From: Halosegnis rubeus
GTDB lineage: Archaea > Halobacteriota > Halobacteria > Halobacteriales > Haloarculaceae
Reading direction: 5' to 3'
Assembly: GCF_009184545.1 (NCBI RefSeq)
Contig: NZ_QJOW01000006.1
Span: 1-64,000 of the forward strand
DNA length: 64,000 bases
Each line of letters opens with the position of its first letter. Within the stretch, counting starts at the first letter, position 1. The notes below the pieces were generated by a model. The model had not been told where the DNA came from. It did no database searches and worked only from the letters and a program-made list of their open reading frames with translations. A program made the position numbers and the translations under genes. Shown one piece after another: positions 1-64,000 of this stretch.

Positions 1-171
1 ACAATCGACGACGTGGCGTGGCGCGAGACGCTTCCGGACACCGAATCGTGTACCTGTCCCGACTGGCAGCAGCGCTCACCCGAGGGCGGCTGCAAACACC
101 TGCGTCGCGTCGATCACGAGATCAAACGGGGCCGTGTACCCCGACCAGACGGCCGCCTTCCCTCCCCGTAG
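1..171 (+). CDS. SWIM zinc-finger protein, C-terminal fragment (5' end outside window)
   Basis: The frame is open from the first base to a TAG at 169-171 and gives 56 residues. It contains CTCPDW followed about 11 residues later by GCKHLRRV, the CxCx(n)CxH pattern of SWIM zinc fingers. Such domains bind DNA or mediate protein contacts and are common in small haloarchaeal proteins on plasmids. The tail (RRVDHEIKRGRVPRPDGRLP) is basic. The start codon and any other domain lie left of the window, so length and function cannot be judged. It converges on the minus-strand gene that ends at 185. Confidence 0.75.
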   Translation, partial: TIDDVAWRETLPDTESCTCPDWQQRSPEGGCKHLRRVDHEIKRGRVPRPDGRLPSP

Positions 172-184
172 GGTAACGATTGAG

Positions 185-988
185 CTACTCCACGAGACGG
201 ACTGTGTCGCCATCTCGTTGGATCCGGTCGAACGTTGAGAGATACGCGATCCGGTCGTGAACTTCGTCGGTATCCAGCTCCAGTTCCGCGGCCAGTTCGT
301 CGATGGTCATCGGTTCATCGAGTGCCTGGAGGACTTCGAGCCCCCGGTAGTACCGATTCGTGAGCTCCTGGACGCGGCCCTCGATCGGCGTGGTCACCCC
401 GTATCGCTCCTCGAGTTCGACCAAGGCCTCGTTCGCGAACGTGGCGAACTGATCGTCACCCAGGCGATCGATCTGGGCTTCGAGTTCATCCCGGACGACG
501 TCGTAATCGAGGCCGGCCTGCACGAGCATATTCATGTCCTCGATGTCGTCGTCGCGGCCGGCGATCGCCTTGAACAGGAAGATATCCTCGTTGCTAACCA
601 GCCGGACCGTCAGTCGATCCGTGTCGAGGAACGGCTCGCTGCGCTCTTGCATCCTGTCGGTGAGCACGAGCTTGTTCGCGACCTGCTGGTTGAAGATGTC
701 GAGGCGACACCCATCGTCGTTTTCGACGCAGCTCGTCGCCCCCAGCGCCCGGTAATCTGGATCCAGCGATTGGACCTCCGCATACCCGAGGTCCATCAGG
801 ACGGCCCACAACTGCCCGTATGCGTCGCCATCTGGGACGACCAGGTCGATATCTTTCGTCGCCCCCTTGAGGTCGCGCAGCGACATCGCGCCACCACCGA
901 TCAGGTAGACCGTGAGCGGGGCTGAGAGGCCATCCCCGATGCGCTGGAATTCGTTCTCGGTGTACTCGCGTCCGAATGTTGGTCTCAT
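185..988 (-). CDS. Nucleotidyltransferase-fold protein, AbiEii/DUF6036-like putative toxin
   Basis: The 267-residue protein carries the nucleotidyltransferase signature GGGAMS (about 31-36) followed by KDIDLVV (about 45-51), the two acidic residues of the GS...DxD pattern used to bind Mg-NTP. The C-terminal 50 residues (EPMTIDELAAELELDTDEV) look like a small winged-helix segment. In AbiE-type systems a protein of this fold is the toxin and its partner is a winged-helix antitoxin. Here the ATG overlaps the stop of the upstream winged-helix gene (TAATG at 986-990), so the two are probably translationally coupled. Family and role are inferred from motifs and gene pairing. It could instead be a non-toxic transferase. 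Confidence 0.8.
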   Translation of the reverse strand: MRPTFGREYTENEFQRIGDGLSAPLTVYLIGGGAMSLRDLKGATKDIDLVVPDGDAYGQLWAVLMDLGYAEVQSLDPDYRALGATSCVENDDGCRLDIFNQQVANKLVLTDRMQERSEPFLDTDRLTVRLVSNEDIFLFKAIAGRDDDIEDMNMLVQAGLDYDVVRDELEAQIDRLGDDQFATFANEALVELEERYGVTTPIEGRVQELTNRYYRGLEVLQALDEPMTIDELAAELELDTDEVHDRIAYLSTFDRIQRDGDTVRLVE

Positions 989-1911
989 TATGGTAGTGGC
1001 ACCTCGTAGTCAGCCGCCAACTCCTGGAACTCGTCCCACTCCGGGAGCCGGTCGTCGTCGACCTCGCCGTGCGTCTCGAGGTAGCGGAGCAAGGCGTCGA
1101 TTTCGTCTTCGAGGCCATACTTCGCCGCTTGCTCTCGGAGGTCCGCCTCGTCGACGTCGACGTGGCTGAGCAGGAGGAGACAGTACGAGCGGTGGCGGCT
1201 GCCGTCGTCGATCAGCAGCGTGTGACAGCAGAGCTCCGCCGGTGAGACTGCGTCGAGGTCCTCAGAGTAGACGTAGTAGCGGTGGCCGGTAAGCAGGAAC
1301 TGGAGGTCGAAGGCCGCGAATCGAGCGAGGCCGGTTTCGTGGAACGCCTCCGCGTCGATCTCCGTCTCGGTCTGGGTGAGGAATTCGTCGTAGTCCTCCC
1401 AGAGAATCGTGCCCTTCGGGGCGACGGCTTCGAGGCGTTGGCGATGCAGATGGTGGGCGAGTTCACGGGCGAACTCGTGGAGGCGGGCGAACTCGGCGTT
1501 GAAGTCATAGCGGCCGTCGGCCGTCCCGACGAGCCCACGGTCGCGAAACCGCTTGAGGACGCGGTTGACCGTATTGCGATAGTTGTCGCTCCGGTCGGCG
1601 ATCTCGGCGACGGTTCGTGGCTGGTCGAGGTAGTACAGCACCTCGAGAGCTTTCCCAGTCAACAGCTCGGGGAACTCGATGTGGGAGTGCTGGCGGACGA
1701 GGTCCCGATAGAGTTCGACGGCGCGAGCATCCGACGGGACGACTCGTTTTCGGCGGCCATCGCGTTCCGTGTAGACGAGTCCCTTCTCGACGAGGTCGGC
1801 GACTGCACGAGAGAGGTAGCTCTCGCTGTGGTCGAGTTTCGTCGCGAGCTCGGAGATCGTGTCGCCGCGCTCGACCGTGGCGAGGACCTCGAGTTCGATG
1901 CGCCGGAGCAC
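988..1911 (-). CDS. Winged-helix (MarR/ArsR-like) regulator, putative antitoxin of the nucleotidyltransferase
   Basis: About 307 residues. The N-terminus (IELEVLATVERGDTISELA, then SESYLSRAVADLVEKGLV) is a clear winged-helix DNA-binding domain. A second HTH-like segment follows (VAEIADRSDNYRNTVNRVLK). The C-terminal half is an uncharacterised acidic domain. I chose the GTG at 1909-1911 (VLRRIELEV) because a TATA-like box inside a palindrome (1926-1951) lies about 27 nt upstream, which predicts a leaderless mRNA. The frame stays open upstream to about 1971, so a longer start is possible. It overlaps the downstream nucleotidyltransferase by one base, as antitoxin-first AbiE operons do. Confidence 0.75.
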   Translation of the reverse strand: MLRRIELEVLATVERGDTISELATKLDHSESYLSRAVADLVEKGLVYTERDGRRKRVVPSDARAVELYRDLVRQHSHIEFPELLTGKALEVLYYLDQPRTVAEIADRSDNYRNTVNRVLKRFRDRGLVGTADGRYDFNAEFARLHEFARELAHHLHRQRLEAVAPKGTILWEDYDEFLTQTETEIDAEAFHETGLARFAAFDLQFLLTGHRYYVYSEDLDAVSPAELCCHTLLIDDGSRHRSYCLLLLSHVDVDEADLREQAAKYGLEDEIDALLRYLETHGEVDDDRLPEWDEFQELAADYEVPLP

Positions 1912-1925
1912 GACGTAACATAGTA

Positions 1926-1951
1926 CGAAACTTGTGTATAAAGAAGTTTCG
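1926..1951 (-). promoter_or_regulatory. Palindromic operator enclosing a TATA box
   Basis: CGAAACTT (1926-1933) and AAGTTTCG (1944-1951) form a perfect 8-bp inverted repeat around a 10-bp spacer. Read on the minus strand, the spacer contains CTTTATACAC, a good haloarchaeal TATA box about 27 nt upstream of the GTG at 1911. A dimeric repressor on this site would block TBP. The winged-helix product of the adjacent gene is the obvious candidate. Confidence 0.65.
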
Positions 1952-1994
1952 AGTAGTGTTACAACAAGCAATAGCGAGAACCGTCTCCATCGAC

Positions 1995-2035
1995 TTAACC
2001 AACAAAACTATGGGTTCGTGGGGCGTGTTGGTTAA
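1995..2035. repeat. Inverted repeat TTAACCAAC / GTTGGTTAA
   Basis: TTAACCAAC at 1995-2003 and GTTGGTTAA at 2027-2035 are perfect 9-bp complements separated by 23 nt. They lie in the divergent intergenic region between the winged-helix regulator and the small plus-strand gene starting at 2050. An operator or hairpin upstream of that gene is plausible. No function can be assigned. Confidence 0.45.
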
Positions 2036-2049
2036 CACGAAAAGAGCCG

Positions 2050-2373
2050 ATGTCCTACGAACCCCCGACCCCACCGGCGAACCTTCCGACGGAGATCGTC
2101 AACACGCTCAATGAAGCCACACCGGAGCATCTTCGGGATGTTGCCAGCTACGCCGAGGCGTTGGCCGAACACAAAGAGCGGGAAGCTCGTCTCGAGGAGG
2201 AAGCGGACGACGCCGACGTCGAGGAGCGCCCCGATGACCTCCCAGACGACGTGCCGGCGAAGGCGACGATCACGATCAAGGAGATCAACGACAACCGCTA
2301 CTACTACTGGCAGTGGCGGGAAGGCGATTCGGTGACGTCGAAGTACAAAGGGCCGGTGAATCCCGACGAGTAG
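2050..2373 (+). CDS. Small haloarchaeal protein, DUF6788-like
   Basis: The 107-residue acidic protein has a helical N-terminal half (EATPEHLRDVASYAEALAEH, then a charged Glu/Asp-rich linker). The C-terminus ITIKEINDNRYYYWQWREG is followed by SKYKGPV. The last part is the recognisable feature: short proteins ending in an RYYYxxWREG...SKYxGP motif are frequent in haloarchaea, often near mobile elements, and are usually annotated as DUF6788. The motif is reminiscent of a small beta-sheet DNA-binding arm seen near some recombinases, but that is inference. It starts at an ATG 15 nt after an inverted repeat and sits immediately left of the origin repeats. Confidence 0.7.
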   Translation: MSYEPPTPPANLPTEIVNTLNEATPEHLRDVASYAEALAEHKEREARLEEEADDADVEERPDDLPDDVPAKATITIKEINDNRYYYWQWREGDSVTSKYKGPVNPDE

Positions 2374-2430
2374 ACGAGATGGAACTGTAGCCTGATGTTC
2401 GTTTCAACGTGATTCGTAGCGTAGCAGATG

Positions 2431-2590
2431 ACACCCCCCAGAGTGTGAATGGGATCGGTTTACCCGACACCCCTCGGTGTGAATGGGCTACCAACCGCCG
2501 ATCTCTAACGAGACTTCACTCCTAGAGAAGACAGAGCAACACGCGGATAGATTACGCCTCGTTTACCCCCACACCCCTCAGTGTGAATGG
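2431..2590 (+). repeat. Origin recognition boxes, left cluster (three direct copies)
   Basis: Three direct copies of a G/C-tract plus GTGTGAATGG element occur at 2431-2453 (acacccccca-gagtgtgaatggg), 2467-2487 (acacccctcggtgtgaatggg) and 2571-2590. Inverted or degenerate copies lie at 2909-2934, 4239-4256, 4265-4286 and 4300-4320. The form (a C/G run beside a TTCACAC-type core) is that of haloarchaeal ORB elements bound by Orc1/Cdc6, and the copies bracket an orc gene. Confidence 0.8.
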
Positions 2591-2908
2591 TCCACCACCC
2601 AGGGTACCGCGATTAAGAAGGCATTAACAGCAAAAGTCCTCACGCCGTAGAGAGGGTTCTCGCCTCAGTGGCGAACCTTCGGCTTCGGCACAAGGCCTCG
2701 CCTTTCAGAATACATCTACTCGGAGGACTGTTTAGACTGTAGTATAATAAAGATAACTACAACTGCGGTGCGGTGCAGTAGCGGTTCGGGGCAGCTACCG
2801 TGGCAGAACGTGTAAGCCGCTCTCCGTGCCGTACTAGGTTCTTCAGACGACCGAGCCTGCTTCCCCAACTGCCGCTCTATCTCTACAACCGTCGTATCCT
2901 ATGGGGGA
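2591..2908. other. Putative duplex-unwinding part of the replication origin
   Basis: This gene-free stretch lies between direct and inverted ORB copies. It holds a GC hairpin near 2649-2675 (GGTTctCGCC tcagt GGCGAACC) and an AT-rich segment at about 2727-2762 (tttagactgtagtataataa and following). Haloarchaeal origins typically have an AT-rich unwinding element between oppositely oriented ORBs, so this is the best candidate site for strand opening. No reading frame here looks coding. Confidence 0.5.
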
Positions 2909-2934
2909 CCATTCACACCGAGGGGTGGGGGTGT
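2909..2934 (-). repeat. Origin recognition box, inverted copy at the 3' end of orc
   Basis: The element ccattcacaccgaggggt (2909-2926) followed by GGGGGTGT is the inverse of the three copies at 2431-2590. Its last base touches the stop codon of the orc gene (2934-2936). Opposite orientation relative to the left cluster fits the usual inverted ORB layout of an archaeal origin. Confidence 0.75.
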
Positions 2935-4202
2935 CACCATCCCATCAACGTCTGGAGTTCCGGCGTTGAGTTGATCAGTCCAGTTCGCGTACTCTCAACA
3001 TCTCCTTGGAGGGAATACGACCTGAACTTCCCCTGATCTCCGCCTTCCTTCTTTTTCGATTCGAGAACTCCTGTCGTCACGTGCTTGTTCAGAAGCTCAA
3101 GCGCACGATTGTACCCCTTGGGCTCTACTTCGACGTCCCGTGCTACTGTTTGGTAAACCTCGTGAATCTCTGATGTCCGGAACCATTCTTTTTCCGGGTT
3201 ATTCCGGTCAAGACGCGTGAGAGCAAACAGGAGTAATTTCCCGGACAACGGAGTCCCTTTCACCATCTCCATAAAGAGTTCAACTTCGACGAGTTCGTCA
3301 GCTTCGAGAACGTGATTCGCGGTCACGATATCGTCGCCTTCTTCGTCGGCGATCTCGCCCGCATTCCGGAACAATCGGACTGCCCGTCGAGCGTCACCGT
3401 GTTCTTCAGCTGCGAGTTCAGCCGTGGTTGGAATCACCTCGTCATCGAGGACACCGTCGTAAAATGCGTCCCGTCGATTTTCGAGGATTGCAATGAGCTG
3501 GTCTTCTTCGTACGGTGTGAACGTTCGGTGTTCTGGCTGGAGAGTCGATTGAACCCGTGACTCGATTTCTCCTTTGAATTCGATGTCGTTCGAAATCCCG
3601 ATTGTAAGGACTGGGAAGTCAACGTCGTCTTTTGATTGTGACCGTGATAGCGTGTAGAGGACTTCATTCACTTCTCCGTGCTTGTCGATTTCATCGATAA
3701 TGACGACAAGACCGCCAGAAAACTCCCGCTGAACAACGGGCCACAATTTCTGATCCCGATAATGCTCGGCTGAGAGGCCCTGATAGGGGACATCAAGCGG
3801 ATTCTCTGCTTTCGCGTTCACCTGCTCTGCAATCTTTCGGAAGGTGGAGGTATACGTAGAGATGGGGTCTGGGTTAATGTAGGCAGTAACGATGGGGGAG
3901 TCCGTTCCTGCAGTTGCTGCTTCAAGCCGCTCGCAGACGTGTCTTGCAACTAGTGTCTTCCCCGTCCCGGTTTCGCCCCACTCCAGGACGTTATCCGGGA
4001 CGCTATTTGTCCGCATTTTTCGGAGATTCTTGGCCAAGAACGTGATATGGTCGTCTCGTCCGACAATTCGATTGGCGTCAGGAACGTTATCGATCTCGAG
4101 CAACCACGGTTTCTCAAAAATATCCGATTCATCTTCGCTATCCTCCTCGTCGACATTTAATATCTCGTCGACGGTGGTTTGTGTGGAATCGTTGTTTGGC
4201 AT
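2934..4202 (-). CDS. Orc1/Cdc6 family replication initiator
   Basis: AAA+ origin-binding ATPase of about 422 residues. Walker A GETGTGKT is at about 76-83 and Walker B LVVIIDEIDK at about 165-174. A sensor-type segment (LTIGISNDIEFKGEI) follows, then HGDARRAVRLFRNAGEIA (sensor II region) and a C-terminal winged-helix (EVYQTVARDVEV to LEPKGYNRALELLNKHV region). It binds ORB repeats and loads the replicative helicase. I chose the ATG at 4202 (MPNNDSTQT) over the in-frame ATG at 4223 because a TATA box at 4227-4234 would place transcription start near 4205. ORB-like repeats flank both ends, so it probably serves this origin and may repress itself. Confidence 0.92.
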   Translation of the reverse strand: MPNNDSTQTTVDEILNVDEEDSEDESDIFEKPWLLEIDNVPDANRIVGRDDHITFLAKNLRKMRTNSVPDNVLEWGETGTGKTLVARHVCERLEAATAGTDSPIVTAYINPDPISTYTSTFRKIAEQVNAKAENPLDVPYQGLSAEHYRDQKLWPVVQREFSGGLVVIIDEIDKHGEVNEVLYTLSRSQSKDDVDFPVLTIGISNDIEFKGEIESRVQSTLQPEHRTFTPYEEDQLIAILENRRDAFYDGVLDDEVIPTTAELAAEEHGDARRAVRLFRNAGEIADEEGDDIVTANHVLEADELVEVELFMEMVKGTPLSGKLLLFALTRLDRNNPEKEWFRTSEIHEVYQTVARDVEVEPKGYNRALELLNKHVTTGVLESKKKEGGDQGKFRSYSLQGDVESTRTGLINSTPELQTLMGW

Positions 4203-4226
4203 GAGCGGACCAATTCGCCCCATTCA

Positions 4227-4234
4227 CATATAGG
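4227..4234 (-). promoter_or_regulatory. TATA box of the orc gene, beside an ORB-like repeat
   Basis: On the minus strand CCTATATG lies about 26-30 nt upstream of the ATG at 4202, as expected for a leaderless transcript. A degenerate ORB (caccctcggtgtgatt, 4239-4254) is directly upstream. Orc1 binding there could limit its own transcription. Confidence 0.5.
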
Positions 4235-4238
4235 TTGT

Positions 4239-4320
4239 CCACCCTCGGTGTGATTGATTTGCCTCCATTCACACTCTGGGGGGTGTTCCAGAGAGCAGGA
4301 CCCCCCGGAGTGTGAATGGG
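4239..4320. repeat. Origin recognition boxes, right cluster
   Basis: Three ORB-like units lie upstream of orc: a degenerate one at 4239-4256, an inverted one at 4265-4286 (ccattcacactctggggg + gtgt) and a direct one at 4300-4320 (accccccggagtgtgaatgg + g). The last two face each other as a near-perfect inverted pair. With the left cluster they bracket the initiator gene. Confidence 0.75.
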
Positions 4321-4376
4321 ATCGACCTCGTCGCCCACTTGTGATTTTGCTCACCTCAGAAGACATTTGAGACTAC

Positions 4377-4956
4377 TCATCCGTTCCGGGCTGCTGTAAA
4401 CTCCGTCAGCTCCAGCTCTCGTGTCTCTGCGAGTCTCCGTCGAATGTCTGTCCGATCCCACCCGAGCGGTGAAAGCACGCTCTCGACCGCTCTGACCAGC
4501 TGCGTTTCGTAGTACGAGGCGTCGTAGGTCTCGATCTCCTCGTGGGCGAGGGCGACCCGATCTCGCGAGGATTTCTCGTCGTCGACGACTACGTACTCGA
4601 TATCCTGGCCCGGCTGGACTGCCAGTTCCTGCTCGCGCGCTCGCTTCAAGGCGGCCACGTTCTGGGTATTCTGTGAGTAGCCTTCCAACGGCTTGGAGAC
4701 ACGGTTCCGCTCGACGAGCCGCTCTACTGCTACGTTGCCCGCCTGCAGTTCGTCGATTGCTCGTTCGAGCCGTCCGAGCACCGCGTCCGGTCGTGGCATC
4801 GAGCCGGTCAAGACAGTCTCGCTGGACGTCCTTGACGAAGGGTGGGGTTGAGCGCTGCCAGACTTCGATGCCTCTGATCTTGAAGTCGTTGTCGCGGCGA
4901 CCTTTCCAAAGTACTGGTACACTTTCACGCTCAACAAAACACGACCTATCAGTTCC
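4377..4956 (-). pseudogene. Frameshifted C-terminal remnant of a family B DNA polymerase
   Basis: Reading right to left, one frame gives VERESVPVLWKGRRDNDFK, then RGIEVWQRSTPPFVKDV and CLDRLDAT, typical of the haloarchaeal plasmid-type PolB. At about 4795 the homology jumps one frame to PDAVLGRLERAIDELQ, NRVSKPLEGY, GQDIEYVVVDDEKSSRDRVA and AESVLSPLGWDR-like thumb sequence, ending at 4377. So the C-terminal domain is present but broken by a one-base shift. The exonuclease, palm YGDTDS-type motif and start are absent. It most likely decayed after loss of the 5' part. Orphan polB genes are common on haloarchaeal plasmids next to orc genes. As a fragment it should be inactive. Confidence 0.85.
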
Positions 4957-5196
4957 TTAATTACCCTGATCAGCGAGTATGTGGGGTAGTTGGTCGACGA
5001 CCGTGTATTCCAAATCTCGGCTGAATCCGTCTGCTTCCAGGAGGATGTCTTGAGTCACCTTTGACAGACACGCACGAACTCGATCTATTGAGTGAATGGA
5101 GGCTGAGAAAGGAACTCTGTCGATAGCGCCGAACGTGTAGTGGTGTGGGTGAGGGGTTGGATTGTAGACGAGTCGCCGAATGTATCGAGGGGGATG
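4957..5196 (-). other. Open in-frame continuation after the stop of the 2195-codon gene
   Basis: After the TGA at 5197-5199 the same frame stays open for 79 codons to a TAA at 4957-4959. It contains a fairly acidic, protein-like stretch (LSKVTQDILLEADGFSRDLE then YTVVDQLPHILADQG). There is no ATG near its beginning. It may be the true old C-terminus of the upstream gene, a remnant of another gene, or chance. I could not recognise a family. Confidence 0.25.
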
Positions 5197-8100
5197 TCAG
5201 TCCCCAGATCCAAAGCTCACGTAGAACTCTCCACCCCGCAGCTTCTCCCAGAGGGGTTCATCATCCTCTTCAAATTTCCCGTAGTCAATGAAGTCCTGAA
5301 TGTCTCTAACTGTGATGCCATTCGCACTGTTACTGCGCCACGCACGCGGGAGACTCACTAAGCGGAGCAGGTAGCGGTCTGTTGATTCACGGATTTGCTT
5401 CGGTAACTCACTCGCCAATGGTTCGGGACCTCGCCGGCGGGCCATCCGGAATTCGTTTCCGGTCAATTTGACGCGGCCATTAGTCGCTCGATCCGGTGTA
5501 ACGGCCTTGACTTCGACCCGTCTCATATGTTCCGGACGCCAGTCAGAGTTCGCTTTTTCGTCCATGCCGGCGAAAGGGTCGATATAATCGAATCCGGGCC
5601 CACGCTCGTCAGAGACGTCGAACAACAGGCGGAATGCAGTCCGATACGCTGATTCATCTGGGATTGTTGCCTGTCGAAGGACCACTTCCGGCCGTTCGCC
5701 CACGATTGCTGGCTCATCTGCCTCGATATCGGCGATGGCTTCAACCGGTTTCATTCGCCAGATATCGGCGCTCCGCCATCGAGTGAGTTCCTTGAGGATT
5801 CGCTCTCGTGTTGATTGGTCTTGCGTCCGGAACTGGTTCCACGTACGCGCCAGACACAGCAGTTCGGCTTCACGCCCTCGGTCATCAGCAATCTCTGCAT
5901 TTGATGTCGGGGTGCTAGATGAAGTCGATCCAATACTGGGAGCGCCCCCATCTTCAGGTGCATCCTCCAGTGTGAGAGATGAGTTAACCGCGTCATCCAG
6001 CTCGGCATCCGACGCTGACACCCACTGCATGGTGAGCTCCCGTCGCTTGGCGTGGCTCGTAGTGCCGCCACCGCCACCAGTGTCCTCACGATACCCGTTC
6101 AGTGCGTCAATAACAGTCGCGAGCGACTCGGTGGGGTTCTCGAGCGCCGTTGTGAACGCCTTGAGGAGCTTGCTGGTGTCATCGTCCTCACTTAGTGAGG
6201 CGGCGAACGTTTCGTGGCGGGTTGCGTGCCACTCGGCGACGGTCGTTATAATGGACTCGGGAATGGGCCCGTCACTTTGTTTTGGGAGTTCGATCAGCAA
6301 GCGGTCCCTGAGCGCTGTCGCCACGCGGTCGCCTGCGGGAATGCCCTCTATGACTGGTGTCAGTGGCGCCGGTGGCGCTGTTGGGTTGGCAGCTGTTTCG
6401 ACGGCCAGGGCGAAGGCGGTTTCTACATCTGATTCGCTATCTGTGTACGTCGCCCAGAAGGCGTCAATTTTGGCGACGGCAGTGAGGTACTTTCGGAGGG
6501 GCTCGACGTCGCTGTCGGTCGGCCACGAATCGAGTTCATCCCAAACTTGGTGGCCTCTTAAGTCATCGTGATGAAGCTCTGAGGCGTTCTGGAGTGCTGT
6601 AGCAATATATTGGAGTCGTGCGTAGAACTCCTCCGTCGCTGCGGCCGCAATACAATGCCGGGTGACCGGTTCGGCAAGCCCCGCAGTCGTGAATGCCTCC
6701 ACCCACGCATTGACGACAGTGTCCTCCGTCTCGTTCGGTGCGTTCGCCATTTTCTCCAACGTGGGTTCGACATCGTCGTCCGGATCGATATGCAACTCCG
6801 GTGGGCTTGCCGTCTCGTCGATGTTCGAAAGCAGTGTTCTTAGTGCCGCTTGAACCAGCTTGAATCGCTGTTCTCGGAGCTCAGAGAGTTCTTTGCGGAC
6901 ATTCTCTTTCTGTTCGGCGTAATCGTAATCAAGTGCGTAATCTGGCTTGATGAGGATGTTCTCGAAGACATCCCTAAGCGAATATTGGTCGATAACTTGG
7001 GCAAGGCCATCTGCTACGAGGTATAGCGGGATCTCTGTCGAATCGTCACTGTGCTTGTCGATTGCGCTCCGATAGATAGCGATCTGATTAGGCTTTTCCT
7101 CAGCAGTGGTTGGCGGTGACCACTGCGTTGATCGTCTCGAACTCGTACCTTCTGGGTTCTCGATAATCCCGATTGGATTGTTGATGATCGCATTAAGCTG
7201 GTTGTAGACCGATCTATGGTCGGGCTCAGATACATCTGCATCGTATGCGGCTAGCAGATAGATTATCCGGGGCTTCAGTGTGGATTTGAGATCCTCTATC
7301 GCATCTTGTTCTTGCGCTGTTGGCTCGGACTCGTCTTCGGGAACTCCGAGGTCCGGTTGTTCCGTCTCTGTTTGAATTCCAAACGGAGGTATTGGCCCAT
7401 CGGGGGCACCCCCGAGCAGGTATGCAATGGCTCGTGCCTCTCGACTGGGCCGTTCGACGATCGCAATGGACTCGTCATTGGCGAACTGCTCGCGTGCATG
7501 CTGTGGGATTTGCTGCGTGTAGATTCGTAGCTCAGGCTCCTCGACTTGTGGGACGTCCTCCTCAACGTGGAGGATGAGCGAGTCGTCGGCCCATCGGACC
7601 GGGAGTCGAACGCCAGTATGCCAGATATCTCGACGAATCCACTGGCGCTTGGGTTCCTCATCAGTGAGTTTTCGACTGACTTGCGAGGTCGCCGTGAGCC
7701 GCCGTAACAATCCATAGGTGGGCACTGTATTCGACTGGGAATCCCATGTGGATTCCATCGCCGAAAGCGCTTGATGGTCGTATGTGCGATGTGTATCGGC
7801 AACCGCACGGCTGGTTAAGAACTCGTTGAGTCGATCGGCCGCTTGGGCCGGGGTTAGTCCATCAAGCGGCCGTGCACCAAGCATTGTCGGCAGCGATGCA
7901 ATGTCGACGTTCGGCAGTTCTCCATCCGAATCGAACCGCGACTCGATGCTTGCGATAACTTTGTCGAGATCGAGTCGTGGCAGATAGCTGGCCGCACCGC
8001 GTTGCTCATCGGCGGTGATTAGTGGCCTTGCTGTGTGGAGGTCCTCTGGCATCAACCCACCGGGCGGTTCCGCAGGATCGTCATCTGTATCTGGTTCCGT

Positions 8101-11100
8101 GACCGGCCAGAGTGCCGCATCCTGTAGTTGGACGACCCCGAGCGCTGGAATCGTGGCGTCGTGTGTATTCGGTTGGTGACTGTAATGCGTACCATCACAG
8201 TACCAAGCAGTGTCTGTGATGGTCGCCGTGAGTTCTGGCCAGATAAGCGCCGTCGCATCCCGAACTGCCTCCCGATGACCCCGGTCAGCGTCTGGATTGA
8301 GTTCCGTGAGATGCCACCACGTTGGGATCGCCAAGTCCTTGTTGTACTCCCACTCCTCAATATCGCAGTCTAACCAATCTTTTTGACAGCTACCCGAGTG
8401 GCCGGCACTGAACGCTGGATGGTGTTCTGAGCGCCAACTAATCGTTTGGTACCGCTCCAGCAGGTCTTCGGGTGGGGAAATCGGTGGATTGGCTTCGAAC
8501 TCGGGATCGGCATCCGCGAGGGACTGCACTTCCGAGAGTGATAGCGCGCCCGTACGACGGTCGTCGGTGCCTCGGCCAGGGAAGAGCCATCCCCAATCGA
8601 TGTGGGGGCCGACCTGGACGCCCAGATGCAACAAGAAGTAGAGTTCCCACCGCTTGCGTTCTGCCTCTGAGAGGTCCATCTGTGCATGGATGGCCTCCCA
8701 CTGCTCGTCACTGGGCGGCGCGAGGGTTGGGGTGTCCGTGGGTTCGAAGTCTTGGCGGCACTCGATTGCTGCGGCCCATCGTCGGAACTTCGCGGCCGGC
8801 TCGGCCTCACCATCATCAGTCCCGGAAAATGGATACTCGACGCCATTTTCACTTGCGAGCGAATCCGCAACGGCGCTGAATCTCTCCGCCCATTCGGGGC
8901 CGAACACCAGTCGCTCGGCTGGGAGTTGGTTGCCGTCGTCGGTCGGAAGCGGGATCGTCTGCACGTATCGTCGCTCGAGAAACGCATCGTAGTCCGTTGG
9001 GGTACCGGTGAGTGTATCATACGCGAAGACTTCCTCGACGTCGTCGAACTGCTTGTTGTGGAACGGCTGGGGGGTCACCCACTCGGCAGTTTGTCCGGCT
9101 GTGGATTGCTTGTATAGATCGGCTAGGTAGCCGACGACGTCTGGGTCGCCATTTTCGTCGCCCGAGAACCCACCCGCTTCGGCGCCGACACGGCGATAGA
9201 AAGCTGCTTGTCCTTCCAGCTCTCGGGTTCCCCAGCGTCGGTTATGCCGCTTGAGCGGGCCGACCCACTCGTTTTGATACGGAATGATATAGACCGGTAA
9301 TTGTTGGGGTGGAGTGGGGAGTTCCGCCATGGATTGTTGTGACTCACCGGGCTCCTGGCGGCGGAAGACGATGCGTTCACTCCGTTGGCGGGATCCATCA
9401 TCGGATTGCCCCTCGCTAGGCCTCGCGCGAACTAATCTGGTTACGGTTGCCTCCTCCGACTCAGTCGTCGATGTGCCTTCCTTGTGTTTCTCTGCCGGCA
9501 ATAGGGGGACACCATGTCTACCGAGGCGGGTCGCTGCATCGACTTCTGCATCGTTTTCATCGTCGTCATCCGCATCTGCGCCGTGGCCGGCTAGCGCCTC
9601 CGCTATGGCCTCGAAGTACAGCTCTGCGTGGGTTGGCTGCTCGACAGTCACATGCCACGCATCGAACCCACCATCCGGTGTGGTTGTACTGGCTCGTTTC
9701 CAGAAGTCACAGAGGACCGTCACGAGGTCATCCTCCGATGCATCTGCTGCAATCGTCTCGATAATCGTGGTCAACCCGATCTGGGAAAGGAACCCGTTGA
9801 ACTGGGATTGGTCACTCGCCCCCGATTCGGGGAGGTCGGCTTTCCACGCTTTCCCATTCGCGATGACCTCTGTAGCAGGGATCGGCGGCGCGGCATCCCG
9901 CCCACGCAATGCCTCGAAGGCTTCCAACCGCGTCGGGTCGAGCAGTGTCGCCGTCGGCTGCAACGGTTCCTGGGAGTCAGTCGGGACGATCGCGGTGTCT
10001 TGGAGTCGACTGAGGGTGTCAGCGATTCCATTTGCGAGCGATGTCTCGGCGTCAGTCTCGGCGACGTCGACGGGGGCAACAAGCCACGGCATCCACGATC
10101 GATATCCCGACGGTGGAGCGTGAGTTGCCTCGTTGCTTTGGATGAGGTCTTCGCTTACGGTCGCGATGAGCGTCGGGAGCTCCTTGAGGAGCGTCTGGTT
10201 TTTTTCAGCAGTCGCGAGATGTTGGCGATCGAAACTCACCTCGAAGGGAGCATGAATTACGAACGGGAACGGCGTCGAAGCATCCGAAATCGGGTAGTAA
10301 AGGTGGAGAGGTTCTGGCGTTGGTTCCCAATCGGCTGCCTCGGGGCGCGGCTGTTCCAGCAGGATATCTATCGTTGCCGATTCGACGTCGATGTCGCGGT
10401 CCTCATCCGTCAACCACTGATGGACCTCTGGGGTCAGTGTCTGTGAGTATCGAAGGAACTCTCGCTCATGGGTGGTTGTGCCGGCAGTAGTGGTCGTTTC
10501 CTCTGTGACTGTATGCGGAATTCGGGAGAGTTCGGGATCATCGCCGATGGACGACTGGTGGGTACTGTCGGTCTCGATAGTCACTTCCCGGCGGTCACTA
10601 ATCTCAAGCGAACCGGTTTCCTCGGTGTCATCGCCCTCGAGCTTGAGGAAATCGATTTCGTCGAGTTCCCCAAGGAGGACTAGCGTTGACGCAGAGAGGT
10701 CGGTACACTCATCCCAGAATTGCGCTTGGGGTGTCTTGTCGCTGGACAGTCCGCCAACGTTTGCGCTTCGCCGGTTAGTCTCAAAGGCGTCGACGATATC
10801 GCGACCACTTTCGGCGAGTGCGTTTTGAACAGAATCGAGCAACCCGGTCCATTCCGGGTCATCATAATCAAGCCGGACGACCGTCTGGTAAGTGTCGGCA
10901 TGGTCCTCGAGCCATTTATTGTCCGGCGTTGCGGTTGATGAAGAGGATTGACCTGTCTTGAGGAGGGCGTCAACGAGCCGGCCTGTTGCATCCGACTCCT
11001 TGCGGTCGGTACTGATGAGGAATGGGTACCGGAATAAAGAGAGTCGAGGCAAATCGGTGAGGAACTCGCTTGGCGCTGGCGGCGCCTGCTCCTCGGTCGA

Positions 11101-11784
11101 CTCCCGCTCAGCGATGGTGTCGATATCCGGCGTTGATGGGAGTCTCGACCATGCTTCTTCATCTAGGATTTCGTCGAGAATAGACTGATACGACTCGATG
11201 ACGGAACTCTCGACATCGAGTTCATTTCTGAGATTTGTCTTGAGGTAATGGTCGTACCCTGCTAACAGCATCTGGCTCGCGCGATAGCGAGAGAACTGTG
11301 CCGAGAGCTGATCGTCATCGACGACCGAATGGACGGAAAACCGCTCACTCAGCTGGAGTAACGATTTGAGACCAACCCCTTTTTCACCGATCGAGTCGCT
11401 GTTGTCGAGTTTCTCCGATCGGCCGAGTCCAGTGACCGCCTCGAACACATCATCATCGTTGAGTTCAAACGGCCGACCAGTGTTCGCGATGAGTAAGGAT
11501 TCTGGGCCGACGATAACAGCCACTCGTCCGTCATCGTCGGATCCGTCGCGAATCGCGTCCCGCGCATTCTGGATGAGTTCCAAAACCGTCCGACTCTCGT
11601 GCGTGGAGGCGACGACTTGATTGCCGACGCCAAGATCCGCCTCCTTGCTCCATCGGCTTTCGTTCGTTAATGCACCGAGGAGGTCTTGATGTTCAGTGCG
11701 ACATAATTCTTCGACCGTCTGCTTTGGGGACCCTGAGCCACTCACTGAAACTCTAAACCTGTAGCCTGTGCGGTCTTTCCCCAC
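5197..11784 (-). CDS. Giant GHKL (sacsin/Hsp90-like) ATPase with C-terminal DUF3883-like domain
   Basis: 2195 codons. The N-terminus has the GHKL ATPase motifs: N-box ELIQNARDA (about 69-77), a G1-like IANTGRPF (about 99-106) and a G2-like GEKGVGLKS (133-141). This arrangement matches the sacsin N-terminal ATPase-like group. The long middle has no domain I recognise and includes acidic and Gly-rich linkers. The last about 110 residues (RRVEVKAV, KLTGNEFRMARRRG, YLLRLVSLPRAW) fit DUF3883, a PD-(D/E)XK-like domain common in defence proteins. A phage-defence or quality-control role is inference. The ORF start is GTG at 11784, but a TATA-like TTTTATTTAA (11785-11794) abuts it, so the GTG at 11745 may be the real start. 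It is monocistronic. Confidence 0.8.
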   Translation of the reverse strand: MGKDRTGYRFRVSVSGSGSPKQTVEELCRTEHQDLLGALTNESRWSKEADLGVGNQVVASTHESRTVLELIQNARDAIRDGSDDDGRVAVIVGPESLLIANTGRPFELNDDDVFEAVTGLGRSEKLDNSDSIGEKGVGLKSLLQLSERFSVHSVVDDDQLSAQFSRYRASQMLLAGYDHYLKTNLRNELDVESSVIESYQSILDEILDEEAWSRLPSTPDIDTIAERESTEEQAPPAPSEFLTDLPRLSLFRYPFLISTDRKESDATGRLVDALLKTGQSSSSTATPDNKWLEDHADTYQTVVRLDYDDPEWTGLLDSVQNALAESGRDIVDAFETNRRSANVGGLSSDKTPQAQFWDECTDLSASTLVLLGELDEIDFLKLEGDDTEETGSLEISDRREVTIETDSTHQSSIGDDPELSRIPHTVTEETTTTAGTTTHEREFLRYSQTLTPEVHQWLTDEDRDIDVESATIDILLEQPRPEAADWEPTPEPLHLYYPISDASTPFPFVIHAPFEVSFDRQHLATAEKNQTLLKELPTLIATVSEDLIQSNEATHAPPSGYRSWMPWLVAPVDVAETDAETSLANGIADTLSRLQDTAIVPTDSQEPLQPTATLLDPTRLEAFEALRGRDAAPPIPATEVIANGKAWKADLPESGASDQSQFNGFLSQIGLTTIIETIAADASEDDLVTVLCDFWKRASTTTPDGGFDAWHVTVEQPTHAELYFEAIAEALAGHGADADDDDENDAEVDAATRLGRHGVPLLPAEKHKEGTSTTESEEATVTRLVRARPSEGQSDDGSRQRSERIVFRRQEPGESQQSMAELPTPPQQLPVYIIPYQNEWVGPLKRHNRRWGTRELEGQAAFYRRVGAEAGGFSGDENGDPDVVGYLADLYKQSTAGQTAEWVTPQPFHNKQFDDVEEVFAYDTLTGTPTDYDAFLERRYVQTIPLPTDDGNQLPAERLVFGPEWAERFSAVADSLASENGVEYPFSGTDDGEAEPAAKFRRWAAAIECRQDFEPTDTPTLAPPSDEQWEAIHAQMDLSEAERKRWELYFLLHLGVQVGPHIDWGWLFPGRGTDDRRTGALSLSEVQSLADADPEFEANPPISPPEDLLERYQTISWRSEHHPAFSAGHSGSCQKDWLDCDIEEWEYNKDLAIPTWWHLTELNPDADRGHREAVRDATALIWPELTATITDTAWYCDGTHYSHQPNTHDATIPALGVVQLQDAALWPVTEPDTDDDPAEPPGGLMPEDLHTARPLITADEQRGAASYLPRLDLDKVIASIESRFDSDGELPNVDIASLPTMLGARPLDGLTPAQAADRLNEFLTSRAVADTHRTYDHQALSAMESTWDSQSNTVPTYGLLRRLTATSQVSRKLTDEEPKRQWIRRDIWHTGVRLPVRWADDSLILHVEEDVPQVEEPELRIYTQQIPQHAREQFANDESIAIVERPSREARAIAYLLGGAPDGPIPPFGIQTETEQPDLGVPEDESEPTAQEQDAIEDLKSTLKPRIIYLLAAYDADVSEPDHRSVYNQLNAIINNPIGIIENPEGTSSRRSTQWSPPTTAEEKPNQIAIYRSAIDKHSDDSTEIPLYLVADGLAQVIDQYSLRDVFENILIKPDYALDYDYAEQKENVRKELSELREQRFKLVQAALRTLLSNIDETASPPELHIDPDDDVEPTLEKMANAPNETEDTVVNAWVEAFTTAGLAEPVTRHCIAAAATEEFYARLQYIATALQNASELHHDDLRGHQVWDELDSWPTDSDVEPLRKYLTAVAKIDAFWATYTDSESDVETAFALAVETAANPTAPPAPLTPVIEGIPAGDRVATALRDRLLIELPKQSDGPIPESIITTVAEWHATRHETFAASLSEDDDTSKLLKAFTTALENPTESLATVIDALNGYREDTGGGGGTTSHAKRRELTMQWVSASDAELDDAVNSSLTLEDAPEDGGAPSIGSTSSSTPTSNAEIADDRGREAELLCLARTWNQFRTQDQSTRERILKELTRWRSADIWRMKPVEAIADIEADEPAIVGERPEVVLRQATIPDESAYRTAFRLLFDVSDERGPGFDYIDPFAGMDEKANSDWRPEHMRRVEVKAVTPDRATNGRVKLTGNEFRMARRRGPEPLASELPKQIRESTDRYLLRLVSLPRAWRSNSANGITVRDIQDFIDYGKFEEDDEPLWEKLRGGEFYVSFGSGD

Positions 11785-11971
11785 TTAAATAAAAGGTAGG
11801 GTCGATACGCCTTGTTGTACGAGTCCGGCTCCTTCGCCCTCCCGTCAAAACTACAACCAGGAACGACCGAACCAAGCTCTCAACGGAGGAAATCCAGCTG
11901 AGGAGGTGCTGAACCAGACAGTAACTTTCACTCCTGTAGTTCAGGGGTCACAACGTTGATCTCCTTTCGTT

Positions 11972-12000
11972 GAATCCAAGACTCAGTGATTCATTGATTA
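11972..12000 (+). repeat. GANTC octamer array, copy at the 3' end of the par operon
   Basis: GAATC, GACTC, GATTC and GATTA start at 11972, 11980, 11988 and 11996, exactly 8 bp apart, and run into the stop region of the parA partner gene (11991-11993). The same octamer pattern is found upstream of parA, so the operon is bracketed by the sites. Confidence 0.65.
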
Positions 12001-12440
12001 CCGTCTTCTTTTGCTAGTTCGCGGATCTTTTCCTTCGTCTCTTCGCGGTGCTCGCCGAACGCCACTTCGAAAATCCCTCGGTAGAAGTGCTTGTTCTTCT
12101 CGAGCGTGACGTCCTCTCGCTTCAACTGTTTCTTCAGCCGCGTGAATGTGACCTCAATATCCTCGCTCTGTTTCGGTTCAACGTATATCGTGGCCGAGTC
12201 CCAGTCCTCGCGGATGTTCAACGGCTTATCATCCGTTTCCGTTGTCTCCTCAGTGAAGGATTTAGTATCCGCCGAGTCAGCACTCCTCTGCTGACCAGAT
12301 TGCTCTTTTGTGGCGGCTGCAGATTCGCGGTCTTGTCTCTCTGTTTCCGACGTCGCCTCCGTCGTTTCGTCGTCCACGACTTCTTCGTCTTCTGCTTCCT
12401 CTGATGGGTCCTCAAATCGCTCGTCCATTCCTCGGGGCAT
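11991..12440 (-). CDS. Small acidic ParA partner, putative centromere-binding protein
   Basis: 149 residues. The first about 75 are Asp/Glu/Ser/Thr-rich and probably disordered. The C-terminal half reads as a strand (DSATIYVEP) followed by two helices (RLKKQLKRED, then HFYRGIFEVAFGEHREETKE), a beta-alpha-alpha order compatible with a ribbon-helix-helix fold. It begins 2 bp after the parA stop, so it is co-transcribed with parA. Small basic or acidic RHH adaptors encoded next to parA bind short tandem repeats at partition sites, and such repeats flank this operon. Assignment as the centromere-binding partner rests on position and predicted secondary structure, not on recognised homology. Confidence 0.65.
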   Translation of the reverse strand: MPRGMDERFEDPSEEAEDEEVVDDETTEATSETERQDRESAAATKEQSGQQRSADSADTKSFTEETTETDDKPLNIREDWDSATIYVEPKQSEDIEVTFTRLKKQLKREDVTLEKNKHFYRGIFEVAFGEHREETKEKIRELAKEDGNQ

Positions 12441-12442
12441 AG

Positions 12443-13354
12443 TTACACCTCCACCTGCGTTTTGTCGAACGCCCGTTCCATCGTCTCAGCAACCTCCAGG
12501 AAGAGGTCGCGCTCGACTTGCTGGTCGTTCGCGTCCTCCCATTCGAAAATATCGCAGCCGTTGTCCCACGCGCGCTGTATCGCCACCCGCATTGGAAGCT
12601 TGAAGATCGGCGCTAGTGACGCATATGACTCGTCAAATGCCTCCAGGAACTTCTGTGACTGCCCATCGTCTCTATACATGTTTGCCAGCAGTCCCACGAT
12701 CGCAATCTCGATCTGTTGGTTGTCCTCGATGGATTCCAGCTGATCCCAGAGATCGTCTAGAGCATCCCGGGATGTCGCTTGGGTTTGCGCAGCCAGGAAG
12801 ACGTTTTGCGCCGCGATGAACGCTGCATCCGTCAGGACCGAGAGATCAGGGGGGCAGTCGATCAAAATAAAATCGTAGTCGTAGCCGTCGTCGACCAACT
12901 CTTCGAGAGCAACTTTCAACGAGAGACGAGCGCCTGCGTCGTCCATCCAATCCCGGGCAAGCCCCATGTCCTTGTGGCTCGGTACGAGATCGAAATTCAG
13001 GTGTTCGTAATCGTCGCTGTGGATCATGATTTCTGAAAGAGTCGTGTCGTCCGTGCGCGGATTGTCGACGAGGACGTCGAGAAGATTTGCATCATCCGTA
13101 GCGAGCGTATTTGGAATGTCGTTCTTCGGGCTTGATGGATCGTTGTCATCGCCCGGACCCAGTCCAAGCCCTTTCGTCATGTCGGCCTGTGGGTCCATAT
13201 CGATCGCAAGAACATCGTGATCTCGCGAGGCTAGTGCCGCTGCACTGTTTATTGTCGCCGTTGTCTTCCCAGTCCCACCCTTCTGATTACCGAAGGCGAT
13301 CGTGGGAATGCCAGTCGATGGTGTGACGCCCCAGCCACGAGGTGACTCGGTCAT
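12443..13354 (-). CDS. parA: ParA family partition ATPase
   Basis: 303 residues. It has the deviant Walker A box NQKGGTGKTT (about 23-32), the A' motif AIDMDPQADMTKGLG and Walker B FILIDCPPDLS, all diagnostic of ParA/MinD-type Walker ATPases. It forms gradients on nucleoid DNA and segregates low-copy replicons when stimulated by a partner bound at the partition site. The partner is probably the 149-residue protein encoded 2 bp downstream. The ATG at 13354 lies about 28 nt from a TATA-like box at 13379-13387 on the minus strand, with GANTC repeats between, so ParA or its partner likely autoregulates. Presence of parA supports a plasmid-like replicon. Confidence 0.92.
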   Translation of the reverse strand: MTESPRGWGVTPSTGIPTIAFGNQKGGTGKTTATINSAAALASRDHDVLAIDMDPQADMTKGLGLGPGDDNDPSSPKNDIPNTLATDDANLLDVLVDNPRTDDTTLSEIMIHSDDYEHLNFDLVPSHKDMGLARDWMDDAGARLSLKVALEELVDDGYDYDFILIDCPPDLSVLTDAAFIAAQNVFLAAQTQATSRDALDDLWDQLESIEDNQQIEIAIVGLLANMYRDDGQSQKFLEAFDESYASLAPIFKLPMRVAIQRAWDNGCDIFEWEDANDQQVERDLFLEVAETMERAFDKTQVEV

Positions 13355-13358
13355 AGTA

Positions 13359-13387
13359 CGATCATTGATTCAATGACTCATAAATCC
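13359..13387 (-). promoter_or_regulatory. parA promoter with overlapping GANTC repeats
   Basis: Minus strand GGATTTATGAG (13377-13387) is TATA-like and about 28 nt from the parA ATG. GATTC (13367) and GACTC (13375), 8 bp apart, occupy the space between TATA box and start. Binding by the partition partner would block transcription. Confidence 0.55.
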
Positions 13388-13480
13388 ACGTCAGACATCC
13401 AATACCGCTTTTGAACCGATAAAGTGCTGTATTCCGTAGTATATGGTGCTAATAAGCGATCACGGTATTATATTTGCTGA

Positions 13481-13789
13481 AAATCAGTGAATCACTGATT
13501 CATTGACTCAACGCATTATGGAATTCTCGCTTTGCTGGTTCCTCGAGGAATGGAGCTTGCTACTGGCAGTTACTGAATCAGTGACTCTGTACTTCCCGTG
13601 GTGGGTAATTCATTGAATCTCTATCTCTTGGATTCACTGATTCATTGATTCAGTGTTTCAAATAGTCGCTGGCTCCGAGATTCTCTGTGATCCACTGAAT
13701 CCTGGAATCAACCACTCAAAAAATCTTAGATTCACTGATTCACTGAATCTATGATTCAATGACTCTGTGACTCATGGACTCTACGACTT
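13481..13789 (+). repeat. Long 8-bp-phased GANTC repeat arrays, putative partition centromere
   Basis: Degenerate GANTC octamers occur in strict 8-bp steps. Units start at 13481, 13489, 13497 and 13505; at 13575 and 13583; at 13607, 13615, 13623, 13631, 13639, 13647 and 13655; and at 13689 then every 8 bp to 13785 (13 units). The clearest run reads gattcact gattcact gaatctat and so on from 13729. A perfect palindrome AATCAGTGA-A-TCACTGATT lies at 13482-13500. Arrays of 7-8 bp units are typical binding sites of ribbon-helix-helix partition proteins. The gap 13790-13927 shows only a C-rich run and no gene. Confidence 0.75.
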
Positions 13790-13927
13790 AGTAATATAGA
13801 CTACCTCGATCCCGTGGACCCTAGCAATACGGACGTAGATTGGGTCGAGAGCGGGTTTGGGGCGGAATGGTCCTAGTCACCCCCCCCTGACACTAATGTC
13901 TCCTCGCTAATGTCGACGATAAATCAG

Positions 13928-14584
13928 TCAGGGATAGAGACAGTCAGCAAGATTTTCACCGGGACGAATGAAGGCCACAATCTCCGCAGTGATATCGAAC
14001 CGCGCCGGGAACGCGTCCGCCGCTGAGATCTGCTCATCAATTTCATCGATGTCTATTACTGGCTTTGATCGCTCGGTTTCGAATTCCAGCCAGCCGTACG
14101 GTAACAGCAAGAAAACCGCATTATCCGCATCTACACCACCCCTTATGAGTTTCTTTGCTGGACAGTTCCCGGCCTCACCGATAATATGGGTGCCATTTTC
14201 GAAATACGCGATGTCGGCACGGCCGTTTGAGTACTGCCGTTCGAAGCACGTGTACACTACGTCCCGATCGATAACTCGCCACTCATTCTGCTCCCACTCC
14301 TCAAGCGGGCGAGCAACATCGTGCCCGAGCTGGTAGAGAAAATCCGCGAGTACAACCTTCAACCGTAGGTGCTCGAAACTCTCGTTTGAACGCTGCTCGT
14401 GCATTCGGACCCAGTGTTTCTGGGCCGTTGTTTCGTACTGAATTGCGTACGCCTCCAAATCACCGGACTCGAAGACTGCCGAGATATCGACGGTCTCCCG
14501 TCTGCTCCCCCGGTTGTGGGAGGTGAAGGCGTTACTCGCTCGTTCTGGACTTAATCGGGTAAACGAGAAGTTCTCAGCTGACAT
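13928..14584 (-). CDS. Unrecognised protein with nuclease-like motifs, coupled to the recombinase
   Basis: About 218 residues from the ATG at 14584 (MSAENFSFTRL). The frame is open further upstream but there it overlaps the recombinase, so I prefer this start. It overlaps the recombinase stop by 11 bases (ATGTCAGCTGA), implying translational coupling. The centre reads SFEHLRLKVVLADFLYQLG, then GRADIAYFENG and HIIGEAGNCPAKKL. A conserved Glu, then an Asp, then ExG followed by lysines, is reminiscent of PD-(D/E)XK nucleases, though the usual ExK lysine is not in place. A role with the recombinase in element mobility or as an accessory nuclease is inference. I do not recognise the family. Confidence 0.6.
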   Translation of the reverse strand: MSAENFSFTRLSPERASNAFTSHNRGSRRETVDISAVFESGDLEAYAIQYETTAQKHWVRMHEQRSNESFEHLRLKVVLADFLYQLGHDVARPLEEWEQNEWRVIDRDVVYTCFERQYSNGRADIAYFENGTHIIGEAGNCPAKKLIRGGVDADNAVFLLLPYGWLEFETERSKPVIDIDEIDEQISAADAFPARFDITAEIVAFIRPGENLADCLYP

Positions 14585-15770
14585 CGTCCGCGGTCGTGGT
14601 TTGTTCGTCGATTTTCTCGAATGCGTCACTCGCGACTTCCGCCTGCTCGCTCGCCTCAATGTGACTGTACATTTTTGATGTAGTGGACGGATCTTCGTGG
14701 CGAAGCGCACGTTGAGCCGCTGAAGCACCCTCTGCCCGATAGAGGGCCTCGCCAGCACCGCGGCGCGCTCCGTGCGGTTTCAAGTACTCGTGCTCGCCCT
14801 CAACAGGGATCTCACCCTCCTTGCAGAGTCGGCGGAAGATATTCCGAACGGTCTCAGTCGTGATCGATGGTGGGGAAATCTCATACCGACGTAGAACTGC
14901 GTCTGGACCGTCTGCCTCGAGTTCGGCTTCCAAGCTATCTACGCGATTGCCAAGCTCCGTACGCGCACACTCGTATAATGACGGCGCGTGCTGTGTCGGG
15001 AACACCGGCCACTCCTCCGTCGGTGGGTCCAGAATCTTGCGATACTGCTGTACGGCCGAGCGGGCCTGACTTGGTAACTGCACCTCCTCACCGGCTGTTT
15101 GACTCTTCCCCAGTACCCGAATCACACCCGCTTCGGGATCCACGTCCGCCCATGTGACACCTGTCCGGCGCGAATCATTGGGATCACGGAGAAGTTCAGC
15201 GCTCCGCGCGCCAGAGTACGCGAATAGGTAGACGAGCGCTCGGTCCCGCGCTTCCTCTACAGCGTTGCTCCCTCGTTCGGAGATCGCGTCGTGTGCACGC
15301 TCATCCACGTACTGAACGAAGGCCGTTCGCTCTTGCGGACTCCAGAATTGCTGGCGATTACCGTTCGCGCCGAGCGACGCATCGGGCAATTCCTCCAGAG
15401 CCGGCTTGTGCTCGGCGGGGTTCTCTTCCCGGTATCCCCACTTTACGCAGTAGGTGAAAAACGCGCGGACAAGAGCGTAATATTGCTGGGCAGTCCGTCC
15501 TGTGATACCTGCCTCATCGTCCTGATCCGCGACGCGTGCGTCGGTTCGACGGTGAAGGTATTCGGCGTACTGCATCATTGTTCGTCGCGAGATGTCGCGT
15601 ACGGTCTCGACGGAGTCGGGCGTCCAGTCGATGAACGCCGTGAGGACACGGTCGGCTTCGCGGGCGTAGTTCCCGCCGCCACCAGGCTTGGCTTTCTTCT
15701 GTACCCACTCCTCAACGGCTTTTTCCAGGGGTTTGTGGGCCTCTGTATCGGTTGGCCGGCGTTCGGGCAT
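14574..15770 (-). CDS. Tyrosine recombinase / site-specific integrase
   Basis: 398 residues. The N-terminus (VEEWVQKKAKPGGGGNYARE, then LTAFIDWTPDSVETV) is a SAM-like core-binding domain. The C-terminal catalytic domain has the first arginine in YLFAYSGARSAELLRDP, the HxxR box in LKPHGARRGAGEALY, and the tyrosine in TSKMYSHIEA. These complete the R...HxxR...Y set. It would cut and join DNA at short inverted-repeat crossover sites for dimer resolution or integration. A strong 28-bp palindrome (15810-15837) lies 40 bp upstream and may be its target or its operator. It is probably the first gene of a two-gene unit with the overlapping gene downstream. Confidence 0.9.
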   Translation of the reverse strand: MPERRPTDTEAHKPLEKAVEEWVQKKAKPGGGGNYAREADRVLTAFIDWTPDSVETVRDISRRTMMQYAEYLHRRTDARVADQDDEAGITGRTAQQYYALVRAFFTYCVKWGYREENPAEHKPALEELPDASLGANGNRQQFWSPQERTAFVQYVDERAHDAISERGSNAVEEARDRALVYLFAYSGARSAELLRDPNDSRRTGVTWADVDPEAGVIRVLGKSQTAGEEVQLPSQARSAVQQYRKILDPPTEEWPVFPTQHAPSLYECARTELGNRVDSLEAELEADGPDAVLRRYEISPPSITTETVRNIFRRLCKEGEIPVEGEHEYLKPHGARRGAGEALYRAEGASAAQRALRHEDPSTTSKMYSHIEASEQAEVASDAFEKIDEQTTTADDVS

Positions 15771-15800
15771 TGGGGTGGCTGACCCGAGGGCGGCGACCCA

Positions 15801-15837
15801 CTAAAATCCACTTGTGCTTATTCGAGTAAGCACAAGT
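15801..15837 (-). promoter_or_regulatory. Recombinase promoter and 28-bp perfect palindrome (operator or crossover site)
   Basis: ACTTGTGCTTA (15810-15820) and TAAGCACAAGT (15827-15837) are perfect 11-bp arms around a 6-bp spacer ttcgag. Minus-strand GGATTTTAG (15801-15809) next to it is TATA-like and about 34 nt from the recombinase ATG. Arms of 11 bp with a 6-bp spacer are the geometry of a tyrosine-recombinase core site, so this may be the crossover site as well as an operator. Confidence 0.55.
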
Positions 15838-16064
15838 AGAATAAACGGAAATGCTAAAACCGAGATATTGGGGCGCTTAGAACTTCTAAACCTGGAATAG
15901 GATCATATATACAAGCGGTAAACCGTATGTTGCTATATGGAGGGTTCGTCATATCTCTCCGCTTTTCTCAATCTCAAGATTGTTTGATTAAATGTATACT
16001 AGATCCAGTCACCTATCTATCTATTCGGGAAACGACTTTGATAGTAGCGTTTTAATCACGATCA

Positions 16065-17555
16065 ATGACTAAGACTCTTCGGCTGCGTGTATTGCCACCG
16101 GAAGATGAAGATGGAGTGATTGCTCCGGAAACTGATGAAGAATTAGGCGAGCACGCCGTAGAGCGCTTGTTCGGGGAGTATTTCCGACGCTCAGGCTACG
16201 CGTCACTACGAGATAATCGAACTGAGGAGGTCTCACAGATATTTGAGGACCGAGAGGACAACTTAGCTAAGATAGACGAGTTAGAGGAGAAACTCCGCGA
16301 CCTGTATCCGTCTGCAGACGTCCTTCGTACACGTAGTGACGCTGAATTGTACGATAGAGAAGGCCCCGAATGGGAATACAACGAAGACATTGTCCTTCTC
16401 ATAGCAAACGTCAGAACAAAGAGCCCACCTATTCGCTGGCAGTTCGGACATAACATTTACGGGAAGCAACTAACCCCACCTGGAGCGGTTACGAACGGTT
16501 ATATCGCACTGACGGATGGACAGGAACTGTACGGACTGAACTCAGAGACCGGTAATGTCATCTGGTCAACCCAGCTCCCCGAGCGAACAAACCGTAGCCC
16601 GACACTCATTGGTGAGACGGTAATTGTTGAAACCAAAGGAAGTCATAGAGCGTATCACATTAGATCGGGTGATAATCTGTGGAATCTGGAGGACACGCCT
16701 ACAAAAACGACTACACGGCATGTTCCGTTGAACAATAGTTGCTATTTCGGCGATTTCGAGGGCACGGTCTGGGAACTCTCTTCGGACGGCGAGTATCGAG
16801 CGGTGGGAGAACTCAACGAGCGAATTATCGCAGTGTATCCAACCGAGAAACACGTGTATGCTCTGAAGAGAGGAGACGGGAAGAGCGGCACGACTCCTGA
16901 GAGTGTGCATAAAATAGCTCAAGATTCTGGCGACGAAATCTGGACATATTCTCCCGAAGAGTCTCTAACGTCTGAAATGATTGCAAATTCGGATCACGCA
17001 CTCGTCAGCACGAACAACAAAATCGTCGCCTTACAAGCCGAGTCAGGTGACGTCGCGTGGGTAGAACCGAATATAGACCCTGATCCGGGCGATGAAAGGG
17101 ACCTTGGAACCACGACTGACGACGGACAGCAGAGTGGTGACTGGCGGGCCTTCGACTCTTCCTCCCAACGAGACAGTCCAAAAGAAGAGGAATCAAGAAC
17201 AGGATTCGCTGAACAACCGATAATTGACGACGATATTTTCGCGCCGACAAACAAAGGGCTCTTGCGAATCTCCCCTAATTCGGGAGAAATCATCTGGGAA
17301 TCCCTAACCGACCACGTGGGTGACACTCAATGGCTTGCAGTCCAGATTTTCTCACCACCTACGCAGGACGAGGACACAGTCTATATCGGTGCCGATGACA
17401 CAGTATACGCGGTAGACAAGCAGGATGGGGAGATCGTCTGGCAGTTTGAGACACCGAGTCAACCGGGGACTATGACGTTCTGTCCTGACTCCGAATCGTT
17501 GACTTTCGTAACCAGAGGGCTGGCAATAAACGTCGATGCTAATAGGGAGTGCTAG
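16065..17555 (+). CDS. PQQ-like beta-propeller repeat protein (cytosolic)
   Basis: 496 residues with no signal peptide or membrane segment. After a helical N-terminus (EDNLAKIDELEEKLRDLYP, about 65-83), repeats of the PQQ-type propeller follow: LYGLNSETGNVIWSTQLP, YHIRSGDNLWNLED, VHKIAQDSGDEIWTYSPE, VALQAESGDVAWVEP, LLRISPNSGEIIWES and VYAVDKQDGEIVWQFETP. The [AS]-x-x-G-x-x-x-W repeats are diagnostic. An acidic disordered insert sits at about 340-380. Such propellers act as scaffolds. Most bacterial relatives are periplasmic, so a cytosolic one is a little unusual. It is the first gene of the AT-richer island and has its own promoter region. Partner and role are unknown. Confidence 0.8.
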   Translation: MTKTLRLRVLPPEDEDGVIAPETDEELGEHAVERLFGEYFRRSGYASLRDNRTEEVSQIFEDREDNLAKIDELEEKLRDLYPSADVLRTRSDAELYDREGPEWEYNEDIVLLIANVRTKSPPIRWQFGHNIYGKQLTPPGAVTNGYIALTDGQELYGLNSETGNVIWSTQLPERTNRSPTLIGETVIVETKGSHRAYHIRSGDNLWNLEDTPTKTTTRHVPLNNSCYFGDFEGTVWELSSDGEYRAVGELNERIIAVYPTEKHVYALKRGDGKSGTTPESVHKIAQDSGDEIWTYSPEESLTSEMIANSDHALVSTNNKIVALQAESGDVAWVEPNIDPDPGDERDLGTTTDDGQQSGDWRAFDSSSQRDSPKEEESRTGFAEQPIIDDDIFAPTNKGLLRISPNSGEIIWESLTDHVGDTQWLAVQIFSPPTQDEDTVYIGADDTVYAVDKQDGEIVWQFETPSQPGTMTFCPDSESLTFVTRGLAINVDANREC

Positions 17556-17585
17556 ATTTTCAAGCTACAGCTCCCATAGAGTCTA

Positions 17586-18689
17586 CTAAACGTACTCCTG
17601 TTCGTCGAGGACAGCAGGGTCCCGAATGTACGAGAGGTTCTGGTAATACCCACCGAAGCACAGACAGTCGAGGTTACACCGGACGAGGAAATACCGCTCA
17701 ATATTCGGGCCCATCGACAAGCCCATTACTTTTGCTCGTTCTTCCTGTTCGGTTTCAGTATATTCCTCAAGGACTCCTTCTTCTTCCAGTTCCTTCCGGG
17801 CCTGATGGTTCTTACCTACATTCCGTCTCCACTCGGGACCATCTTCATCATCATCATCGCCATCGTCGAAGGCTCCAGCTGCTTCGAGTTCTTCAACCCG
17901 CTCGTTAACTAGTGACTGTTCTTCGTCTAAGCGGGATTCCCACTCTGAGACGACATCGGAACTGGGTAGATCCGCCATGAACGAGTCCAGGTTTTCAACT
18001 GGATGCTTCACACAGCGCCAACCAACCGGGACGAACACACCCTCATCAGTTTCCCCGATGTAAAGTGTTGAATTCATTTCCCAGCTAGATTGGTTCCCTC
18101 CTTCGATCTCTGCTGAGCACTCTAGCTCGTCACACTCAAGACTCGGCCAATACTTCTGAAACTGGATTCCAGCGACGTATCCCGAAAGGTACGATTCAAG
18201 CGGGTGGCCGGTTGGCCCAGGAGACTCAAACGTTATTCCTTGTTCCTCAACCCACTCCTGCCCGTAATCCTCAGCGGTGAATTCCGTATGAACATCTAAT
18301 TCAGGAACACGCTCTCGCAGGTCACTGAGGAATTTGATGTCTCCCGGGTCATACGGCGTCTCGTCTCGTGCAACAACGACTTTTCGAGCCAAGCTTCGCG
18401 CAGTATCGACATCGTCGCCGCCGCTGAATAGCCAGAAAGGCGCTTTGTCCATACCACTTGCAACCTCGTAGACATAGATGTATAGGCCGCTGTTGTCCGG
18501 AATACCGGGACGGTTCAGCTCTCCCACAGCAACGATCGTGGACTCATCGGGGCTCACATAGCCAGCGAATGTTTTCGTCGCCGGCGTTGATTGGTCTTCG
18601 ATGTATTCAGGGAACTCCCGGGACATCTCATTATGCGTTGTCTCGCGGACCGATTCATCAACCATCCAGCCATCGGGGAGAGTGGACAT
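17586..18689 (-). CDS. Unrecognised acidic island protein
   Basis: About 367 residues from the ATG at 18689 (MSTLPDGWMVDES). Minus-strand GAATATATGT (18714-18723) is about 29 nt upstream and predicts a leaderless start here rather than at the in-frame ATG at 18725. The first about 200 residues look like an alpha/beta domain (TIVAVGELNRP, LYIYVYEVASGMDKAPFWLF). A segment with several cysteines (CDELEC, WRCVKH) follows, then a coiled, highly acidic region (RVEELEAAGAFDDGDDDD) and a C-terminus with CNLDCLCFGG. Paired cysteines suggest metal binding. I recognise no family. It converges on the propeller gene with a 30-bp gap. Confidence 0.6.
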   Translation of the reverse strand: MSTLPDGWMVDESVRETTHNEMSREFPEYIEDQSTPATKTFAGYVSPDESTIVAVGELNRPGIPDNSGLYIYVYEVASGMDKAPFWLFSGGDDVDTARSLARKVVVARDETPYDPGDIKFLSDLRERVPELDVHTEFTAEDYGQEWVEEQGITFESPGPTGHPLESYLSGYVAGIQFQKYWPSLECDELECSAEIEGGNQSSWEMNSTLYIGETDEGVFVPVGWRCVKHPVENLDSFMADLPSSDVVSEWESRLDEEQSLVNERVEELEAAGAFDDGDDDDEDGPEWRRNVGKNHQARKELEEEGVLEEYTETEQEERAKVMGLSMGPNIERYFLVRCNLDCLCFGGYYQNLSYIRDPAVLDEQEYV

Positions 18690-18713
18690 GCTATTTTCAG
18701 TGGTGACGGGAAG

Positions 18714-18723
18714 ACATATATTC
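18714..18723 (-). promoter_or_regulatory. TATA box for the gene starting at 18689
   Basis: Minus-strand GAATATATGT lies about 25-34 nt upstream of the chosen ATG, matching the leaderless haloarchaeal arrangement and deciding between two in-frame starts. Confidence 0.5.
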
Positions 18724-18755
18724 ACGTTGGAAAGTGTCTACCGAGACCTTCGCTA

Positions 18756-20312
18756 TTACCCGTATGGACCCGCGGATTTCCACATTTCACCCATCGGTCC
18801 CGAGGCAGCAGGGTCTAACCAATCGTACCGCTGCGTTATCTGACCGCCCAGTACTCTTGCCGTGTCAAGATTCGCCTCTTCGGGATCGTGTTCACCTCCG
18901 GGTGTCATCCCCATACTGTCTTCGAGAAGTCCGGACATGAAGTCGTTCACGTAGTCGAACGCGTCTTCGTTGAGACGGAAGTCGTACTCTACCTCTCCAT
19001 TGGATACATTTGATTGAACGACCATCTCGCACATTTCAAATGCCTTCTGGAAGTCCTCGACCAACTCCCTCATTTCACCCATCGACGCACGCATCCGATT
19101 CGGTACACTACCGTGAATATCGTTCTTTGCTAGTTTTTCTTTCAGTTCCCGACCACCTCCTGTGTAGAGGTCGTGAACGTACATCTCAATCTCAACTTGC
19201 TCCATCCGGTCAAGATACGATTCAAGACGATGAATACGAGACGCGGTCCTGAATGAGGACTTGGCGAATAACTCCGCTGATGGTATCTCACCATCGGTCA
19301 TAAGATCATCTGCTTCAGTTCCGTCGGATACGGACTGGTAGATCGCCTTCATCATTTGAACGTGAAAGTGGAATAGATTGTATAATGTCGTGCTGTAAGA
19401 CTCGTATTCGTCCACGGTTACCTGGTTCGGTTCAAATGAGTCGAACGATCCGAAGAAATCTACCTCTCGAACCATCAGCAGGAACTCGGCGAGCATATCG
19501 ATAGTGTCCTGCCCCGCTTGTTCTGGGATCAACGAATCTGGCATCCCTTGGTACGATTCACCTAACAGATCTCGCGGATTTTCGTCTGGATTTGCGGGGA
19601 GATGCTCCTCCTCCAGCGCACGAGTAAGGTTGATTGATGGATCAGGGGTATAGTGGCCATTATCGAGGGACCCGAACTGAGCGAGTACTTTCTGGGCCAC
19701 CGTCGAACCTTCGTCTTTGAAGATCAGCGCGTACCAGTACGACCGATCCTGTGGATTCCCAACAAGAATCTCAGCAGGGCTCCCGTCCATACTTCGGAAT
19801 GAGCCGTAAATCGATTCGCTTTGCTCACCTCCTCGGAATGCCCCCCACGACCGGTTACCATCCTTCGAAGGGACACAGACATACATCTCACCGATAGTCG
19901 GCTTCTCAGCTAATGGATCTACGACAGATTGATCGCGTAACCGCGCGGCAACTAGGCTTGACTCCTGGGGCTGCGGTTCGAAAATATCCGGAACGTCGTC
20001 GTGGCCATCAGCAAATGACCTGATAACCAGGGGTACTGTTCGCGGATCCAAGTCTCGCAGCTCCGCCCCACCTCTATGTTCAATACTCGTTATTCTGCCA
20101 GGGGAACCGTCCTCTAGCGTAGCCCGAACTACGTGCCCAGGTGATAGAAACGAGATAACGGTCTCAACATCCGCATTGCTCTCCGTCGAGACGGTTCGTA
20201 CATCACCGCTGCCATCGAGAAATTCGTCGTTTGATTCTTCGATTGGATCCAGTTGGATTTGTCCCCGTTCTTCGTCGATGGAAAGAACTCGAAAGGTGTG
20301 CTCACCGTCCAT
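18756..20312 (-). CDS. Unrecognised protein sharing a domain with the 578-codon gene at 24-26 kb
   Basis: 518 residues. Residues about 55-235 (SPGHVVRATLEDGSPGRITS, then GEMYVCVPSKDGNRSWGAFR, GSPAEILVGNPQDRSYWYAL) match the C-terminal part of the protein encoded at 24228-25964 (SRGDVVRAVLDRAESPAR, AVAELFLAEEPKGEDRW, EPREIIACNPPSTAYWYAL). The remaining C-terminal half is helical (LYNLFHFHVQMMKAIYQSVS, HRLESYLDRMEQVEIEMYVH) without recognised motifs. No signal peptide. The shared domain is not one I know. It is separated from the gene at 18689 by about 66 bp and probably has its own promoter. Confidence 0.6.
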   Translation of the reverse strand: MDGEHTFRVLSIDEERGQIQLDPIEESNDEFLDGSGDVRTVSTESNADVETVISFLSPGHVVRATLEDGSPGRITSIEHRGGAELRDLDPRTVPLVIRSFADGHDDVPDIFEPQPQESSLVAARLRDQSVVDPLAEKPTIGEMYVCVPSKDGNRSWGAFRGGEQSESIYGSFRSMDGSPAEILVGNPQDRSYWYALIFKDEGSTVAQKVLAQFGSLDNGHYTPDPSINLTRALEEEHLPANPDENPRDLLGESYQGMPDSLIPEQAGQDTIDMLAEFLLMVREVDFFGSFDSFEPNQVTVDEYESYSTTLYNLFHFHVQMMKAIYQSVSDGTEADDLMTDGEIPSAELFAKSSFRTASRIHRLESYLDRMEQVEIEMYVHDLYTGGGRELKEKLAKNDIHGSVPNRMRASMGEMRELVEDFQKAFEMCEMVVQSNVSNGEVEYDFRLNEDAFDYVNDFMSGLLEDSMGMTPGGEHDPEEANLDTARVLGGQITQRYDWLDPAASGPMGEMWKSAGPYG

Positions 20313-20430
20313 ACAACTCTACTGAGTCACCAACTGAAATAAATCCGAGGCCGGATTCAATTCTCCCGCTCGTTTGAAACCATCAGCAAATGACGGGTGA
20401 TTCGTTGAACGCAAAGAGTGAGCTCAGCGA

Positions 20431-20847
20431 CTAATGCGTTGAGTATCTCCATTCAATATGAGGAAGCTCTAATGTTTCAAACGGCTCAAGATCGCTTTCT
20501 CTGATTTTCTTTAATTCGTCCTGCTCGCCAGAACATTCTTCGAAAAACTTTCTCGGGTTCTCAATTTTATAGTATTCATGATGTGTACGGTCTGGTTCTC
20601 TAATTAACCCAACAATAGCCGGTCTGCTTTGTTCGCGCCAGTCAGCACGGACGAATTGATTAGAGGATTTGGAACCGTAATTTTCTCGCCAATCCACATC
20701 CGTATCTAGTTTTGAACTGGTTCGCTTATCCATCACCAATCCACAATCTGAACAGATAAACTGACTTTTCTCTGACTTATTATCGACTGGTTCAACATCT
20801 TCACTATCGCACTCCAAACAAGCGGAGGGAGTATCTGATTGGCCCAT
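20431..20847 (-). CDS. TFIIB-type zinc-ribbon protein with the island's recurrent C-terminal module (short paralog)
   Basis: About 138 residues from the ATG at 20847 (MGQSDTPSACLEC). A TATA box GTTTATAAAT (20864-20873) places transcription start at this ATG, so the upstream in-frame ATG is unlikely. CLECDSEDVEPV...FICSDCGLVMDK is a two-CxxC zinc ribbon of the TFIIB N-terminal type, but no cyclin folds follow. Instead the C-terminus (GLIREPDRTHHEYYKIENP, then FETLELPHIEW) matches the C-terminus of the divergently transcribed neighbour at 21040-21975 and, more weakly, modules in the next two genes. It may be a transcription or DNA-end factor adaptor, but this is a guess. Confidence 0.7.
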   Translation of the reverse strand: MGQSDTPSACLECDSEDVEPVDNKSEKSQFICSDCGLVMDKRTSSKLDTDVDWRENYGSKSSNQFVRADWREQSRPAIVGLIREPDRTHHEYYKIENPRKFFEECSGEQDELKKIRESDLEPFETLELPHIEWRYSTH

Positions 20848-20863
20848 ATCTAAACTACATCTG

Positions 20864-20873
20864 TGTTTATAAA
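20864..20873 (-). promoter_or_regulatory. TATA box for the short zinc-ribbon gene
   Basis: Minus-strand ATTTATAAAC is centred about 22-26 nt upstream of the ATG at 20847. It defines the left arm of a divergent promoter. The right arm is GTTTTAAG at 21006-21013 for the gene at 21040. Confidence 0.5.
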
Positions 20874-21039
20874 TAAGATTATTGTAGAGATATCGATGAG
20901 AGGGTGATCGATACAAACGTCGTTTTGCACGGCCGCTCAAATACGCCACTAATTGTCAAGTCAACAAACTTGTCTCACTTTCATCGGCCTTCTATAGTAC
21001 GAGTGGTTTTAAGCCCTGCTGACAGCTAAAACGTATACT

Positions 21040-21975
21040 ATGGAAGGAGAGGCCACCAGATTGTGTGTATACTTTGAATTTGCTGAGACTGAAGGCTACG
21101 AAATTCCAGACTCGATAGTAGAGTTTGTTGAGAATTTGTTTGAGGAATACGGTCTCTATCCGGAACGTATCGATGACTACAACATCTACTCGGAGTACTT
21201 CCCGGACTCGGATTCAAATATGGAGGCTCTCGACGAGATCGAGAGACGTTTCGAAAAGAAATTCCAACCGGAAAACACAGACCGACATACAGTCACTCGG
21301 GAACGGTACGGTGTTCCACCGGGTGCATACCAGTCGTGGATTTCTATCGATAGTCTTCCAGAGAGCTTGGAAGCTGAAGCACTAATTTCACCCGACGATG
21401 GGACAACAAGCGAAAGCGAGGACGACAGTGTAGACCAGGTTCGGGCCGACCCTAGCGACGACGAAAGCCGTCGCGCTACACAGTATGGAGGGCCACAAGA
21501 CCAAGGACCAGACGGAGATGAGATACAGGAGTGCCCCGGGTGCGGTTCAATGGATCTCGTTGCCAACGAGAAACAAGGAGAGACTATCTGTGAAAGCTGC
21601 GGGCTGGTTGTAGCTGACAAAGATGAACCAGGGCGGGATTGGTCAGAATATGAGTTCGATTCAGAGAGAGATATCGGTCGGGATCGGTCAAGTTGGGAAT
21701 CGCTTGAAGATTTTAATCGAGAGCTGGAGCACAATAATGTCGATAACTCTCCCCCGTTTGAAACTGTCACAGTTGGGATTATAAGAGAGCCGGAACGGAC
21801 TCAGCGCAAGTATTATCGGATAGAGGATGCGGGTGAGTTCTTCGACGGTTGTTGGGCCGATGATGCCAGTATGTTACGTCGAATCGAAGAAAGTGGGATC
21901 GAGCCGTTTGAGGTGGTTGAGCTTCCCCAAACAAATTGGGACATACTCGCATCCAAGCATCAGTGGCCGTGGTGA
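21040..21975 (+). CDS. Zinc-ribbon protein with recurrent C-terminal module (long paralog)
   Basis: 311 residues. The N-terminal about 110 residues form an acidic alpha/beta segment (VEFVENLFEEYGLYPERIDD). After an acidic linker, ECPGCGSMDLVANEKQGETI and CESCGLVVAD make a TFIIB-type zinc ribbon at about 165-195. The last about 65 residues (VGIIREPERTQRKYYRIEDA, FFDGCWADDASML, IEPFEVVELPQTNW) are clearly homologous to the end of the divergent gene at 20431-20847. It differs by the extra N-terminal domain. TATA-like GTTTTAAG at 21006-21013 supports the ATG at 21040. Function unknown. The divergent arrangement suggests duplication and possibly shared control. Confidence 0.7.
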   Translation: MEGEATRLCVYFEFAETEGYEIPDSIVEFVENLFEEYGLYPERIDDYNIYSEYFPDSDSNMEALDEIERRFEKKFQPENTDRHTVTRERYGVPPGAYQSWISIDSLPESLEAEALISPDDGTTSESEDDSVDQVRADPSDDESRRATQYGGPQDQGPDGDEIQECPGCGSMDLVANEKQGETICESCGLVVADKDEPGRDWSEYEFDSERDIGRDRSSWESLEDFNRELEHNNVDNSPPFETVTVGIIREPERTQRKYYRIEDAGEFFDGCWADDASMLRRIEESGIEPFEVVELPQTNWDILASKHQWPW

Positions 21976-21998
21976 CTCGCCAGATGATAGGAAAGTGG

Positions 21999-22008
21999 GA
22001 TATTTATC
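21999..22008 (+). promoter_or_regulatory. TATA box supporting the GTG start at 22033
   Basis: GATATTTATC is centred 29 nt before a GTG in an otherwise ATG-free part of the frame. This decides the unusual start codon. Confidence 0.5.
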
Positions 22009-22032
22009 ACGCGCCGTCTTCTCAGTCTGTGT

Positions 22033-22902
22033 GTGACTTTGACTAAGGATCCCCCTTGGCTTCCTCAAAAAAGAGCAATCTCTGACGATGACTGGCAAAA
22101 TTTTCGAGAACGGTATGTCTCCGATTTAGGATTTAGCGAGGAACCAGATTACAGATCTCGTCTCCCCGACAGCCAAATCTTTCAGAACGAAACAGCGTTT
22201 TTAGGAAATAATAATTGGCCCCTTCTGATGCCCGAGGATTCAGTTCTCCGATTGAGAGAGACAGATCGTCCATACGAGGCATTCAAAGAAATTGTCCAAG
22301 AAACCGCGGAGGATACACTTGGCGGAGCAGAACCTAAGCCACTCGACCTCTATTTGATCTCTAATAAGATCATCACGCGTTTCAAAGGGAGTAGCGACTT
22401 TGACTTCTCACGAGTTCGTGATGATGCTGATTTTGAGGCACGCAGTGAGGGCGGGAATTCTGTTTATGATGGTATGTCAGTCGTCGTTACCAGTACAAAT
22501 TCGAAGAACCTCGAAGACTGGTACGTGTACGTTGTTGAGGATGCCACTGACATATTCGGACCTACTCTGCACTCGATGACACAAGCTTCTCATTCGATTC
22601 TCGAAGCCGAACTCGAACCAGAGCATGTTATTCAAAATATTGCATTCACCCTAGAAGACGGTGGAATGGAGGCTGAGTCTGTAGCAGGAGTCACACCACC
22701 AAAACGTCCTGTTTCAGTCGTTACAACTGAACCCAACGGCGACGGATACTACTACGAAATAGATTCACCCGAGAACACATTTGGCGACAAATGGGGCGAC
22801 GTGGATCTGATGAAGCAAACTTTGGCAGAGAGTGACACTCTGGGCCAAAGGATTGGTGCAGGAAACATCGGTTTCTGGGTAGTGACAGGTGTTAATTGGT
22901 GA
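22033..22902 (+). CDS. Unrecognised protein with two copies of the recurrent module (paralog of the next gene)
   Basis: 289 residues beginning at a GTG (22033) located 29 nt after a TATA box GATATTTATC (21999-22008), so leaderless with its own promoter. The N-terminus WLPQKRAISDDDWQNFRERY aligns loosely with VSWSEWEEIRVRYMEKIGLD of the next gene, and PLLMPEDSVLRLR with LRLLPTDTVPRLR. The second half holds two modules, WYVYVVEDATDIFG and a clearer YYYEIDSPENTFGDKWGDVD to the C-terminus. The same module ends the two zinc-ribbon proteins. No catalytic motif is evident. The genes are probably an expanded local family. Confidence 0.6.
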   Translation: MTLTKDPPWLPQKRAISDDDWQNFRERYVSDLGFSEEPDYRSRLPDSQIFQNETAFLGNNNWPLLMPEDSVLRLRETDRPYEAFKEIVQETAEDTLGGAEPKPLDLYLISNKIITRFKGSSDFDFSRVRDDADFEARSEGGNSVYDGMSVVVTSTNSKNLEDWYVYVVEDATDIFGPTLHSMTQASHSILEAELEPEHVIQNIAFTLEDGGMEAESVAGVTPPKRPVSVVTTEPNGDGYYYEIDSPENTFGDKWGDVDLMKQTLAESDTLGQRIGAGNIGFWVVTGVNW

Positions 22903-23040
22903 ATCGACATATACAATTTTTTGGCTCTGTTGATCTCCTCCCCCGGTGGTAGATGTCGCCGGTCGTTCTGAATTGACAGCGCTAGTCGGTCACGAACTGC
23001 TCATGGAAGGGTTTCTATTACTACACAGTGCATAGGTTTT

Positions 23041-23055
23041 TACACTTAAAGTGTA
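23041..23055. repeat. Perfect 15-bp palindrome TACACTTAAAGTGTA
   Basis: The palindrome lies in the 296-bp gap between the two paralogous module genes, about 145 bp before the start at 23199. It could be an operator. The rest of the gap (22903-23198) shows no gene. Confidence 0.4.
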
Positions 23056-23198
23056 GCGCATAGCGATATCCGGCTTTGGTCTATTATCGGTTCACTGAGA
23101 ACAGATGCTCAGCGCGGCGAGAAGCCACTGACAGTTACCCTGGAGCCTGCGTAATTGCGACTGCCAACTCTTTTCTCGTGATGTAGAGTACTCGTAGT

Positions 23199-24086
23199 AT
23201 GTCGATTCTGGACGAGTGGATACAGGAGGCTGGCTCTGTATCGTGGTCAGAGTGGGAGGAGATCCGAGTGCGGTACATGGAGAAGATAGGGCTCGATACT
23301 CGTGATTTGAATTATTACGTCCCCCAGCACCCTGCGATGGAAGGCCACTTCCGAAACTGGCTTCGACTCTTACCGACGGATACCGTTCCGCGGCTCCGAG
23401 GTGCGACTGATTTCGAATCCGAACTCGAGAGTGTTATTGACGAGATATACGCCCTGATGGAATCGTCGGTTGATGGAGAGCTGAGGGCGCTTGTAGAGGT
23501 TATAGACCCCCCAGAAGACCTCCCGAGTGTAGATCCAGTGTTGGGACAGCGTGCCTATCTACGCAATCAGATTGTCTTGCAGCTCCGCGGCGACGTTAAC
23601 CTCACTAAGATCAAGCACGGGGAAAACACACCACCTTCAGAACCAACAATCACGCCGCCGGAACGCTCTGCCCTGATATTCGTTGAGCGAAGGAACGAGT
23701 GTAATTGCCAGGATACTCTGATATTCAAGATTGACGATCCCGGGACCCTCTTCGGTTCCAGATACGGCGACAGTACGTTGATGTTCGACGCGCTCTGGAG
23801 GACGGATGTCGAACCAGATCAGATTATGTACAACGAGGCGTTCGATACCGAAGGTAGCTCTTGGGCGAAAACCTCTCCGCCCGACCATCCGATATCTTTT
23901 CGCTCTACGGATCAAAGGAATCGCCCCCAATTCTTCAGAGTTCAAGAGCCTGCCAACCACTATGGTGATGCTTGGGGTGATATAACGGAGATGGTCGCAA
24001 TCGGAAACAGTCCAGGGGGACGGGAAGAGGAAGAGTTCGTCTACGATGCTGGCTCGATTGATTGGCAGGTTACGGTCGGGATTTGA
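23199..24086 (+). CDS. Unrecognised protein with two copies of the recurrent module
   Basis: 295 residues, paralogous to the product of 22033-22902. A helical N-terminus (SWSEWEEIRVRYMEKIGLD) is followed by LLPTDTVPRLRGATDFESEL, matching the same region of the paralog. Module copy 1 is TLIFKIDDPGTLFGSRYGDS (about 175-195) and copy 2 is QFFRVQEPANHYGDAWGDIT (about 245-265), each followed by a strand ending near a Trp or Phe. No membrane segment or catalytic signature. Convergent with the minus-strand gene ending at 24228. The gap 24087-24227 shows nothing else. Confidence 0.6.
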   Translation: MSILDEWIQEAGSVSWSEWEEIRVRYMEKIGLDTRDLNYYVPQHPAMEGHFRNWLRLLPTDTVPRLRGATDFESELESVIDEIYALMESSVDGELRALVEVIDPPEDLPSVDPVLGQRAYLRNQIVLQLRGDVNLTKIKHGENTPPSEPTITPPERSALIFVERRNECNCQDTLIFKIDDPGTLFGSRYGDSTLMFDALWRTDVEPDQIMYNEAFDTEGSSWAKTSPPDHPISFRSTDQRNRPQFFRVQEPANHYGDAWGDITEMVAIGNSPGGREEEEFVYDAGSIDWQVTVGI

Positions 24087-24227
24087 TTACGACGGCATGA
24101 CCGGCTTTGATGCGGCACTCCGTCAATAGTTGTCTAAGAGTGCGATATTTCTTGTTTGAAGCGACTACGTGGCTTGATTCGGTCGAATCAAATGAGACTC
24201 AAAATCACCGCACGCGCTACAAAACCC

Positions 24228-25964
24228 CTACCCTAGTTTCTCGGATAAATTTTCATACGGCATATCCAATCTCTCACGGATTTCGCTCGCTAGGCCGGTA
24301 CATTCGAAAGCGAATGACAAGGCATACCAGTAGGCTGTCGAAGGTGGATTACACGCGATAATCTCTCTGGGCTCCCCCTCGAATTGGGCGAATGAGAAGA
24401 CTACAGGCATCTCGCCTCGAACCGCAGATGTCCACCGGTCTTCGCCCTTGGGTTCCTCGGCAAGGAACAGTTCCGCCACGGCAGTTTTCTCTCCAGCCAG
24501 TGTTTCGTACGAGCTAGGTACGACAGCTTTCACTCCGGAGAACTCCTGTTCATCATCTGTATTCTCACTACTTAACGAATCATCGTAGATGCTTTCGACT
24601 ATATCTAGCTGAACGTCCGCTCTACTGACCACCATCGGGCAGTGATGCTCAAACGAGAGCGATTCGAGTCGTGCAGGTGATTCAGCACGATCCAGAACCG
24701 CTCTGACGACGTCACCTCTCGATAGTCGGTCAAAAACCCTCTCTTCGTGTGAGGAACCACCGGATCGGCGTACCTCGTATGATGAATTAGGTCTACCCCC
24801 TAGGTTTCCTTGCCCTTCAGGTATTCCAGAATTATGTTCAGCCAACGTGAGAATCTCTCCGCCGATCTCCGTTACCCTATATTGAGACCCGTCCGATTTC
24901 GCACGAACTCCTAACCGGTCGAAATACGAATCAACGTATTCATCATAGGGAGATGGAGAGAATTCTGCAACTCGGGAACCATACCGACGAATAAGTTCAG
25001 CGACGATGGAGAGCTCTGATCTTAGGATTTCCTCACTCGATGGAGTTTCTGCTTCTTCTCTTTCCGAGTTTCTTGCTTTCTCAACCCGTTGTATCTGGCC
25101 CGTTGTCATAACCGCATCTTGATCAACTGGTCTTTCCCCTTCGTCATCGTACGGTACTTTGACGAAAACCCCCCTTCCATCGTTACCTGGGAGTGATCCT
25201 TCTGCCGTGACTGGGTCGATCTGTACTACCTCATTCATCACCAACCCAGTTCGTTCAAGATCTTCTTGCGAATGCGCATCTCTGATCTGACTGACGACTG
25301 TCTGGAGTATACCTTGGTGATTCTCCTCGATGAATCGTCGCAGACGTTGATCCTCGAGTGAAGCAGAGGAGAAATCGTCACCAGAAATCTCGGTGATGAC
25401 GTCGGCAGTCTCGTCGATTCCCGTTTGTGGGTCGAACGATTCGAGTGGATAGACCGTGAGTTCGACCATCGATCTAAGTGCTCGGAGTACGTTCGGGTAG
25501 ATCCAAACGGGGACATACGCCTCCACACCGCCCTCACGGACGAGATACAACGCTTCAATATGAAGGAAATTGATGTGCTGTCCGATCTCTTCTAGAGGAA
25601 CATTCGAACTACGGGCCCGGGGCTGAACCGCTCTATCGTGACCTTCTACCCAGTCTACTAACTCATCGTTAAAATCGCCAGGTTTCTCGGCTGTAATTTC
25701 GAGTAGCGTCTTGGTCAGATTTCCTTCGAGATAGTGCTCGAGATACGGCTTCAGATGGAACCGCTCACCACCGTTCATACTGAAATGTAGGTCGAACGAT
25801 CCCTCGCTGTCAGTTTCGTACGCAACAATAGCTTTAGTTGGCATATTACCCTGGTCTGTTGTCAACCGCATAGGTATTGGGGGGCGGCTCTCCTGTAGAG
25901 GTGATACTGTCTTGGGGTGGGAGTCTTCCACTCTGAGACGAATCCCGTTCAGCGGCTTTGACAT
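24228..25964 (-). CDS. Unrecognised protein with winged-helix-like centre and C-terminal domain shared with the 518-codon gene
   Basis: 578 codons from the ATG at 25964. A second possible start is the ATG at 25844 (MPTKAIVAYETD). The N-terminal about 270 residues are acidic alpha/beta. Residues around 310-370 (IVAELIRRYGSRVAEF, YFDRLGVRAKSDGSQYRVTE, IGGEILTLAEH) have the pattern of a winged helix. The last about 170 residues repeat the domain seen at the N-terminus of the 518-codon protein (VVRAVLDRAE, NPPSTAYWYALSF). It starts 27 bp after the stop of the CoiA-like gene, so they are likely one operon. Function unknown. Confidence 0.6.
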   Translation of the reverse strand: MSKPLNGIRLRVEDSHPKTVSPLQESRPPIPMRLTTDQGNMPTKAIVAYETDSEGSFDLHFSMNGGERFHLKPYLEHYLEGNLTKTLLEITAEKPGDFNDELVDWVEGHDRAVQPRARSSNVPLEEIGQHINFLHIEALYLVREGGVEAYVPVWIYPNVLRALRSMVELTVYPLESFDPQTGIDETADVITEISGDDFSSASLEDQRLRRFIEENHQGILQTVVSQIRDAHSQEDLERTGLVMNEVVQIDPVTAEGSLPGNDGRGVFVKVPYDDEGERPVDQDAVMTTGQIQRVEKARNSEREEAETPSSEEILRSELSIVAELIRRYGSRVAEFSPSPYDEYVDSYFDRLGVRAKSDGSQYRVTEIGGEILTLAEHNSGIPEGQGNLGGRPNSSYEVRRSGGSSHEERVFDRLSRGDVVRAVLDRAESPARLESLSFEHHCPMVVSRADVQLDIVESIYDDSLSSENTDDEQEFSGVKAVVPSSYETLAGEKTAVAELFLAEEPKGEDRWTSAVRGEMPVVFSFAQFEGEPREIIACNPPSTAYWYALSFAFECTGLASEIRERLDMPYENLSEKLG

Positions 25965-25991
25965 CCATAACTACACTTGGGATGGCAGCGA

Positions 25992-27110
25992 TCAGCTCTT
26001 CTCAATCTCGAAGGCTCGGTCAAGGAGATCTGCGAGATCACGTAGATTTTCCGCAGCATACGATTCTACTCGCATTGCCACACGCTCCGTTTCCTTCTGC
26101 TTCTTCCACAGCGTCACCACGACATCGGAGTCTCCATCTGGGTCCGGTAGTGCAGCTGTTATCCATGCCGTCACGGTTGGCGATCCCTCCAACCATCTCT
26201 TACTGAGTTCATGCCACTCTGGATCACACTCTTCCGGTGACGGTCGGTCCTCCCCGAACGCCTTTCGCTCCAAATCATCGGCAAAGGACCTGAGTTTCAC
26301 AACGTCATTAGGAACAACCTGTACGGAAAGCGACTCGCTTTCGCCCCAGCTCTTTGCCTTCCCAAGTGAGAACGTTAGATGCCCGTCTGGCGTTCTGGAA
26401 ATTCGAGCGCTTCCTCGTCGCTTGATGTTTTTCTCCGCGATAGTAACCCACTCTCCCGACTTGTCGAACGACATCCAGTAGTCTGCAGGAATCGGGACTT
26501 CAATCTCTACAGTTGGGTTCTTCTTCTGCCAGAGCCACCGCGTCACGTCGGGATACCCCTCCGTCCCGTATCGGTCCGGGAGGGCGTACGGCCACACCGA
26601 GAGAATGCCGGAGAGGTCAACATCGTGAGTCGTAAAGTCGTCTTCCTCGAGCCAGGCAACGCTGTACTCCCGATCAAGATAGTGCGCTACGACTGCTTCC
26701 TTGTCTTTTCCCTTATTCCGGTACTGGGCTTCAACTGCAATTCCCTTGCCGTATGGATCACACGGCTCGGGGAATTCCAATAGCACGTCAGGAATGCGTC
26801 CCTCGAGGTCGGACTCGAGTTCAATAGTCGCCTCCGGGTAGTCGTTTTCCAGGCGCGCGTATGCGATAGCCTTCATCTTGTGATGGATTTCGGACTCCCC
26901 TGGGCAGTCACCATCACCACTACCGGCTCCGCTGCCATCTCCTTTCCCGCCGCCCTTGTGACTGAAGTGCCGAGAGACGAACGTGCTCCCGCGGTTGTAG
27001 GACCGGACCACTGACATCTCCTCGCCGCAAACTGGACACGCAACTGTCGATCCGTCCGGGACCTGTGGAGGAAGTACCTCGTCACCGTCAGACAGTCCAA
27101 GATATGGCAT
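25992..27110 (-). CDS. CoiA-like PD-(D/E)XK nuclease-domain protein
   Basis: 372 residues. The N-terminus has a zinc-binding module: CPVCGEEM (about 25-32), then SRHFSHKGGGKGD with a Gly-rich insert. After CPGESEIHHKMKAIAYARLE come E, RIPDVLLEF and GIAVEAQYRNKGKD, matching the E...RxPD...xxEVQ core of competence CoiA-like nucleases (Asp in PD, Glu and Gln in VEAQ). The C-terminal about 190 residues consist of strand-rich segments ending in two similar helices (LRSFADDLERKAF and LRDLADLLDRAFE), suggesting an internal duplication. Known CoiA proteins process incoming DNA; CoiA-like domains also occur in restriction-like genes. It leads an operon with the 578-codon gene. Confidence 0.75.
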   Translation of the reverse strand: MPYLGLSDGDEVLPPQVPDGSTVACPVCGEEMSVVRSYNRGSTFVSRHFSHKGGGKGDGSGAGSGDGDCPGESEIHHKMKAIAYARLENDYPEATIELESDLEGRIPDVLLEFPEPCDPYGKGIAVEAQYRNKGKDKEAVVAHYLDREYSVAWLEEDDFTTHDVDLSGILSVWPYALPDRYGTEGYPDVTRWLWQKKNPTVEIEVPIPADYWMSFDKSGEWVTIAEKNIKRRGSARISRTPDGHLTFSLGKAKSWGESESLSVQVVPNDVVKLRSFADDLERKAFGEDRPSPEECDPEWHELSKRWLEGSPTVTAWITAALPDPDGDSDVVVTLWKKQKETERVAMRVESYAAENLRDLADLLDRAFEIEKS

Positions 27111-27287
27111 ATTTGTGAGTATGCTATGTCCTCAGCTCACTCCAGTCACGAATCCGCTTCTATTGGTGGCTGTGATCCACATTCAATCACCGCAAGGTCT
27201 CTCGTGCTATCGAGTAGTCGGTGTGCCTCGTCATCGCTCTCACAGCTTGGTTCCTCGGTCCGACCTCACAACCGATTAGGTAGCGAC

Positions 27288-28853
27288 CTAGCATAGGAGC
27301 AAGTACAACCAGTACGGAAGTTGGATGATTCCCTCACCGAGATCCTCAATAGGTTGTCTGCCTCGAACCGTATCACCAGCGAGGATGAATCCAAGTGGCA
27401 CGTCGTACGCTTCTTTGAATTCTCGAACGGCTTCCAGTGACTCCTCACGCTCGCGTGACCGATACGCTAGCCCGAACGGGACGGGGGTTCCGTCCACCTC
27501 GAAGACGAAGTCGACCTCACCCTCTCGCCCACGCCAGTACTGGACGGCTGGCGTCTCGTCATTGCCCTGGATGGCGTTGATCCCGTAGGCGAACCGCATC
27601 GTGTGGTCGAACGCCGCGACGCGGGCCAGGTCGGCCTCGCGGTCAAAATCGTTGCGGACGGTCGAGGCGTCGCCGTCGGCGAGCGCGGTCACTAGCCCTG
27701 TGTCACGGAGGTAGAGTCGCACCGACCGGGGGCGGCTGTTGTCGTACTCGGTAACGCCGGTCAACAGGTATAGCTCTGCCAGGGCGGGAAGATAGCTATC
27801 GGCGATCGTCCGCCGGTCGACGTCGAACAGTTCGACGAGGTCCTGATACCGAAACGGTTCGGCCCCCCGGTTCCGGGCGGCGAGCGCACAGAGGCGTTCG
27901 AGATCCGCGATCGTTTGAATCGATTCGAAGCCGGGGACCTCTTGGTAGAGGGCATCGCGAACGTCCTCGCGCAGCTGCGTGTAGTCATCCGGCGTCAGGT
28001 CTGCTGCCGACTCGGCGGCGCCGTCAAGGTCGTAGCTGATGGTCCCGCCCATCGCGAGATAGTCGACGACCTGTGACTGGATGCGTCGTTCGACGTCTGC
28101 AACCTTCTCGTACTTCTCTCGAAGCTCTGCGACGAGTGACTCGATCTCGCCACTCTGGAGAGCCGTTGGCAGGCTGTTCTCCCCGGTCCGGAGTGAGGTG
28201 GGGCTCACGCGACTGTCTTCTTCCTCAAGATCCGGATACAGCGTGAAGAGGTAGTCCCGGAACTTCTCGGGGAGAATGGGCTGGATATCGTAGTCTTCGG
28301 CCGGCATCGCGACGCTTTCGAGTTCCCGTTCGACTTGAATACCGGCGCTGGCGGTCAAGACGACGTGTCGTCCCGGGACGTCCTCGAGCAATTCTGCGAC
28401 GGGGACGCCCCACCCGTCGATGGTCGGCTTGTTCGGATGCTCGATCTGGTGAACATCGTCGATTAGGATGAAGTGTGGGTGGTCTGCTTCAATGCGGCCG
28501 AGAACCCTGCTCTCGTAGTACCGAACTGCGCGTCGCAGCTGTTCGTCCGATTGGAGTTGGTAGAGCGGGTCGGCGTCGAAGGGCAGATAGAGGAATCGTT
28601 CCGGATCGTCGCCAGTCTCGATGCGATGGTGAATGAACTGGTGGAGGAGCGTGGTTTTCCCGACGCCCCGTCGTCCAACGAGGCCGAGAAGCGGTTGGTC
28701 CTCGAACTGGCTGTCGGACTTGTCGGGACGGGCGAGATGATAGAAATCGCTCTTTTGCCGTGCCGGGAGTGAGAATGCTTCTGTCCCGTGTTCCCACCAC
28801 GGATTATGGTCGTGAAGCGCCCGAACGAGAGCGTCACCAGCGTCGATAGGCAT
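27288..28853 (-). CDS. AAA ATPase with DUF4143 (archaeal ATPase family)
   Basis: About 521 residues from the ATG at 28853 (MPIDAGDALVRAL). Walker A GRRGVGKTTL (about 60-69) and Walker B HFILIDDVHQIEH are present. A helical middle follows with a wHTH-like PFRYQDLVELFDVDRRTIAD, and a C-terminal DUF4143 region: RSVRLYLRDTGLVTAL, then WRGREGEVDFVFEVDGTPVP and an alpha/beta end. DUF4143 is a restriction-endonuclease-like fold (E-x-D-F-V). These proteins are widespread in archaea, often in mobile loci, with no settled role. The frame is open further to 28904, but codons there overlap an SD-like GGAGGT and a palindrome. Confidence 0.85.
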   Translation of the reverse strand: MPIDAGDALVRALHDHNPWWEHGTEAFSLPARQKSDFYHLARPDKSDSQFEDQPLLGLVGRRGVGKTTLLHQFIHHRIETGDDPERFLYLPFDADPLYQLQSDEQLRRAVRYYESRVLGRIEADHPHFILIDDVHQIEHPNKPTIDGWGVPVAELLEDVPGRHVVLTASAGIQVERELESVAMPAEDYDIQPILPEKFRDYLFTLYPDLEEEDSRVSPTSLRTGENSLPTALQSGEIESLVAELREKYEKVADVERRIQSQVVDYLAMGGTISYDLDGAAESAADLTPDDYTQLREDVRDALYQEVPGFESIQTIADLERLCALAARNRGAEPFRYQDLVELFDVDRRTIADSYLPALAELYLLTGVTEYDNSRPRSVRLYLRDTGLVTALADGDASTVRNDFDREADLARVAAFDHTMRFAYGINAIQGNDETPAVQYWRGREGEVDFVFEVDGTPVPFGLAYRSREREESLEAVREFKEAYDVPLGFILAGDTVRGRQPIEDLGEGIIQLPYWLYLLLC

Positions 28854-28874
28854 GGGTTTGTTGACTAACCCATG
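28851..28874. repeat. Inverted repeat CATGGGTT / AACCCATG at the AAA/DUF4143 start
   Basis: Perfect 8-bp arms (28851-28858, 28867-28874) with an 8-bp spacer overlap the ATG of the AAA gene. A hairpin in the mRNA leader or a protein-binding site is possible. Confidence 0.4.
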
Positions 28875-28928
28875 ACCTCCTTCGCAATGATTGTTTCGGC
28901 TCAATACCCAACAGTGTAGCGGTGGTTA

Positions 28929-28963
28929 CATACTCATAATCCATCTTCTAGAGTATGATACTC
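28929..28963. promoter_or_regulatory. Palindrome cluster upstream of the AAA/DUF4143 gene
   Basis: GAGTATGATACTC (28951-28963) is a perfect 13-bp palindrome. CATACTC (28929-28935) repeats one arm in inverse. They lie about 75-110 bp upstream of the AAA gene and 210 bp before the divergent VWA gene, so they may control either. The rest of 28875-29171 shows no gene. Confidence 0.35.
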
Positions 28964-29171
28964 CACCAATCACGATATAAGGAACACTACGATGAGTCTT
29001 CATTCCCTAATATCTGCTCTATCTTGCTCATTGGCGAAGCATTTATCACATCTTGGCGCACACTGATGAGTGTGAAGGTGGATAAAGACGCATCGTAATG
29101 ATGGTTTCTCCCCCTTCGTTTCCGGGGCGAGCGCACACACTGTCGTCAACCACCCGTTGGCTGTCCGGGGA

Positions 29172-31286
29172 ATGGCACGCCACACAGACACCATGGATAC
29201 GATGTACGCGGACATAGAGGACGGGAAGCGTCACGATATCGCAGTCGAATTCATCACTCGGCGAACCATCGACTGCGACGGAGAACACGTCCACCGCTTG
29301 CTGGTCGCCGATCAATCGGGGAAGCAGTTCACGGTACTCGCCACTCCTGACAGCGAGGCACTCCTGGGCCTGAAAACCGGGGCAACCCACCGCATCTCGG
29401 GGCTGCTGGGCGCTGCCCCTGTCACCTCCGCAGACGACACCAGGGCTGAGTGTCCTGATTGCGGGGGATGGCTTCGACCCGGACAGGTCGTCGATGCAGC
29501 TGGAGCAGCCGTCACGCAGGCTGCGTCACAGCTCTCCCTTGACGAACCGTTCGGAATCATCGATGCCAGAGCGACCGTCCGTCGCGTTCGGGATGACCGC
29601 TCGCTCGTCGACGACTGGACGCCGATGGACGACGACAGGTCGGTCACCCCACCCGACTACGTCTGTGAGTCCTGTGGGCGCCACGTCGACGCGTACGAAC
29701 TTCGGGAGACCGCCGAGGCCGATCAGATGCTCGAAAACCAGGTGATGGAGAGCGCATCACCGGCGCCAGCAAGTGCGGACATGGCGAGCCCGGAGACGGT
29801 CGGACTCGCCGCTGGCGGGGCGAAAGACGTGGCCAACTTTCGGGAAAACGTCGCGAACGGGTATACGCCACAGCCGGAGGCGATCAGCGACGAGGGGCTG
29901 TTCTACGACTATCACTTCGAGACGGGGACGCGGACCGAATCGGAGGCCCTGTTCGCGCCGCGCTACGCGGCTGCCGCGAGCGACCACCCGATCAGTGGGG
30001 AGACCGAGCGCTACCTGTCGGTGGGGCTGGACTCGACGCTCTCGGTCGACGAGTTCGAACGGCCGCGGCTGGATCTCGTCGCCGTCCTCGATGTCTCCGG
30101 GTCGATGGACAGCTCCTTCGACGCGTACTACTACGACGAACACGGGCGCAAGCGCGAGGCCGAGGATGATGCGGCGACGAAACTCGAAGCGGCGACCCAG
30201 TCGCTGTGCGCGCTTACCGAGCAGCTCCACGATGAGGACCGCCTGGGCGTCGTCCTCTACAACCACCGCGCCCACGTCGCGAAACCTCTCCGTGATGTCG
30301 GAACGACGGATATGCCGGCGATCCGTCGCCACATCCGTGAGATCGCTGCTGGCGGCAGTACGAACCTCGCGGACGGGTTCGAGGCGGCTGTCGACATGTT
30401 GGTCGGCGGGACGCCCAGTCCTGATGTCGAGCGCCGTGTCGTCTTTATGACCGACATGATGCCGAACACGGGGACGACGGGGGACAGCGAACTCACGCAG
30501 TTGTTCGCGGACGCGGCCGCCGAGGGCGTCCACACGACGTTCGTCGGGATGGGGCTGGACGCGAATGCGGAGCTAGCGGACACTCTGTCGGGCATCCGTG
30601 GGGCGAACCACTACTTCATCCACTCGGCCGCGGAGTTCGAGCGTCGGCTGGGAGAGGAGTTCGACTACATGGTTACCCCGCTGGTGTACGACCTGAACCT
30701 CGACCTTGACGCAGACGGCTACGAGATCGAGGCGGTTCACGGATCGCCGTCCGCGGACGCCGCGACCGACCGCCTGATGCATGTCGGGACGCTGTTTCCC
30801 TCCGCCAAGCAGGATGGCGAAGCTCGGGGCGGCGTCGTCCTCGTCCGCCTCGAACAGACGAGCTCGGACGCCGATCTCGATCTGGTCGCCTCGTGGACGG
30901 AACGGGACGGTGGTGAGTACACCGAGCGCGTCACCGTCGACGTTCCCGACGAGTCCAGCACATACGCCCATGAGGGCGTCCGGAAGGCCGTCGCGCTCGC
31001 CAGGTACGCTCGCGAACTCCGGACGTGGGCAGCTGACCTCCACGACCGCGCTGACGCCGCGACTGGCGTCGACGACTGGTTGCTCCCCGACCAGCGCGGC
31101 CAGCACGAGCGCGAGTCCGTGCCGTTGGTCGTTCCTGATCGATATACCGAGCGGTTCGACCAGCTTCGCAGCTACCTCGCAGATGAGATGGCGGCTGTGG
31201 ATGATGAGTCGATGCGGCAGGAGGTGGAACTCCTGGAAACACTGTGTCAGCAGGCGCCCGCGACGCCGCGCGAGGTGAGTGACTAA
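29172..31286 (+). CDS. VWA-domain protein with zinc ribbons, first gene of the VWA-HEAT-CARF-PIN operon
   Basis: About 704 residues. N-terminal about 100 residues are strand-rich (VLATPDSEALLGLKTGATHR, OB-like). Two zinc knuckles follow, CPDCGGWLRPG and CESCGRHVD. The VWA domain at about 300-480 starts LDLVAVLDVSGSMDSSFDAY with the MIDAS DxSxS, continues AAGGSTNLADGFEAA (MIDAS Thr region) and VVFMTDMMPNTGTTGDSEL. A beta-rich then helical C-terminus completes it. VWA proteins bind partners through Mg and often pair with AAA ATPases. I prefer the ATG at 29172; a TTG at 29157 and ATGs at 29193 and 29202 are in frame. Its TAA overlaps the next ATG by one base. Confidence 0.85.
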   Translation: MARHTDTMDTMYADIEDGKRHDIAVEFITRRTIDCDGEHVHRLLVADQSGKQFTVLATPDSEALLGLKTGATHRISGLLGAAPVTSADDTRAECPDCGGWLRPGQVVDAAGAAVTQAASQLSLDEPFGIIDARATVRRVRDDRSLVDDWTPMDDDRSVTPPDYVCESCGRHVDAYELRETAEADQMLENQVMESASPAPASADMASPETVGLAAGGAKDVANFRENVANGYTPQPEAISDEGLFYDYHFETGTRTESEALFAPRYAAAASDHPISGETERYLSVGLDSTLSVDEFERPRLDLVAVLDVSGSMDSSFDAYYYDEHGRKREAEDDAATKLEAATQSLCALTEQLHDEDRLGVVLYNHRAHVAKPLRDVGTTDMPAIRRHIREIAAGGSTNLADGFEAAVDMLVGGTPSPDVERRVVFMTDMMPNTGTTGDSELTQLFADAAAEGVHTTFVGMGLDANAELADTLSGIRGANHYFIHSAAEFERRLGEEFDYMVTPLVYDLNLDLDADGYEIEAVHGSPSADAATDRLMHVGTLFPSAKQDGEARGGVVLVRLEQTSSDADLDLVASWTERDGGEYTERVTVDVPDESSTYAHEGVRKAVALARYARELRTWAADLHDRADAATGVDDWLLPDQRGQHERESVPLVVPDRYTERFDQLRSYLADEMAAVDDESMRQEVELLETLCQQAPATPREVSD

Positions 31287-33079
31287 TGCTCGTGTTCGCG
31301 TTCGACCGTGACTGGACTGTCGACGTGAATCCACATCCCCGCCACGACGCCGTCCCACTGGAGTGGGTGCGTCATCTCGCACATGAGACGCCGCACGCGG
31401 TCTACGCTATCGGGAATCAGACGCTGGCCGAGGAGGCCGCAATTCCGGGTGTCGTCGACATCGTCGGCCGCCACCCCGACGACTGGGACGAGTGGCTCGG
31501 CGAGAAACAGCCCGATGGTCGGTACGAGCAGTTCCCACTCCGGCGCGAGCGGCTATCACTTATCGCCGACCTGCACCCGGACGCGGACGGCTACGTCGTT
31601 GTCGACGACCTCGATTTGAGTGATGTCGACGGGTGGGAGCACTACCACGCCTGGGAGTTTGTTCCCGCGGTCGAACGGGGAGACATCCATCCTGATCTCC
31701 CGTGGGTTCGTGACCTAATGACCGACGGTGGACTCCCGACGTCTGCCGGAATCATGCCGGCGAACGCGTCGATGCTATCGTCGTTTCTCGACGACCACAC
31801 CGATGCGCCCGGATTCGAACTCACGTACATCGATGATGGGGCCGAACGAACGCAGCTGTGCCACGACGTCTCCCTCCACGCGGTGACACTCGAACGGCCT
31901 TCGGCAGCGCCAGCGCTCCAATGCACGCCGCTCGCCCCCGATAGTGACCAATTCACCGTTCCCGTCGACGCAATCGAGTTGCTCTCCGTGGTCGATCCCC
32001 CACCGAATCTCTACACGGCGAGCGCAGAGACGCCTGCCGAGGAGGCAACTGGGCTCCGCCGACTCGCGGATGTGAATCCAGAGGCGGTCCGTATCTCATC
32101 GATCCTCGCTCTTCTGGATCGCGGAGACGTTGATCTGTTCCGGGAAAAGGACGCAGTTCAGGCACTCCGTCGGGTGGCGGTGGTGCGCCCAGAGGACTGT
32201 ACGCCGGCGATTCCAATCCTTCGGTCACTATTGGCACGTGACGAGCTACCCGCTCGGGCCGACGTGCTGGCCACTCTCCGCGCCATTGGTGATGCCGATC
32301 CGGGGGCGATCGCTCCGCTCACCGACGAACTCGTACCGTATCTGCAGTCGAACATTGTCTCCGTCAGGCGTGAAGCGACCAGATGTATCGCTGCGATTGC
32401 TGAGGAAGACCCCGAGGATGCTGTGGACGCCGTACCGTCGCTTGCAACGATCATTGAGGACGACGCCGACGGACTCCAGTACGCGGTGTACGCACTCTCG
32501 CGGATCACGCGCGAGTATCCGGAGGAAGTCAAACCGGTCGCCGAGACACTTGGAGAAGTCACCCTCCGTGACTCGTTGTCCGACAGCGTTCGGTTGAACG
32601 CGACCGCTGGGCTTGGACGGATCGTGGGCGAGTACCCGAGCATCGCCGTCGATATCGTCGACGATGTTGCAACTCTGTTCGACGCCGATAACCCCAAGCT
32701 CCGGAACAACGCAATCGGACTAATCGGCGACGTGGCGATCGTTCACACCGACGTGGTCGAGCCGTACACCGAGGAGATCACCGCATTACTGACGGTTGAG
32801 GACACCTACACGCGAATCAATGCGAGCGGTGCTCTCAGCCGCGTAGCCGAGGACTTCCCGGAGTCGGTCGAACACGTCACGCCGACGTTCGTGGAGCTGC
32901 TGTCGGACGAGAATCCGCTCGTCCGTGAGAACGCGTGCTGGGCGCTCGGGTACCTCTGTGCTCGAGACGCGACCTCGGCCCTGAAAGACCGAGCACGCGA
33001 TGATGGCAACGCCGATGTCCGCACGAGGGCATCGTGGGCGCTCGCTCAGATCAACAACGGGGACCAACGCGATGACTGA
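31286..33079 (+). CDS. HEAT-repeat protein with an N-terminal HAD-like segment
   Basis: 597 residues, translationally coupled to the VWA gene (TAATG). The N-terminus LVFAFDRDWTVDVNPHPRHD resembles a HAD-type DxD-T loop, followed by an alpha/beta region to about 250 (YVVVDDLDLSDVDGWEHYHA). From about 245 to the end there are tandem HEAT repeats of about 38 residues: LRRLADVNPEAVRISSILAL, ALRRVAVVRPEDCTPAIPIL, IAAIAEEDPEDAVDAVPSLA, LSRITREYPEEVKPVAETLG, ALSRVAEDFPESVEHVTPTF. HEAT arrays are protein-binding scaffolds. HEAT repeats also occur in the large protein at 40445. Whether the N-terminus has phosphatase activity cannot be told. Confidence 0.8.
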   Translation: MLVFAFDRDWTVDVNPHPRHDAVPLEWVRHLAHETPHAVYAIGNQTLAEEAAIPGVVDIVGRHPDDWDEWLGEKQPDGRYEQFPLRRERLSLIADLHPDADGYVVVDDLDLSDVDGWEHYHAWEFVPAVERGDIHPDLPWVRDLMTDGGLPTSAGIMPANASMLSSFLDDHTDAPGFELTYIDDGAERTQLCHDVSLHAVTLERPSAAPALQCTPLAPDSDQFTVPVDAIELLSVVDPPPNLYTASAETPAEEATGLRRLADVNPEAVRISSILALLDRGDVDLFREKDAVQALRRVAVVRPEDCTPAIPILRSLLARDELPARADVLATLRAIGDADPGAIAPLTDELVPYLQSNIVSVRREATRCIAAIAEEDPEDAVDAVPSLATIIEDDADGLQYAVYALSRITREYPEEVKPVAETLGEVTLRDSLSDSVRLNATAGLGRIVGEYPSIAVDIVDDVATLFDADNPKLRNNAIGLIGDVAIVHTDVVEPYTEEITALLTVEDTYTRINASGALSRVAEDFPESVEHVTPTFVELLSDENPLVRENACWALGYLCARDATSALKDRARDDGNADVRTRASWALAQINNGDQRDD

Positions 33080-33398
33080 CAACGAACCGCCTGACGTCTT
33101 CACGTCTTCGAGAATGGACCGTCTCATGGAAGTCCTATCAAAGCAACAGCGACGCGTGATTCTGTACAGGCTGAAGCGAGACGATAGGCTGCAGCCATTC
33201 CAGGAATCAGACGCTCTGGACAACACAGATATCGAACTGTATCACGTCCACCTCCCACAGTTAGAGGCGGCTGGATATATCGACTGGAATCGAGAAACTG
33301 GAACGGTTATGAAGGGCCCTCAGTACGACGAGGTTGAGACCTTCCTCACGCTGATCGAGAACCACGCTGACGAACTCTTGGTGACGGCCGATGAATGA
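33072..33398 (+). CDS. DUF7344-type winged-helix regulator
   Basis: 108 residues from the ATG at 33072, which overlaps the HEAT-protein stop by 8 bases. VLSKQQRRVILYRLKRDD is followed by ELYHVHLPQLEAAGYIDW and GPQYDEVETFLTLIENHADE, the classic layout of the haloarchaeal DUF7344 family (RRR-x-IL, yHxHLPxL, GYID, GP). These are small ArsR-like wHTH regulators. It likely controls or senses something for this operon. It overlaps the next gene by 8 bases. Confidence 0.9.
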   Translation: MTDNEPPDVFTSSRMDRLMEVLSKQQRRVILYRLKRDDRLQPFQESDALDNTDIELYHVHLPQLEAAGYIDWNRETGTVMKGPQYDEVETFLTLIENHADELLVTADE

Positions 33399-33777
33399 GA
33401 GAGCGAACGCACAAGCCTGTTTACTCGGTCTCGCCTGTGGCGACGCACTCGGTCGACCGGTCGAATTCAAGAGCGCCCAGGAGATCACTGCTGACCACCC
33501 ACGCGCCGTCTATGAGGTTGCAGAGATCTTCCCACAGTTAGCAATCGGCACGGGAGCTATTCTGGATTACCTCACACAGCTTCGCCTCCCGCAGCAGCAA
33601 CGGACGTTGACGGACATCAGTCCAGAGGATCAACTTACAGACCTCCGTGAGAAGGCCCACACGATGATCGGAGAACTCCACGTCATGTCCGAATCGCTTC
33701 GACGAGTAGCAGTCCGGCATCCGGAGATCGAGCACGAGAAATGGAAAGCCAACACCGCTCAGTCGGGAGGTCGATGA
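33391..33777 (+). pseudogene. Chimeric remnant: ADP-ribosylglycohydrolase N-terminus joined to an unrelated helical tail
   Basis: 128 codons. Residues 1-35 (ACLLGLACGDALGRPVEFKS) are the typical beginning of an ADP-ribosylglycohydrolase, which should run for about 300 residues and contain the TDDT metal site. From about residue 38 (VYEVAEIFPQLAIGTGAILD, then MIGELHVMSESLRRVAVRHP EIEHEKW) the sequence is unrelated and helical. Its end is loosely like HepT/DUF86 proteins (IGEA...RHPEIPW). A deletion joining two genes is the simplest reading, and it would have fused a VWA-HEAT-DUF7344 operon with a CARF-PIN operon. The open frame may still be expressed. It is coupled to the gene before it by an 8-base overlap. 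Confidence 0.65.
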
Positions 33778-33780
33778 GTA

Positions 33781-34254
33781 ATGGTCGATGCGTGGCTCAC
33801 AACCATGAGCACGAACCTGGAGGCGGTCATTAATCCTCTCATCGCGGCCTGTGAAGAGGGATTCCTCCCCGACGAACTGTACGTGCTGGATAATCCTGGC
33901 GTCGGTGACCAGTTCGACGACATCACGTCTATGATGGAGCGTGTGGTCGTCGAATACGGCGGTGACGACCCGGACCTCTCCGTGACGCACCTCGAGACGG
34001 AGACTGATTTTCGGGGTATCGTCGAGCACTTCCGTGAACCGATTGCCCAGATACAGGATGAAGGGGGTACGGCGGCGGTTGACGTCACTCCCGGTCGAAA
34101 GTTCATGTCAGCGATCGCGTTCCAAGCGGGGATTCAGTTCGAGGCCGACCACGTCTTCTATCTCTACGTCTCGAACAACCGCTTCTACGGCCGTTTGTAC
34201 CCCGATGTCCCCAGACCAGTAGTCGAACTCGTCGACTTTCAGGAGGTCTTCTAA
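33781..34254 (+). CDS. CARF-like (CRISPR-associated Rossmann fold) ligand-sensor protein
   Basis: 157 residues forming a Rossmann-like alpha/beta domain. The first strand MVDAWLTTMSTNLEAVINPL is followed by an alternating pattern, and GTAAVDVTPGRKFMSAIAFQ (about 96-115) has the DxTxGxK-M motif of CARF proteins (D101, K107). CARF domains bind cyclic oligoadenylates made by type III CRISPR Cas10, and usually sit on the same chain as an effector nuclease. Here the domain stands alone, and its stop overlaps the start of a PIN-nuclease gene by one base (TAATG), so the pair is probably a split sensor-effector. No CRISPR or Cas10 gene is in the window. The start at 33781 includes the first strand. 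Confidence 0.7.
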   Translation: MVDAWLTTMSTNLEAVINPLIAACEEGFLPDELYVLDNPGVGDQFDDITSMMERVVVEYGGDDPDLSVTHLETETDFRGIVEHFREPIAQIQDEGGTAAVDVTPGRKFMSAIAFQAGIQFEADHVFYLYVSNNRFYGRLYPDVPRPVVELVDFQEVF

Positions 34255-35297
34255 TGCAACTTGCTCGCCACCACATCACGCATCTCCTCAACGCGCTGTA
34301 CACGGAGGGCAGTACGTCGGTTAGTGTTCGGCACCCGTGTGAGGAGATCGGAGAACTCCTTGAGATCGACCTTTCCGATCCCGTCGCAACCACGGTCCGA
34401 TTCACGCAGGGCGCGCTCACGTACCAGGATTCCCGCGAGGAACTCCACACGACATACGGCGAACAGGCATACGACGACCTGCCTGACAAGGATACCTACA
34501 TTCGAGCGCTCGTTGCTGGTGGCCTCGTCAATATCGCAAATCGCGAGGACGTGGAGACGTTCTTCCGCCGACAGGGACATCCTGACCTTGACGCCGGCCA
34601 TCAGCCTGTGGCACTGGGCATCGATACGAACCTCCTCGCCTGGCGGATGCCGGATGTGCTCCGACTGGATCCGGAGCGCTACAGTGACGACAAGGGACGA
34701 AGCCCAGTCAATGGCTTTGCCCTCGCGACAGGTATCTACGAGGAACTCAACTGGCATTACAACCATTACGAGACGCGAACCCTCGAGGATGCGTTCGGCT
34801 CCGAGTTCGCGCGGCTGGACAATCAGCCGGCTGGGGCGAACCGTGAAGGATTCCTCGGGCTCTACGAGTACCGCCGTCTCCGCGACCATCGGTATGCGGA
34901 TACGATCGAGAGTGAGACGGGCGACGAAGCCATCGTAGACGCCTACGCGGAGTACGACCAAGATAGTCGAAAGCGAGTAATTCTCCTTAGCAATGACCAC
35001 GGGTTCGTCGAGCTGGCTCGTGAGGAAGGGGTACTCGCGCAACATGTGAGCTTCCCAGTTGATATTCCACGGAAGGTGACCGTTACATGGGACGAACTGC
35101 AGGATGCGCTCTACACGCTCTCAGTGCTGTTCGGCGTTCTGCGACTCCCAAAGGTAACACTATACGGGGTGTGGAACGGCAAATCTGGGGAGGATTGGCA
35201 ACGCCGACGTCTGGATGTCGATTGTCGAAGCGAGAACGTTCGTGAGAAACTGCGACGTGATCGTGCAGTCACAGCTGAATACGAGGCGACGAAATGA
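34254..35297 (+). CDS. PIN-domain ribonuclease, putative effector of the CARF protein
   Basis: 347 residues. An N-terminal about 115-residue helical domain (SVRHPCEEIGELLEIDLSDP, then LPDKDTYIRALVAGGLVNIA) precedes a PIN domain beginning VALGIDTNLLAWRMP (D124). Acidic residues follow in IYEELNWHY (E163/E164), DEAIVDAYAEYD (about D229) and VILLSNDHGFVELAREEGV (D248), the four-acid set of PIN nucleases that cut RNA with Mg or Mn. The C-terminal about 70 residues contain WDELQDALYTLSVLFGVLRL and a basic end (RRDRAVTAEYEATK). Coupled to the CARF gene by TAATG. PIN with CARF is known among ring-nuclease and effector families, usually fused; role here is inferred. Confidence 0.75.
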   Translation: MQLARHHITHLLNALYTEGSTSVSVRHPCEEIGELLEIDLSDPVATTVRFTQGALTYQDSREELHTTYGEQAYDDLPDKDTYIRALVAGGLVNIANREDVETFFRRQGHPDLDAGHQPVALGIDTNLLAWRMPDVLRLDPERYSDDKGRSPVNGFALATGIYEELNWHYNHYETRTLEDAFGSEFARLDNQPAGANREGFLGLYEYRRLRDHRYADTIESETGDEAIVDAYAEYDQDSRKRVILLSNDHGFVELAREEGVLAQHVSFPVDIPRKVTVTWDELQDALYTLSVLFGVLRLPKVTLYGVWNGKSGEDWQRRRLDVDCRSENVREKLRRDRAVTAEYEATK

Positions 35298-35593
35298 GCT
35301 AGCGTCCCAGCCGTATCGGAAACTATCGTTTCCTCTCTTCGATATTCTCGATCGACATATCAAGCGTGTTTGCGAAACCATCTATTCGGATCAGTTTTGG
35401 ACCGAACAGATCGTCGAGCTAGTTGTCTACGCCACTCTCTGACCTGCTCAGCGGGGGTGTTCCGTAGTGACTTTAGAAACCGAATCGGATGCATCGAGTC
35501 AGTTGCTCGGTCGGTCTTCTGTACTACACAAGAGTGGATTGAGGCGGATCTCACCCCTGTATTTATCCGATATGGCTCGGAATGGCTGTACAG
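35298..35593. other. Intergenic region before the mre11-like gene
   Basis: No convincing coding region is seen in either direction. The only recognisable element is a TATA-like GTATTTATCC at 35559-35568, centred about 30 nt before the ATG at 35594. The base composition falls here and stays lower through the next two genes. Confidence 0.4.
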
Positions 35594-37042
35594 ATGGCAT
35601 ATCTGTTACATACGAGTGACACTCATCTGGGATTCCGACAATATCACCTTGACGACCGCCGCCAAGATTTCGCCGACGCATTTAGCGAAGTGATCACGTC
35701 TGCTATTGAGCACGATGTCGATGCCGTGGTTCATGCTGGTGATCTTTTTCACACCAGTCGACCTGGTATCACACCGTTACAGACCCTCTTAACGGAACTT
35801 CAACGTCTACAGCGTGCCGATATCCCGTTTCTATTGATCGTCGGCAATCACGAACGCACGCACGATCGGAATTGGGTGGAACTGCTCGTCGAAGTCGACC
35901 TAGCCACTCGGCTGGACGCCGAAGGAACCCGCATCGACGACACAACAATCTATGGACTCGACTACGTCCCCCCTGGCCAACGTGACCGTCTCGACTATCA
36001 ATTTGACGCTCCTCAGACAGATAGCGCAATTTTGGTCGGACACGGATTGTTCAAGCCTTTCGGACACGGTGACTGGAGTACACAGCGGATTCTCGCCGAG
36101 AGTCCTGTTGATTTCGATCTCATGCTCGTCGGGGACGACCATGGTGCCGACTACAGGCTAGTTAGCAGGAATATTTCCGACGTAGATTCCGACCGCGGCT
36201 CGGCCAATTCGAAGACGGATACTAATTCGGAGCAGGGCGCAGCCACTTCTTCATCCCGGGAACGCATTCCGATTAGCTACGCTGGTTCTACTGAACGAAC
36301 CAAAGCTGACCAACGTGATCCACGAACCTACTCGCTAGTAACGGTTCCTGCGGACGGAGATGTTGATGCGCAAGAACATATCGATCGCCGAGTAATCGAA
36401 AGTGCTCGCGAATTCGTGTATGTTGATGTTCCACTCGAGCGCGGGGACGGGATCGAAACCGTCGAACGAACGATTCGAGAGGAAATCGACACGCTCGATC
36501 GAGCTGTTCTCAAGGTGACTCTGATGGCTGCCGAGGATGACCCTCCAGTCCCCGAGCCAATAGATGCCAGCGACGACACGGCTGAACAGGCCGTTCAGGA
36601 GCGAATTCCTGTTGGGCCAATCGAAAACTTAGGCACAGAGCTCGGTGCCTTAGTCACGCGAGTCAGCGATCGTCGAGACCTGCTCGAGGACGAACGGGAA
36701 TATCAAGCAGTCGAATTCGCTGATGTCGACGCTGCTGTCGAAGAACGACGTCAAGATATCGTCGTCACTGAAGCTGCTGACCAGCTTCTCGAGATGGCTA
36801 TGAATACTGACCAATTCATTGATAGCGGTATGGCTGACACCGCTCAAGAGACAGTCACGGCACTTCTTGAACGAGAATCACCTGAGGCGTTCCACGTCGA
36901 CAAGACCGATGCACCCGATGACGCCATCGAGAGCGGCCCCGCTGATTATGCATCTGGAACGACATCGCGTGCCGCAGGCGACAGTGACGATGTCGGTAAC
37001 GAAGAACTGCTCGAAGAAGCGCTTGAGGAACTCAACGACTGA
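35594..37042 (+). CDS. mre11: Mre11-like DNA repair exonuclease
   Basis: About 482 residues from the ATG at 35594 (MAYLLHTSDTHLG), favoured over the ATG at 35582 by a TATA box at 35559-35568. Phosphoesterase motifs are in order: DTHLGFRQYHLDDRR, VVHAGDLFHTSRPG, LLIVGNHERTHDR, VGHGLFKP and LMLVGDDHGAD, giving the two-metal active site. The last should read GHxH in active homologs; here it is GDDHG, a small deviation. A long acidic region (SDRGSANSKTDTNSEQGAAT) and the C-terminal capping/Rad50-binding helices follow. With the rad50-like gene 34 bp downstream it processes DNA ends. It is probably an additional copy relative to the chromosome, which is inference. Confidence 0.9.
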   Translation: MAYLLHTSDTHLGFRQYHLDDRRQDFADAFSEVITSAIEHDVDAVVHAGDLFHTSRPGITPLQTLLTELQRLQRADIPFLLIVGNHERTHDRNWVELLVEVDLATRLDAEGTRIDDTTIYGLDYVPPGQRDRLDYQFDAPQTDSAILVGHGLFKPFGHGDWSTQRILAESPVDFDLMLVGDDHGADYRLVSRNISDVDSDRGSANSKTDTNSEQGAATSSSRERIPISYAGSTERTKADQRDPRTYSLVTVPADGDVDAQEHIDRRVIESAREFVYVDVPLERGDGIETVERTIREEIDTLDRAVLKVTLMAAEDDPPVPEPIDASDDTAEQAVQERIPVGPIENLGTELGALVTRVSDRRDLLEDEREYQAVEFADVDAAVEERRQDIVVTEAADQLLEMAMNTDQFIDSGMADTAQETVTALLERESPEAFHVDKTDAPDDAIESGPADYASGTTSRAAGDSDDVGNEELLEEALEELND

Positions 37043-37047
37043 AATTA

Positions 37048-37057
37048 GTTTTTAAGC
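37048..37057 (+). promoter_or_regulatory. TATA box of the rad50-like gene
   Basis: GTTTTTAAGC is centred about 25 nt upstream of the ATG at 37077, within the 34-bp gap after the mre11-like gene. It suggests the rad50-like gene has its own leaderless promoter besides any read-through. Confidence 0.5.
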
Positions 37058-37076
37058 TAACCTCCACAAAAATACC

Positions 37077-40000
37077 ATGCAATTTCAACGAATCCGCGTT
37101 CAAAACTGGCGTTGTTTTACCGATGAATCAGTTCGTTTTGAAGACGGCGTCACGGTCCTGTACGGGAATAATGGCTCCGGGAAATCGTCATTATTAGAAG
37201 CTGCGTTCTTCGCACTGTACGGTAGCGATGCGTTAGAAACCGGAACGACTATGGACGATGTTGTGACAACTGATGAGGATACTGCACAGGTAACGTTGTC
37301 TTTTGCCCATCGGGGTGAGTCCTACGAAGTAACACGTGAAATCCGGATTCGTGCCTCTACGACGCAGTCCGCTGATTTAACAACTCCACCTGGGCAACCC
37401 GATCTTGATCAAATAAGTGCTATCGATGAGCTGATTCAAGAAGAACTCCGGTTAAACGCTGAAGACTTTCTAAACAGCGCTTACGTTCAACAAGGAGACG
37501 TATCCCGTCTTATTGAAGCTACGCCAAAACAACGCCAGCGAATCATCGATAACCTGCTCCAAATGAGTAAATTGGAGCGGTATCGTGCACGTATGGATAG
37601 CATCGAAACTGGCGTCTCTCGCGTTGTTGATACTAAAGATGATCAGGTCGAAGAACTCACCACCCAAATCGCCGAGTACAACGAACCTCGAATTCGATCC
37701 AGAAAACAGCAACTGCACGGGTTTGAATCAACCATCGAAGACGAGCGCGAAGCTATCACAGACGAAATCGAGGAATTAGAAAACGAACGAGCAGACTCCG
37801 AGGAGATTGTTACAAACCAGGAGGCGTTCAAACAAGACGTCGAAGAAACAGAAGATGCTGTAGAGACGAATATGACGGACTTGGCGGCTGAAATTTCTGA
37901 CTACCAGGCGCTACAGGAGGATTTCACATCTGCCGAGGCAAAAGTCGAACAACATCAGGACGAACTAAAACGCCTCTTATCAGTTGGGAAAGGCGATCTC
38001 AGCAGGGAGTTCGGTGCGGTCGAGGACATCGTCGACGAGATCGCAGAGAGAGCCGGTACTGCCGCCACAGACGCGCTAGAGGACGCAACGGGGGACGGGC
38101 GTTTACGACAATCAGAAACTGAAGCCCGCGACACAGCAGCTGCCATCGTAGACGGAGCAAATGACGAGGCCAAGGTGGGAACAGCCCAAACTACTGATGA
38201 CCTGCTGGAAGACATCTCAACGGCAACGGCACCGCTTACGCCCGCAGTTACTGGCGAATCTCGTGACGGCGGTGGAACGATCGAAACCACAGAGGAGGTC
38301 GATGAAGAGGATGTTGACCCACTGATCAATCCGGATGTAGAAATTGATGTTTCGCGAGTTCGGGTCCCCACCTCCGGGCTCGATGTTGATCCAGCAACGT
38401 TTGAAGTCGACGTGGCTGCGGCTGCACAAGACCAAACTAGAGCCACTGTCGGTGAGATTCGGGATCGGCTGCAAGCGTTCGAGGATGCCGTGGCGGACGC
38501 CCGTTCGGAAGCCAATCGCCTCGAACAGGATGCACAAGAGCACAACCGCGCGGTCGAGACGGCTCTTACTGATGCCTCCTCGAAACTATCCGATATTGCT
38601 AACGTTCGAGAAGGCCGAAATGAGTTAGCGGACGAGCGCGAGCAGCTCCATGCCGAAATCGAAGACTCACCATTCGACGTTGCATCCGAGCGCACCGATC
38701 CTGATGCAGTTTTGGAGGCACTAATCGATACGCTAGAACACAGAATAGCGCGGCTGAAAGCCGAACAGGCTCACTACCGTGACGAGGTAGCCAGGCTCGG
38801 TGAACGAATCGAACAGGCTGACCGGTTACTCGAAGAGGGAAAATGTCCCGAATGTGGACGACCAGTTGAGGGCGCACCAAACGTCGAACAACGCGAGCAG
38901 TGGGAAGACGAGCGTGACTACGCTGCAAACCTGGCTGAAGCGCTCGAAGAGGGGATTACAAACTTACAAAGCCGCCAAGACAAAGCCGCGGAGCTCCTTG
39001 AGACGGCCCAATCCTTGTACGGAGAGGATCTCACCGTCACTATCTCAGGGGCTGACGCGACTGCTGGCGCAATACAGGTGGACCCGGATACGAACCTGAC
39101 TCCACTGCACGAGAAGGCTGCCGACCATTATCTCAAAGCCAGAGAAGAGCGTCAAGCAGCTCAACGAAAACGGTTCCAGGCAGTCGTGCAGCACCTGACT
39201 GCCGCCGTTCTCAGCCGAGCAGCTGAACGTACCCTTGCTCACCTTACCCGCGCTCTAGCCAGGAAGGAAGTATTGAGTCAAATCGAAGAGGCTACAGATA
39301 ACCGCACGAACGCCGAACGCGACCGTGAACTAGCCAAGAACCAACTTGATACCCAAGCTAACGAGGTCATCGACACGCACACCGAACTGCAAGATGCGAT
39401 TAGAGACCACTCTGATGCGGTTGAGTCATTCGACCCAGAAAAACTCAACCAAGCTGAAGAGACCGTCGCTAACATCGACAATGATCTCGATGATCTGGAA
39501 GAAGACCTCGAAGACTTACGAACTACTGAACGCGCTGTCAGTGAACATCTTGGGGACCTCGGGCGACAGCTAACCGAGTTGAACAATCTTCGGGATAAAC
39601 GAGATACCCGGCAACGCGAAGCAACTGCTGTCTCTGCACTCAATAGCCAGGTCGCCGAGTTGGAAGAGATGTTCGTCAATCTTCGAGCTGACCTACGGGA
39701 ACAAAACGTCCACCGTCTTGAAGACTTACTCCAGGAGATGTTCGACACGCTCTACCGCAACGACGCGTACGCCGATATCAAATTGGATCGGGAGTACGAT
39801 GCTACACTTATTGAGAAAGGTGGAGGCGAACTTCCACCAACCAAACTGTCTGGTGGTGAATCCGCTGTCTTCAACCTCGCACTCCGAGGTGCAATCTATC
39901 GACTTCTCACAGAAGGGTTTGAAGATGATGTCCCAATGCCGCCTCTCATCCTAGATGAACCAACTGCGCATCTGGATGACGGTCACGTTGACCGTCTTAA

Positions 40001-40166
40001 TGATGTGGTCGAAGCAATGCGAACCGCTGGTGTCAAACAAACTATCGTCGTTAGCCACGACGAAGGACTAATCGATAGCGCTGATCAGCGAATCCAAGTC
40101 CGCCAACGACAGGGTACGAACCGGTCAGTTGCTGAGCCAGAAAATACACTATCGGTGGAATTCTAA
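37077..40166 (+). CDS. rad50: Rad50-like SMC-family ATPase
   Basis: 1029 residues. The N-terminal lobe has Walker A LYGNNGSGKSSLLEAAFFAL (about 29-48) and the Q-loop segment NSAYVQQGDVSRLIEATPKQ. Two coiled-coil arms flank the zinc hook GKCPECGRP (C590, C593). The C-terminal lobe has the ABC signature KLSGGESAVFNLALRG (about 923-938), Walker B LILDEPTAHLDD (about 956-967) and the D/H-loop VVSHDEGL. It clamps DNA ends with Mre11. Unusual is a disordered acidic segment at about 330-440 of the N-terminal arm (TIETTEEVDEEDVDPLINPD and neighbours) that interrupts the coiled coil and makes the two arms unequal. Confidence 0.92.
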   Translation: MQFQRIRVQNWRCFTDESVRFEDGVTVLYGNNGSGKSSLLEAAFFALYGSDALETGTTMDDVVTTDEDTAQVTLSFAHRGESYEVTREIRIRASTTQSADLTTPPGQPDLDQISAIDELIQEELRLNAEDFLNSAYVQQGDVSRLIEATPKQRQRIIDNLLQMSKLERYRARMDSIETGVSRVVDTKDDQVEELTTQIAEYNEPRIRSRKQQLHGFESTIEDEREAITDEIEELENERADSEEIVTNQEAFKQDVEETEDAVETNMTDLAAEISDYQALQEDFTSAEAKVEQHQDELKRLLSVGKGDLSREFGAVEDIVDEIAERAGTAATDALEDATGDGRLRQSETEARDTAAAIVDGANDEAKVGTAQTTDDLLEDISTATAPLTPAVTGESRDGGGTIETTEEVDEEDVDPLINPDVEIDVSRVRVPTSGLDVDPATFEVDVAAAAQDQTRATVGEIRDRLQAFEDAVADARSEANRLEQDAQEHNRAVETALTDASSKLSDIANVREGRNELADEREQLHAEIEDSPFDVASERTDPDAVLEALIDTLEHRIARLKAEQAHYRDEVARLGERIEQADRLLEEGKCPECGRPVEGAPNVEQREQWEDERDYAANLAEALEEGITNLQSRQDKAAELLETAQSLYGEDLTVTISGADATAGAIQVDPDTNLTPLHEKAADHYLKAREERQAAQRKRFQAVVQHLTAAVLSRAAERTLAHLTRALARKEVLSQIEEATDNRTNAERDRELAKNQLDTQANEVIDTHTELQDAIRDHSDAVESFDPEKLNQAEETVANIDNDLDDLEEDLEDLRTTERAVSEHLGDLGRQLTELNNLRDKRDTRQREATAVSALNSQVAELEEMFVNLRADLREQNVHRLEDLLQEMFDTLYRNDAYADIKLDREYDATLIEKGGGELPPTKLSGGESAVFNLALRGAIYRLLTEGFEDDVPMPPLILDEPTAHLDDGHVDRLNDVVEAMRTAGVKQTIVVSHDEGLIDSADQRIQVRQRQGTNRSVAEPENTLSVEF

Positions 40167-40444
40167 GCACGGTTCTCTGGGAAGAACTGTATCATCAATT
40201 CCCATATGTAAGAGTGATCGATAATGTTGTTGAGAGGGTGCAACCATTCGTGTCGCTGGCGTACCATCGTTGGCCGGTAGATGTCGACAAAGAGACTGCA
40301 CATTTTAAGAATTCGTCAACTCCATACCGAGACCGTCCATTCGTTGCAGAGGCCGAAGCATGTCATCGGACGTGTCTTCAAGCGGTCTAATTCAGCCAGC
40401 CCCTGAAATTAGGGGATATACCTAATCCTCAGTGAACAGTACAG
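40167..40444. other. Intergenic region between convergent rad50 and the TBP-like gene
   Basis: No gene is visible. ATTAGG (40408-40413) and CCTAAT (40421-40426) could form a short hairpin just downstream of the minus-strand gene that ends at 40445. It is weak evidence for a terminator. Confidence 0.3.
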
Positions 40445-43400
40445 TCAACTGATATCTGCAGCGTCGAACGCGTCCCGGATTCCGCCGAACTCCTTCTTGT
40501 AGTAGTGATAGGAGTACTCGCTGTGTTCGTCGATGTCGCTCGTCGTCGGCCGGCCATCAATGACCTCGTCGATCTCTCGGAGTTCCTCAATGAGTGTCGA
40601 ACGGAGGGGGCTTCCGGATGACCGGTACTCGGTGTCGACATGGAGTGCGGCCAGGAGCTCGCCCCAGCCGTCGAAGACAGACCAGTGGGGGACCTCGGGT
40701 ATCTCGACGTCCAAGTAGACGGACTCCGAACCGTTGAACCCGATGTCCGCCTCACTCAAGGTGGGATTGCCCTCGACATCCTGACTGTGGACCATCTCGC
40801 CGGATTTCGGGAACCGCCCGAGTGCTTCGGCGAGTGCGGTTCCGTATTCGATCCAGGCCTCACGGACAGTGTCTCGTACCGGATACGTCCCTTCCACATC
40901 TCGCCCTTCGAGTGCGCCGACGATCCGGTCGAGTTCGTGGGCCTGCGGGTCAGCCTGGTTCGTCTCGATGGCCCGCAGCCGGTTGTCCGAGCACCCTGCC
41001 TGCTCGGCGAGTTCCGATCGAGGGATGTCCAGTTCCTCACGACGTGCCCGAATCCGCGGCCCGGTCGGGAACGCTGCGGTGACGTTCTCGTCAGGCGTCG
41101 TCGCGAAGACGACGTCGGCCAGCACGGATAGCCGTGGACTCACCGCTCCGTTCTCGAGTGCCGCGATGTAACTGCGGTGGATGCGCTGGGCCTCCTCCCC
41201 ACGGCGCTCGATGTCGCTTCGCTCCTTGTTGGCGTCCTCCCGATACCGTTCGATATCCTCGGGACGGGGAAGAGACAGCGCCACCGTCGAATCGACCGGG
41301 AACTGGGCGACTCGCGTCAGCGGTTCCGGGACGGCGTCGCTGTCACCGCCAGAGCCGTCGGGGGCGTCGCGGTCGGAATCGGTGTCAGACCCGATTTGAT
41401 CGAGGGCGTCGGTGGCGTCGTTCCAGAGCTGATGTGACGGCGTCTCGGCGATCTGCCGTATCTCCTGTTGGGTACGCTCTGTACCGGCGAGCGCAGCCAA
41501 CTGGACGCCGAGCGTACCCGCCCGGGCCTCGTCGTGGTTGAGCAGCTTGACGATCAGGTCGGCGTTTCGCTCGGCCGCCACTTCGAGTCTGTCGGGGTCC
41601 TGCTCGACGAGCGTTTCGACGATGTCGACTGCGTTTTTGCGAACGACCTCCATCGACTCCCCTTCCGTATTCACGTCCAACAGCAGGCGACCGAGGTGGG
41701 GAACGAGAGCATCGGGGCGCTTGGAGGCGACTGTCGAGAGAAGAGTTGCGACTCTCTGGTTGAGATAGTATAGTTCGCGCCCACCGAGGTCAACGTTTCG
41801 CTCGGCTGGCTCTTCAGAACTCGTCTCCGAGTCGTCAAGAGACGCAGAGACGGTGGCTGTCAACCCTGATCCAATGACGCCTCCACGCCGGTTGTGCCCG
41901 TACTGGAGGAGTGTCATCAGCACGTCGGTCTTGTCGGCGGCGACGATGTTCTCCGCGATCGCTGCACCCCCCTCTTGACGCTCGTGGACGCTGAACACTG
42001 CCGTGACCGGTAGCATCATCTTCGGTGGCATCTCTCGATCCAGCAACTCGAGCAACTGATCGAGAGTTGCCTCGTACCCGACAAGATCGGCTGCGGGGAG
42101 CCCCTGCAACGCCTGCAGCGCCCAGCGTTGGCGGTCCTCATCGTTGGTCGCGACGAGGCGGTCCAGTCGCTCTACAATCCGCTCTTGTGCTACGCCGTTC
42201 TCGAGCAGTTGCTGGAGAACGGCGACGGCACTCTCTGGCTGGTGGCCCACGTCGGGGCGTTCCAACAGTTCAAAAAGCTGGTCGAGCGTCGGCTCGAACG
42301 CCGATGGTGTCTCCTTGGCGAGCGTCTCGAAGAGGCGAGGAATGTCTGTCGTCGGCCCCTGAGGAAACTCATTGTCCGCGAGTCGCTTCACGAATGAAGG
42401 GATGTGAGGCGCAAACAGCGCCGGTTCCTCCTGAACCGCCACCCTGATGTCGGCCACAATGTCGTCGTCTTCAGTTGGCTGTTTTGCGAGTCGGGTCAGC
42501 AACTCGTTGACGTTGCCACGGGAGGTCTCGTGATCGTATTCCTCCATAACGGTTCCGTCCGGTGCGAGCAGCGCCGTGAAGACGTCTTTAGACTGCTCGG
42601 CGACCCGAAACCCCCCGCGTTCGGAATCGTACTCGATTGAGCCGTAGTCGGTGACCGTCGTCTGTGCGACCGTTCCATCATCGAGGCGCTCGCACAATAT
42701 GACGACCTCCTGGTTCAGATCCGCCATGTGGCCAGCATAGCCGAACTGCCGGCCGTCCGGGCTGATTGTCACGTCGTCAATCGACGCCACGTCTGTCTCG
42801 AAGATCTGAGCTCCAGTTTCGTCGTAGACGACCACGGTTGCGTCAGTGAAGCTGGTCGTCAGGATCATGGCCCCGGAGTTCGATACCGAACAGAAGCGAC
42901 TCTCCGGCGTCTCGAACTGATAGCGGAGTCGGTCGCGGGTGAAAACAAGCCCGATGTGCTCATCGGTGTCGATACCGGTGAAAGTGGCTCCATCCGGGGA
43001 GGCCGTCAGCTCGAGGAACCCTTGATTGCCAGCGTATTCGTATCGAATACGTTCGCCATCGGCGAGATCGTCGAACAGAAGTGTCAGATCTGTGTCCGGT
43101 ACGACCAGCCGGTCTCGGGGATCGAACAACGGTCGGCGGACCATCGACTGCATGATGTTGGGGATTGAAACCGTGAGATCGATTCCGTCCTCCTCCTCAG
43201 TCGCTGCGACGCCGTCCGTCGATAACTGCCCGGGCGAGATCGCCTCGATTTCTGTGCGATTCGCCCCATCGAGGACACCCCTTGCCACGAGCGTTGACAG
43301 GAGATCGTCGATGCTGTCTTCGGCCTCCTCAGCCGTCGCACTCGTGAGGTCGACGAGGATTGCCCCCCGATTGATGAAGACAAACGTCTCGTCGCCGAAC

Positions 43401-43582
43401 AATGGCTGATAGATGAGTCCCGGGAACTCCGCCGGCGAATATCGTACTGCTTCCGTGTCCAGATCCTCCGCTAGCGTCTCGTTGTGAACGGGTTTGAGCA
43501 GCCGCACCCAGTAGTATGGATTCTCGGGCGTGATGCTGAACTCCTGTCTGGCTACCTCGACCGGCGATTTCCGCGTTCCCAT
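40445..43582 (-). CDS. Multidomain protein: TBP-like repeat, propeller-like region, helical repeats, HTH and homing-endonuclease-associated repeats
   Basis: About 1045 residues from the ATG at 43582 (MGTRKSPVEVARQ), chosen because TATA-like GTTTTAATTAG (43605-43615) is about 28 nt upstream. Residues about 10-104 align with one repeat of TATA-binding protein: AVRYSPAEFPGLIYQPLF, then ETFVFINRGAILVDLTSATA and AEDSIDDLLSTLVARG. Residues about 160-375 contain WD/propeller-like strands (TVVVYDETGAQIFETDV, TISPDGRQFGYAG). Residues about 385-740 are HEAT/ARM-type helices (LFETLAKETPSAFEPTLDQL). Then follow an XRE-like HTH (IPRSELAEQAGCSDNRLRAI) and one or two homing-endonuclease-associated repeats (GRPTTSDIDEHSEYSYHYYK to FDAADIS). 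I know of no described protein with this order. A regulator or DNA-damage/defence scaffold is possible. Confidence 0.75.
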   Translation of the reverse strand: MGTRKSPVEVARQEFSITPENPYYWVRLLKPVHNETLAEDLDTEAVRYSPAEFPGLIYQPLFGDETFVFINRGAILVDLTSATAEEAEDSIDDLLSTLVARGVLDGANRTEIEAISPGQLSTDGVAATEEEDGIDLTVSIPNIMQSMVRRPLFDPRDRLVVPDTDLTLLFDDLADGERIRYEYAGNQGFLELTASPDGATFTGIDTDEHIGLVFTRDRLRYQFETPESRFCSVSNSGAMILTTSFTDATVVVYDETGAQIFETDVASIDDVTISPDGRQFGYAGHMADLNQEVVILCERLDDGTVAQTTVTDYGSIEYDSERGGFRVAEQSKDVFTALLAPDGTVMEEYDHETSRGNVNELLTRLAKQPTEDDDIVADIRVAVQEEPALFAPHIPSFVKRLADNEFPQGPTTDIPRLFETLAKETPSAFEPTLDQLFELLERPDVGHQPESAVAVLQQLLENGVAQERIVERLDRLVATNDEDRQRWALQALQGLPAADLVGYEATLDQLLELLDREMPPKMMLPVTAVFSVHERQEGGAAIAENIVAADKTDVLMTLLQYGHNRRGGVIGSGLTATVSASLDDSETSSEEPAERNVDLGGRELYYLNQRVATLLSTVASKRPDALVPHLGRLLLDVNTEGESMEVVRKNAVDIVETLVEQDPDRLEVAAERNADLIVKLLNHDEARAGTLGVQLAALAGTERTQQEIRQIAETPSHQLWNDATDALDQIGSDTDSDRDAPDGSGGDSDAVPEPLTRVAQFPVDSTVALSLPRPEDIERYREDANKERSDIERRGEEAQRIHRSYIAALENGAVSPRLSVLADVVFATTPDENVTAAFPTGPRIRARREELDIPRSELAEQAGCSDNRLRAIETNQADPQAHELDRIVGALEGRDVEGTYPVRDTVREAWIEYGTALAEALGRFPKSGEMVHSQDVEGNPTLSEADIGFNGSESVYLDVEIPEVPHWSVFDGWGELLAALHVDTEYRSSGSPLRSTLIEELREIDEVIDGRPTTSDIDEHSEYSYHYYKKEFGGIRDAFDAADIS

Positions 43583-43604
43583 ACATATCAAAGCAGCTGG
43601 ACGT

Positions 43605-43615
43605 CTAATTAAAAC
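43605..43615 (-). promoter_or_regulatory. TATA box of the TBP-like multidomain gene
   Basis: Minus-strand TTTTAATTAG lies about 24-33 nt upstream of the ATG at 43582. The site is of special interest because the encoded protein carries a TBP-like repeat. Confidence 0.5.
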
Positions 43616-43918
43616 ACACGCCACCCGCCCGAGCATCGGCAGCCGATGCGTGTCGGCCGACGGTTACGAGAACCGGATCTACGCTCTTGTGTAGCACATT
43701 GTTGATGTCGAGCAGTTTTTCGGTTCTTTGATGAACTGAGTGAGACTAGAACCCGGTCGTTGGAAAATTAGACGGGCAGTTTTTGTTCCGGTTCCTCTCC
43801 GGAGAGTTGTATCAACAATCTCTTACGGAAGAGCGATTTTCGTTTTTTTTTTCGTCCGCAAAGTCTTCAACGGCACGCGGCTATCAGCACCTGTACTTAA
43901 GTACACTCTTGGCGGTCG
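43616..43918. other. Intergenic region between the TBP-like gene and the addA-like gene
   Basis: No coding frame is convincing. A ten-T run occurs at 43843-43852 and a perfect palindrome GTACTTAAGTAC at 43893-43904, 15 bp after the end of the addA-like gene. The T run would serve a plus-strand transcript only. Confidence 0.35.
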
Positions 43919-46900
43919 TTATCGCTCAATAGATTCGAATTGCCCCCAGATTTCCTCGCCGATTCCCTTTCTTATCGACTCAATCTCATCAGGTGACCAC
44001 TCAACGGCCCATGCGTCATCGAGCGTCGTGAACATGAGTGAAACCCGGACGCTACGGCCAGTCTCCTGTTGGTTCAACGCAATCGCATAGGCCTTCATCT
44101 GATTCTCGTAATACTCCGCGTCAGCTTCCAGTTCCTCAGGTGTGACATCACCTGTCTTGTAGTCGATAATATGGTACGCGTCAGGCGTGATGATCAGGTG
44201 GTCTATGAACCCCGATATCTCCCCGCGCTCGAATTCCGCAGTAACATACAATTCGTCGTACTGGTGCTCTACATCGACGTCCGTGGTTTGCTCGTCAACG
44301 TAGTCTATCCCGCGCTGGGCATGAGTACTCACGCGGTTCTGGAGTTCGGGTGAGAGTGAGACCGTAGCCCCCTCGTCAACAAGCGTCTGTTCCATAAGAT
44401 GCGGCCAGTGAGTTTCCGGCGGCCGCAGTTCGCAGAGTCGATGCACCATCTCGCCGAATACGCTCGCGTCGACGCCGTCCGTTTCGATACTCGTTTCCTC
44501 TGTTGAGCGGCTGTCCGATTCGGCCTCTCCGGTTGTTGGGTCCTCTTCACCGTGTCGATTCTCCGGACTCGTCTCGCTATCGTCGGTCTCTTCGACGTAG
44601 ATGGTCCCCGTGTCTTCGTCGAACTGGAGTTCGCCATACTCCCCGTAGAGTGACGCAAGGTCAGTCGCCGAAAACCGAAAGCTGACATCTGGCTTGGGCG
44701 GTCGCGGCGACAGTTCAACGTCGGGGTCGATATCGGGATCAGGTTGCACCTGCTTGGCTGGCGGTGTCGGGAGTGACACGGTGTACGTGCCGTCACCGTA
44801 CGTACGCCGGACGTGGGTATCGGAATCGAGGGCAGTGCACACGTCCTCGGTGAGGAGTTCTGGCTGCACCCAGTCGCGCCAACTCGATGCTGACTCAGGG
44901 TCCGGTTCCTCGAGATCCGTCATCGTTGGTTCCTCGGTCTCTCCAGCTGCCTCGTGGAGGCCGCTCAGGAGCAGATGGTCTCGTGCTCGTGTGCAGGCCA
45001 CGTAGAGTACGCGTTTCTCTTCGGCGCGTTCTTCGGCGCGACGGCGCTCACGAATCGTGTCACGGGCGATCGTATCCACCATCTCGAACGGGTCGTCCGG
45101 GCTTGGTGCCTTCATTCCGACTGCGTGCTGGCCACCAATCTGCTCGAACTCGACTTTCCCGCCGCCCAGGGCCGCTTCATCCTTGAACTCGCGACCGATC
45201 CCCGGGACGACGACGAACGGGAATTCCATTCCCTTGGCGTCGTGGATCGTTAGAATCTGGGCGCCCTCCCCGGTCGTGTCAGCTTCGCTCTCCCGGCCGC
45301 CGAGCTCAATGCGGCGTTCGATCCGACTCACAAGTGTCGTAAGACTCCGAACGCCATCGTCGCTCCATCCGCGAAGCTGTTCGCGGAACTTCTCCACGTT
45401 CGCCATCGCCTGCTGTGGACGCTCGTCGGCGCTGACACTCACCAAGTAGCCTGTATCCTCGAGGATCCGCGTTAGATACGCGGCCCACGACCCGTCGAAT
45501 CCAGCGGGTTCCTCGTCGCCAAGTCCAGCTAAGTGACGCCACTCTTGGAGATACTCGTAGGCATCTTGGAGTTCCTGATGCTCACTCGTCGCGAGTGCGT
45601 CCCACAAAGAGTCGTCATGGAGTTTCAACTGGGCGAGCGTGTCGTCGGTGAGGCCGAATAACGGCGACCGAAGCGCTGCGTAGAGTGCGCGTTCGTCACT
45701 TGGATCGGCGAGAGCCCGGAAGAGGTTCAACAGCGCGGTGATTTCTGTCGATTCGTAGAAGCCGATCCCGGACGCGACCGAATAGGGGACGTCCGCCTCT
45801 TCTAACGCTCGTTCGTACTTTTTGAGGTGGGTGCGGCTGCGGATGAGGATAGCAATATCGCTCGGTTCGATATCCCGTGGCTCCGGTGGTTCATCACTGC
45901 CCTCTGTCTCTTCTTGACTATTCAGTCCGCGTTCTGGAGCGGGTTCACTCTCGCTACTATCGTCATCTGTTTCGTCCTCCTCGGGGTAGACCTGAAGTGG
46001 TTCAGCCAGTATCTGGGAGAGACGGGCGGCGAGCGCCATCGCCTCCAACTCTGTGTCGTGTTCCGGCTCGGCTGTGGCAAAGTCCGCGTAGTGATCGCAG
46101 TGATGTTCTCTGAGGTCGGCATCGGTTGGCACCGTGAGGTACTCCACAGTACCGAGATCCGCTGGATCGTCGCGATCGGCTGTCAGGGATTGGGGGGCCG
46201 CTTCGTAGGGCTCACCGTCTTCGTCGAAGATGGCCTCGAAGAGTTCGTTGATCGACTCCAGCACCGTCGGCAGCGTTCGGAAGTTCGTCGAAAGTTGGTC
46301 GTCATCATCGCTTTCTGTACCCGTGTTTCGAGCGTCTTGGGACACCTGCTCGAGAGTGGTGGCCGTTTCGCGGAACTGCGTGACGTCGGCGTTTCGGAAG
46401 CGATAGATGCTCTGTTTGACGTCGCCCACGACGAACACGTTCTGGGCATCGAACGTTTCCCCGTCGCTGGCCGTCAGGAGCTTGATGAGGTCCCACTGGC
46501 GTGGGTCAGTATCCTGGAACTCGTCGACCATCACGTACTCGAACTGCTCCCGTAACTCCTCGCGAATGTCGGCGTTCTCCGGTGCTTGGAGGAAGTCAAC
46601 GGTGTAGGAAATCTGGTCGGTGAAGTCGACAGCGTTCTGCCGATCTTTCCGTTCCTCGTACTCAGCAGCCGCGATTTGGGTCAGCTCTGCGAGCGCCTGG
46701 ACGAACGGGAAGCTGTTCGATTCGATCTCCAGATCCACGTTGACGGCGTACTCCTCGGGCTGGAGTGTTTCGACCAGTGTCTCAAACGCGCTGTCGAACT
46801 CCGCCTTTCGGGGATGGTCTCCCCACCGCGTGTTGGCCCCCGTATAGCCTGCGTAGCGTTCCCCACTACCCTTGGTGAGGTGCATACTGAGCTCCGCAAT

Positions 46901-47752
46901 CGTCGACTGCTTGGCTCGGGATGAAACACCATCATCGAACCCAGCGTCAAGTCGATCCACGACTCCTTCCGCACGCTGCCAGGTCTGTCCCCCGGTCTCG
47001 ATATCTGGGGGGTCCTCAACGAACTCGCGCAGGGTAGCCGCAGCCGCGACGAAGTCGGGGTGGGCCAGCCGCTCGGCGGCTTCATCCGGATCGATCGGAT
47101 GCAGGGCCGACTCAACGAACGAGATGTATTCCTCCTCCGTGGCGTCCGCCCACCGATCAGCCCACTCAAGACTCTCCGGTCGCTCGCCCAGCAGATCGGT
47201 CAGGACGTCCTGGAGCTGGCTTCGAGAGAACCGCCGGGCTAGCGTTTGCGTTGCCTCGTGGTTCTCGTATTCTTCGAGGACGCTACCAACCGTATCGTGG
47301 ATCAGTGCGGTCGTCTCGTTTTCGTCTAGCGTATCGAAGCCAGGATCCACGGCGTCAATCGTCAGCGCGTGTTCGCGCAGCAGCCGAGCACAGAACCCAT
47401 GGAGCGTGTGGATGTACCCTTGCTCGAGTTCATCCGCAACCGTACGCCAGGCATCGAACTCCCCGACATCGAGTGACTCAATGCGATCTGTGATTTCCGT
47501 TCGGACGCTCTCCTCGAGATCGTTTGCTGCCCGTTCGGTGAACGTCGTCGTAAGGATGTGCTCAGGTAGCAGCTGGGCCTCACCAGTCCCGCCGTCGGTT
47601 TGTTCCGCGAGCGACTGTTCGATCATCTCCAGGTATCGGGCGGTCAGCGTGGTGGTCTTGCCCGTTCCTGCCCCGGCTGTGAGGGTTACATTCCGGTCAA
47701 GGGCATCGACAGCCCGTTGCTGTTCATCGGTCAGGTCCTCGTAGGAGACCAT
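43919..47752 (-). CDS. AddA-like UvrD/Rep helicase with C-terminal RecB-type nuclease
   Basis: 1277 residues of superfamily 1A helicase. Motif I is TLTAGAGTGKTTTLTARYLE (about 22-41), motif II is VMVDEFQDTDPRQWDLIKLL, motif III is VFVVGDVKQSIYRFRNADV, motif IV is IAILIRSRTHLKKYERALE, and motifs V/VI are ILTIHDAKGMEFPFVVVPG and VLYVACTRARDHLLL. The C-terminus carries the PD-(D/E)XK nuclease: GFIDHLIITPDAYHIIDYKT (about 1180-1199) with D, D and K in place. This is the AddA layout. AddA unwinds and degrades DNA ends with AddB. Its ATG is 2 bp after the stop of the AddB-like gene, so the pair is one transcript with AddB first. Confidence 0.92.
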   Translation of the reverse strand: MVSYEDLTDEQQRAVDALDRNVTLTAGAGTGKTTTLTARYLEMIEQSLAEQTDGGTGEAQLLPEHILTTTFTERAANDLEESVRTEITDRIESLDVGEFDAWRTVADELEQGYIHTLHGFCARLLREHALTIDAVDPGFDTLDENETTALIHDTVGSVLEEYENHEATQTLARRFSRSQLQDVLTDLLGERPESLEWADRWADATEEEYISFVESALHPIDPDEAAERLAHPDFVAAAATLREFVEDPPDIETGGQTWQRAEGVVDRLDAGFDDGVSSRAKQSTIAELSMHLTKGSGERYAGYTGANTRWGDHPRKAEFDSAFETLVETLQPEEYAVNVDLEIESNSFPFVQALAELTQIAAAEYEERKDRQNAVDFTDQISYTVDFLQAPENADIREELREQFEYVMVDEFQDTDPRQWDLIKLLTASDGETFDAQNVFVVGDVKQSIYRFRNADVTQFRETATTLEQVSQDARNTGTESDDDDQLSTNFRTLPTVLESINELFEAIFDEDGEPYEAAPQSLTADRDDPADLGTVEYLTVPTDADLREHHCDHYADFATAEPEHDTELEAMALAARLSQILAEPLQVYPEEDETDDDSSESEPAPERGLNSQEETEGSDEPPEPRDIEPSDIAILIRSRTHLKKYERALEEADVPYSVASGIGFYESTEITALLNLFRALADPSDERALYAALRSPLFGLTDDTLAQLKLHDDSLWDALATSEHQELQDAYEYLQEWRHLAGLGDEEPAGFDGSWAAYLTRILEDTGYLVSVSADERPQQAMANVEKFREQLRGWSDDGVRSLTTLVSRIERRIELGGRESEADTTGEGAQILTIHDAKGMEFPFVVVPGIGREFKDEAALGGGKVEFEQIGGQHAVGMKAPSPDDPFEMVDTIARDTIRERRRAEERAEEKRVLYVACTRARDHLLLSGLHEAAGETEEPTMTDLEEPDPESASSWRDWVQPELLTEDVCTALDSDTHVRRTYGDGTYTVSLPTPPAKQVQPDPDIDPDVELSPRPPKPDVSFRFSATDLASLYGEYGELQFDEDTGTIYVEETDDSETSPENRHGEEDPTTGEAESDSRSTEETSIETDGVDASVFGEMVHRLCELRPPETHWPHLMEQTLVDEGATVSLSPELQNRVSTHAQRGIDYVDEQTTDVDVEHQYDELYVTAEFERGEISGFIDHLIITPDAYHIIDYKTGDVTPEELEADAEYYENQMKAYAIALNQQETGRSVRVSLMFTTLDDAWAVEWSPDEIESIRKGIGEEIWGQFESIER

Positions 47753-47754
47753 CG

Positions 47755-50700
47755 TTACTCCACCCCTACGACGTCTTCGAGATCGTGATTCCTGGCTTTC
47801 AGCGGCACGTACGCTGACGCACCCGTGTCGTCGATTGCTTCGATAACTTCCTTCCGCTGGTGCGAGCGGACGTCACAGACGTGTGCGTAGTCACAGTATC
47901 GACATCCGGCGTCCGATGGATCGAGGACTGTCGGATGGAATCGACCCTCTTCGATTCCTGAGGCGAGTTCTCCAAGGCGTTGTGGGGTTGTCTCCTCGAT
48001 GAACCGTCGGAACGCCTCGTGTGTCTCGAAGTATGGGTAGGAGTGACGGAGTAGCGGCGTATCGACGTCGTCGCTCCCATGGTAGACTGCCATCTCCTGT
48101 GAGGTGAGGAGTCCGCTGCGAGAATTGACTGAACTCGGAGGCGAGACCTGGTAGTACGCGCCACCGACTACTTCGACATCGTCGAGTGCCTCTTCGGCCA
48201 TCAACGCGTACAGCTGCAGTTGGAATTTCAGCCCGCTCAGCGCCTCACTTTCGCTGGGGATTGAGCTTCCAGTTTTGTAATCCCGAACGACAACCTGTGT
48301 TGGGTCTGTTCCAGGGACCGTCTCGACGCGGTCGATGAGTCCATGAATGGGGACCGAGCCGTGTGGTGTCTCGATCTCTGCGGGGTCGTCGCTGAGTGGT
48401 GTGCCTGCGTCGTAGGGATTACCGACCCGGCCTTCGAACCACGTTGGTCGGGCGGTCGTCTTTGCGGGTTCGTCCGCCTCGTGGTCGAGGAACCGATAGA
48501 ATAGCCCTCGCGCAACAGGACGACTGTCCTGTGTCTTATGAGGACCATAGTACGGATTGGTGTCCGGAGTTCCGAGTCCCGCGAGTACGGAGGTCAACCA
48601 TTCTTCTTGGAACGATGTCTGGGCGCGGTCGTCGAATGCTTCGTCAAGCCGCTCAAGGGCAATGTCGAGGAGCTGTTGTTGCCGCGTTTCGAAGTCGCCA
48701 CCTGGGTGAACTGGATCGCTTCCCCCCGACTGTAACGACAGGTAGTAGTGTTCGAGCACGTCGTGGATGTACGAACCCCGGTCGCTCGCGTCGGGTTCCC
48801 GCGTTAAGCGATCTGGTGCTTCGATACCGAGGACGCGGCGCATGTAGTACTTGAACCCACAAGCAGCATATGTCTCCAACCGACTCGGACTGTACGGCTC
48901 GCGGTCGAGCGTATCGTGAATCTGGGAGACGGTCTCTTCTGTGAGCTGGCCATCGTAGGGCGTCAGTTCGGGACCGGCTCGTGCCGCGGCACAAACAATA
49001 CCAGCCTGAACACGGGCCTGTTGGGTGGTGCTAAACGAACCGGCTTCGACTGCTTCAGTGAGTAGGTCGTGGACTCGTTCTTCGGATGTCTCGGGAAGCA
49101 CGTCGCCGACTGCCCGCTGCACGTCTTCTTGACATCCTGGCTCGCTGTCAGCTGGCTCGATAGTCACCTCCGAGAGATCGACAAGCCGCCGAAGTTCGGT
49201 CAGGATATCTGCTTCGACGTGTGGTTCACCACTAGCACTCTGCTGGGGGATGGAGAGATGAATTGATGCTGTACTCCCGAGGAGTACGCTCAAGTGATAC
49301 CGTGCCTCTGTAGAGACATCTGTCTGCTCGAAGTCTGGATGTGACTCGTAGATGGGTCGTGTGAAAGCGGTTCGCTCCGGATCTGAGGGGAACTGTGTCG
49401 TCGTCAGCCCGAGAACGTATACCTGTTCGAACTCCCGAAGGGTAGCTTCGGCGAGACTACAGACAACGACGCTCTCCTCGGATGGCCGTGTGCTCTGCTG
49501 GATCGAGACGCCATGGAGCGCGCGCTCAAGCCGCTCAACGCTGTCACCGATTTCGGGGTCCGCCAACGGTGTTGTAAGGGCGAGGGTCTCAAGGATCCGG
49601 TCGAGACGGTCACGAGCACGCAGTTCACGGTCCCGAAGTGGAGATGAGAGTTTTTGTTCACCTTCTAGTGCCGCTGAGACGCCGAGACGCTCAAGGAGGG
49701 CGTCAAGTTGGCCGGGGAGTTCCTCTAGTGACACCTCTGATAGAGCGGCTGCATCCCGAGTCAGGGAAGTGACCGTTGCCGCGAGACTGCCGTCAACGTG
49801 TTCGAGAGTCGATTCAAGCCGATTTGTCTCTGCCCTAGCTGCTACCCGAGCGAGTTCGTGGTAATCGAGGTTCTCTCCCGTTCGCGTAATGGTGACTAGT
49901 GGGTTCGTGAGAAGATCGAGGAGCGTGTCGATGCTACGAGGTTCCTGTGCGAGTTGGCAGACTGCCTGGACGACATCGCCTAGGGCTGTTTCGGAAAGGG
50001 GAATCTCGGTTTGTAGATTGAACGGGAGTTCGTACATTTCGAAAGCTTCCCGTACCTGGTCAGCGTATTGCACCGGATTCGTGAGGACGACGCCGATAGC
50101 GTCGGCCGACGTTCCTGTCGCGATTCGACTCCGGATATCTCGAGCGACAGTTCGGATCTCGTCGGGGACTGTTTCCGGTTCGGTGAGCGTCAGATCCAGC
50201 GCTGCCGCGTTGATATCGCTGGTTGCCGGCGACTGGCGGGGATGCCGATAGAGACTGCGAGTGATGCGCCGTCGCGCTTCGAGAGTTGACGAGACAGGCT
50301 CATCGTGGTGCTGTCGAACGAAGTCCAGGTCGGAATACGTCTCTAGCGCTCGTTTGGCGCCTGTATCAACACCCGGGGCCGAGTCCTCGTCGATCTGCTT
50401 GGGGAGGAGAGCGATCGCCGGCCAGGTGTCAACGAGTCGTTCGAGGAAGTCTACTTCTAGAGCGTCGAATCGCGTGAACCCACTGAGAACAACGGCCTCG
50501 ACTGAGGGGAATACGTTTGTGAGCGAGGTTTCTGCTGTCGTGGCGTGGTGCATTCGCTCGGTACGGTATGTTTCCGGGAGTTCATCAGCAAGGAGTGTCT
50601 GTCGGGCAGATTCGATCTCTTCCGCCAGTTCGGCGACGTAGCCCGCGCGGTCGCCCACACCCTCCTGTTCGAGACGCTGCCGCATTGCGTCCGGTGAGAG

Positions 50701-51105
50701 CAGTCCAGCGAACTCTAGTTCGGTGAAAAGGGTCTCGGCTTCCTGGACGAGCCCTGCTCGGGGGAACTGGTCGCCGGTGTTGAGTGGATTCGTAGACGAT
50801 GAGATCTCTTCGACCCCAAGCTCGACGAGTCGGAAGAGGAGCGGTCGGTCAACGTGAGTTACCCGGCCCTTGTACTGATCCTGTTCATAGCACTGTGAAG
50901 CAAGATTGTCCAACGTGTCGACACGGAGCCCAGCAGAGGGGCCAAACTCCATCCAGCGATCTTTCGTTGCGTCCTCTGGGTGTTCCGGCTGACTAATGTA
51001 GAGAATACTTTCAGGCTGTGTTCCCACACTCTCACTAAGAATATCGAATGCCTGTGATTCAAGCTCAGGTAAATCAGGTCCAGTAAGTAACAGCCGGCGA
51101 GACAT
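47755..51105 (-). CDS. AddB-like protein with Fe-S type RecB nuclease domain
   Basis: About 1116 residues from the ATG at 51105 (MSRRLLLTGPDLPELESQAF); the longer frame upstream starts at 51189 but TATA-like ACATTAATG lies at about 51128-51138. The N-terminus is a degenerate SF1 helicase-like region without a canonical Walker A (LLLTGPDLPEL). The C-terminus has the RecB nuclease: VVVRDYKTGSSIP (about 935-947) and QLQLYALM (QxxxY). A first cysteine (TYAACGFKYYMRRVLG) and CRYCDYAHVC near the end would hold a 4Fe-4S cluster, the hallmark of AddB. Together with the downstream AddA-like gene it makes a dual-nuclease end-processing machine, unusual in archaea but seen in haloarchaea. Confidence 0.9.
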   Translation of the reverse strand: MSRRLLLTGPDLPELESQAFDILSESVGTQPESILYISQPEHPEDATKDRWMEFGPSAGLRVDTLDNLASQCYEQDQYKGRVTHVDRPLLFRLVELGVEEISSSTNPLNTGDQFPRAGLVQEAETLFTELEFAGLLSPDAMRQRLEQEGVGDRAGYVAELAEEIESARQTLLADELPETYRTERMHHATTAETSLTNVFPSVEAVVLSGFTRFDALEVDFLERLVDTWPAIALLPKQIDEDSAPGVDTGAKRALETYSDLDFVRQHHDEPVSSTLEARRRITRSLYRHPRQSPATSDINAAALDLTLTEPETVPDEIRTVARDIRSRIATGTSADAIGVVLTNPVQYADQVREAFEMYELPFNLQTEIPLSETALGDVVQAVCQLAQEPRSIDTLLDLLTNPLVTITRTGENLDYHELARVAARAETNRLESTLEHVDGSLAATVTSLTRDAAALSEVSLEELPGQLDALLERLGVSAALEGEQKLSSPLRDRELRARDRLDRILETLALTTPLADPEIGDSVERLERALHGVSIQQSTRPSEESVVVCSLAEATLREFEQVYVLGLTTTQFPSDPERTAFTRPIYESHPDFEQTDVSTEARYHLSVLLGSTASIHLSIPQQSASGEPHVEADILTELRRLVDLSEVTIEPADSEPGCQEDVQRAVGDVLPETSEERVHDLLTEAVEAGSFSTTQQARVQAGIVCAAARAGPELTPYDGQLTEETVSQIHDTLDREPYSPSRLETYAACGFKYYMRRVLGIEAPDRLTREPDASDRGSYIHDVLEHYYLSLQSGGSDPVHPGGDFETRQQQLLDIALERLDEAFDDRAQTSFQEEWLTSVLAGLGTPDTNPYYGPHKTQDSRPVARGLFYRFLDHEADEPAKTTARPTWFEGRVGNPYDAGTPLSDDPAEIETPHGSVPIHGLIDRVETVPGTDPTQVVVRDYKTGSSIPSESEALSGLKFQLQLYALMAEEALDDVEVVGGAYYQVSPPSSVNSRSGLLTSQEMAVYHGSDDVDTPLLRHSYPYFETHEAFRRFIEETTPQRLGELASGIEEGRFHPTVLDPSDAGCRYCDYAHVCDVRSHQRKEVIEAIDDTGASAYVPLKARNHDLEDVVGVE

Positions 51106-51271
51106 ACTCCATCCGTTACCCGAGCGAGGCATTAATGTTCGGGAGTAACTGGAGAAGAAACGGTGTTTAAATACATTTACAGCTGACAACTTTATGTTCT
51201 CGATATCTTCAGCCGTCTTTTCGATCGGTCATTAGGACCCCGTGGTCGACGAACTTAGGCTGATGACGGGT

Positions 51272-52213
51272 TCATAGAGACAGAATTGTACGATCAACAG
51301 ACACCATGGTCGATTCGGGCGGCGCAGTTCGATAGTGAATTACACCACTGGCGAAATCGATATCCACGGTAGATCGGCGGCATTCCGAATCGAACTCAGT
51401 ACCACTTGGACTGAGTACTCCCCGACCGGACACCCGATGGATGTCTGGACGGTCGAGAAGCGAACGGACGACGTCGTCCTGGAGGAGATCCTCTCCCGCG
51501 CTCGGTTCGTCACTCGAGAGTTCGATCTGATCCGTATTGGCAGTCGGCCGACGTACACCGAGGGTGAGCTGGTGGTACCCCTGGACAAGACTCGACTCTA
51601 AGGACGCCAAGAACTCGGGCTCAAGAAAGTCAAGCCGCTTCGCTGAATCGATCGAGCCGATGCCAACCAGCTTGCCGCTGGTCGCCGCAGCGCTCTCTGG
51701 GGTCGGAGCTCGGACTGCCAAGACGTCGAAGCCCGAGTCGAACGTTGCAACAGTCGTGTGACGGTCTCCCTCAGAGACAGATAACTGCGACTGCGCGCCA
51801 CCATCGGGGACGCTGAAGACGAGATAGGTCCGTTCGAACAGCTCATCGACGGCACGGAGTTGGACGCCATATGACGATCCGTCCACGAGATCGTCGAACA
51901 TCGGAGCCGAAACCTGCTCCAGTCCAGATAGCCGGAAGTAGTGGGTGGTCTGCGGAGCGGCATAGCGAACTTGGTCGGCAAGGCGCTCGTGTTCGACTGG
52001 GGAGAGTTCCGCGATTAGCCGGTCGCGTTCCCACGAGCCGTCCGCGTCGATGTCGGTCGCCTGCAGCGCCGCCGGCAAAAGCCCCCGCGTGTCGACGGCC
52101 CGGAGGACCGCCTTCGCGGATGCATCCATCGTGGTCGGGTCGACAGGGAGCTCCACGGAGTAACTCTCCACAAGGACGGGCAAACCAGTTTCGTCTTCTT
52201 CGGACGCTGCCAT
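51272..52213 (-). CDS. Unrecognised haloarchaeal protein divergent from the methylase cluster
   Basis: 313 residues, acidic, soluble. It is mostly strand-rich (LVESYSVELPVDPTTMDASA, LVFSVPDGGAQSQLSVSEGD, FDVLAVRAPTPESAAAT, VDIDFASGVIHYRT) with an N-terminal helical portion (AVLRAVDTRGLLPAALQATD). No catalytic or metal motif is visible. It is transcribed away from the DUF1156 methylase gene from a shared promoter region (52214-52343) with a strong TATA CTTTATATA at 52246-52254. Its constant position at the head of the cluster in this window suggests a regulator or accessory subunit, but that is inference only. Confidence 0.65.
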   Translation of the reverse strand: MAASEEDETGLPVLVESYSVELPVDPTTMDASAKAVLRAVDTRGLLPAALQATDIDADGSWERDRLIAELSPVEHERLADQVRYAAPQTTHYFRLSGLEQVSAPMFDDLVDGSSYGVQLRAVDELFERTYLVFSVPDGGAQSQLSVSEGDRHTTVATFDSGFDVLAVRAPTPESAAATSGKLVGIGSIDSAKRLDFLEPEFLASLESSLVQGYHQLTLGVRRPTANTDQIELSSDEPSAGEDLLQDDVVRSLLDRPDIHRVSGRGVLSPSGTEFDSECRRSTVDIDFASGVIHYRTAPPESTMVSVDRTILSL

Positions 52214-52245
52214 GCCGTGGGGTGCGGTCCCGGCGTGATTTGGCT

Positions 52246-52254
52246 CTTTATATA
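52246..52254 (-). promoter_or_regulatory. TATA box of the divergent DUF1156 / unknown promoter region
   Basis: TATATAAAG on the minus strand lies about 33-41 nt before the ATG at 52213. On the plus strand, TATTTTATTT at about 52299-52308 is placed about 40 nt before the methylase ATG at 52344. Two back-to-back promoters fit. Confidence 0.5.
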
Positions 52255-52343
52255 CCCGCAGACATGCGAGTCGACGACATTCAAGATCGCCGGAGGCTGG
52301 TATTTTATTTGTCCGGGTAAGGAATTGCTCTATAGATCACTCG

Positions 52344-55028
52344 ATGTCAGGACAGTTACCAGAAGGAGAAGAGGAGCGCGGGCGCCCGGGCTTGCCTATC
52401 GAGGAGGGGTTCCCAATCGAGCGGATCAACGAGATCGCGGAGAAAGAGAGTCGAGCCAAGCAGCACTATCGACCGGTGTACACCATGCACAAGTGGTGGG
52501 CGCGACGGCCGGGCTGTCTCTTCCGAGCGATCTCGCTGTACTCGCTACTTGACGACACCACCGACCTGTCGGACGTGTCGGTGTATGAGCCCGGCGAGAA
52601 CCAGACGCTCGGCGCTAACGGCCTCAGCAAGGAGGACCTCATCTCGGCGATCGGGGAGACGAGTATCGAAAACCCCGAGCCGCTCTGGGACTTCTACCCC
52701 AAGGACGTCCGTATTGAGGACAAGAAGGTTCTAGACCCGTTCATGGGCGGCGGCACTTCCCTCGTCGAAGCTTCCCGCTTTGGCGCGGAGACAGTCGGCT
52801 ACGATCTGAACCCGGTGGCGTGGTTCGTCACGAAGAAGGAGCTCGAAGCCGGCCAAACCGATCCGGAGAAGCTTCAGGCTGCCTTCGAGCAGGTCAAAGA
52901 CGACGTCGCCGACGAGATCACGCAGTACTACCGCACCCCCTGTCCCAACGCGGATCACGAGCACGGCGACGGTCACGATGCGGACGTGATGTACAACTTC
53001 TGGGTGAAGGAGCTCGACTGCGTCTCCTGCGGGTATACGGTCCCACTTTTCAAAGACTACCGCGTCGCCGCCGGGCGTTACGAGAACGACGGTAAAGACA
53101 ACGTCCTGTGCCCTAACTGCGACTCGGTCACACTCGTTGACGACTGGCAGAGTGAGAGTTCCTGTACCGAATGTTCGTACGAATGGACACCGAAGACCGG
53201 GAACGTGACCCGTGGCGGGTATTATAATTGCCCCGAGTGTGGACAGAAAGAATCAATCATTGAAGCAATCGACCAGCTTGGGACACCCGAACTTCGCCTG
53301 TACGCGATTGAATATTACTGCGAGGACTGCGACGAAAGCGGTGAGGAAAAGGCGGCGTACAAAGGCTACAAAAAGGCAGAGTCTCCGGATAAGAACATAT
53401 ACGAAGAGGCGAAACAGACGTGGGCTACTCGAACCGATTTAAAAGAATATGTCCCGCAAGAGGATATTCCTGAAGGAGCGATAACGGCCTCTTCGTCTAT
53501 CAGCGGTAATGACGTGTTCGAATACGATTATGCGCAGTGGAGCAATATGTTCTCTGAAAGGCAGCTCTTGTGCTTCGCTCTACTCCAGCGCTCTATCGAC
53601 AAAATCAGCGATCAAAATCTGAAAGAGTATCTAATTCTCGCTCTGTCAGAGTCGCTGCGCTATACGAATCTCATGGTGTCGTACAACACGTCATATAACA
53701 AGATCGGGGATCTGTTCCGCACGAACTCTTTTGCTCCTCCCACATATCCGATTGAAAACAATGTGTGGGGAACGAAGTGGGGAAGTGGGACGTTCACCGC
53801 GATGTTCGATATGATTCTGAAGGGCGTGGAGTACGCGAACGCACCGACTGACCGGTATGTCACTGACGGTGAAACGATAGAAACCCCCGAATTCGCCCAA
53901 CCAATCGGCCAGAACTCCAAGGTCCACCAGGGCGACATGCGGACGATCGAGGACGAGGACGAGTACGATCTGGTCCTCACGGACCCGCCGTACTACGACA
54001 ACATCATCTACTCGGAGGTCTCGGATTACTTCTACGTCTGGCAAAAGATTCTGCTCGAAGACGAGTATCCCGGTTTTGATCAGGACAAGACGCCGCGTGC
54101 GGAGTCAATCGTCACGAATCCCTATCTCGATAAGACTGCAGAGGACTTCGAGCACGAGATGGGACAGGCCCTGGAGGTCATTAACCGCGCGCTGAAGGAC
54201 GACGGGACGCTGGCGTTCACATATCACCATAGCGACGAGGAGTCTTGGGGCGAACTGCTCGAATCGCTCTGTAACACCGGGTTCGAGGTGACTGCGACAT
54301 ATCCCATCAACTCGGATTTGAACAAGTTCATCGGCGGCGAGGCGGTCTCCTTCGACATCGTCATCGTTGCCCGACCGACCGAGGAGCGAACGCCCATCGC
54401 CTGGCGAGACCTCCGCATCAAGACCCTGAACAAGCTCGATAAGATCCAGGCGGGGCTGGAGGAACACCGCGACCTCACGGAGGGTGACATCGGCGTGATC
54501 GAGATGGGCGCCTGCTTCGCGGAGTACTCCAAACACCACGGGGAAGTCCGCCGTGGTGGCGACATCATGACCGCTAAAGAAGCCGTCCAGGAGATCTACG
54601 GCATCATCCAGAACAATGCGCTCGGTGAGCAGGACCTCTTCCTGGACCTTCGTAGGGCCCACAAGCCGGGATACAACGACCTAAATAAGCTGCTGCGTCG
54701 CAGCGACGCCTCCGAGGAGGAGCTCCGGGAGAAGAAGCTCTTCCGGATGGACGGCGACACCTTCGTCCTCGGCGACTGGAATGACGAGCAGCGCCAAGCC
54801 TACGTCCAGAACGCCGTTGAAGGTGACGGTGAACCCAGCACCCTGGACAAAGCCCACTATCTGCGGTATCGCTACGAACAGGGTAAGTCCCCTGCAGAGT
54901 ACCTCGAACGCTGGGACCGCAACGAACTCGCGGAGCTATGCGAGAGCCTCGCCGCCGCGAGCGACGACGAGACCTACCTCAAAATGGTCGGGCTCGACCT
55001 CTCGCTGGAGCACTATACCGAAGACTAG
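52344..55028 (+). CDS. DUF1156 DNA methylase (COG1743-like), intact catalytic motif
   Basis: 894 residues. After the DUF1156 N-terminus (RINEIAEKESRAKQHYRPVY, then HKWWARRPGCLFRAISLYSL), SAM-binding motif I is VLDPFMGGGTSLVEASRFGA (129-148) with YDLNPVAWF. Three Zn-knuckle pairs follow (CVSCG, CPNCD, CTECS, CPECGQ, CEDCD). Catalytic motif IV is LTDPPYYDN (DPPY, 547-550). Members are N6-adenine or N4-cytosine type methyltransferases and, with DUF499 ATPases, form clusters labelled anti-phage-associated. The middle, about 53210-53890, is clearly more AT-rich than both sides, coding for the probable recognition region. Paralog of the gene at 58533. Confidence 0.88.
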   Translation: MSGQLPEGEEERGRPGLPIEEGFPIERINEIAEKESRAKQHYRPVYTMHKWWARRPGCLFRAISLYSLLDDTTDLSDVSVYEPGENQTLGANGLSKEDLISAIGETSIENPEPLWDFYPKDVRIEDKKVLDPFMGGGTSLVEASRFGAETVGYDLNPVAWFVTKKELEAGQTDPEKLQAAFEQVKDDVADEITQYYRTPCPNADHEHGDGHDADVMYNFWVKELDCVSCGYTVPLFKDYRVAAGRYENDGKDNVLCPNCDSVTLVDDWQSESSCTECSYEWTPKTGNVTRGGYYNCPECGQKESIIEAIDQLGTPELRLYAIEYYCEDCDESGEEKAAYKGYKKAESPDKNIYEEAKQTWATRTDLKEYVPQEDIPEGAITASSSISGNDVFEYDYAQWSNMFSERQLLCFALLQRSIDKISDQNLKEYLILALSESLRYTNLMVSYNTSYNKIGDLFRTNSFAPPTYPIENNVWGTKWGSGTFTAMFDMILKGVEYANAPTDRYVTDGETIETPEFAQPIGQNSKVHQGDMRTIEDEDEYDLVLTDPPYYDNIIYSEVSDYFYVWQKILLEDEYPGFDQDKTPRAESIVTNPYLDKTAEDFEHEMGQALEVINRALKDDGTLAFTYHHSDEESWGELLESLCNTGFEVTATYPINSDLNKFIGGEAVSFDIVIVARPTEERTPIAWRDLRIKTLNKLDKIQAGLEEHRDLTEGDIGVIEMGACFAEYSKHHGEVRRGGDIMTAKEAVQEIYGIIQNNALGEQDLFLDLRRAHKPGYNDLNKLLRRSDASEEELREKKLFRMDGDTFVLGDWNDEQRQAYVQNAVEGDGEPSTLDKAHYLRYRYEQGKSPAEYLERWDRNELAELCESLAAASDDETYLKMVGLDLSLEHYTED

Positions 55029-55242
55029 CCCCGACCAGTCCCGCTCCGTTCTAAAAACCCTCCTCGCTCGCGGGTTTCCCCGACTGGGAGTTCCTCTTCG
55101 CCATAGAAATTCACTTGCGTAGACCGAGAATTGCCTGTCTCAGAGAGTTAATTACATTACTATGTCTATTATACTGCTTTAATAATTTTTGAATAGCCGT
55201 AATCCCGACAATTTTGTATTTACTTCTGAGTTTGTATCCAAA

Positions 55243-55254
55243 GTTTTAATATTA
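55243..55254 (+). promoter_or_regulatory. TATA box of the DUF499 gene
   Basis: GTTTTAATATTA is centred about 29 nt before the ATG at 55278 and selects it over the GTG at 55266. It shows that the ATPase has its own promoter in the 249-bp AT-rich gap after the first methylase. Confidence 0.5.
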
Positions 55255-55277
55255 GCTCGCTGGTCGTGTTGGGTGAT

Positions 55278-58200
55278 ATGAGTACTGAAGGAACTCCCAA
55301 CACAGTCAGCGACTACGTCACGCTGAGCCAGGAACTCCGCGAGGGTAGTGGTACAATCAAGGGGCAGATTCGCCTCTACGACGTCGAGAGCGATGAAAAG
55401 ACGCTCGAATCCGACGCCACGCGGTTCTTCCAGCGCACGCTCCTCACTCAGGGGCTAGAGGACTCGTTCAAGCGTCTGCGGGGCACACTCAACGGTGAGG
55501 ATACTGACCGTATCCACGAGATGTACGGTCCCTACGGGACCGGGAAATCCCACCAGATGGTGGCGCTCTATCACGCCTTCGCCAACCCGGAGGCCGTCGG
55601 CGACTGGGCCGAAGGACGCATCGACGGGCTGGCCGAGGCACTACCCGACTCGGCCACCCCCATTGTCGTCTCGCTGCAGAAGAGCCAGTCGGACTACCTG
55701 TGGGAACCGTTCTTCGACGCGCTGGACTACGACCCCGACGAGGACGAGTTCGACGACGGTGGCTACCCTCCCATCGACATGATTCAGGACGCCATCGGCG
55801 ACCGCACGGTCGCGTTCCTGGTCGACGAGCTGGAGGACTGGTTCGGGTCGCTTCAAGGGCGCCGTAAGCGCGCGAATAAAGGGTTTCTCCAGGCGCTCCT
55901 AGAGACGACGTCCCGTCCGGGGACGGAACTGTTCGCCATTGTCTCTGTACTCCGGGAAGGGTCAGAGGTCCACGATATCCTCTCGCGGCAAGAGACAGTC
56001 CCGGTGAACATGTCCAACCAGGTTGATATCCGGGACGTGCTCCGCCACCGCCTTGTCGGCGAGATCACCGACGAGGCTGGCGTCAGGACGCTCATTGAGG
56101 ACTACATCGAGACGTATGCCGATACGGATTACGTTGACCTTCCAGAGGGACTCCGCGAGGACATGGACCAGACGTATCCCTTCCACCCGGAGCTCATCGA
56201 CGCGCTGAAAACGCGGTACTTCGCGGAAACCGAATCTGGCGCGACTCGAGGGATGCTCTTCCTGTTCGCCAAGCTCCTGAAGGACAAACACGAGGAGACG
56301 GACCTTCTGACCCACGGGACCGTCGACGCTGTCGAGTACAACGACGAGCTCACCCGTATCAACGTCGAGCACGCCCGTCCGGACCGCTGTTACGACGATA
56401 TCAACGACCGTCTAGCGGACGCGAACATCGATTATGGCCGGGAGATCCTGAGTACGGTCCTAATCTACTCACTCACGCCCGGACTGGACGAGGGGGCGAC
56501 GAGGGGAGATATCATCCAAGGTACCTATCATCAGGGTGACCGAGTGAACGACGTCATCGTCGACCTCGAGCGCCTGCAGGGGGAGGTCTATCACCTCTGG
56601 GAGACTGACGATCGCTACGTCATCCGAGAGGATGAAAACCCCCGGTCGCTCGTCCGGAACGCTGCCAGGGATATCGCTGATGACGACGCCATGGAGCTGC
56701 TGGGCGAAAACGTAGAATCCATTTTCGGGGGGAGCACGCACGCTGTGGGCTTTTCGAAAGACCTGGGATCAGTCCCTGACAGCCAGAATATCAAGCTAGT
56801 CGTCCGGAACGAACCCTGGGACGCAGACAGCGTCGCGGCAGTCATCAAGAACCAGCCAGCGGGCCGCCAATGGCGTAACTCGCTAGTGTTCATCCAGCCG
56901 AACAACGACAAGAAGATCTCCCCGAGCGACCAGCAGGACAAGTTCCTCGGCAAGGCAAAGGAAGTCCTCGGTGCCGAAATCCGCAAGGGCGACCCGAACC
57001 TCAGTGAGGAGATCCGAGAGGAGATCGATGACCTTCACGATGAATACAAAGAGGAGCTTCGATCGCGGCTGACAAGCGCCTACGGCGAGGTGATCGACGG
57101 GAACGACCTCCTGAATGAGTTCGGCTACGCGGCGGCGACGCCGATAGAGAGCATCGTTGCCGAAGAGCCAGTGCTCAAGCACCGGAATATCGAACGGGCG
57201 ATGGAGGCTGACCCATTCGAAATTGAACAGAGCATCTGGGCGGTCGTGCAGGACCGTTTGGAAAATCGATCTTCGACGACGATTGAGGATCTCTACGAGC
57301 AGTTCCTCCAGAGCCCCAGGATGCCAATCCCCGGTGATATCAACGTCGTTGTCAACGCGGTCGAGACCGAGCTGGAAGACGAGCCAGTGCTTGCCCACGA
57401 CGGAAGTGAATTCAAGCCACAGTTCCGCAACCTGAGTCAGGACACCACACTGGTCCTTGAATCGACAGTGGATCGCTTGGGGGTCGACGAGGTCGAAGAA
57501 GAACTGCAACGGCGCTTCAGTGGCGGCACGACCGAGGTTGATGTGGGTGACTTCGAACTCGAGCTGATGCAGGACATCGAGATCTGGATCGATGGCGACC
57601 CACATGACGCTGTGATGCGGGCAGTGGGGCGGCTGGCAGCCGAGGACAAGTACGTCCTCGTGTCAGGTACCGAGATTATCGACATGGCTCGCTCGGACGC
57701 CACACTTCGTGATGTCTCTAATGTTACCGAGATCGGGACAGAAGAAGTCCGGTCGCGAATCGAAGACGTGCTAGAGGCCTCTGGCGAAGCAGACACCAGC
57801 CAGGTGCTGACGGCGATTCGCGGCGATTCCGATGTATACCTACCGAAAGAAGAGACCGAGACCGCGTTCCGTGCTGCGGTGACGGGTCTTCTCTCCGACG
57901 GCCACAAGATCAAGGACGACTGGTCGTTCCTCGGCTCACTGGGCGAGCGTGACCCGTTACGCGTCGTGGTCGTCCCTTGGGTCAGCGAGGAAAGTGAAGA
58001 ACGCATCCTTGACGACGTTCGCGATATGGAGGAAGATCGAGACTTCGATGTGGACGAGATCCAGTCGAACGTCGTCCCTGATGAGTCCGAATATGCGATT
58101 CGGCACTTCCTGCTGGCGAACCTCGGGGAGGATAAGCCGGCCTACGTCGTCGGCGCCACGGGGTCAGCCGACTCTGGCGAGTGGTTCCCTGGTGCGGGAT

Positions 58201-58493
58201 TCAAGACGTACGGAACTGGTGGCGAGACCTTCGATTACACCGGTAACAGTGTGTCCGACCTTCGCGATGAATGGCTTGAGAGCGATATCACTGGCTCGGT
58301 TAGCTACGGATCGATCTCCTATACCACCACTGACGGTACTGGCGGCCCGGGGATATTCGAGGAGATCGGGTTGAATAAGGTCCACGTTGACCTCCAACTC
58401 GAACTGGGCCAGTCACACGACACGGTCACGACGATGTTCGAGGCCTTCCCTGAATCAGCCGCGGATATCGATGTGATGATCGAGTTCGAGTAA
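55278..58493 (+). CDS. DUF499 ATPase (COG1483-like), anti-phage-associated
   Basis: About 1071 residues. AAA/P-loop motifs: Walker A MYGPYGTGKSHQMVALYHAF (about 82-101) and Walker B TVAFLVDELEDWFGSL (about 176-191), an arginine-rich region (GRRKRANKGFLQALLET) and sensor-like LFAIVSVLREG. The rest is a large helical/winged-helix body (DRLGVDEVEEELQRRFSG; VTEIGTEEVRSRIEDVLEAS). DUF499 ATPases occur beside DUF1156 methylases and resemble the BREX/Pgl type of large defence ATPase. It is followed by the second methylase after 39 bp, so the last two genes are one operon. It may act as the motor or switch of the restriction-like system. Enzymology is unknown. Confidence 0.88.
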   Translation: MSTEGTPNTVSDYVTLSQELREGSGTIKGQIRLYDVESDEKTLESDATRFFQRTLLTQGLEDSFKRLRGTLNGEDTDRIHEMYGPYGTGKSHQMVALYHAFANPEAVGDWAEGRIDGLAEALPDSATPIVVSLQKSQSDYLWEPFFDALDYDPDEDEFDDGGYPPIDMIQDAIGDRTVAFLVDELEDWFGSLQGRRKRANKGFLQALLETTSRPGTELFAIVSVLREGSEVHDILSRQETVPVNMSNQVDIRDVLRHRLVGEITDEAGVRTLIEDYIETYADTDYVDLPEGLREDMDQTYPFHPELIDALKTRYFAETESGATRGMLFLFAKLLKDKHEETDLLTHGTVDAVEYNDELTRINVEHARPDRCYDDINDRLADANIDYGREILSTVLIYSLTPGLDEGATRGDIIQGTYHQGDRVNDVIVDLERLQGEVYHLWETDDRYVIREDENPRSLVRNAARDIADDDAMELLGENVESIFGGSTHAVGFSKDLGSVPDSQNIKLVVRNEPWDADSVAAVIKNQPAGRQWRNSLVFIQPNNDKKISPSDQQDKFLGKAKEVLGAEIRKGDPNLSEEIREEIDDLHDEYKEELRSRLTSAYGEVIDGNDLLNEFGYAAATPIESIVAEEPVLKHRNIERAMEADPFEIEQSIWAVVQDRLENRSSTTIEDLYEQFLQSPRMPIPGDINVVVNAVETELEDEPVLAHDGSEFKPQFRNLSQDTTLVLESTVDRLGVDEVEEELQRRFSGGTTEVDVGDFELELMQDIEIWIDGDPHDAVMRAVGRLAAEDKYVLVSGTEIIDMARSDATLRDVSNVTEIGTEEVRSRIEDVLEASGEADTSQVLTAIRGDSDVYLPKEETETAFRAAVTGLLSDGHKIKDDWSFLGSLGERDPLRVVVVPWVSEESEERILDDVRDMEEDRDFDVDEIQSNVVPDESEYAIRHFLLANLGEDKPAYVVGATGSADSGEWFPGAGFKTYGTGGETFDYTGNSVSDLRDEWLESDITGSVSYGSISYTTTDGTGGPGIFEEIGLNKVHVDLQLELGQSHDTVTTMFEAFPESAADIDVMIEFE

Positions 58494-58532
58494 CCCGACA
58501 ACTGAAATACAATCACGGTTCCACTCACTCCT

Positions 58533-61160
58533 ATGCCTGATTCACCCAGAGACGACACAGCCCCACCGATCGCCCGCGGGTTCCCTATCGCCCGTGTCAA
58601 CGATCTAGCCGAGCGTGAGAGTCGTGCAAAGCTCTACTATCGGCCACTCTCAGTCCTTCACAAATGGTGGGCCCGGCGCCTCGGCAGTGTCTTCAGAACT
58701 GTCTGTCTGTACTCGCTAGTCGATGACCCGGGGACCGTTTCCGTGTCGAGTCCGGGCAACGATGGTACGTCGACGCTAGCGGACTTCACCGAGGATGCCG
58801 ACGCTGGTGTCTCAAGCAGTCAGATCGCACAGATGATTGAAAACGTCTCGCTGGAGACGCCAGACGCACTCTGGGAGCTTTACCCACAGGACGTGTCCAT
58901 CGACGACAAGCGCGTATTGGACCCGTTCATGGGGGCGGGCACGACACTGCTAGAGGCGGTTCGGTTCGGGGCTACCGCCACCGGCGTTGATCTGAATCCG
59001 GTGGCCTGGTTCATCACGAAGAAAGCCCTTGAGGCCAGTTCTGCCAGTCCGGACGAACTGCGGACAGCATTCGATGACGTCGAAAAGAGAGTCGCTGACG
59101 AGCTCCGTTCGCACTACCGGACCGGCTGTCCGAACGACAATCACGAAGCGGACGTGACATACGGTTTCTGGGTTCGTGAACTAGACTGTGTTTCCTGTGG
59201 GTATACTGTCCCGCTCTTCAAGGACTATCGAGTCGCTTCGGGCCGCTATGACGACAGCGACCGTGACAACGTGCTCTGTCCGGATTGTGGATCGGTTTTC
59301 CTGACGAGCGACTATCGAGAAACCGCTGTCTGCCCTGACTGTAGCTGCGAGTTCACACCGGCAGATGGCCCCGTCTCCCGTGGTGGTAACTACGGCTGCC
59401 CAGAGTGCGGCCAAAAATACGCAATCGTCGATGCGATCGCGGAGGGACAATCCTACCGTGAACGGCTCTATGCCCTCGAATACTACTGTACCGAGTGTGA
59501 AGACGCCGGTCACAATCGACCGACGTACAAGGGCTACAAGCCAGCAGCTGACGCCGATCGGGACCGGTACGACGACGCCGCCAAACGGCTGGCAGGGTCG
59601 ACGGAGCTCTCTGCGTACATCCCTGATGAAGCGATTCCCAAAGGGGCTGTCACACAGGCTTCCTCGATTAGCGGGAACGACGTGTTCCAGCACGGCTTCG
59701 AAACCTGGGCGGACATGTTCAACTCCCGGCAACAGTACGGCCTAGCGACACTTCTCCAGGCCATCGACGAGGTTGACAACGATGACGCCCGAGAGTTCCT
59801 CCTACTGGCGTTCAGCAACACACTGCAGTTCCAGAATAACTTTGCCCGCTTCAATACCTCCGGCGCGAAGGTAGAGAGCATCTTCGGGCAGAACTCATTC
59901 TTCCCGCCTGTCGAATACGTCGAGAACAACCCCTGGGGGACACGGGCTGGCCGTGGGACCTTCACCAACACGTGGGAGCACGTCCTCGACGCCGTCGAGT
60001 GGGCGCATGAACCTGTCGAGCGATATCTCGACGACGGCGAAATGCAGCGAACCGAGCCGTTTGATACCCCCGTCGGCGGGGACACCAAAATCCTCCAGGG
60101 GGATATACGGGAGGTTGACATTGATGGGGAGTTCGATGCAGTCATCACTGACCTTCCGTTCTACGACAACGTCGTCTACTCGGAACTCAGCGATTTCTTC
60201 TACGTTTGGCAGCGCCAGCTGCTAGCCGACGAATACGACTCGTTTGATCCCTCCCGAACTCCACATCAGCAGAGTATCGTTGCCAACCCAGCGATAGGGG
60301 CAGACGACAATAAATTCGAAGAGGGCTTGAGCGAGGCCTTCGAGCGGCTCAACAGTCTACTTGCCGATGACGGTACGCTCGTCTTCACCTATCGCCACGA
60401 AGGCCCGCATAGTTGGGCTGGGTTACTTAAGGGGCTATGCGGGGCCGGCTTCGATGTGACGGCCACGTATCCGATTTCGGCCGGGCTCTCCGAATTCACC
60501 GCTGGCGAGGAGCTCAACTTTGGCGTCGTCGTCGTCGCACGCCCGGCTGAAGAGCGAGAGGCAATCAGTTGGAACGCGCTGCGCCGGCGCCTGTTCCAAG
60601 AGACGAAACGCGTCCAGGAGCAGTTAGAGGCTGCAAAGACGCTCTCAGCTGGGGACGAGAGCGTCGTCCAGATGGGTGCCTGCTTCGAAAAGTACTCCAC
60701 GCACTTTGGACAGGTCCACAATCGGGGAGAGCTTATGGATACTGAAGCGATCGTCAATGAGATTCTGGACCTTGTCACCGGCACTGTCGATGTCACCGAC
60801 GTCTATCTCACGCTGCTCTCGATGGATGAGCCAACCAAGGAGGATCTGGTCCGACTCTGCCGAGGGACGACTATTGACCCCGACGACCTCCGAGAACGAG
60901 AAATGATCCTTGACGACGATGGATTCGAGATCGCCGGTTGGACCACTGATGCACGCCAGACCTACATCGAAGAGTGCCCCGCCGAAGCGCGGAGTGACCT
61001 CGACACTCTTCAACGTCTTCGAGCGTTCGCTGCTGAGGATACCCCCATCCAGCTGAACGACGCTCGGTCGTCTATTGACGTAACGAGCTCGCTGCTTGAC
61101 CTCGCCGACCGGCTCGCGACGGAAACGAACGACGACACCTACCGGGAGCTCTTGAACTGA
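58533..61160 (+). CDS. Second DUF1156 methylase paralog with altered catalytic motif
   Basis: 875 residues, closely related along its whole length to the product of 52344-55028: DUF1156 start (RVNDLAERESRAKLYYRPLS, HKWWARRLGSVFRTVCLYSL), motif I VLDPFMGAGTTLLEAVRFGA with VDLNPVAWF (from 128), the Zn knuckles (CVSCG, CPDCG, CPDCSC, CPECGQ, CTECE). Motif IV however reads ITDLPFYDN (540-543 DLPF) where the paralog has DPPY. The first proline of the DPP[YF] motif is replaced by leucine. This may abolish or change catalysis, making it a recognition or regulatory partner of the first copy. Base composition is even, unlike its paralog. Same operon as the DUF499 gene. Confidence 0.88.
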   Translation: MPDSPRDDTAPPIARGFPIARVNDLAERESRAKLYYRPLSVLHKWWARRLGSVFRTVCLYSLVDDPGTVSVSSPGNDGTSTLADFTEDADAGVSSSQIAQMIENVSLETPDALWELYPQDVSIDDKRVLDPFMGAGTTLLEAVRFGATATGVDLNPVAWFITKKALEASSASPDELRTAFDDVEKRVADELRSHYRTGCPNDNHEADVTYGFWVRELDCVSCGYTVPLFKDYRVASGRYDDSDRDNVLCPDCGSVFLTSDYRETAVCPDCSCEFTPADGPVSRGGNYGCPECGQKYAIVDAIAEGQSYRERLYALEYYCTECEDAGHNRPTYKGYKPAADADRDRYDDAAKRLAGSTELSAYIPDEAIPKGAVTQASSISGNDVFQHGFETWADMFNSRQQYGLATLLQAIDEVDNDDAREFLLLAFSNTLQFQNNFARFNTSGAKVESIFGQNSFFPPVEYVENNPWGTRAGRGTFTNTWEHVLDAVEWAHEPVERYLDDGEMQRTEPFDTPVGGDTKILQGDIREVDIDGEFDAVITDLPFYDNVVYSELSDFFYVWQRQLLADEYDSFDPSRTPHQQSIVANPAIGADDNKFEEGLSEAFERLNSLLADDGTLVFTYRHEGPHSWAGLLKGLCGAGFDVTATYPISAGLSEFTAGEELNFGVVVVARPAEEREAISWNALRRRLFQETKRVQEQLEAAKTLSAGDESVVQMGACFEKYSTHFGQVHNRGELMDTEAIVNEILDLVTGTVDVTDVYLTLLSMDEPTKEDLVRLCRGTTIDPDDLREREMILDDDGFEIAGWTTDARQTYIEECPAEARSDLDTLQRLRAFAAEDTPIQLNDARSSIDVTSSLLDLADRLATETNDDTYRELLN

Positions 61161-61629
61161 GTCGACGAGGTTTGTTGTTTTCACCCTTTGGGTTTTGTTG
61201 GGAAATGAGCGAAGAAGGGGATCACATCATAACCTCCGCGACCATTCCCGAATCAGGGCGTAACCGTTTGCTCACGGCCGCCACTGATGATCAGCGACGT
61301 TCGTCACGACAACCTCTGTGGTGGAGGCTGTCCCGGCAGGGAAACAGGTCGTCTCACCCGGTCGCCAGTAACGGGCGTCGTGTGACTGCACCTCTGTGAC
61401 CACTGACGGCATCGTGACATATGGGGAACATTCACGAGGAGTAGTAGATTGGGTCACCCTAGGGAACCCGTTAGGGAGACCAGTGGGCTACGGGGAGATA
61501 CTTGGGGGTCAGTAGTCCTGTGAGTGTACCCAAGCAAATCTATCGATTCTCCTGTAGAAAATTGCCCGCGGTGAATGAGAAAGGGACTAAAGGGCAAAAC
61601 TTTGGGTACGGCGTAAGACAGACACAATA
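61161..61629. other. Gene-free interval
   Basis: 469 bp between the second methylase and the EVE-like gene. Frames are short and interrupted in all directions. I see no repeat, RNA gene or recognisable remnant here. Confidence 0.4.
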
Positions 61630-62130
61630 ATGAGTCGAGACGCGTTCTTGATTCCGGTAACTTCCCCGGAGTTTGAGCGAACAGTAACTTCACCAGTCAA
61701 TCTCACTGAACTACCGATACACACATCAGATCTTGATGGAGTGGATACGCCGGAAAATGTGCGGATATGGGGAGTGAAGAACAGCAACCTGAACAAGAAA
61801 TTCTACGACAAAATGACCGAGGGAGATTATTTACTCTTCTATCACGACGATCACTATCGATACTTTGGACAAGCGGGGTACAAATTCGAGAGCAATGTAA
61901 TCAGTCGAGAATATTGGGGAGATATTTCAGCGGATATGCTCTATAGTGTCATGAATTTCAAAAATATAGACGTGTCCCGTGAGGCACTAAACGAGGTCTG
62001 TGATTACAAAGCTAACTACCAGCCACAATCTATCCGCCGGATGAGTAACAAGGCATATCGGAGTATCAGAAGCGAGTACGATTCCATTGAAGAATTTGTC
62101 TCGAAACAGAGCGAAAAGTCGGAATCGTAA
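61630..62130 (+). CDS. EVE/PUA-like domain protein, putative modified-base reader
   Basis: 166 residues. VRIWGVKNSNLNKKFYDKMT then EGDYLLFYHDDHYRYFGQAG and REYWGDISADMLYSVM follow the pattern of EVE/PUA-like domains in McrB-type and other type IV restriction proteins (WGxR/K...NxxxWxxM...GDxxLFY...Y...G...LW). These domains recognise modified cytosine or other altered bases. The C-terminus is helical and ends in a charged, serine-rich tail. In McrB, the domain is fused to an AAA+ GTPase; no GTPase is visible here, but an mcrC-like gene lies 800 bp away in convergent orientation. Start ATG at 61630 gives the whole domain. Confidence 0.65.
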   Translation: MSRDAFLIPVTSPEFERTVTSPVNLTELPIHTSDLDGVDTPENVRIWGVKNSNLNKKFYDKMTEGDYLLFYHDDHYRYFGQAGYKFESNVISREYWGDISADMLYSVMNFKNIDVSREALNEVCDYKANYQPQSIRRMSNKAYRSIRSEYDSIEEFVSKQSEKSES

Positions 62131-62141
62131 CGACGACCAGA

Positions 62142-62287
62142 TTAGTAGTCCCCAATAGTTTGGTCGCTACCGAGGATACGCCGGTAGACGCCGTCGTCAC
62201 TCGCCTCGGCTAACTCGTTCTGCCGGTCCACAGGTAGAGGCGAACTGCCTCGTCCGGAGCGATGTGTTCGAGCGTGAATTCGGGCAT
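62142..62287 (-). pseudogene. Degenerate integrase N-terminus remnant
   Basis: On the minus strand an ATG at 62287 opens MPEFTLEHIAPDEAVRLYL, then a one-base shift gives DRQNELAEAS. Together they resemble the first 30 residues of haloarchaeal phage-type integrases (PxEAVxxYLxDRxxELAEAT). The following LGSDQTIGDY and a stop are unrelated. It is a short frameshifted fragment, and the assignment is tentative. The rest of 62131-62453 shows nothing else. Confidence 0.35.
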
Positions 62288-62453
62288 TGGTGAAATCTCC
62301 GAAAGCCCTAAAGGGGTCGCACGCCGCGCGATAAGTCGGTCGTAGTCGAACCTCGTAGGAATGATGTAGGTCTACAGACGCTATACTACCGAGGCCGGTT
62401 ACATATCTCCTGATAAAACCTACCGCTTACAACTATTTAATTATGGGATTTTA

Positions 62454-62921
62454 ATGAATTATCGGTGGGAACAAGGCTCAATGGTGCCACCAAAATATAT
62501 CCGCTGTCACCCTGATAGTCTCGACTTAATGAGGGATCTCGACGCGATCGGCGGTATGTACAATATCGTGAGGCCAGACCGGAAGACTGCAGACCACCAA
62601 GTTCCGGTAGATAAGTTCATCAAGATGCTTCATGAACACGAGGTTCCTGAGGAGCTCTGTGTTGTCGGGCTAGAGTCCGTCCTCGCAGACGATGAGGAGA
62701 CTCGCCGTGAAGTAGTTGATACCATGCGAAGCGAGAGCGATTATCTAAACGGCCTCTCGCCACTCCCCAAGGTCCAGTTCGCTGTCGAGGGAAACTTCCA
62801 GAGTGTCGGGGAGTCGTTCGAACTTGAACATGATGGGGAGTTCTATCAACTTGAGACCGTTTTTGGATCGAGACTCAAACGTCGGAGCGACGGCTGGCTC
62901 GTCTCACCCTACCGGGTGTGA
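62454..62921 (+). CDS. Unrecognised small protein
   Basis: 155 residues (or 146 from the ATG at 62481). An AT-rich CTATTTAATT at 62434-62443 could be the TATA box and would favour the second ATG. The protein has KYIRCHPDSLDLMRDLDAIG, VDKFIKMLHEHEVPEELCVV and VQFAVEGNFQSVGESFELEH, ending with SDGWLVSPYRV. This is an alpha/beta layout without motifs I can name. It converges on the mcrC-like gene with a 6-bp gap. Confidence 0.55.
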   Translation: MNYRWEQGSMVPPKYIRCHPDSLDLMRDLDAIGGMYNIVRPDRKTADHQVPVDKFIKMLHEHEVPEELCVVGLESVLADDEETRREVVDTMRSESDYLNGLSPLPKVQFAVEGNFQSVGESFELEHDGEFYQLETVFGSRLKRRSDGWLVSPYRV

Positions 62922-62927
62922 CATAAG

Positions 62928-64000
62928 TCAAAGAAGTTTGATCGGGTTAGAAACGTCAACGATTAGTTCCGCCCCATCATCAATGAGGAAATACAGTCGT
63001 ACAGACCCATACTCGCCCTCACCGTCAGGATCGTAGATAGGAACACAGGTTGCTCTGTTCTTCGGGTAGCGAGGATTCCCACTTTCATCCTCTGCAGCCA
63101 GGTGTTCCTCGATTCGCCGCTGGGTAAATCGACCTTTGTTTGGAAGGTCGTTTTTATTAGGTCCGTGTCGTGAGAAGTTAATCGCGGCGACGACCCGGTT
63201 TGTAAATGTGCTCTCGTTGTCGATGGTGAATGGTCCATCGAGATGGGACACTCGTTGGAGGTCCGACTCAGTAGCCCCCTCAAGAGCCAGTATACGGTTC
63301 GAGTCCAAGGCTTCGAACACTCGTAGTTCCGGATGTTCTTCTGCTAAGGCATCGAAGACGTACTCTCGGACGCTCGACCGATATCGCTCACAGGTAAACT
63401 TGTCTGAGGATGTGACGACATTGACAACGCCGTCAGTTTGCTGGACCGCCATATCCATCGCCTCTAACTGAGGGCAGAGGAATGCCATCCGGTTACACCC
63501 GGTCAGATAGGCGTACGTAAACATCCGAGAGCGCGGCCCGGACTCATTAGCAGGATTCGATCCCTCCTCGTAATACTTGGAGTCTAGAATCGCAATAGGG
63601 CCGAGTGGACCATGTAGTAGATGATCGGGTTCGTGTTTCGCTCGTGGGTTTCCTTCGAACGGCTGAAGAGGATACTCTCGACTACATTTGACGCCCTCAA
63701 GGCTATCGAGACGGTCGATATTTGATTTTACGTCTTGGAGGATATCCTCGATTACCCGCTGTGAGTAATCTTCGAACAGCCCGTTCATGCTCAACGCATA
63801 GTCGACAAGCAGCTCTTCGGCGCCGCTTCCAGCCCCACCCAGTAACACCGACGAGAGGATCGAACGGGAGGCATGCAATGCCCGCTGATAGTAATGTCGT
63901 TGTCGAGGCAACATTTCGATCGTTAGCGACCGGTAGCGAGTAATATTGCGCGGCGAGTCCTTGACACCAAGCGATTCAAGCCGTTGAACCTCCCGGTGAA
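62928..64000 (-). CDS. mcrC: McrC-like restriction nuclease, C-terminal part (5' end outside window)
   Basis: The frame is open through the right edge, so the 357 codons are a C-terminal portion; an ATG at 63914 is internal, as upstream codons (HREVQRLESLGV, RYRSLTIEMLP) continue the pattern. LSMNGLFEDYSQRVIEDILQ is the typical McrC core, followed by KHEPDHLLHGPLGPIAILDS plus KYY, the PD-(D/E)XK motif PD...LDSK, and MFTYAYLTGCNRMAFLCP. McrC is the nuclease of McrBC type IV restriction, activated by an McrB GTPase. A McrB gene may lie just outside the window. C-terminal about 110 residues (NKGRFTQRRIEEHLAAEDES) are an extra domain. Confidence 0.8.
   Translation of the reverse strand, partial: HREVQRLESLGVKDSPRNITRYRSLTIEMLPRQRHYYQRALHASRSILSSVLLGGAGSGAEELLVDYALSMNGLFEDYSQRVIEDILQDVKSNIDRLDSLEGVKCSREYPLQPFEGNPRAKHEPDHLLHGPLGPIAILDSKYYEEGSNPANESGPRSRMFTYAYLTGCNRMAFLCPQLEAMDMAVQQTDGVVNVVTSSDKFTCERYRSSVREYVFDALAEEHPELRVFEALDSNRILALEGATESDLQRVSHLDGPFTIDNESTFTNRVVAAINFSRHGPNKNDLPNKGRFTQRRIEEHLAAEDESGNPRYPKNRATCVPIYDPDGEGEYGSVRLYFLIDDGAELIVDVSNPIKLL

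Follow-up and report, generated by a model that had tools for sequence, protein, structure and literature searches.

A haloarchaeal plasmid-island protein carrying a single TBP-type lobe, encoded by a one-gene cassette

A 64,000-nucleotide stretch of Halosegnis rubeus DNA (hereafter the window; contig NZ_QJOW01000006.1, positions 1 to 64,000) encodes a large fusion protein that profile and pairwise searches show to have a single genuine TBP lobe close to the N-terminus. This lobe has lost residues that a TBP uses in transcription initiation, remains under purifying selection and, on our best reading, has been repurposed, probably for protein recognition. The gene and the parts of its product are as follows.

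40445..43582, (-): gene of the TBP-lobe fusion protein (1045 aa when counted from Met19), with the start placed by lost constraint upstream and a dN/dS of 0.30
43271..43477, (-): single TBP C-lobe-type repeat, residues 54-122 (phmmer, NCBIfam and our own C-lobe HMM)
42521..43189, (-): all-beta, propeller-like region, residues ~150-372 (low-confidence model, strands only)
41402..42520, (-): helical HEAT/armadillo-like repeats, residues ~373-745 (sub-threshold HEAT_EZ and Adaptin_N, low-confidence model, Foldseek)
41117..41251, (-): degenerate first XRE-like HTH, residues ~796-840 (HTH_3, E 0.005, sub-threshold)
40910..41053, (-): XRE-type HTH, residues 862-909 (HTH_3, E 7e-10, 39 bits against a cut-off of 23)
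40451..40597, (-): homing-endonuclease-associated repeat (HNH_repeat), residues 1014-1062 (PF18780, E 3e-13, above cut-off)

The reading frame is open from 40445 to 43636 on the (-) strand (1063 codons), and residues are numbered here from this longer ORF. The sole orthologue, found on a haloarchaeal plasmid in a genome of a different family (G127), is 79% identical, and the unusual architecture pointed out in the initial annotation, with its N-terminal TBP lobe, is present there too. Because codons 1-18 show no constraint when the orthologues are compared (dN 0.40, dS 0.31), Met19 at 43582, which had been taken as the gene start, is most likely the true one. Both gene copies were found to be under purifying selection at the overall ratio given above (window versus orthologue), with values of 0.24 for the TBP lobe, 0.17 for the HTH region and 0.16 for the C-terminal repeat region, the last two being the most constrained parts of the protein. 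The body of the protein was detected in 2 of the 391 genomes of the class, namely the window's own and G127; no further homologue was found in these genomes or among the 6098 ORFs of the compared loci, and searches of genome contigs, viral contigs, PLSDB plasmids and phage records returned no relatives. A draw of 393 genomes across the phylum gave the window itself as the sole match.

The TBP-like N-terminal repeat had been proposed from the letters of the sequence, and the proposal held up. With residues 19-142 as query, phmmer recovered from the full set of PDB sequences the TBPs 2z8u (E 7e-5), 1mp9 (0.0012), 1pcz (0.0083), 1d3u and 1ais (both 0.038); below E 0.1 only TBPs were returned, and the sole non-TBP match stood at E 0.69. 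The NCBIfam TATA-box-binding protein model NF001593 matched residues 35-114 (43295-43534) at E 2.5e-4. Separate N-lobe and C-lobe HMMs were then built from haloarchaeal TBPs. The C-lobe HMM scored 26.2 bits for the window protein and 21.5 for the orthologue, against a best score of 12.0 bits among 20,000 shuffles, and the N-lobe HMM scored 14.2 and 13.6 bits, respectively. Among the 482 ORFs of the window, the fusion protein alone rose above inclusion with the C-lobe HMM. The Pfam TBP model gave 13-15 bits, below its curated cut-off of 22.9. Some ~770-aa ORFs with weak matches to the same model were set aside as noise, as they contain a P-loop and resemble conjugation ATPases of the VirB4 type; because such ORFs reach the same Pfam score, the case for TBP homology rests on the tests other than Pfam. 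Each of the two proteins gave one C-lobe profile match (residues 54-122), where a functional TBP has a two-lobe saddle.

No gaps interrupt the alignment to the TBP C-lobe over the FPGLIY strand and the hairpin after it. Homology to the archaeal TBP C-lobe spans ~70 residues and takes in a Y-x-P-x-x-F-P-G-L-I-Y motif together with this hairpin and a helix; the motif differs little between the two copies, and the FPGLIY strand with its first wedge Phe (Phe71) is retained in each. Strand 1 of the lobe lies outside the profile match and is barely recognisable, and identity to the host TBPs is 25-30%. The glutamates at C.L3.2 and C.L3.4 of the TBP C-lobe are contacts to TFIIB/TFB (PMC7221094), but the window protein has Ser67 and Ala69 at these positions, and the orthologue has Ser and Thr. 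The near-universal Phe that TBPs insert into DNA from the strand 4-5 loop, a position equated with L5.1 of PMC7221094 by our own reading, corresponds in the gapless alignment to Ile88 (Val in the orthologue), and Phe87, beside it, could act as a partial substitute. Ala92 takes the place of the next Lys of TBP, and the following strand has Asp96 where TBP has Thr (the orthologue has Asn there). In contrast, the EPE motif is intact in the C-lobe of three divergent plasmid-type TBPs, including one beside AddAB in genome G135.

These changes bear directly on the suggestion of the initial annotation that the protein might recognise promoter-like DNA or compete with TBP. A promoter-level regulator would use the lobe to bind DNA, alone or as a dimer rebuilding the two-lobed saddle, and would block or replace TBP with the HTH giving specificity. 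Retention of the FPGLIY strand and Phe71 in both copies, the presence of the XRE HTH, purifying selection on the lobe and the common occurrence of several TBPs per haloarchaeon are all in keeping with such a role. However, the lobe is single and its strand 1 unrecognised, the second wedge Phe is Ile or Val, both TFB-contacting glutamates are gone, and the following strand has Ala and Asp/Asn where TBP has Lys and Thr. Because the glutamates and the DNA-inserting Phe are lost here and the EPE motif is kept in divergent plasmid TBPs, promoter competition by the lobe is unlikely, although the lobe may still bind DNA, and we regard a promoter-level regulator as an unlikely account of the whole protein.

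Downstream of the lobe, the XRE-like HTH and the C-terminal homing-endonuclease-associated repeat were recovered as first described, at the E-values listed above. A weak, partial second copy of the HNH_repeat was seen near residues 933-949 (14.4 bits), and the orthologue also carries the HTH and the HNH repeat. The propeller-like region and the HEAT repeats of the initial annotation are plausible, each with a reservation. For residues ~150-372 the low-confidence model is all-beta, but no family match was found for this segment and the term 'propeller' is a guess. For residues ~373-745 the model is all-helical and the Foldseek matches were armadillo/importin-alpha chains, but the family matches were sub-threshold, including HEAT_EZ at E 0.002 on the isolated segment. 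AlphaFold runs made without an alignment were uninformative, with a pLDDT of 39 for residues 19-400 and 48 for residues 370-1063. Scans with Pfam, NCBIfam and PADLOC detected no catalytic or effector domain in the fusion protein, and PADLOC returned no system-specific defence protein, the generic HTH models alone matching.

The gene lies in a slot between AddAB-like genes and a CARF-PIN protein, with the following neighbours.

33781..34254, (+): homologue of a protein annotated as a CRISPR-associated ring nuclease (98% to WP_247010683.1), preceding CARF-PIN
34254..35297, (+): CARF-PIN protein (PADLOC CARF_PIN, E 2e-14; CARF_m1--CARF_PIN, E 2e-31), the fixed right side of the slot
35582..37042, (+): Mre11-like phosphoesterase, a neighbour in the window alone and absent beside the orthologue
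37077..40166, (+): Rad50/SMC-like ATPase, a neighbour in the window alone
40392..43833, (-): the cassette, comprising the gene and short flanks (blastn homology to plasmid G127:C2, insert at 32203-35554; empty site in G371)
43919..47752, (-): AddA-like UvrD helicase/PD-(D/E)XK nuclease, the fixed left side of the slot
47755..51189, (-): AddB-like PD-(D/E)XK nuclease (family scans)

Family scans confirmed the Mre11, Rad50, AddA and AddB identities originally assigned to these neighbours. The AddB-AddA genes are oriented toward the ring-nuclease/CARF-PIN pair, and the same flanks recur on plasmids of Halorientalis litorea (NZ_CP095484), Halomontanus rarus (NZ_CP135525) and Halococcus dombrowskii (NZ_CP095007). 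The contents of the slot vary: it can be empty or hold a 152-aa ORF or a calcineurin-type phosphoesterase of 469 aa, and in the window it holds Mre11-Rad50 together with the TBP-lobe gene. Genome G371 presents an empty site, with both flanks and without the TBP-lobe gene. Relative to G371, G127 carries an insertion of ~3.36 kb whose two junctions have 3-4 bp (TCCG) in common, and the stretch over which the window (40392-43833) and G127 are homologous stops within ~10 bp of the insertion boundaries. This empty site and the agreement of the homology ends with the insertion boundaries show that the TBP-lobe gene travels as a single-gene cassette.

The same comparisons speak to a possible role in double-strand break processing, in which the protein would be an accessory subunit working with AddAB (and here with Mre11-Rad50) and holding the nuclease on DNA. 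In both copies the gene is found 3' of AddA and shares its strand, and Mre11-like phosphoesterases occur among the other genes of the slot. However, AddAB relatives at 90-97% identity (G135, G110, G371, G130 and G194) lack the gene, the gene is a later insertion, and Mre11-Rad50 is absent from the G127 region examined. Conservation beside the neighbours thus held for AddAB, adjacent in both copies, yet near-identical AddAB islands do without the gene; it failed for Mre11-Rad50, whose adjacency is particular to the window and was rejected as a functional clue. A break-processing subunit is, like the promoter-level regulator, unlikely.

The defence context of the island is formed by DUF1156 methylases, a DUF499 ATPase, CARF-PIN and the Rad50-like ATPase. 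At 52344-61160, two DUF1156 DNA methylases are arranged around the DUF499 ATPase; these genes resemble the HmaB/HmaC models, and also the NCBIfam anti-phage DUF1156/DUF499 models at scores far under the NCBIfam cut-offs. A block at 29157-35297 holds VWA, HEAT-repeat, ADP-ribosylglycohydrolase, ring-nuclease-like and CARF-PIN genes and matches several plasmids at 88-98%; its ADP-ribosylglycohydrolase ORF looks broken, since it has 128 aa in the window against 616-664 aa elsewhere. The segment 5084-13762, which includes a ParA-like gene, matches plasmid contig G127:C2 at 96% identity, and for this reason the contig of the window is probably a free or integrated plasmid.

In G135, a transposase-like insertion (L071 1044-2713) with an apparent flanking 8-bp duplication (AAAATGTT) lies at the intergenic position that the TBP-lobe cassette takes up elsewhere. 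The 469-aa protein occurs in the AddA-adjacent slot of three plasmid islands (L071 2713-4122; L073 7345-8892; G127:C2 30748-32157) and combines a C-terminal calcineurin-type (Mre11-like) phosphoesterase with an N-terminal region that is TRAM-like by eye. On the plasmid-type contig G135:C4, the gene of a divergent two-lobe TBP (L071 15283-15828) lies near AddB, and divergent TBPs were also seen on the AddAB-island contigs G110:C3 and G371:C24.

The reading that we favour, as a serious possibility that falls somewhat short of probable, is that the protein is exchangeable cargo of a haloarchaeal plasmid defence/recombination island and serves as a DNA-anchored scaffold or regulator with a repurposed TBP lobe. 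The HTH and the HNH repeat at the C-terminus would hold the protein on DNA, and the beta and HEAT-like regions would provide a protein-binding platform. The TBP lobe would have moved from promoter binding to the recognition of protein, or of nucleic acid in a weak, non-TATA manner, and the assembled protein would control or target a response against incoming elements. This reading draws on the TBP homology, the DNA-binding domains at the C-terminus, the constraint on the chain, the contacts lost from the lobe in both orthologues, the cassette insertion and the defence-type neighbours. Against it stand the absence of an enzymatic effector domain and of any system-specific defence match in the scans, and a repurposing of the lobe is argued from the residues that it has lost. 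With two known copies, an argument from association is necessarily thin, and 'defence' is one reading of the island, given that the slot holds repair-type genes too.

If, on the other hand, the lobe were merely a structural leftover of a fusion, the HTH and HNH-repeat region would do the work, as in ordinary plasmid regulators. This would agree with the strongest constraint falling on those regions (dN/dS 0.16-0.17), but the lobe is constrained too (0.24) and its motif almost the same in the two copies, and we place such a relic below the two accounts considered above. More doubtful still is an integrated decoy, in which the lobe would mimic the C-lobe of the host TBP as bait for a viral or plasmid attacker of TBP or TFB, and binding would trigger a response by the scaffold. 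A lobe of C-lobe type, stripped of its transcription contacts, yet constrained and placed in a defence-type island, is what such a decoy might look like; however, no effector domain was found in the Pfam, NCBIfam and PADLOC scans, no target is known, and at 25-30% identity to host TBPs little of their exposed surface is left for mimicry. Least likely of all is the version in which a plasmid defence protein would carry its copy of the TBP C-lobe as decoy or bait in order to sense invaders that manipulate archaeal transcription initiation.

Under the favoured reading of a DNA-anchored scaffold or regulator, an archaeal C-lobe in mobile cargo that has lost its transcription contacts and is still selected would represent a clean change of job for a core transcription module. 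If it were true that the lobe recognises invader proteins, host-virus conflict at the initiation step of archaeal transcription would become directly testable. An archaeal C-lobe in such an architecture was not found among the families, structures and open-access papers searched, and an earlier mention is possible. The TBP-domain superfamily has reportedly been reviewed by Brindefalk and colleagues.

Archaeal TBP is a stand-alone two-lobe general transcription factor. The fusion protein shares with it the ~70 homologous residues of the C-lobe, with motif, hairpin and helix, but has one lobe instead of two, joined to ~920 further residues, and lacks the TFB glutamates, the strand 4-5 Phe and the adjacent Lys and Thr. 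Bacterial RNase H3 and the RnlA toxin are known examples of larger proteins with a single TBP lobe (PMC7221094). As in these, one lobe here forms a module of a larger protein, and RnlA acts in anti-phage defence; in contrast to them, no RNase H or RnlA/HEPN domain was found in the fusion protein with Pfam, NCBIfam or PADLOC, and their conserved L5.1 aromatic (PMC7221094) is Ile or Val in its lobe. Haloarchaeal plasmid regulators with an XRE HTH or an HNH_repeat have the same C-terminal DNA-binding domains, which are widespread in haloarchaea, whereas those that we found match the HTH or HNH-repeat part alone, the body and the N-terminal lobe being missing. Finally, the gene resembles other variable cargo of defence-island slots in being a single gene cleanly inserted between conserved flanks that include AddAB, the ring nuclease and CARF-PIN; it differs in that its product is a TBP-lobe protein and no recognised nuclease, ATPase or toxin.
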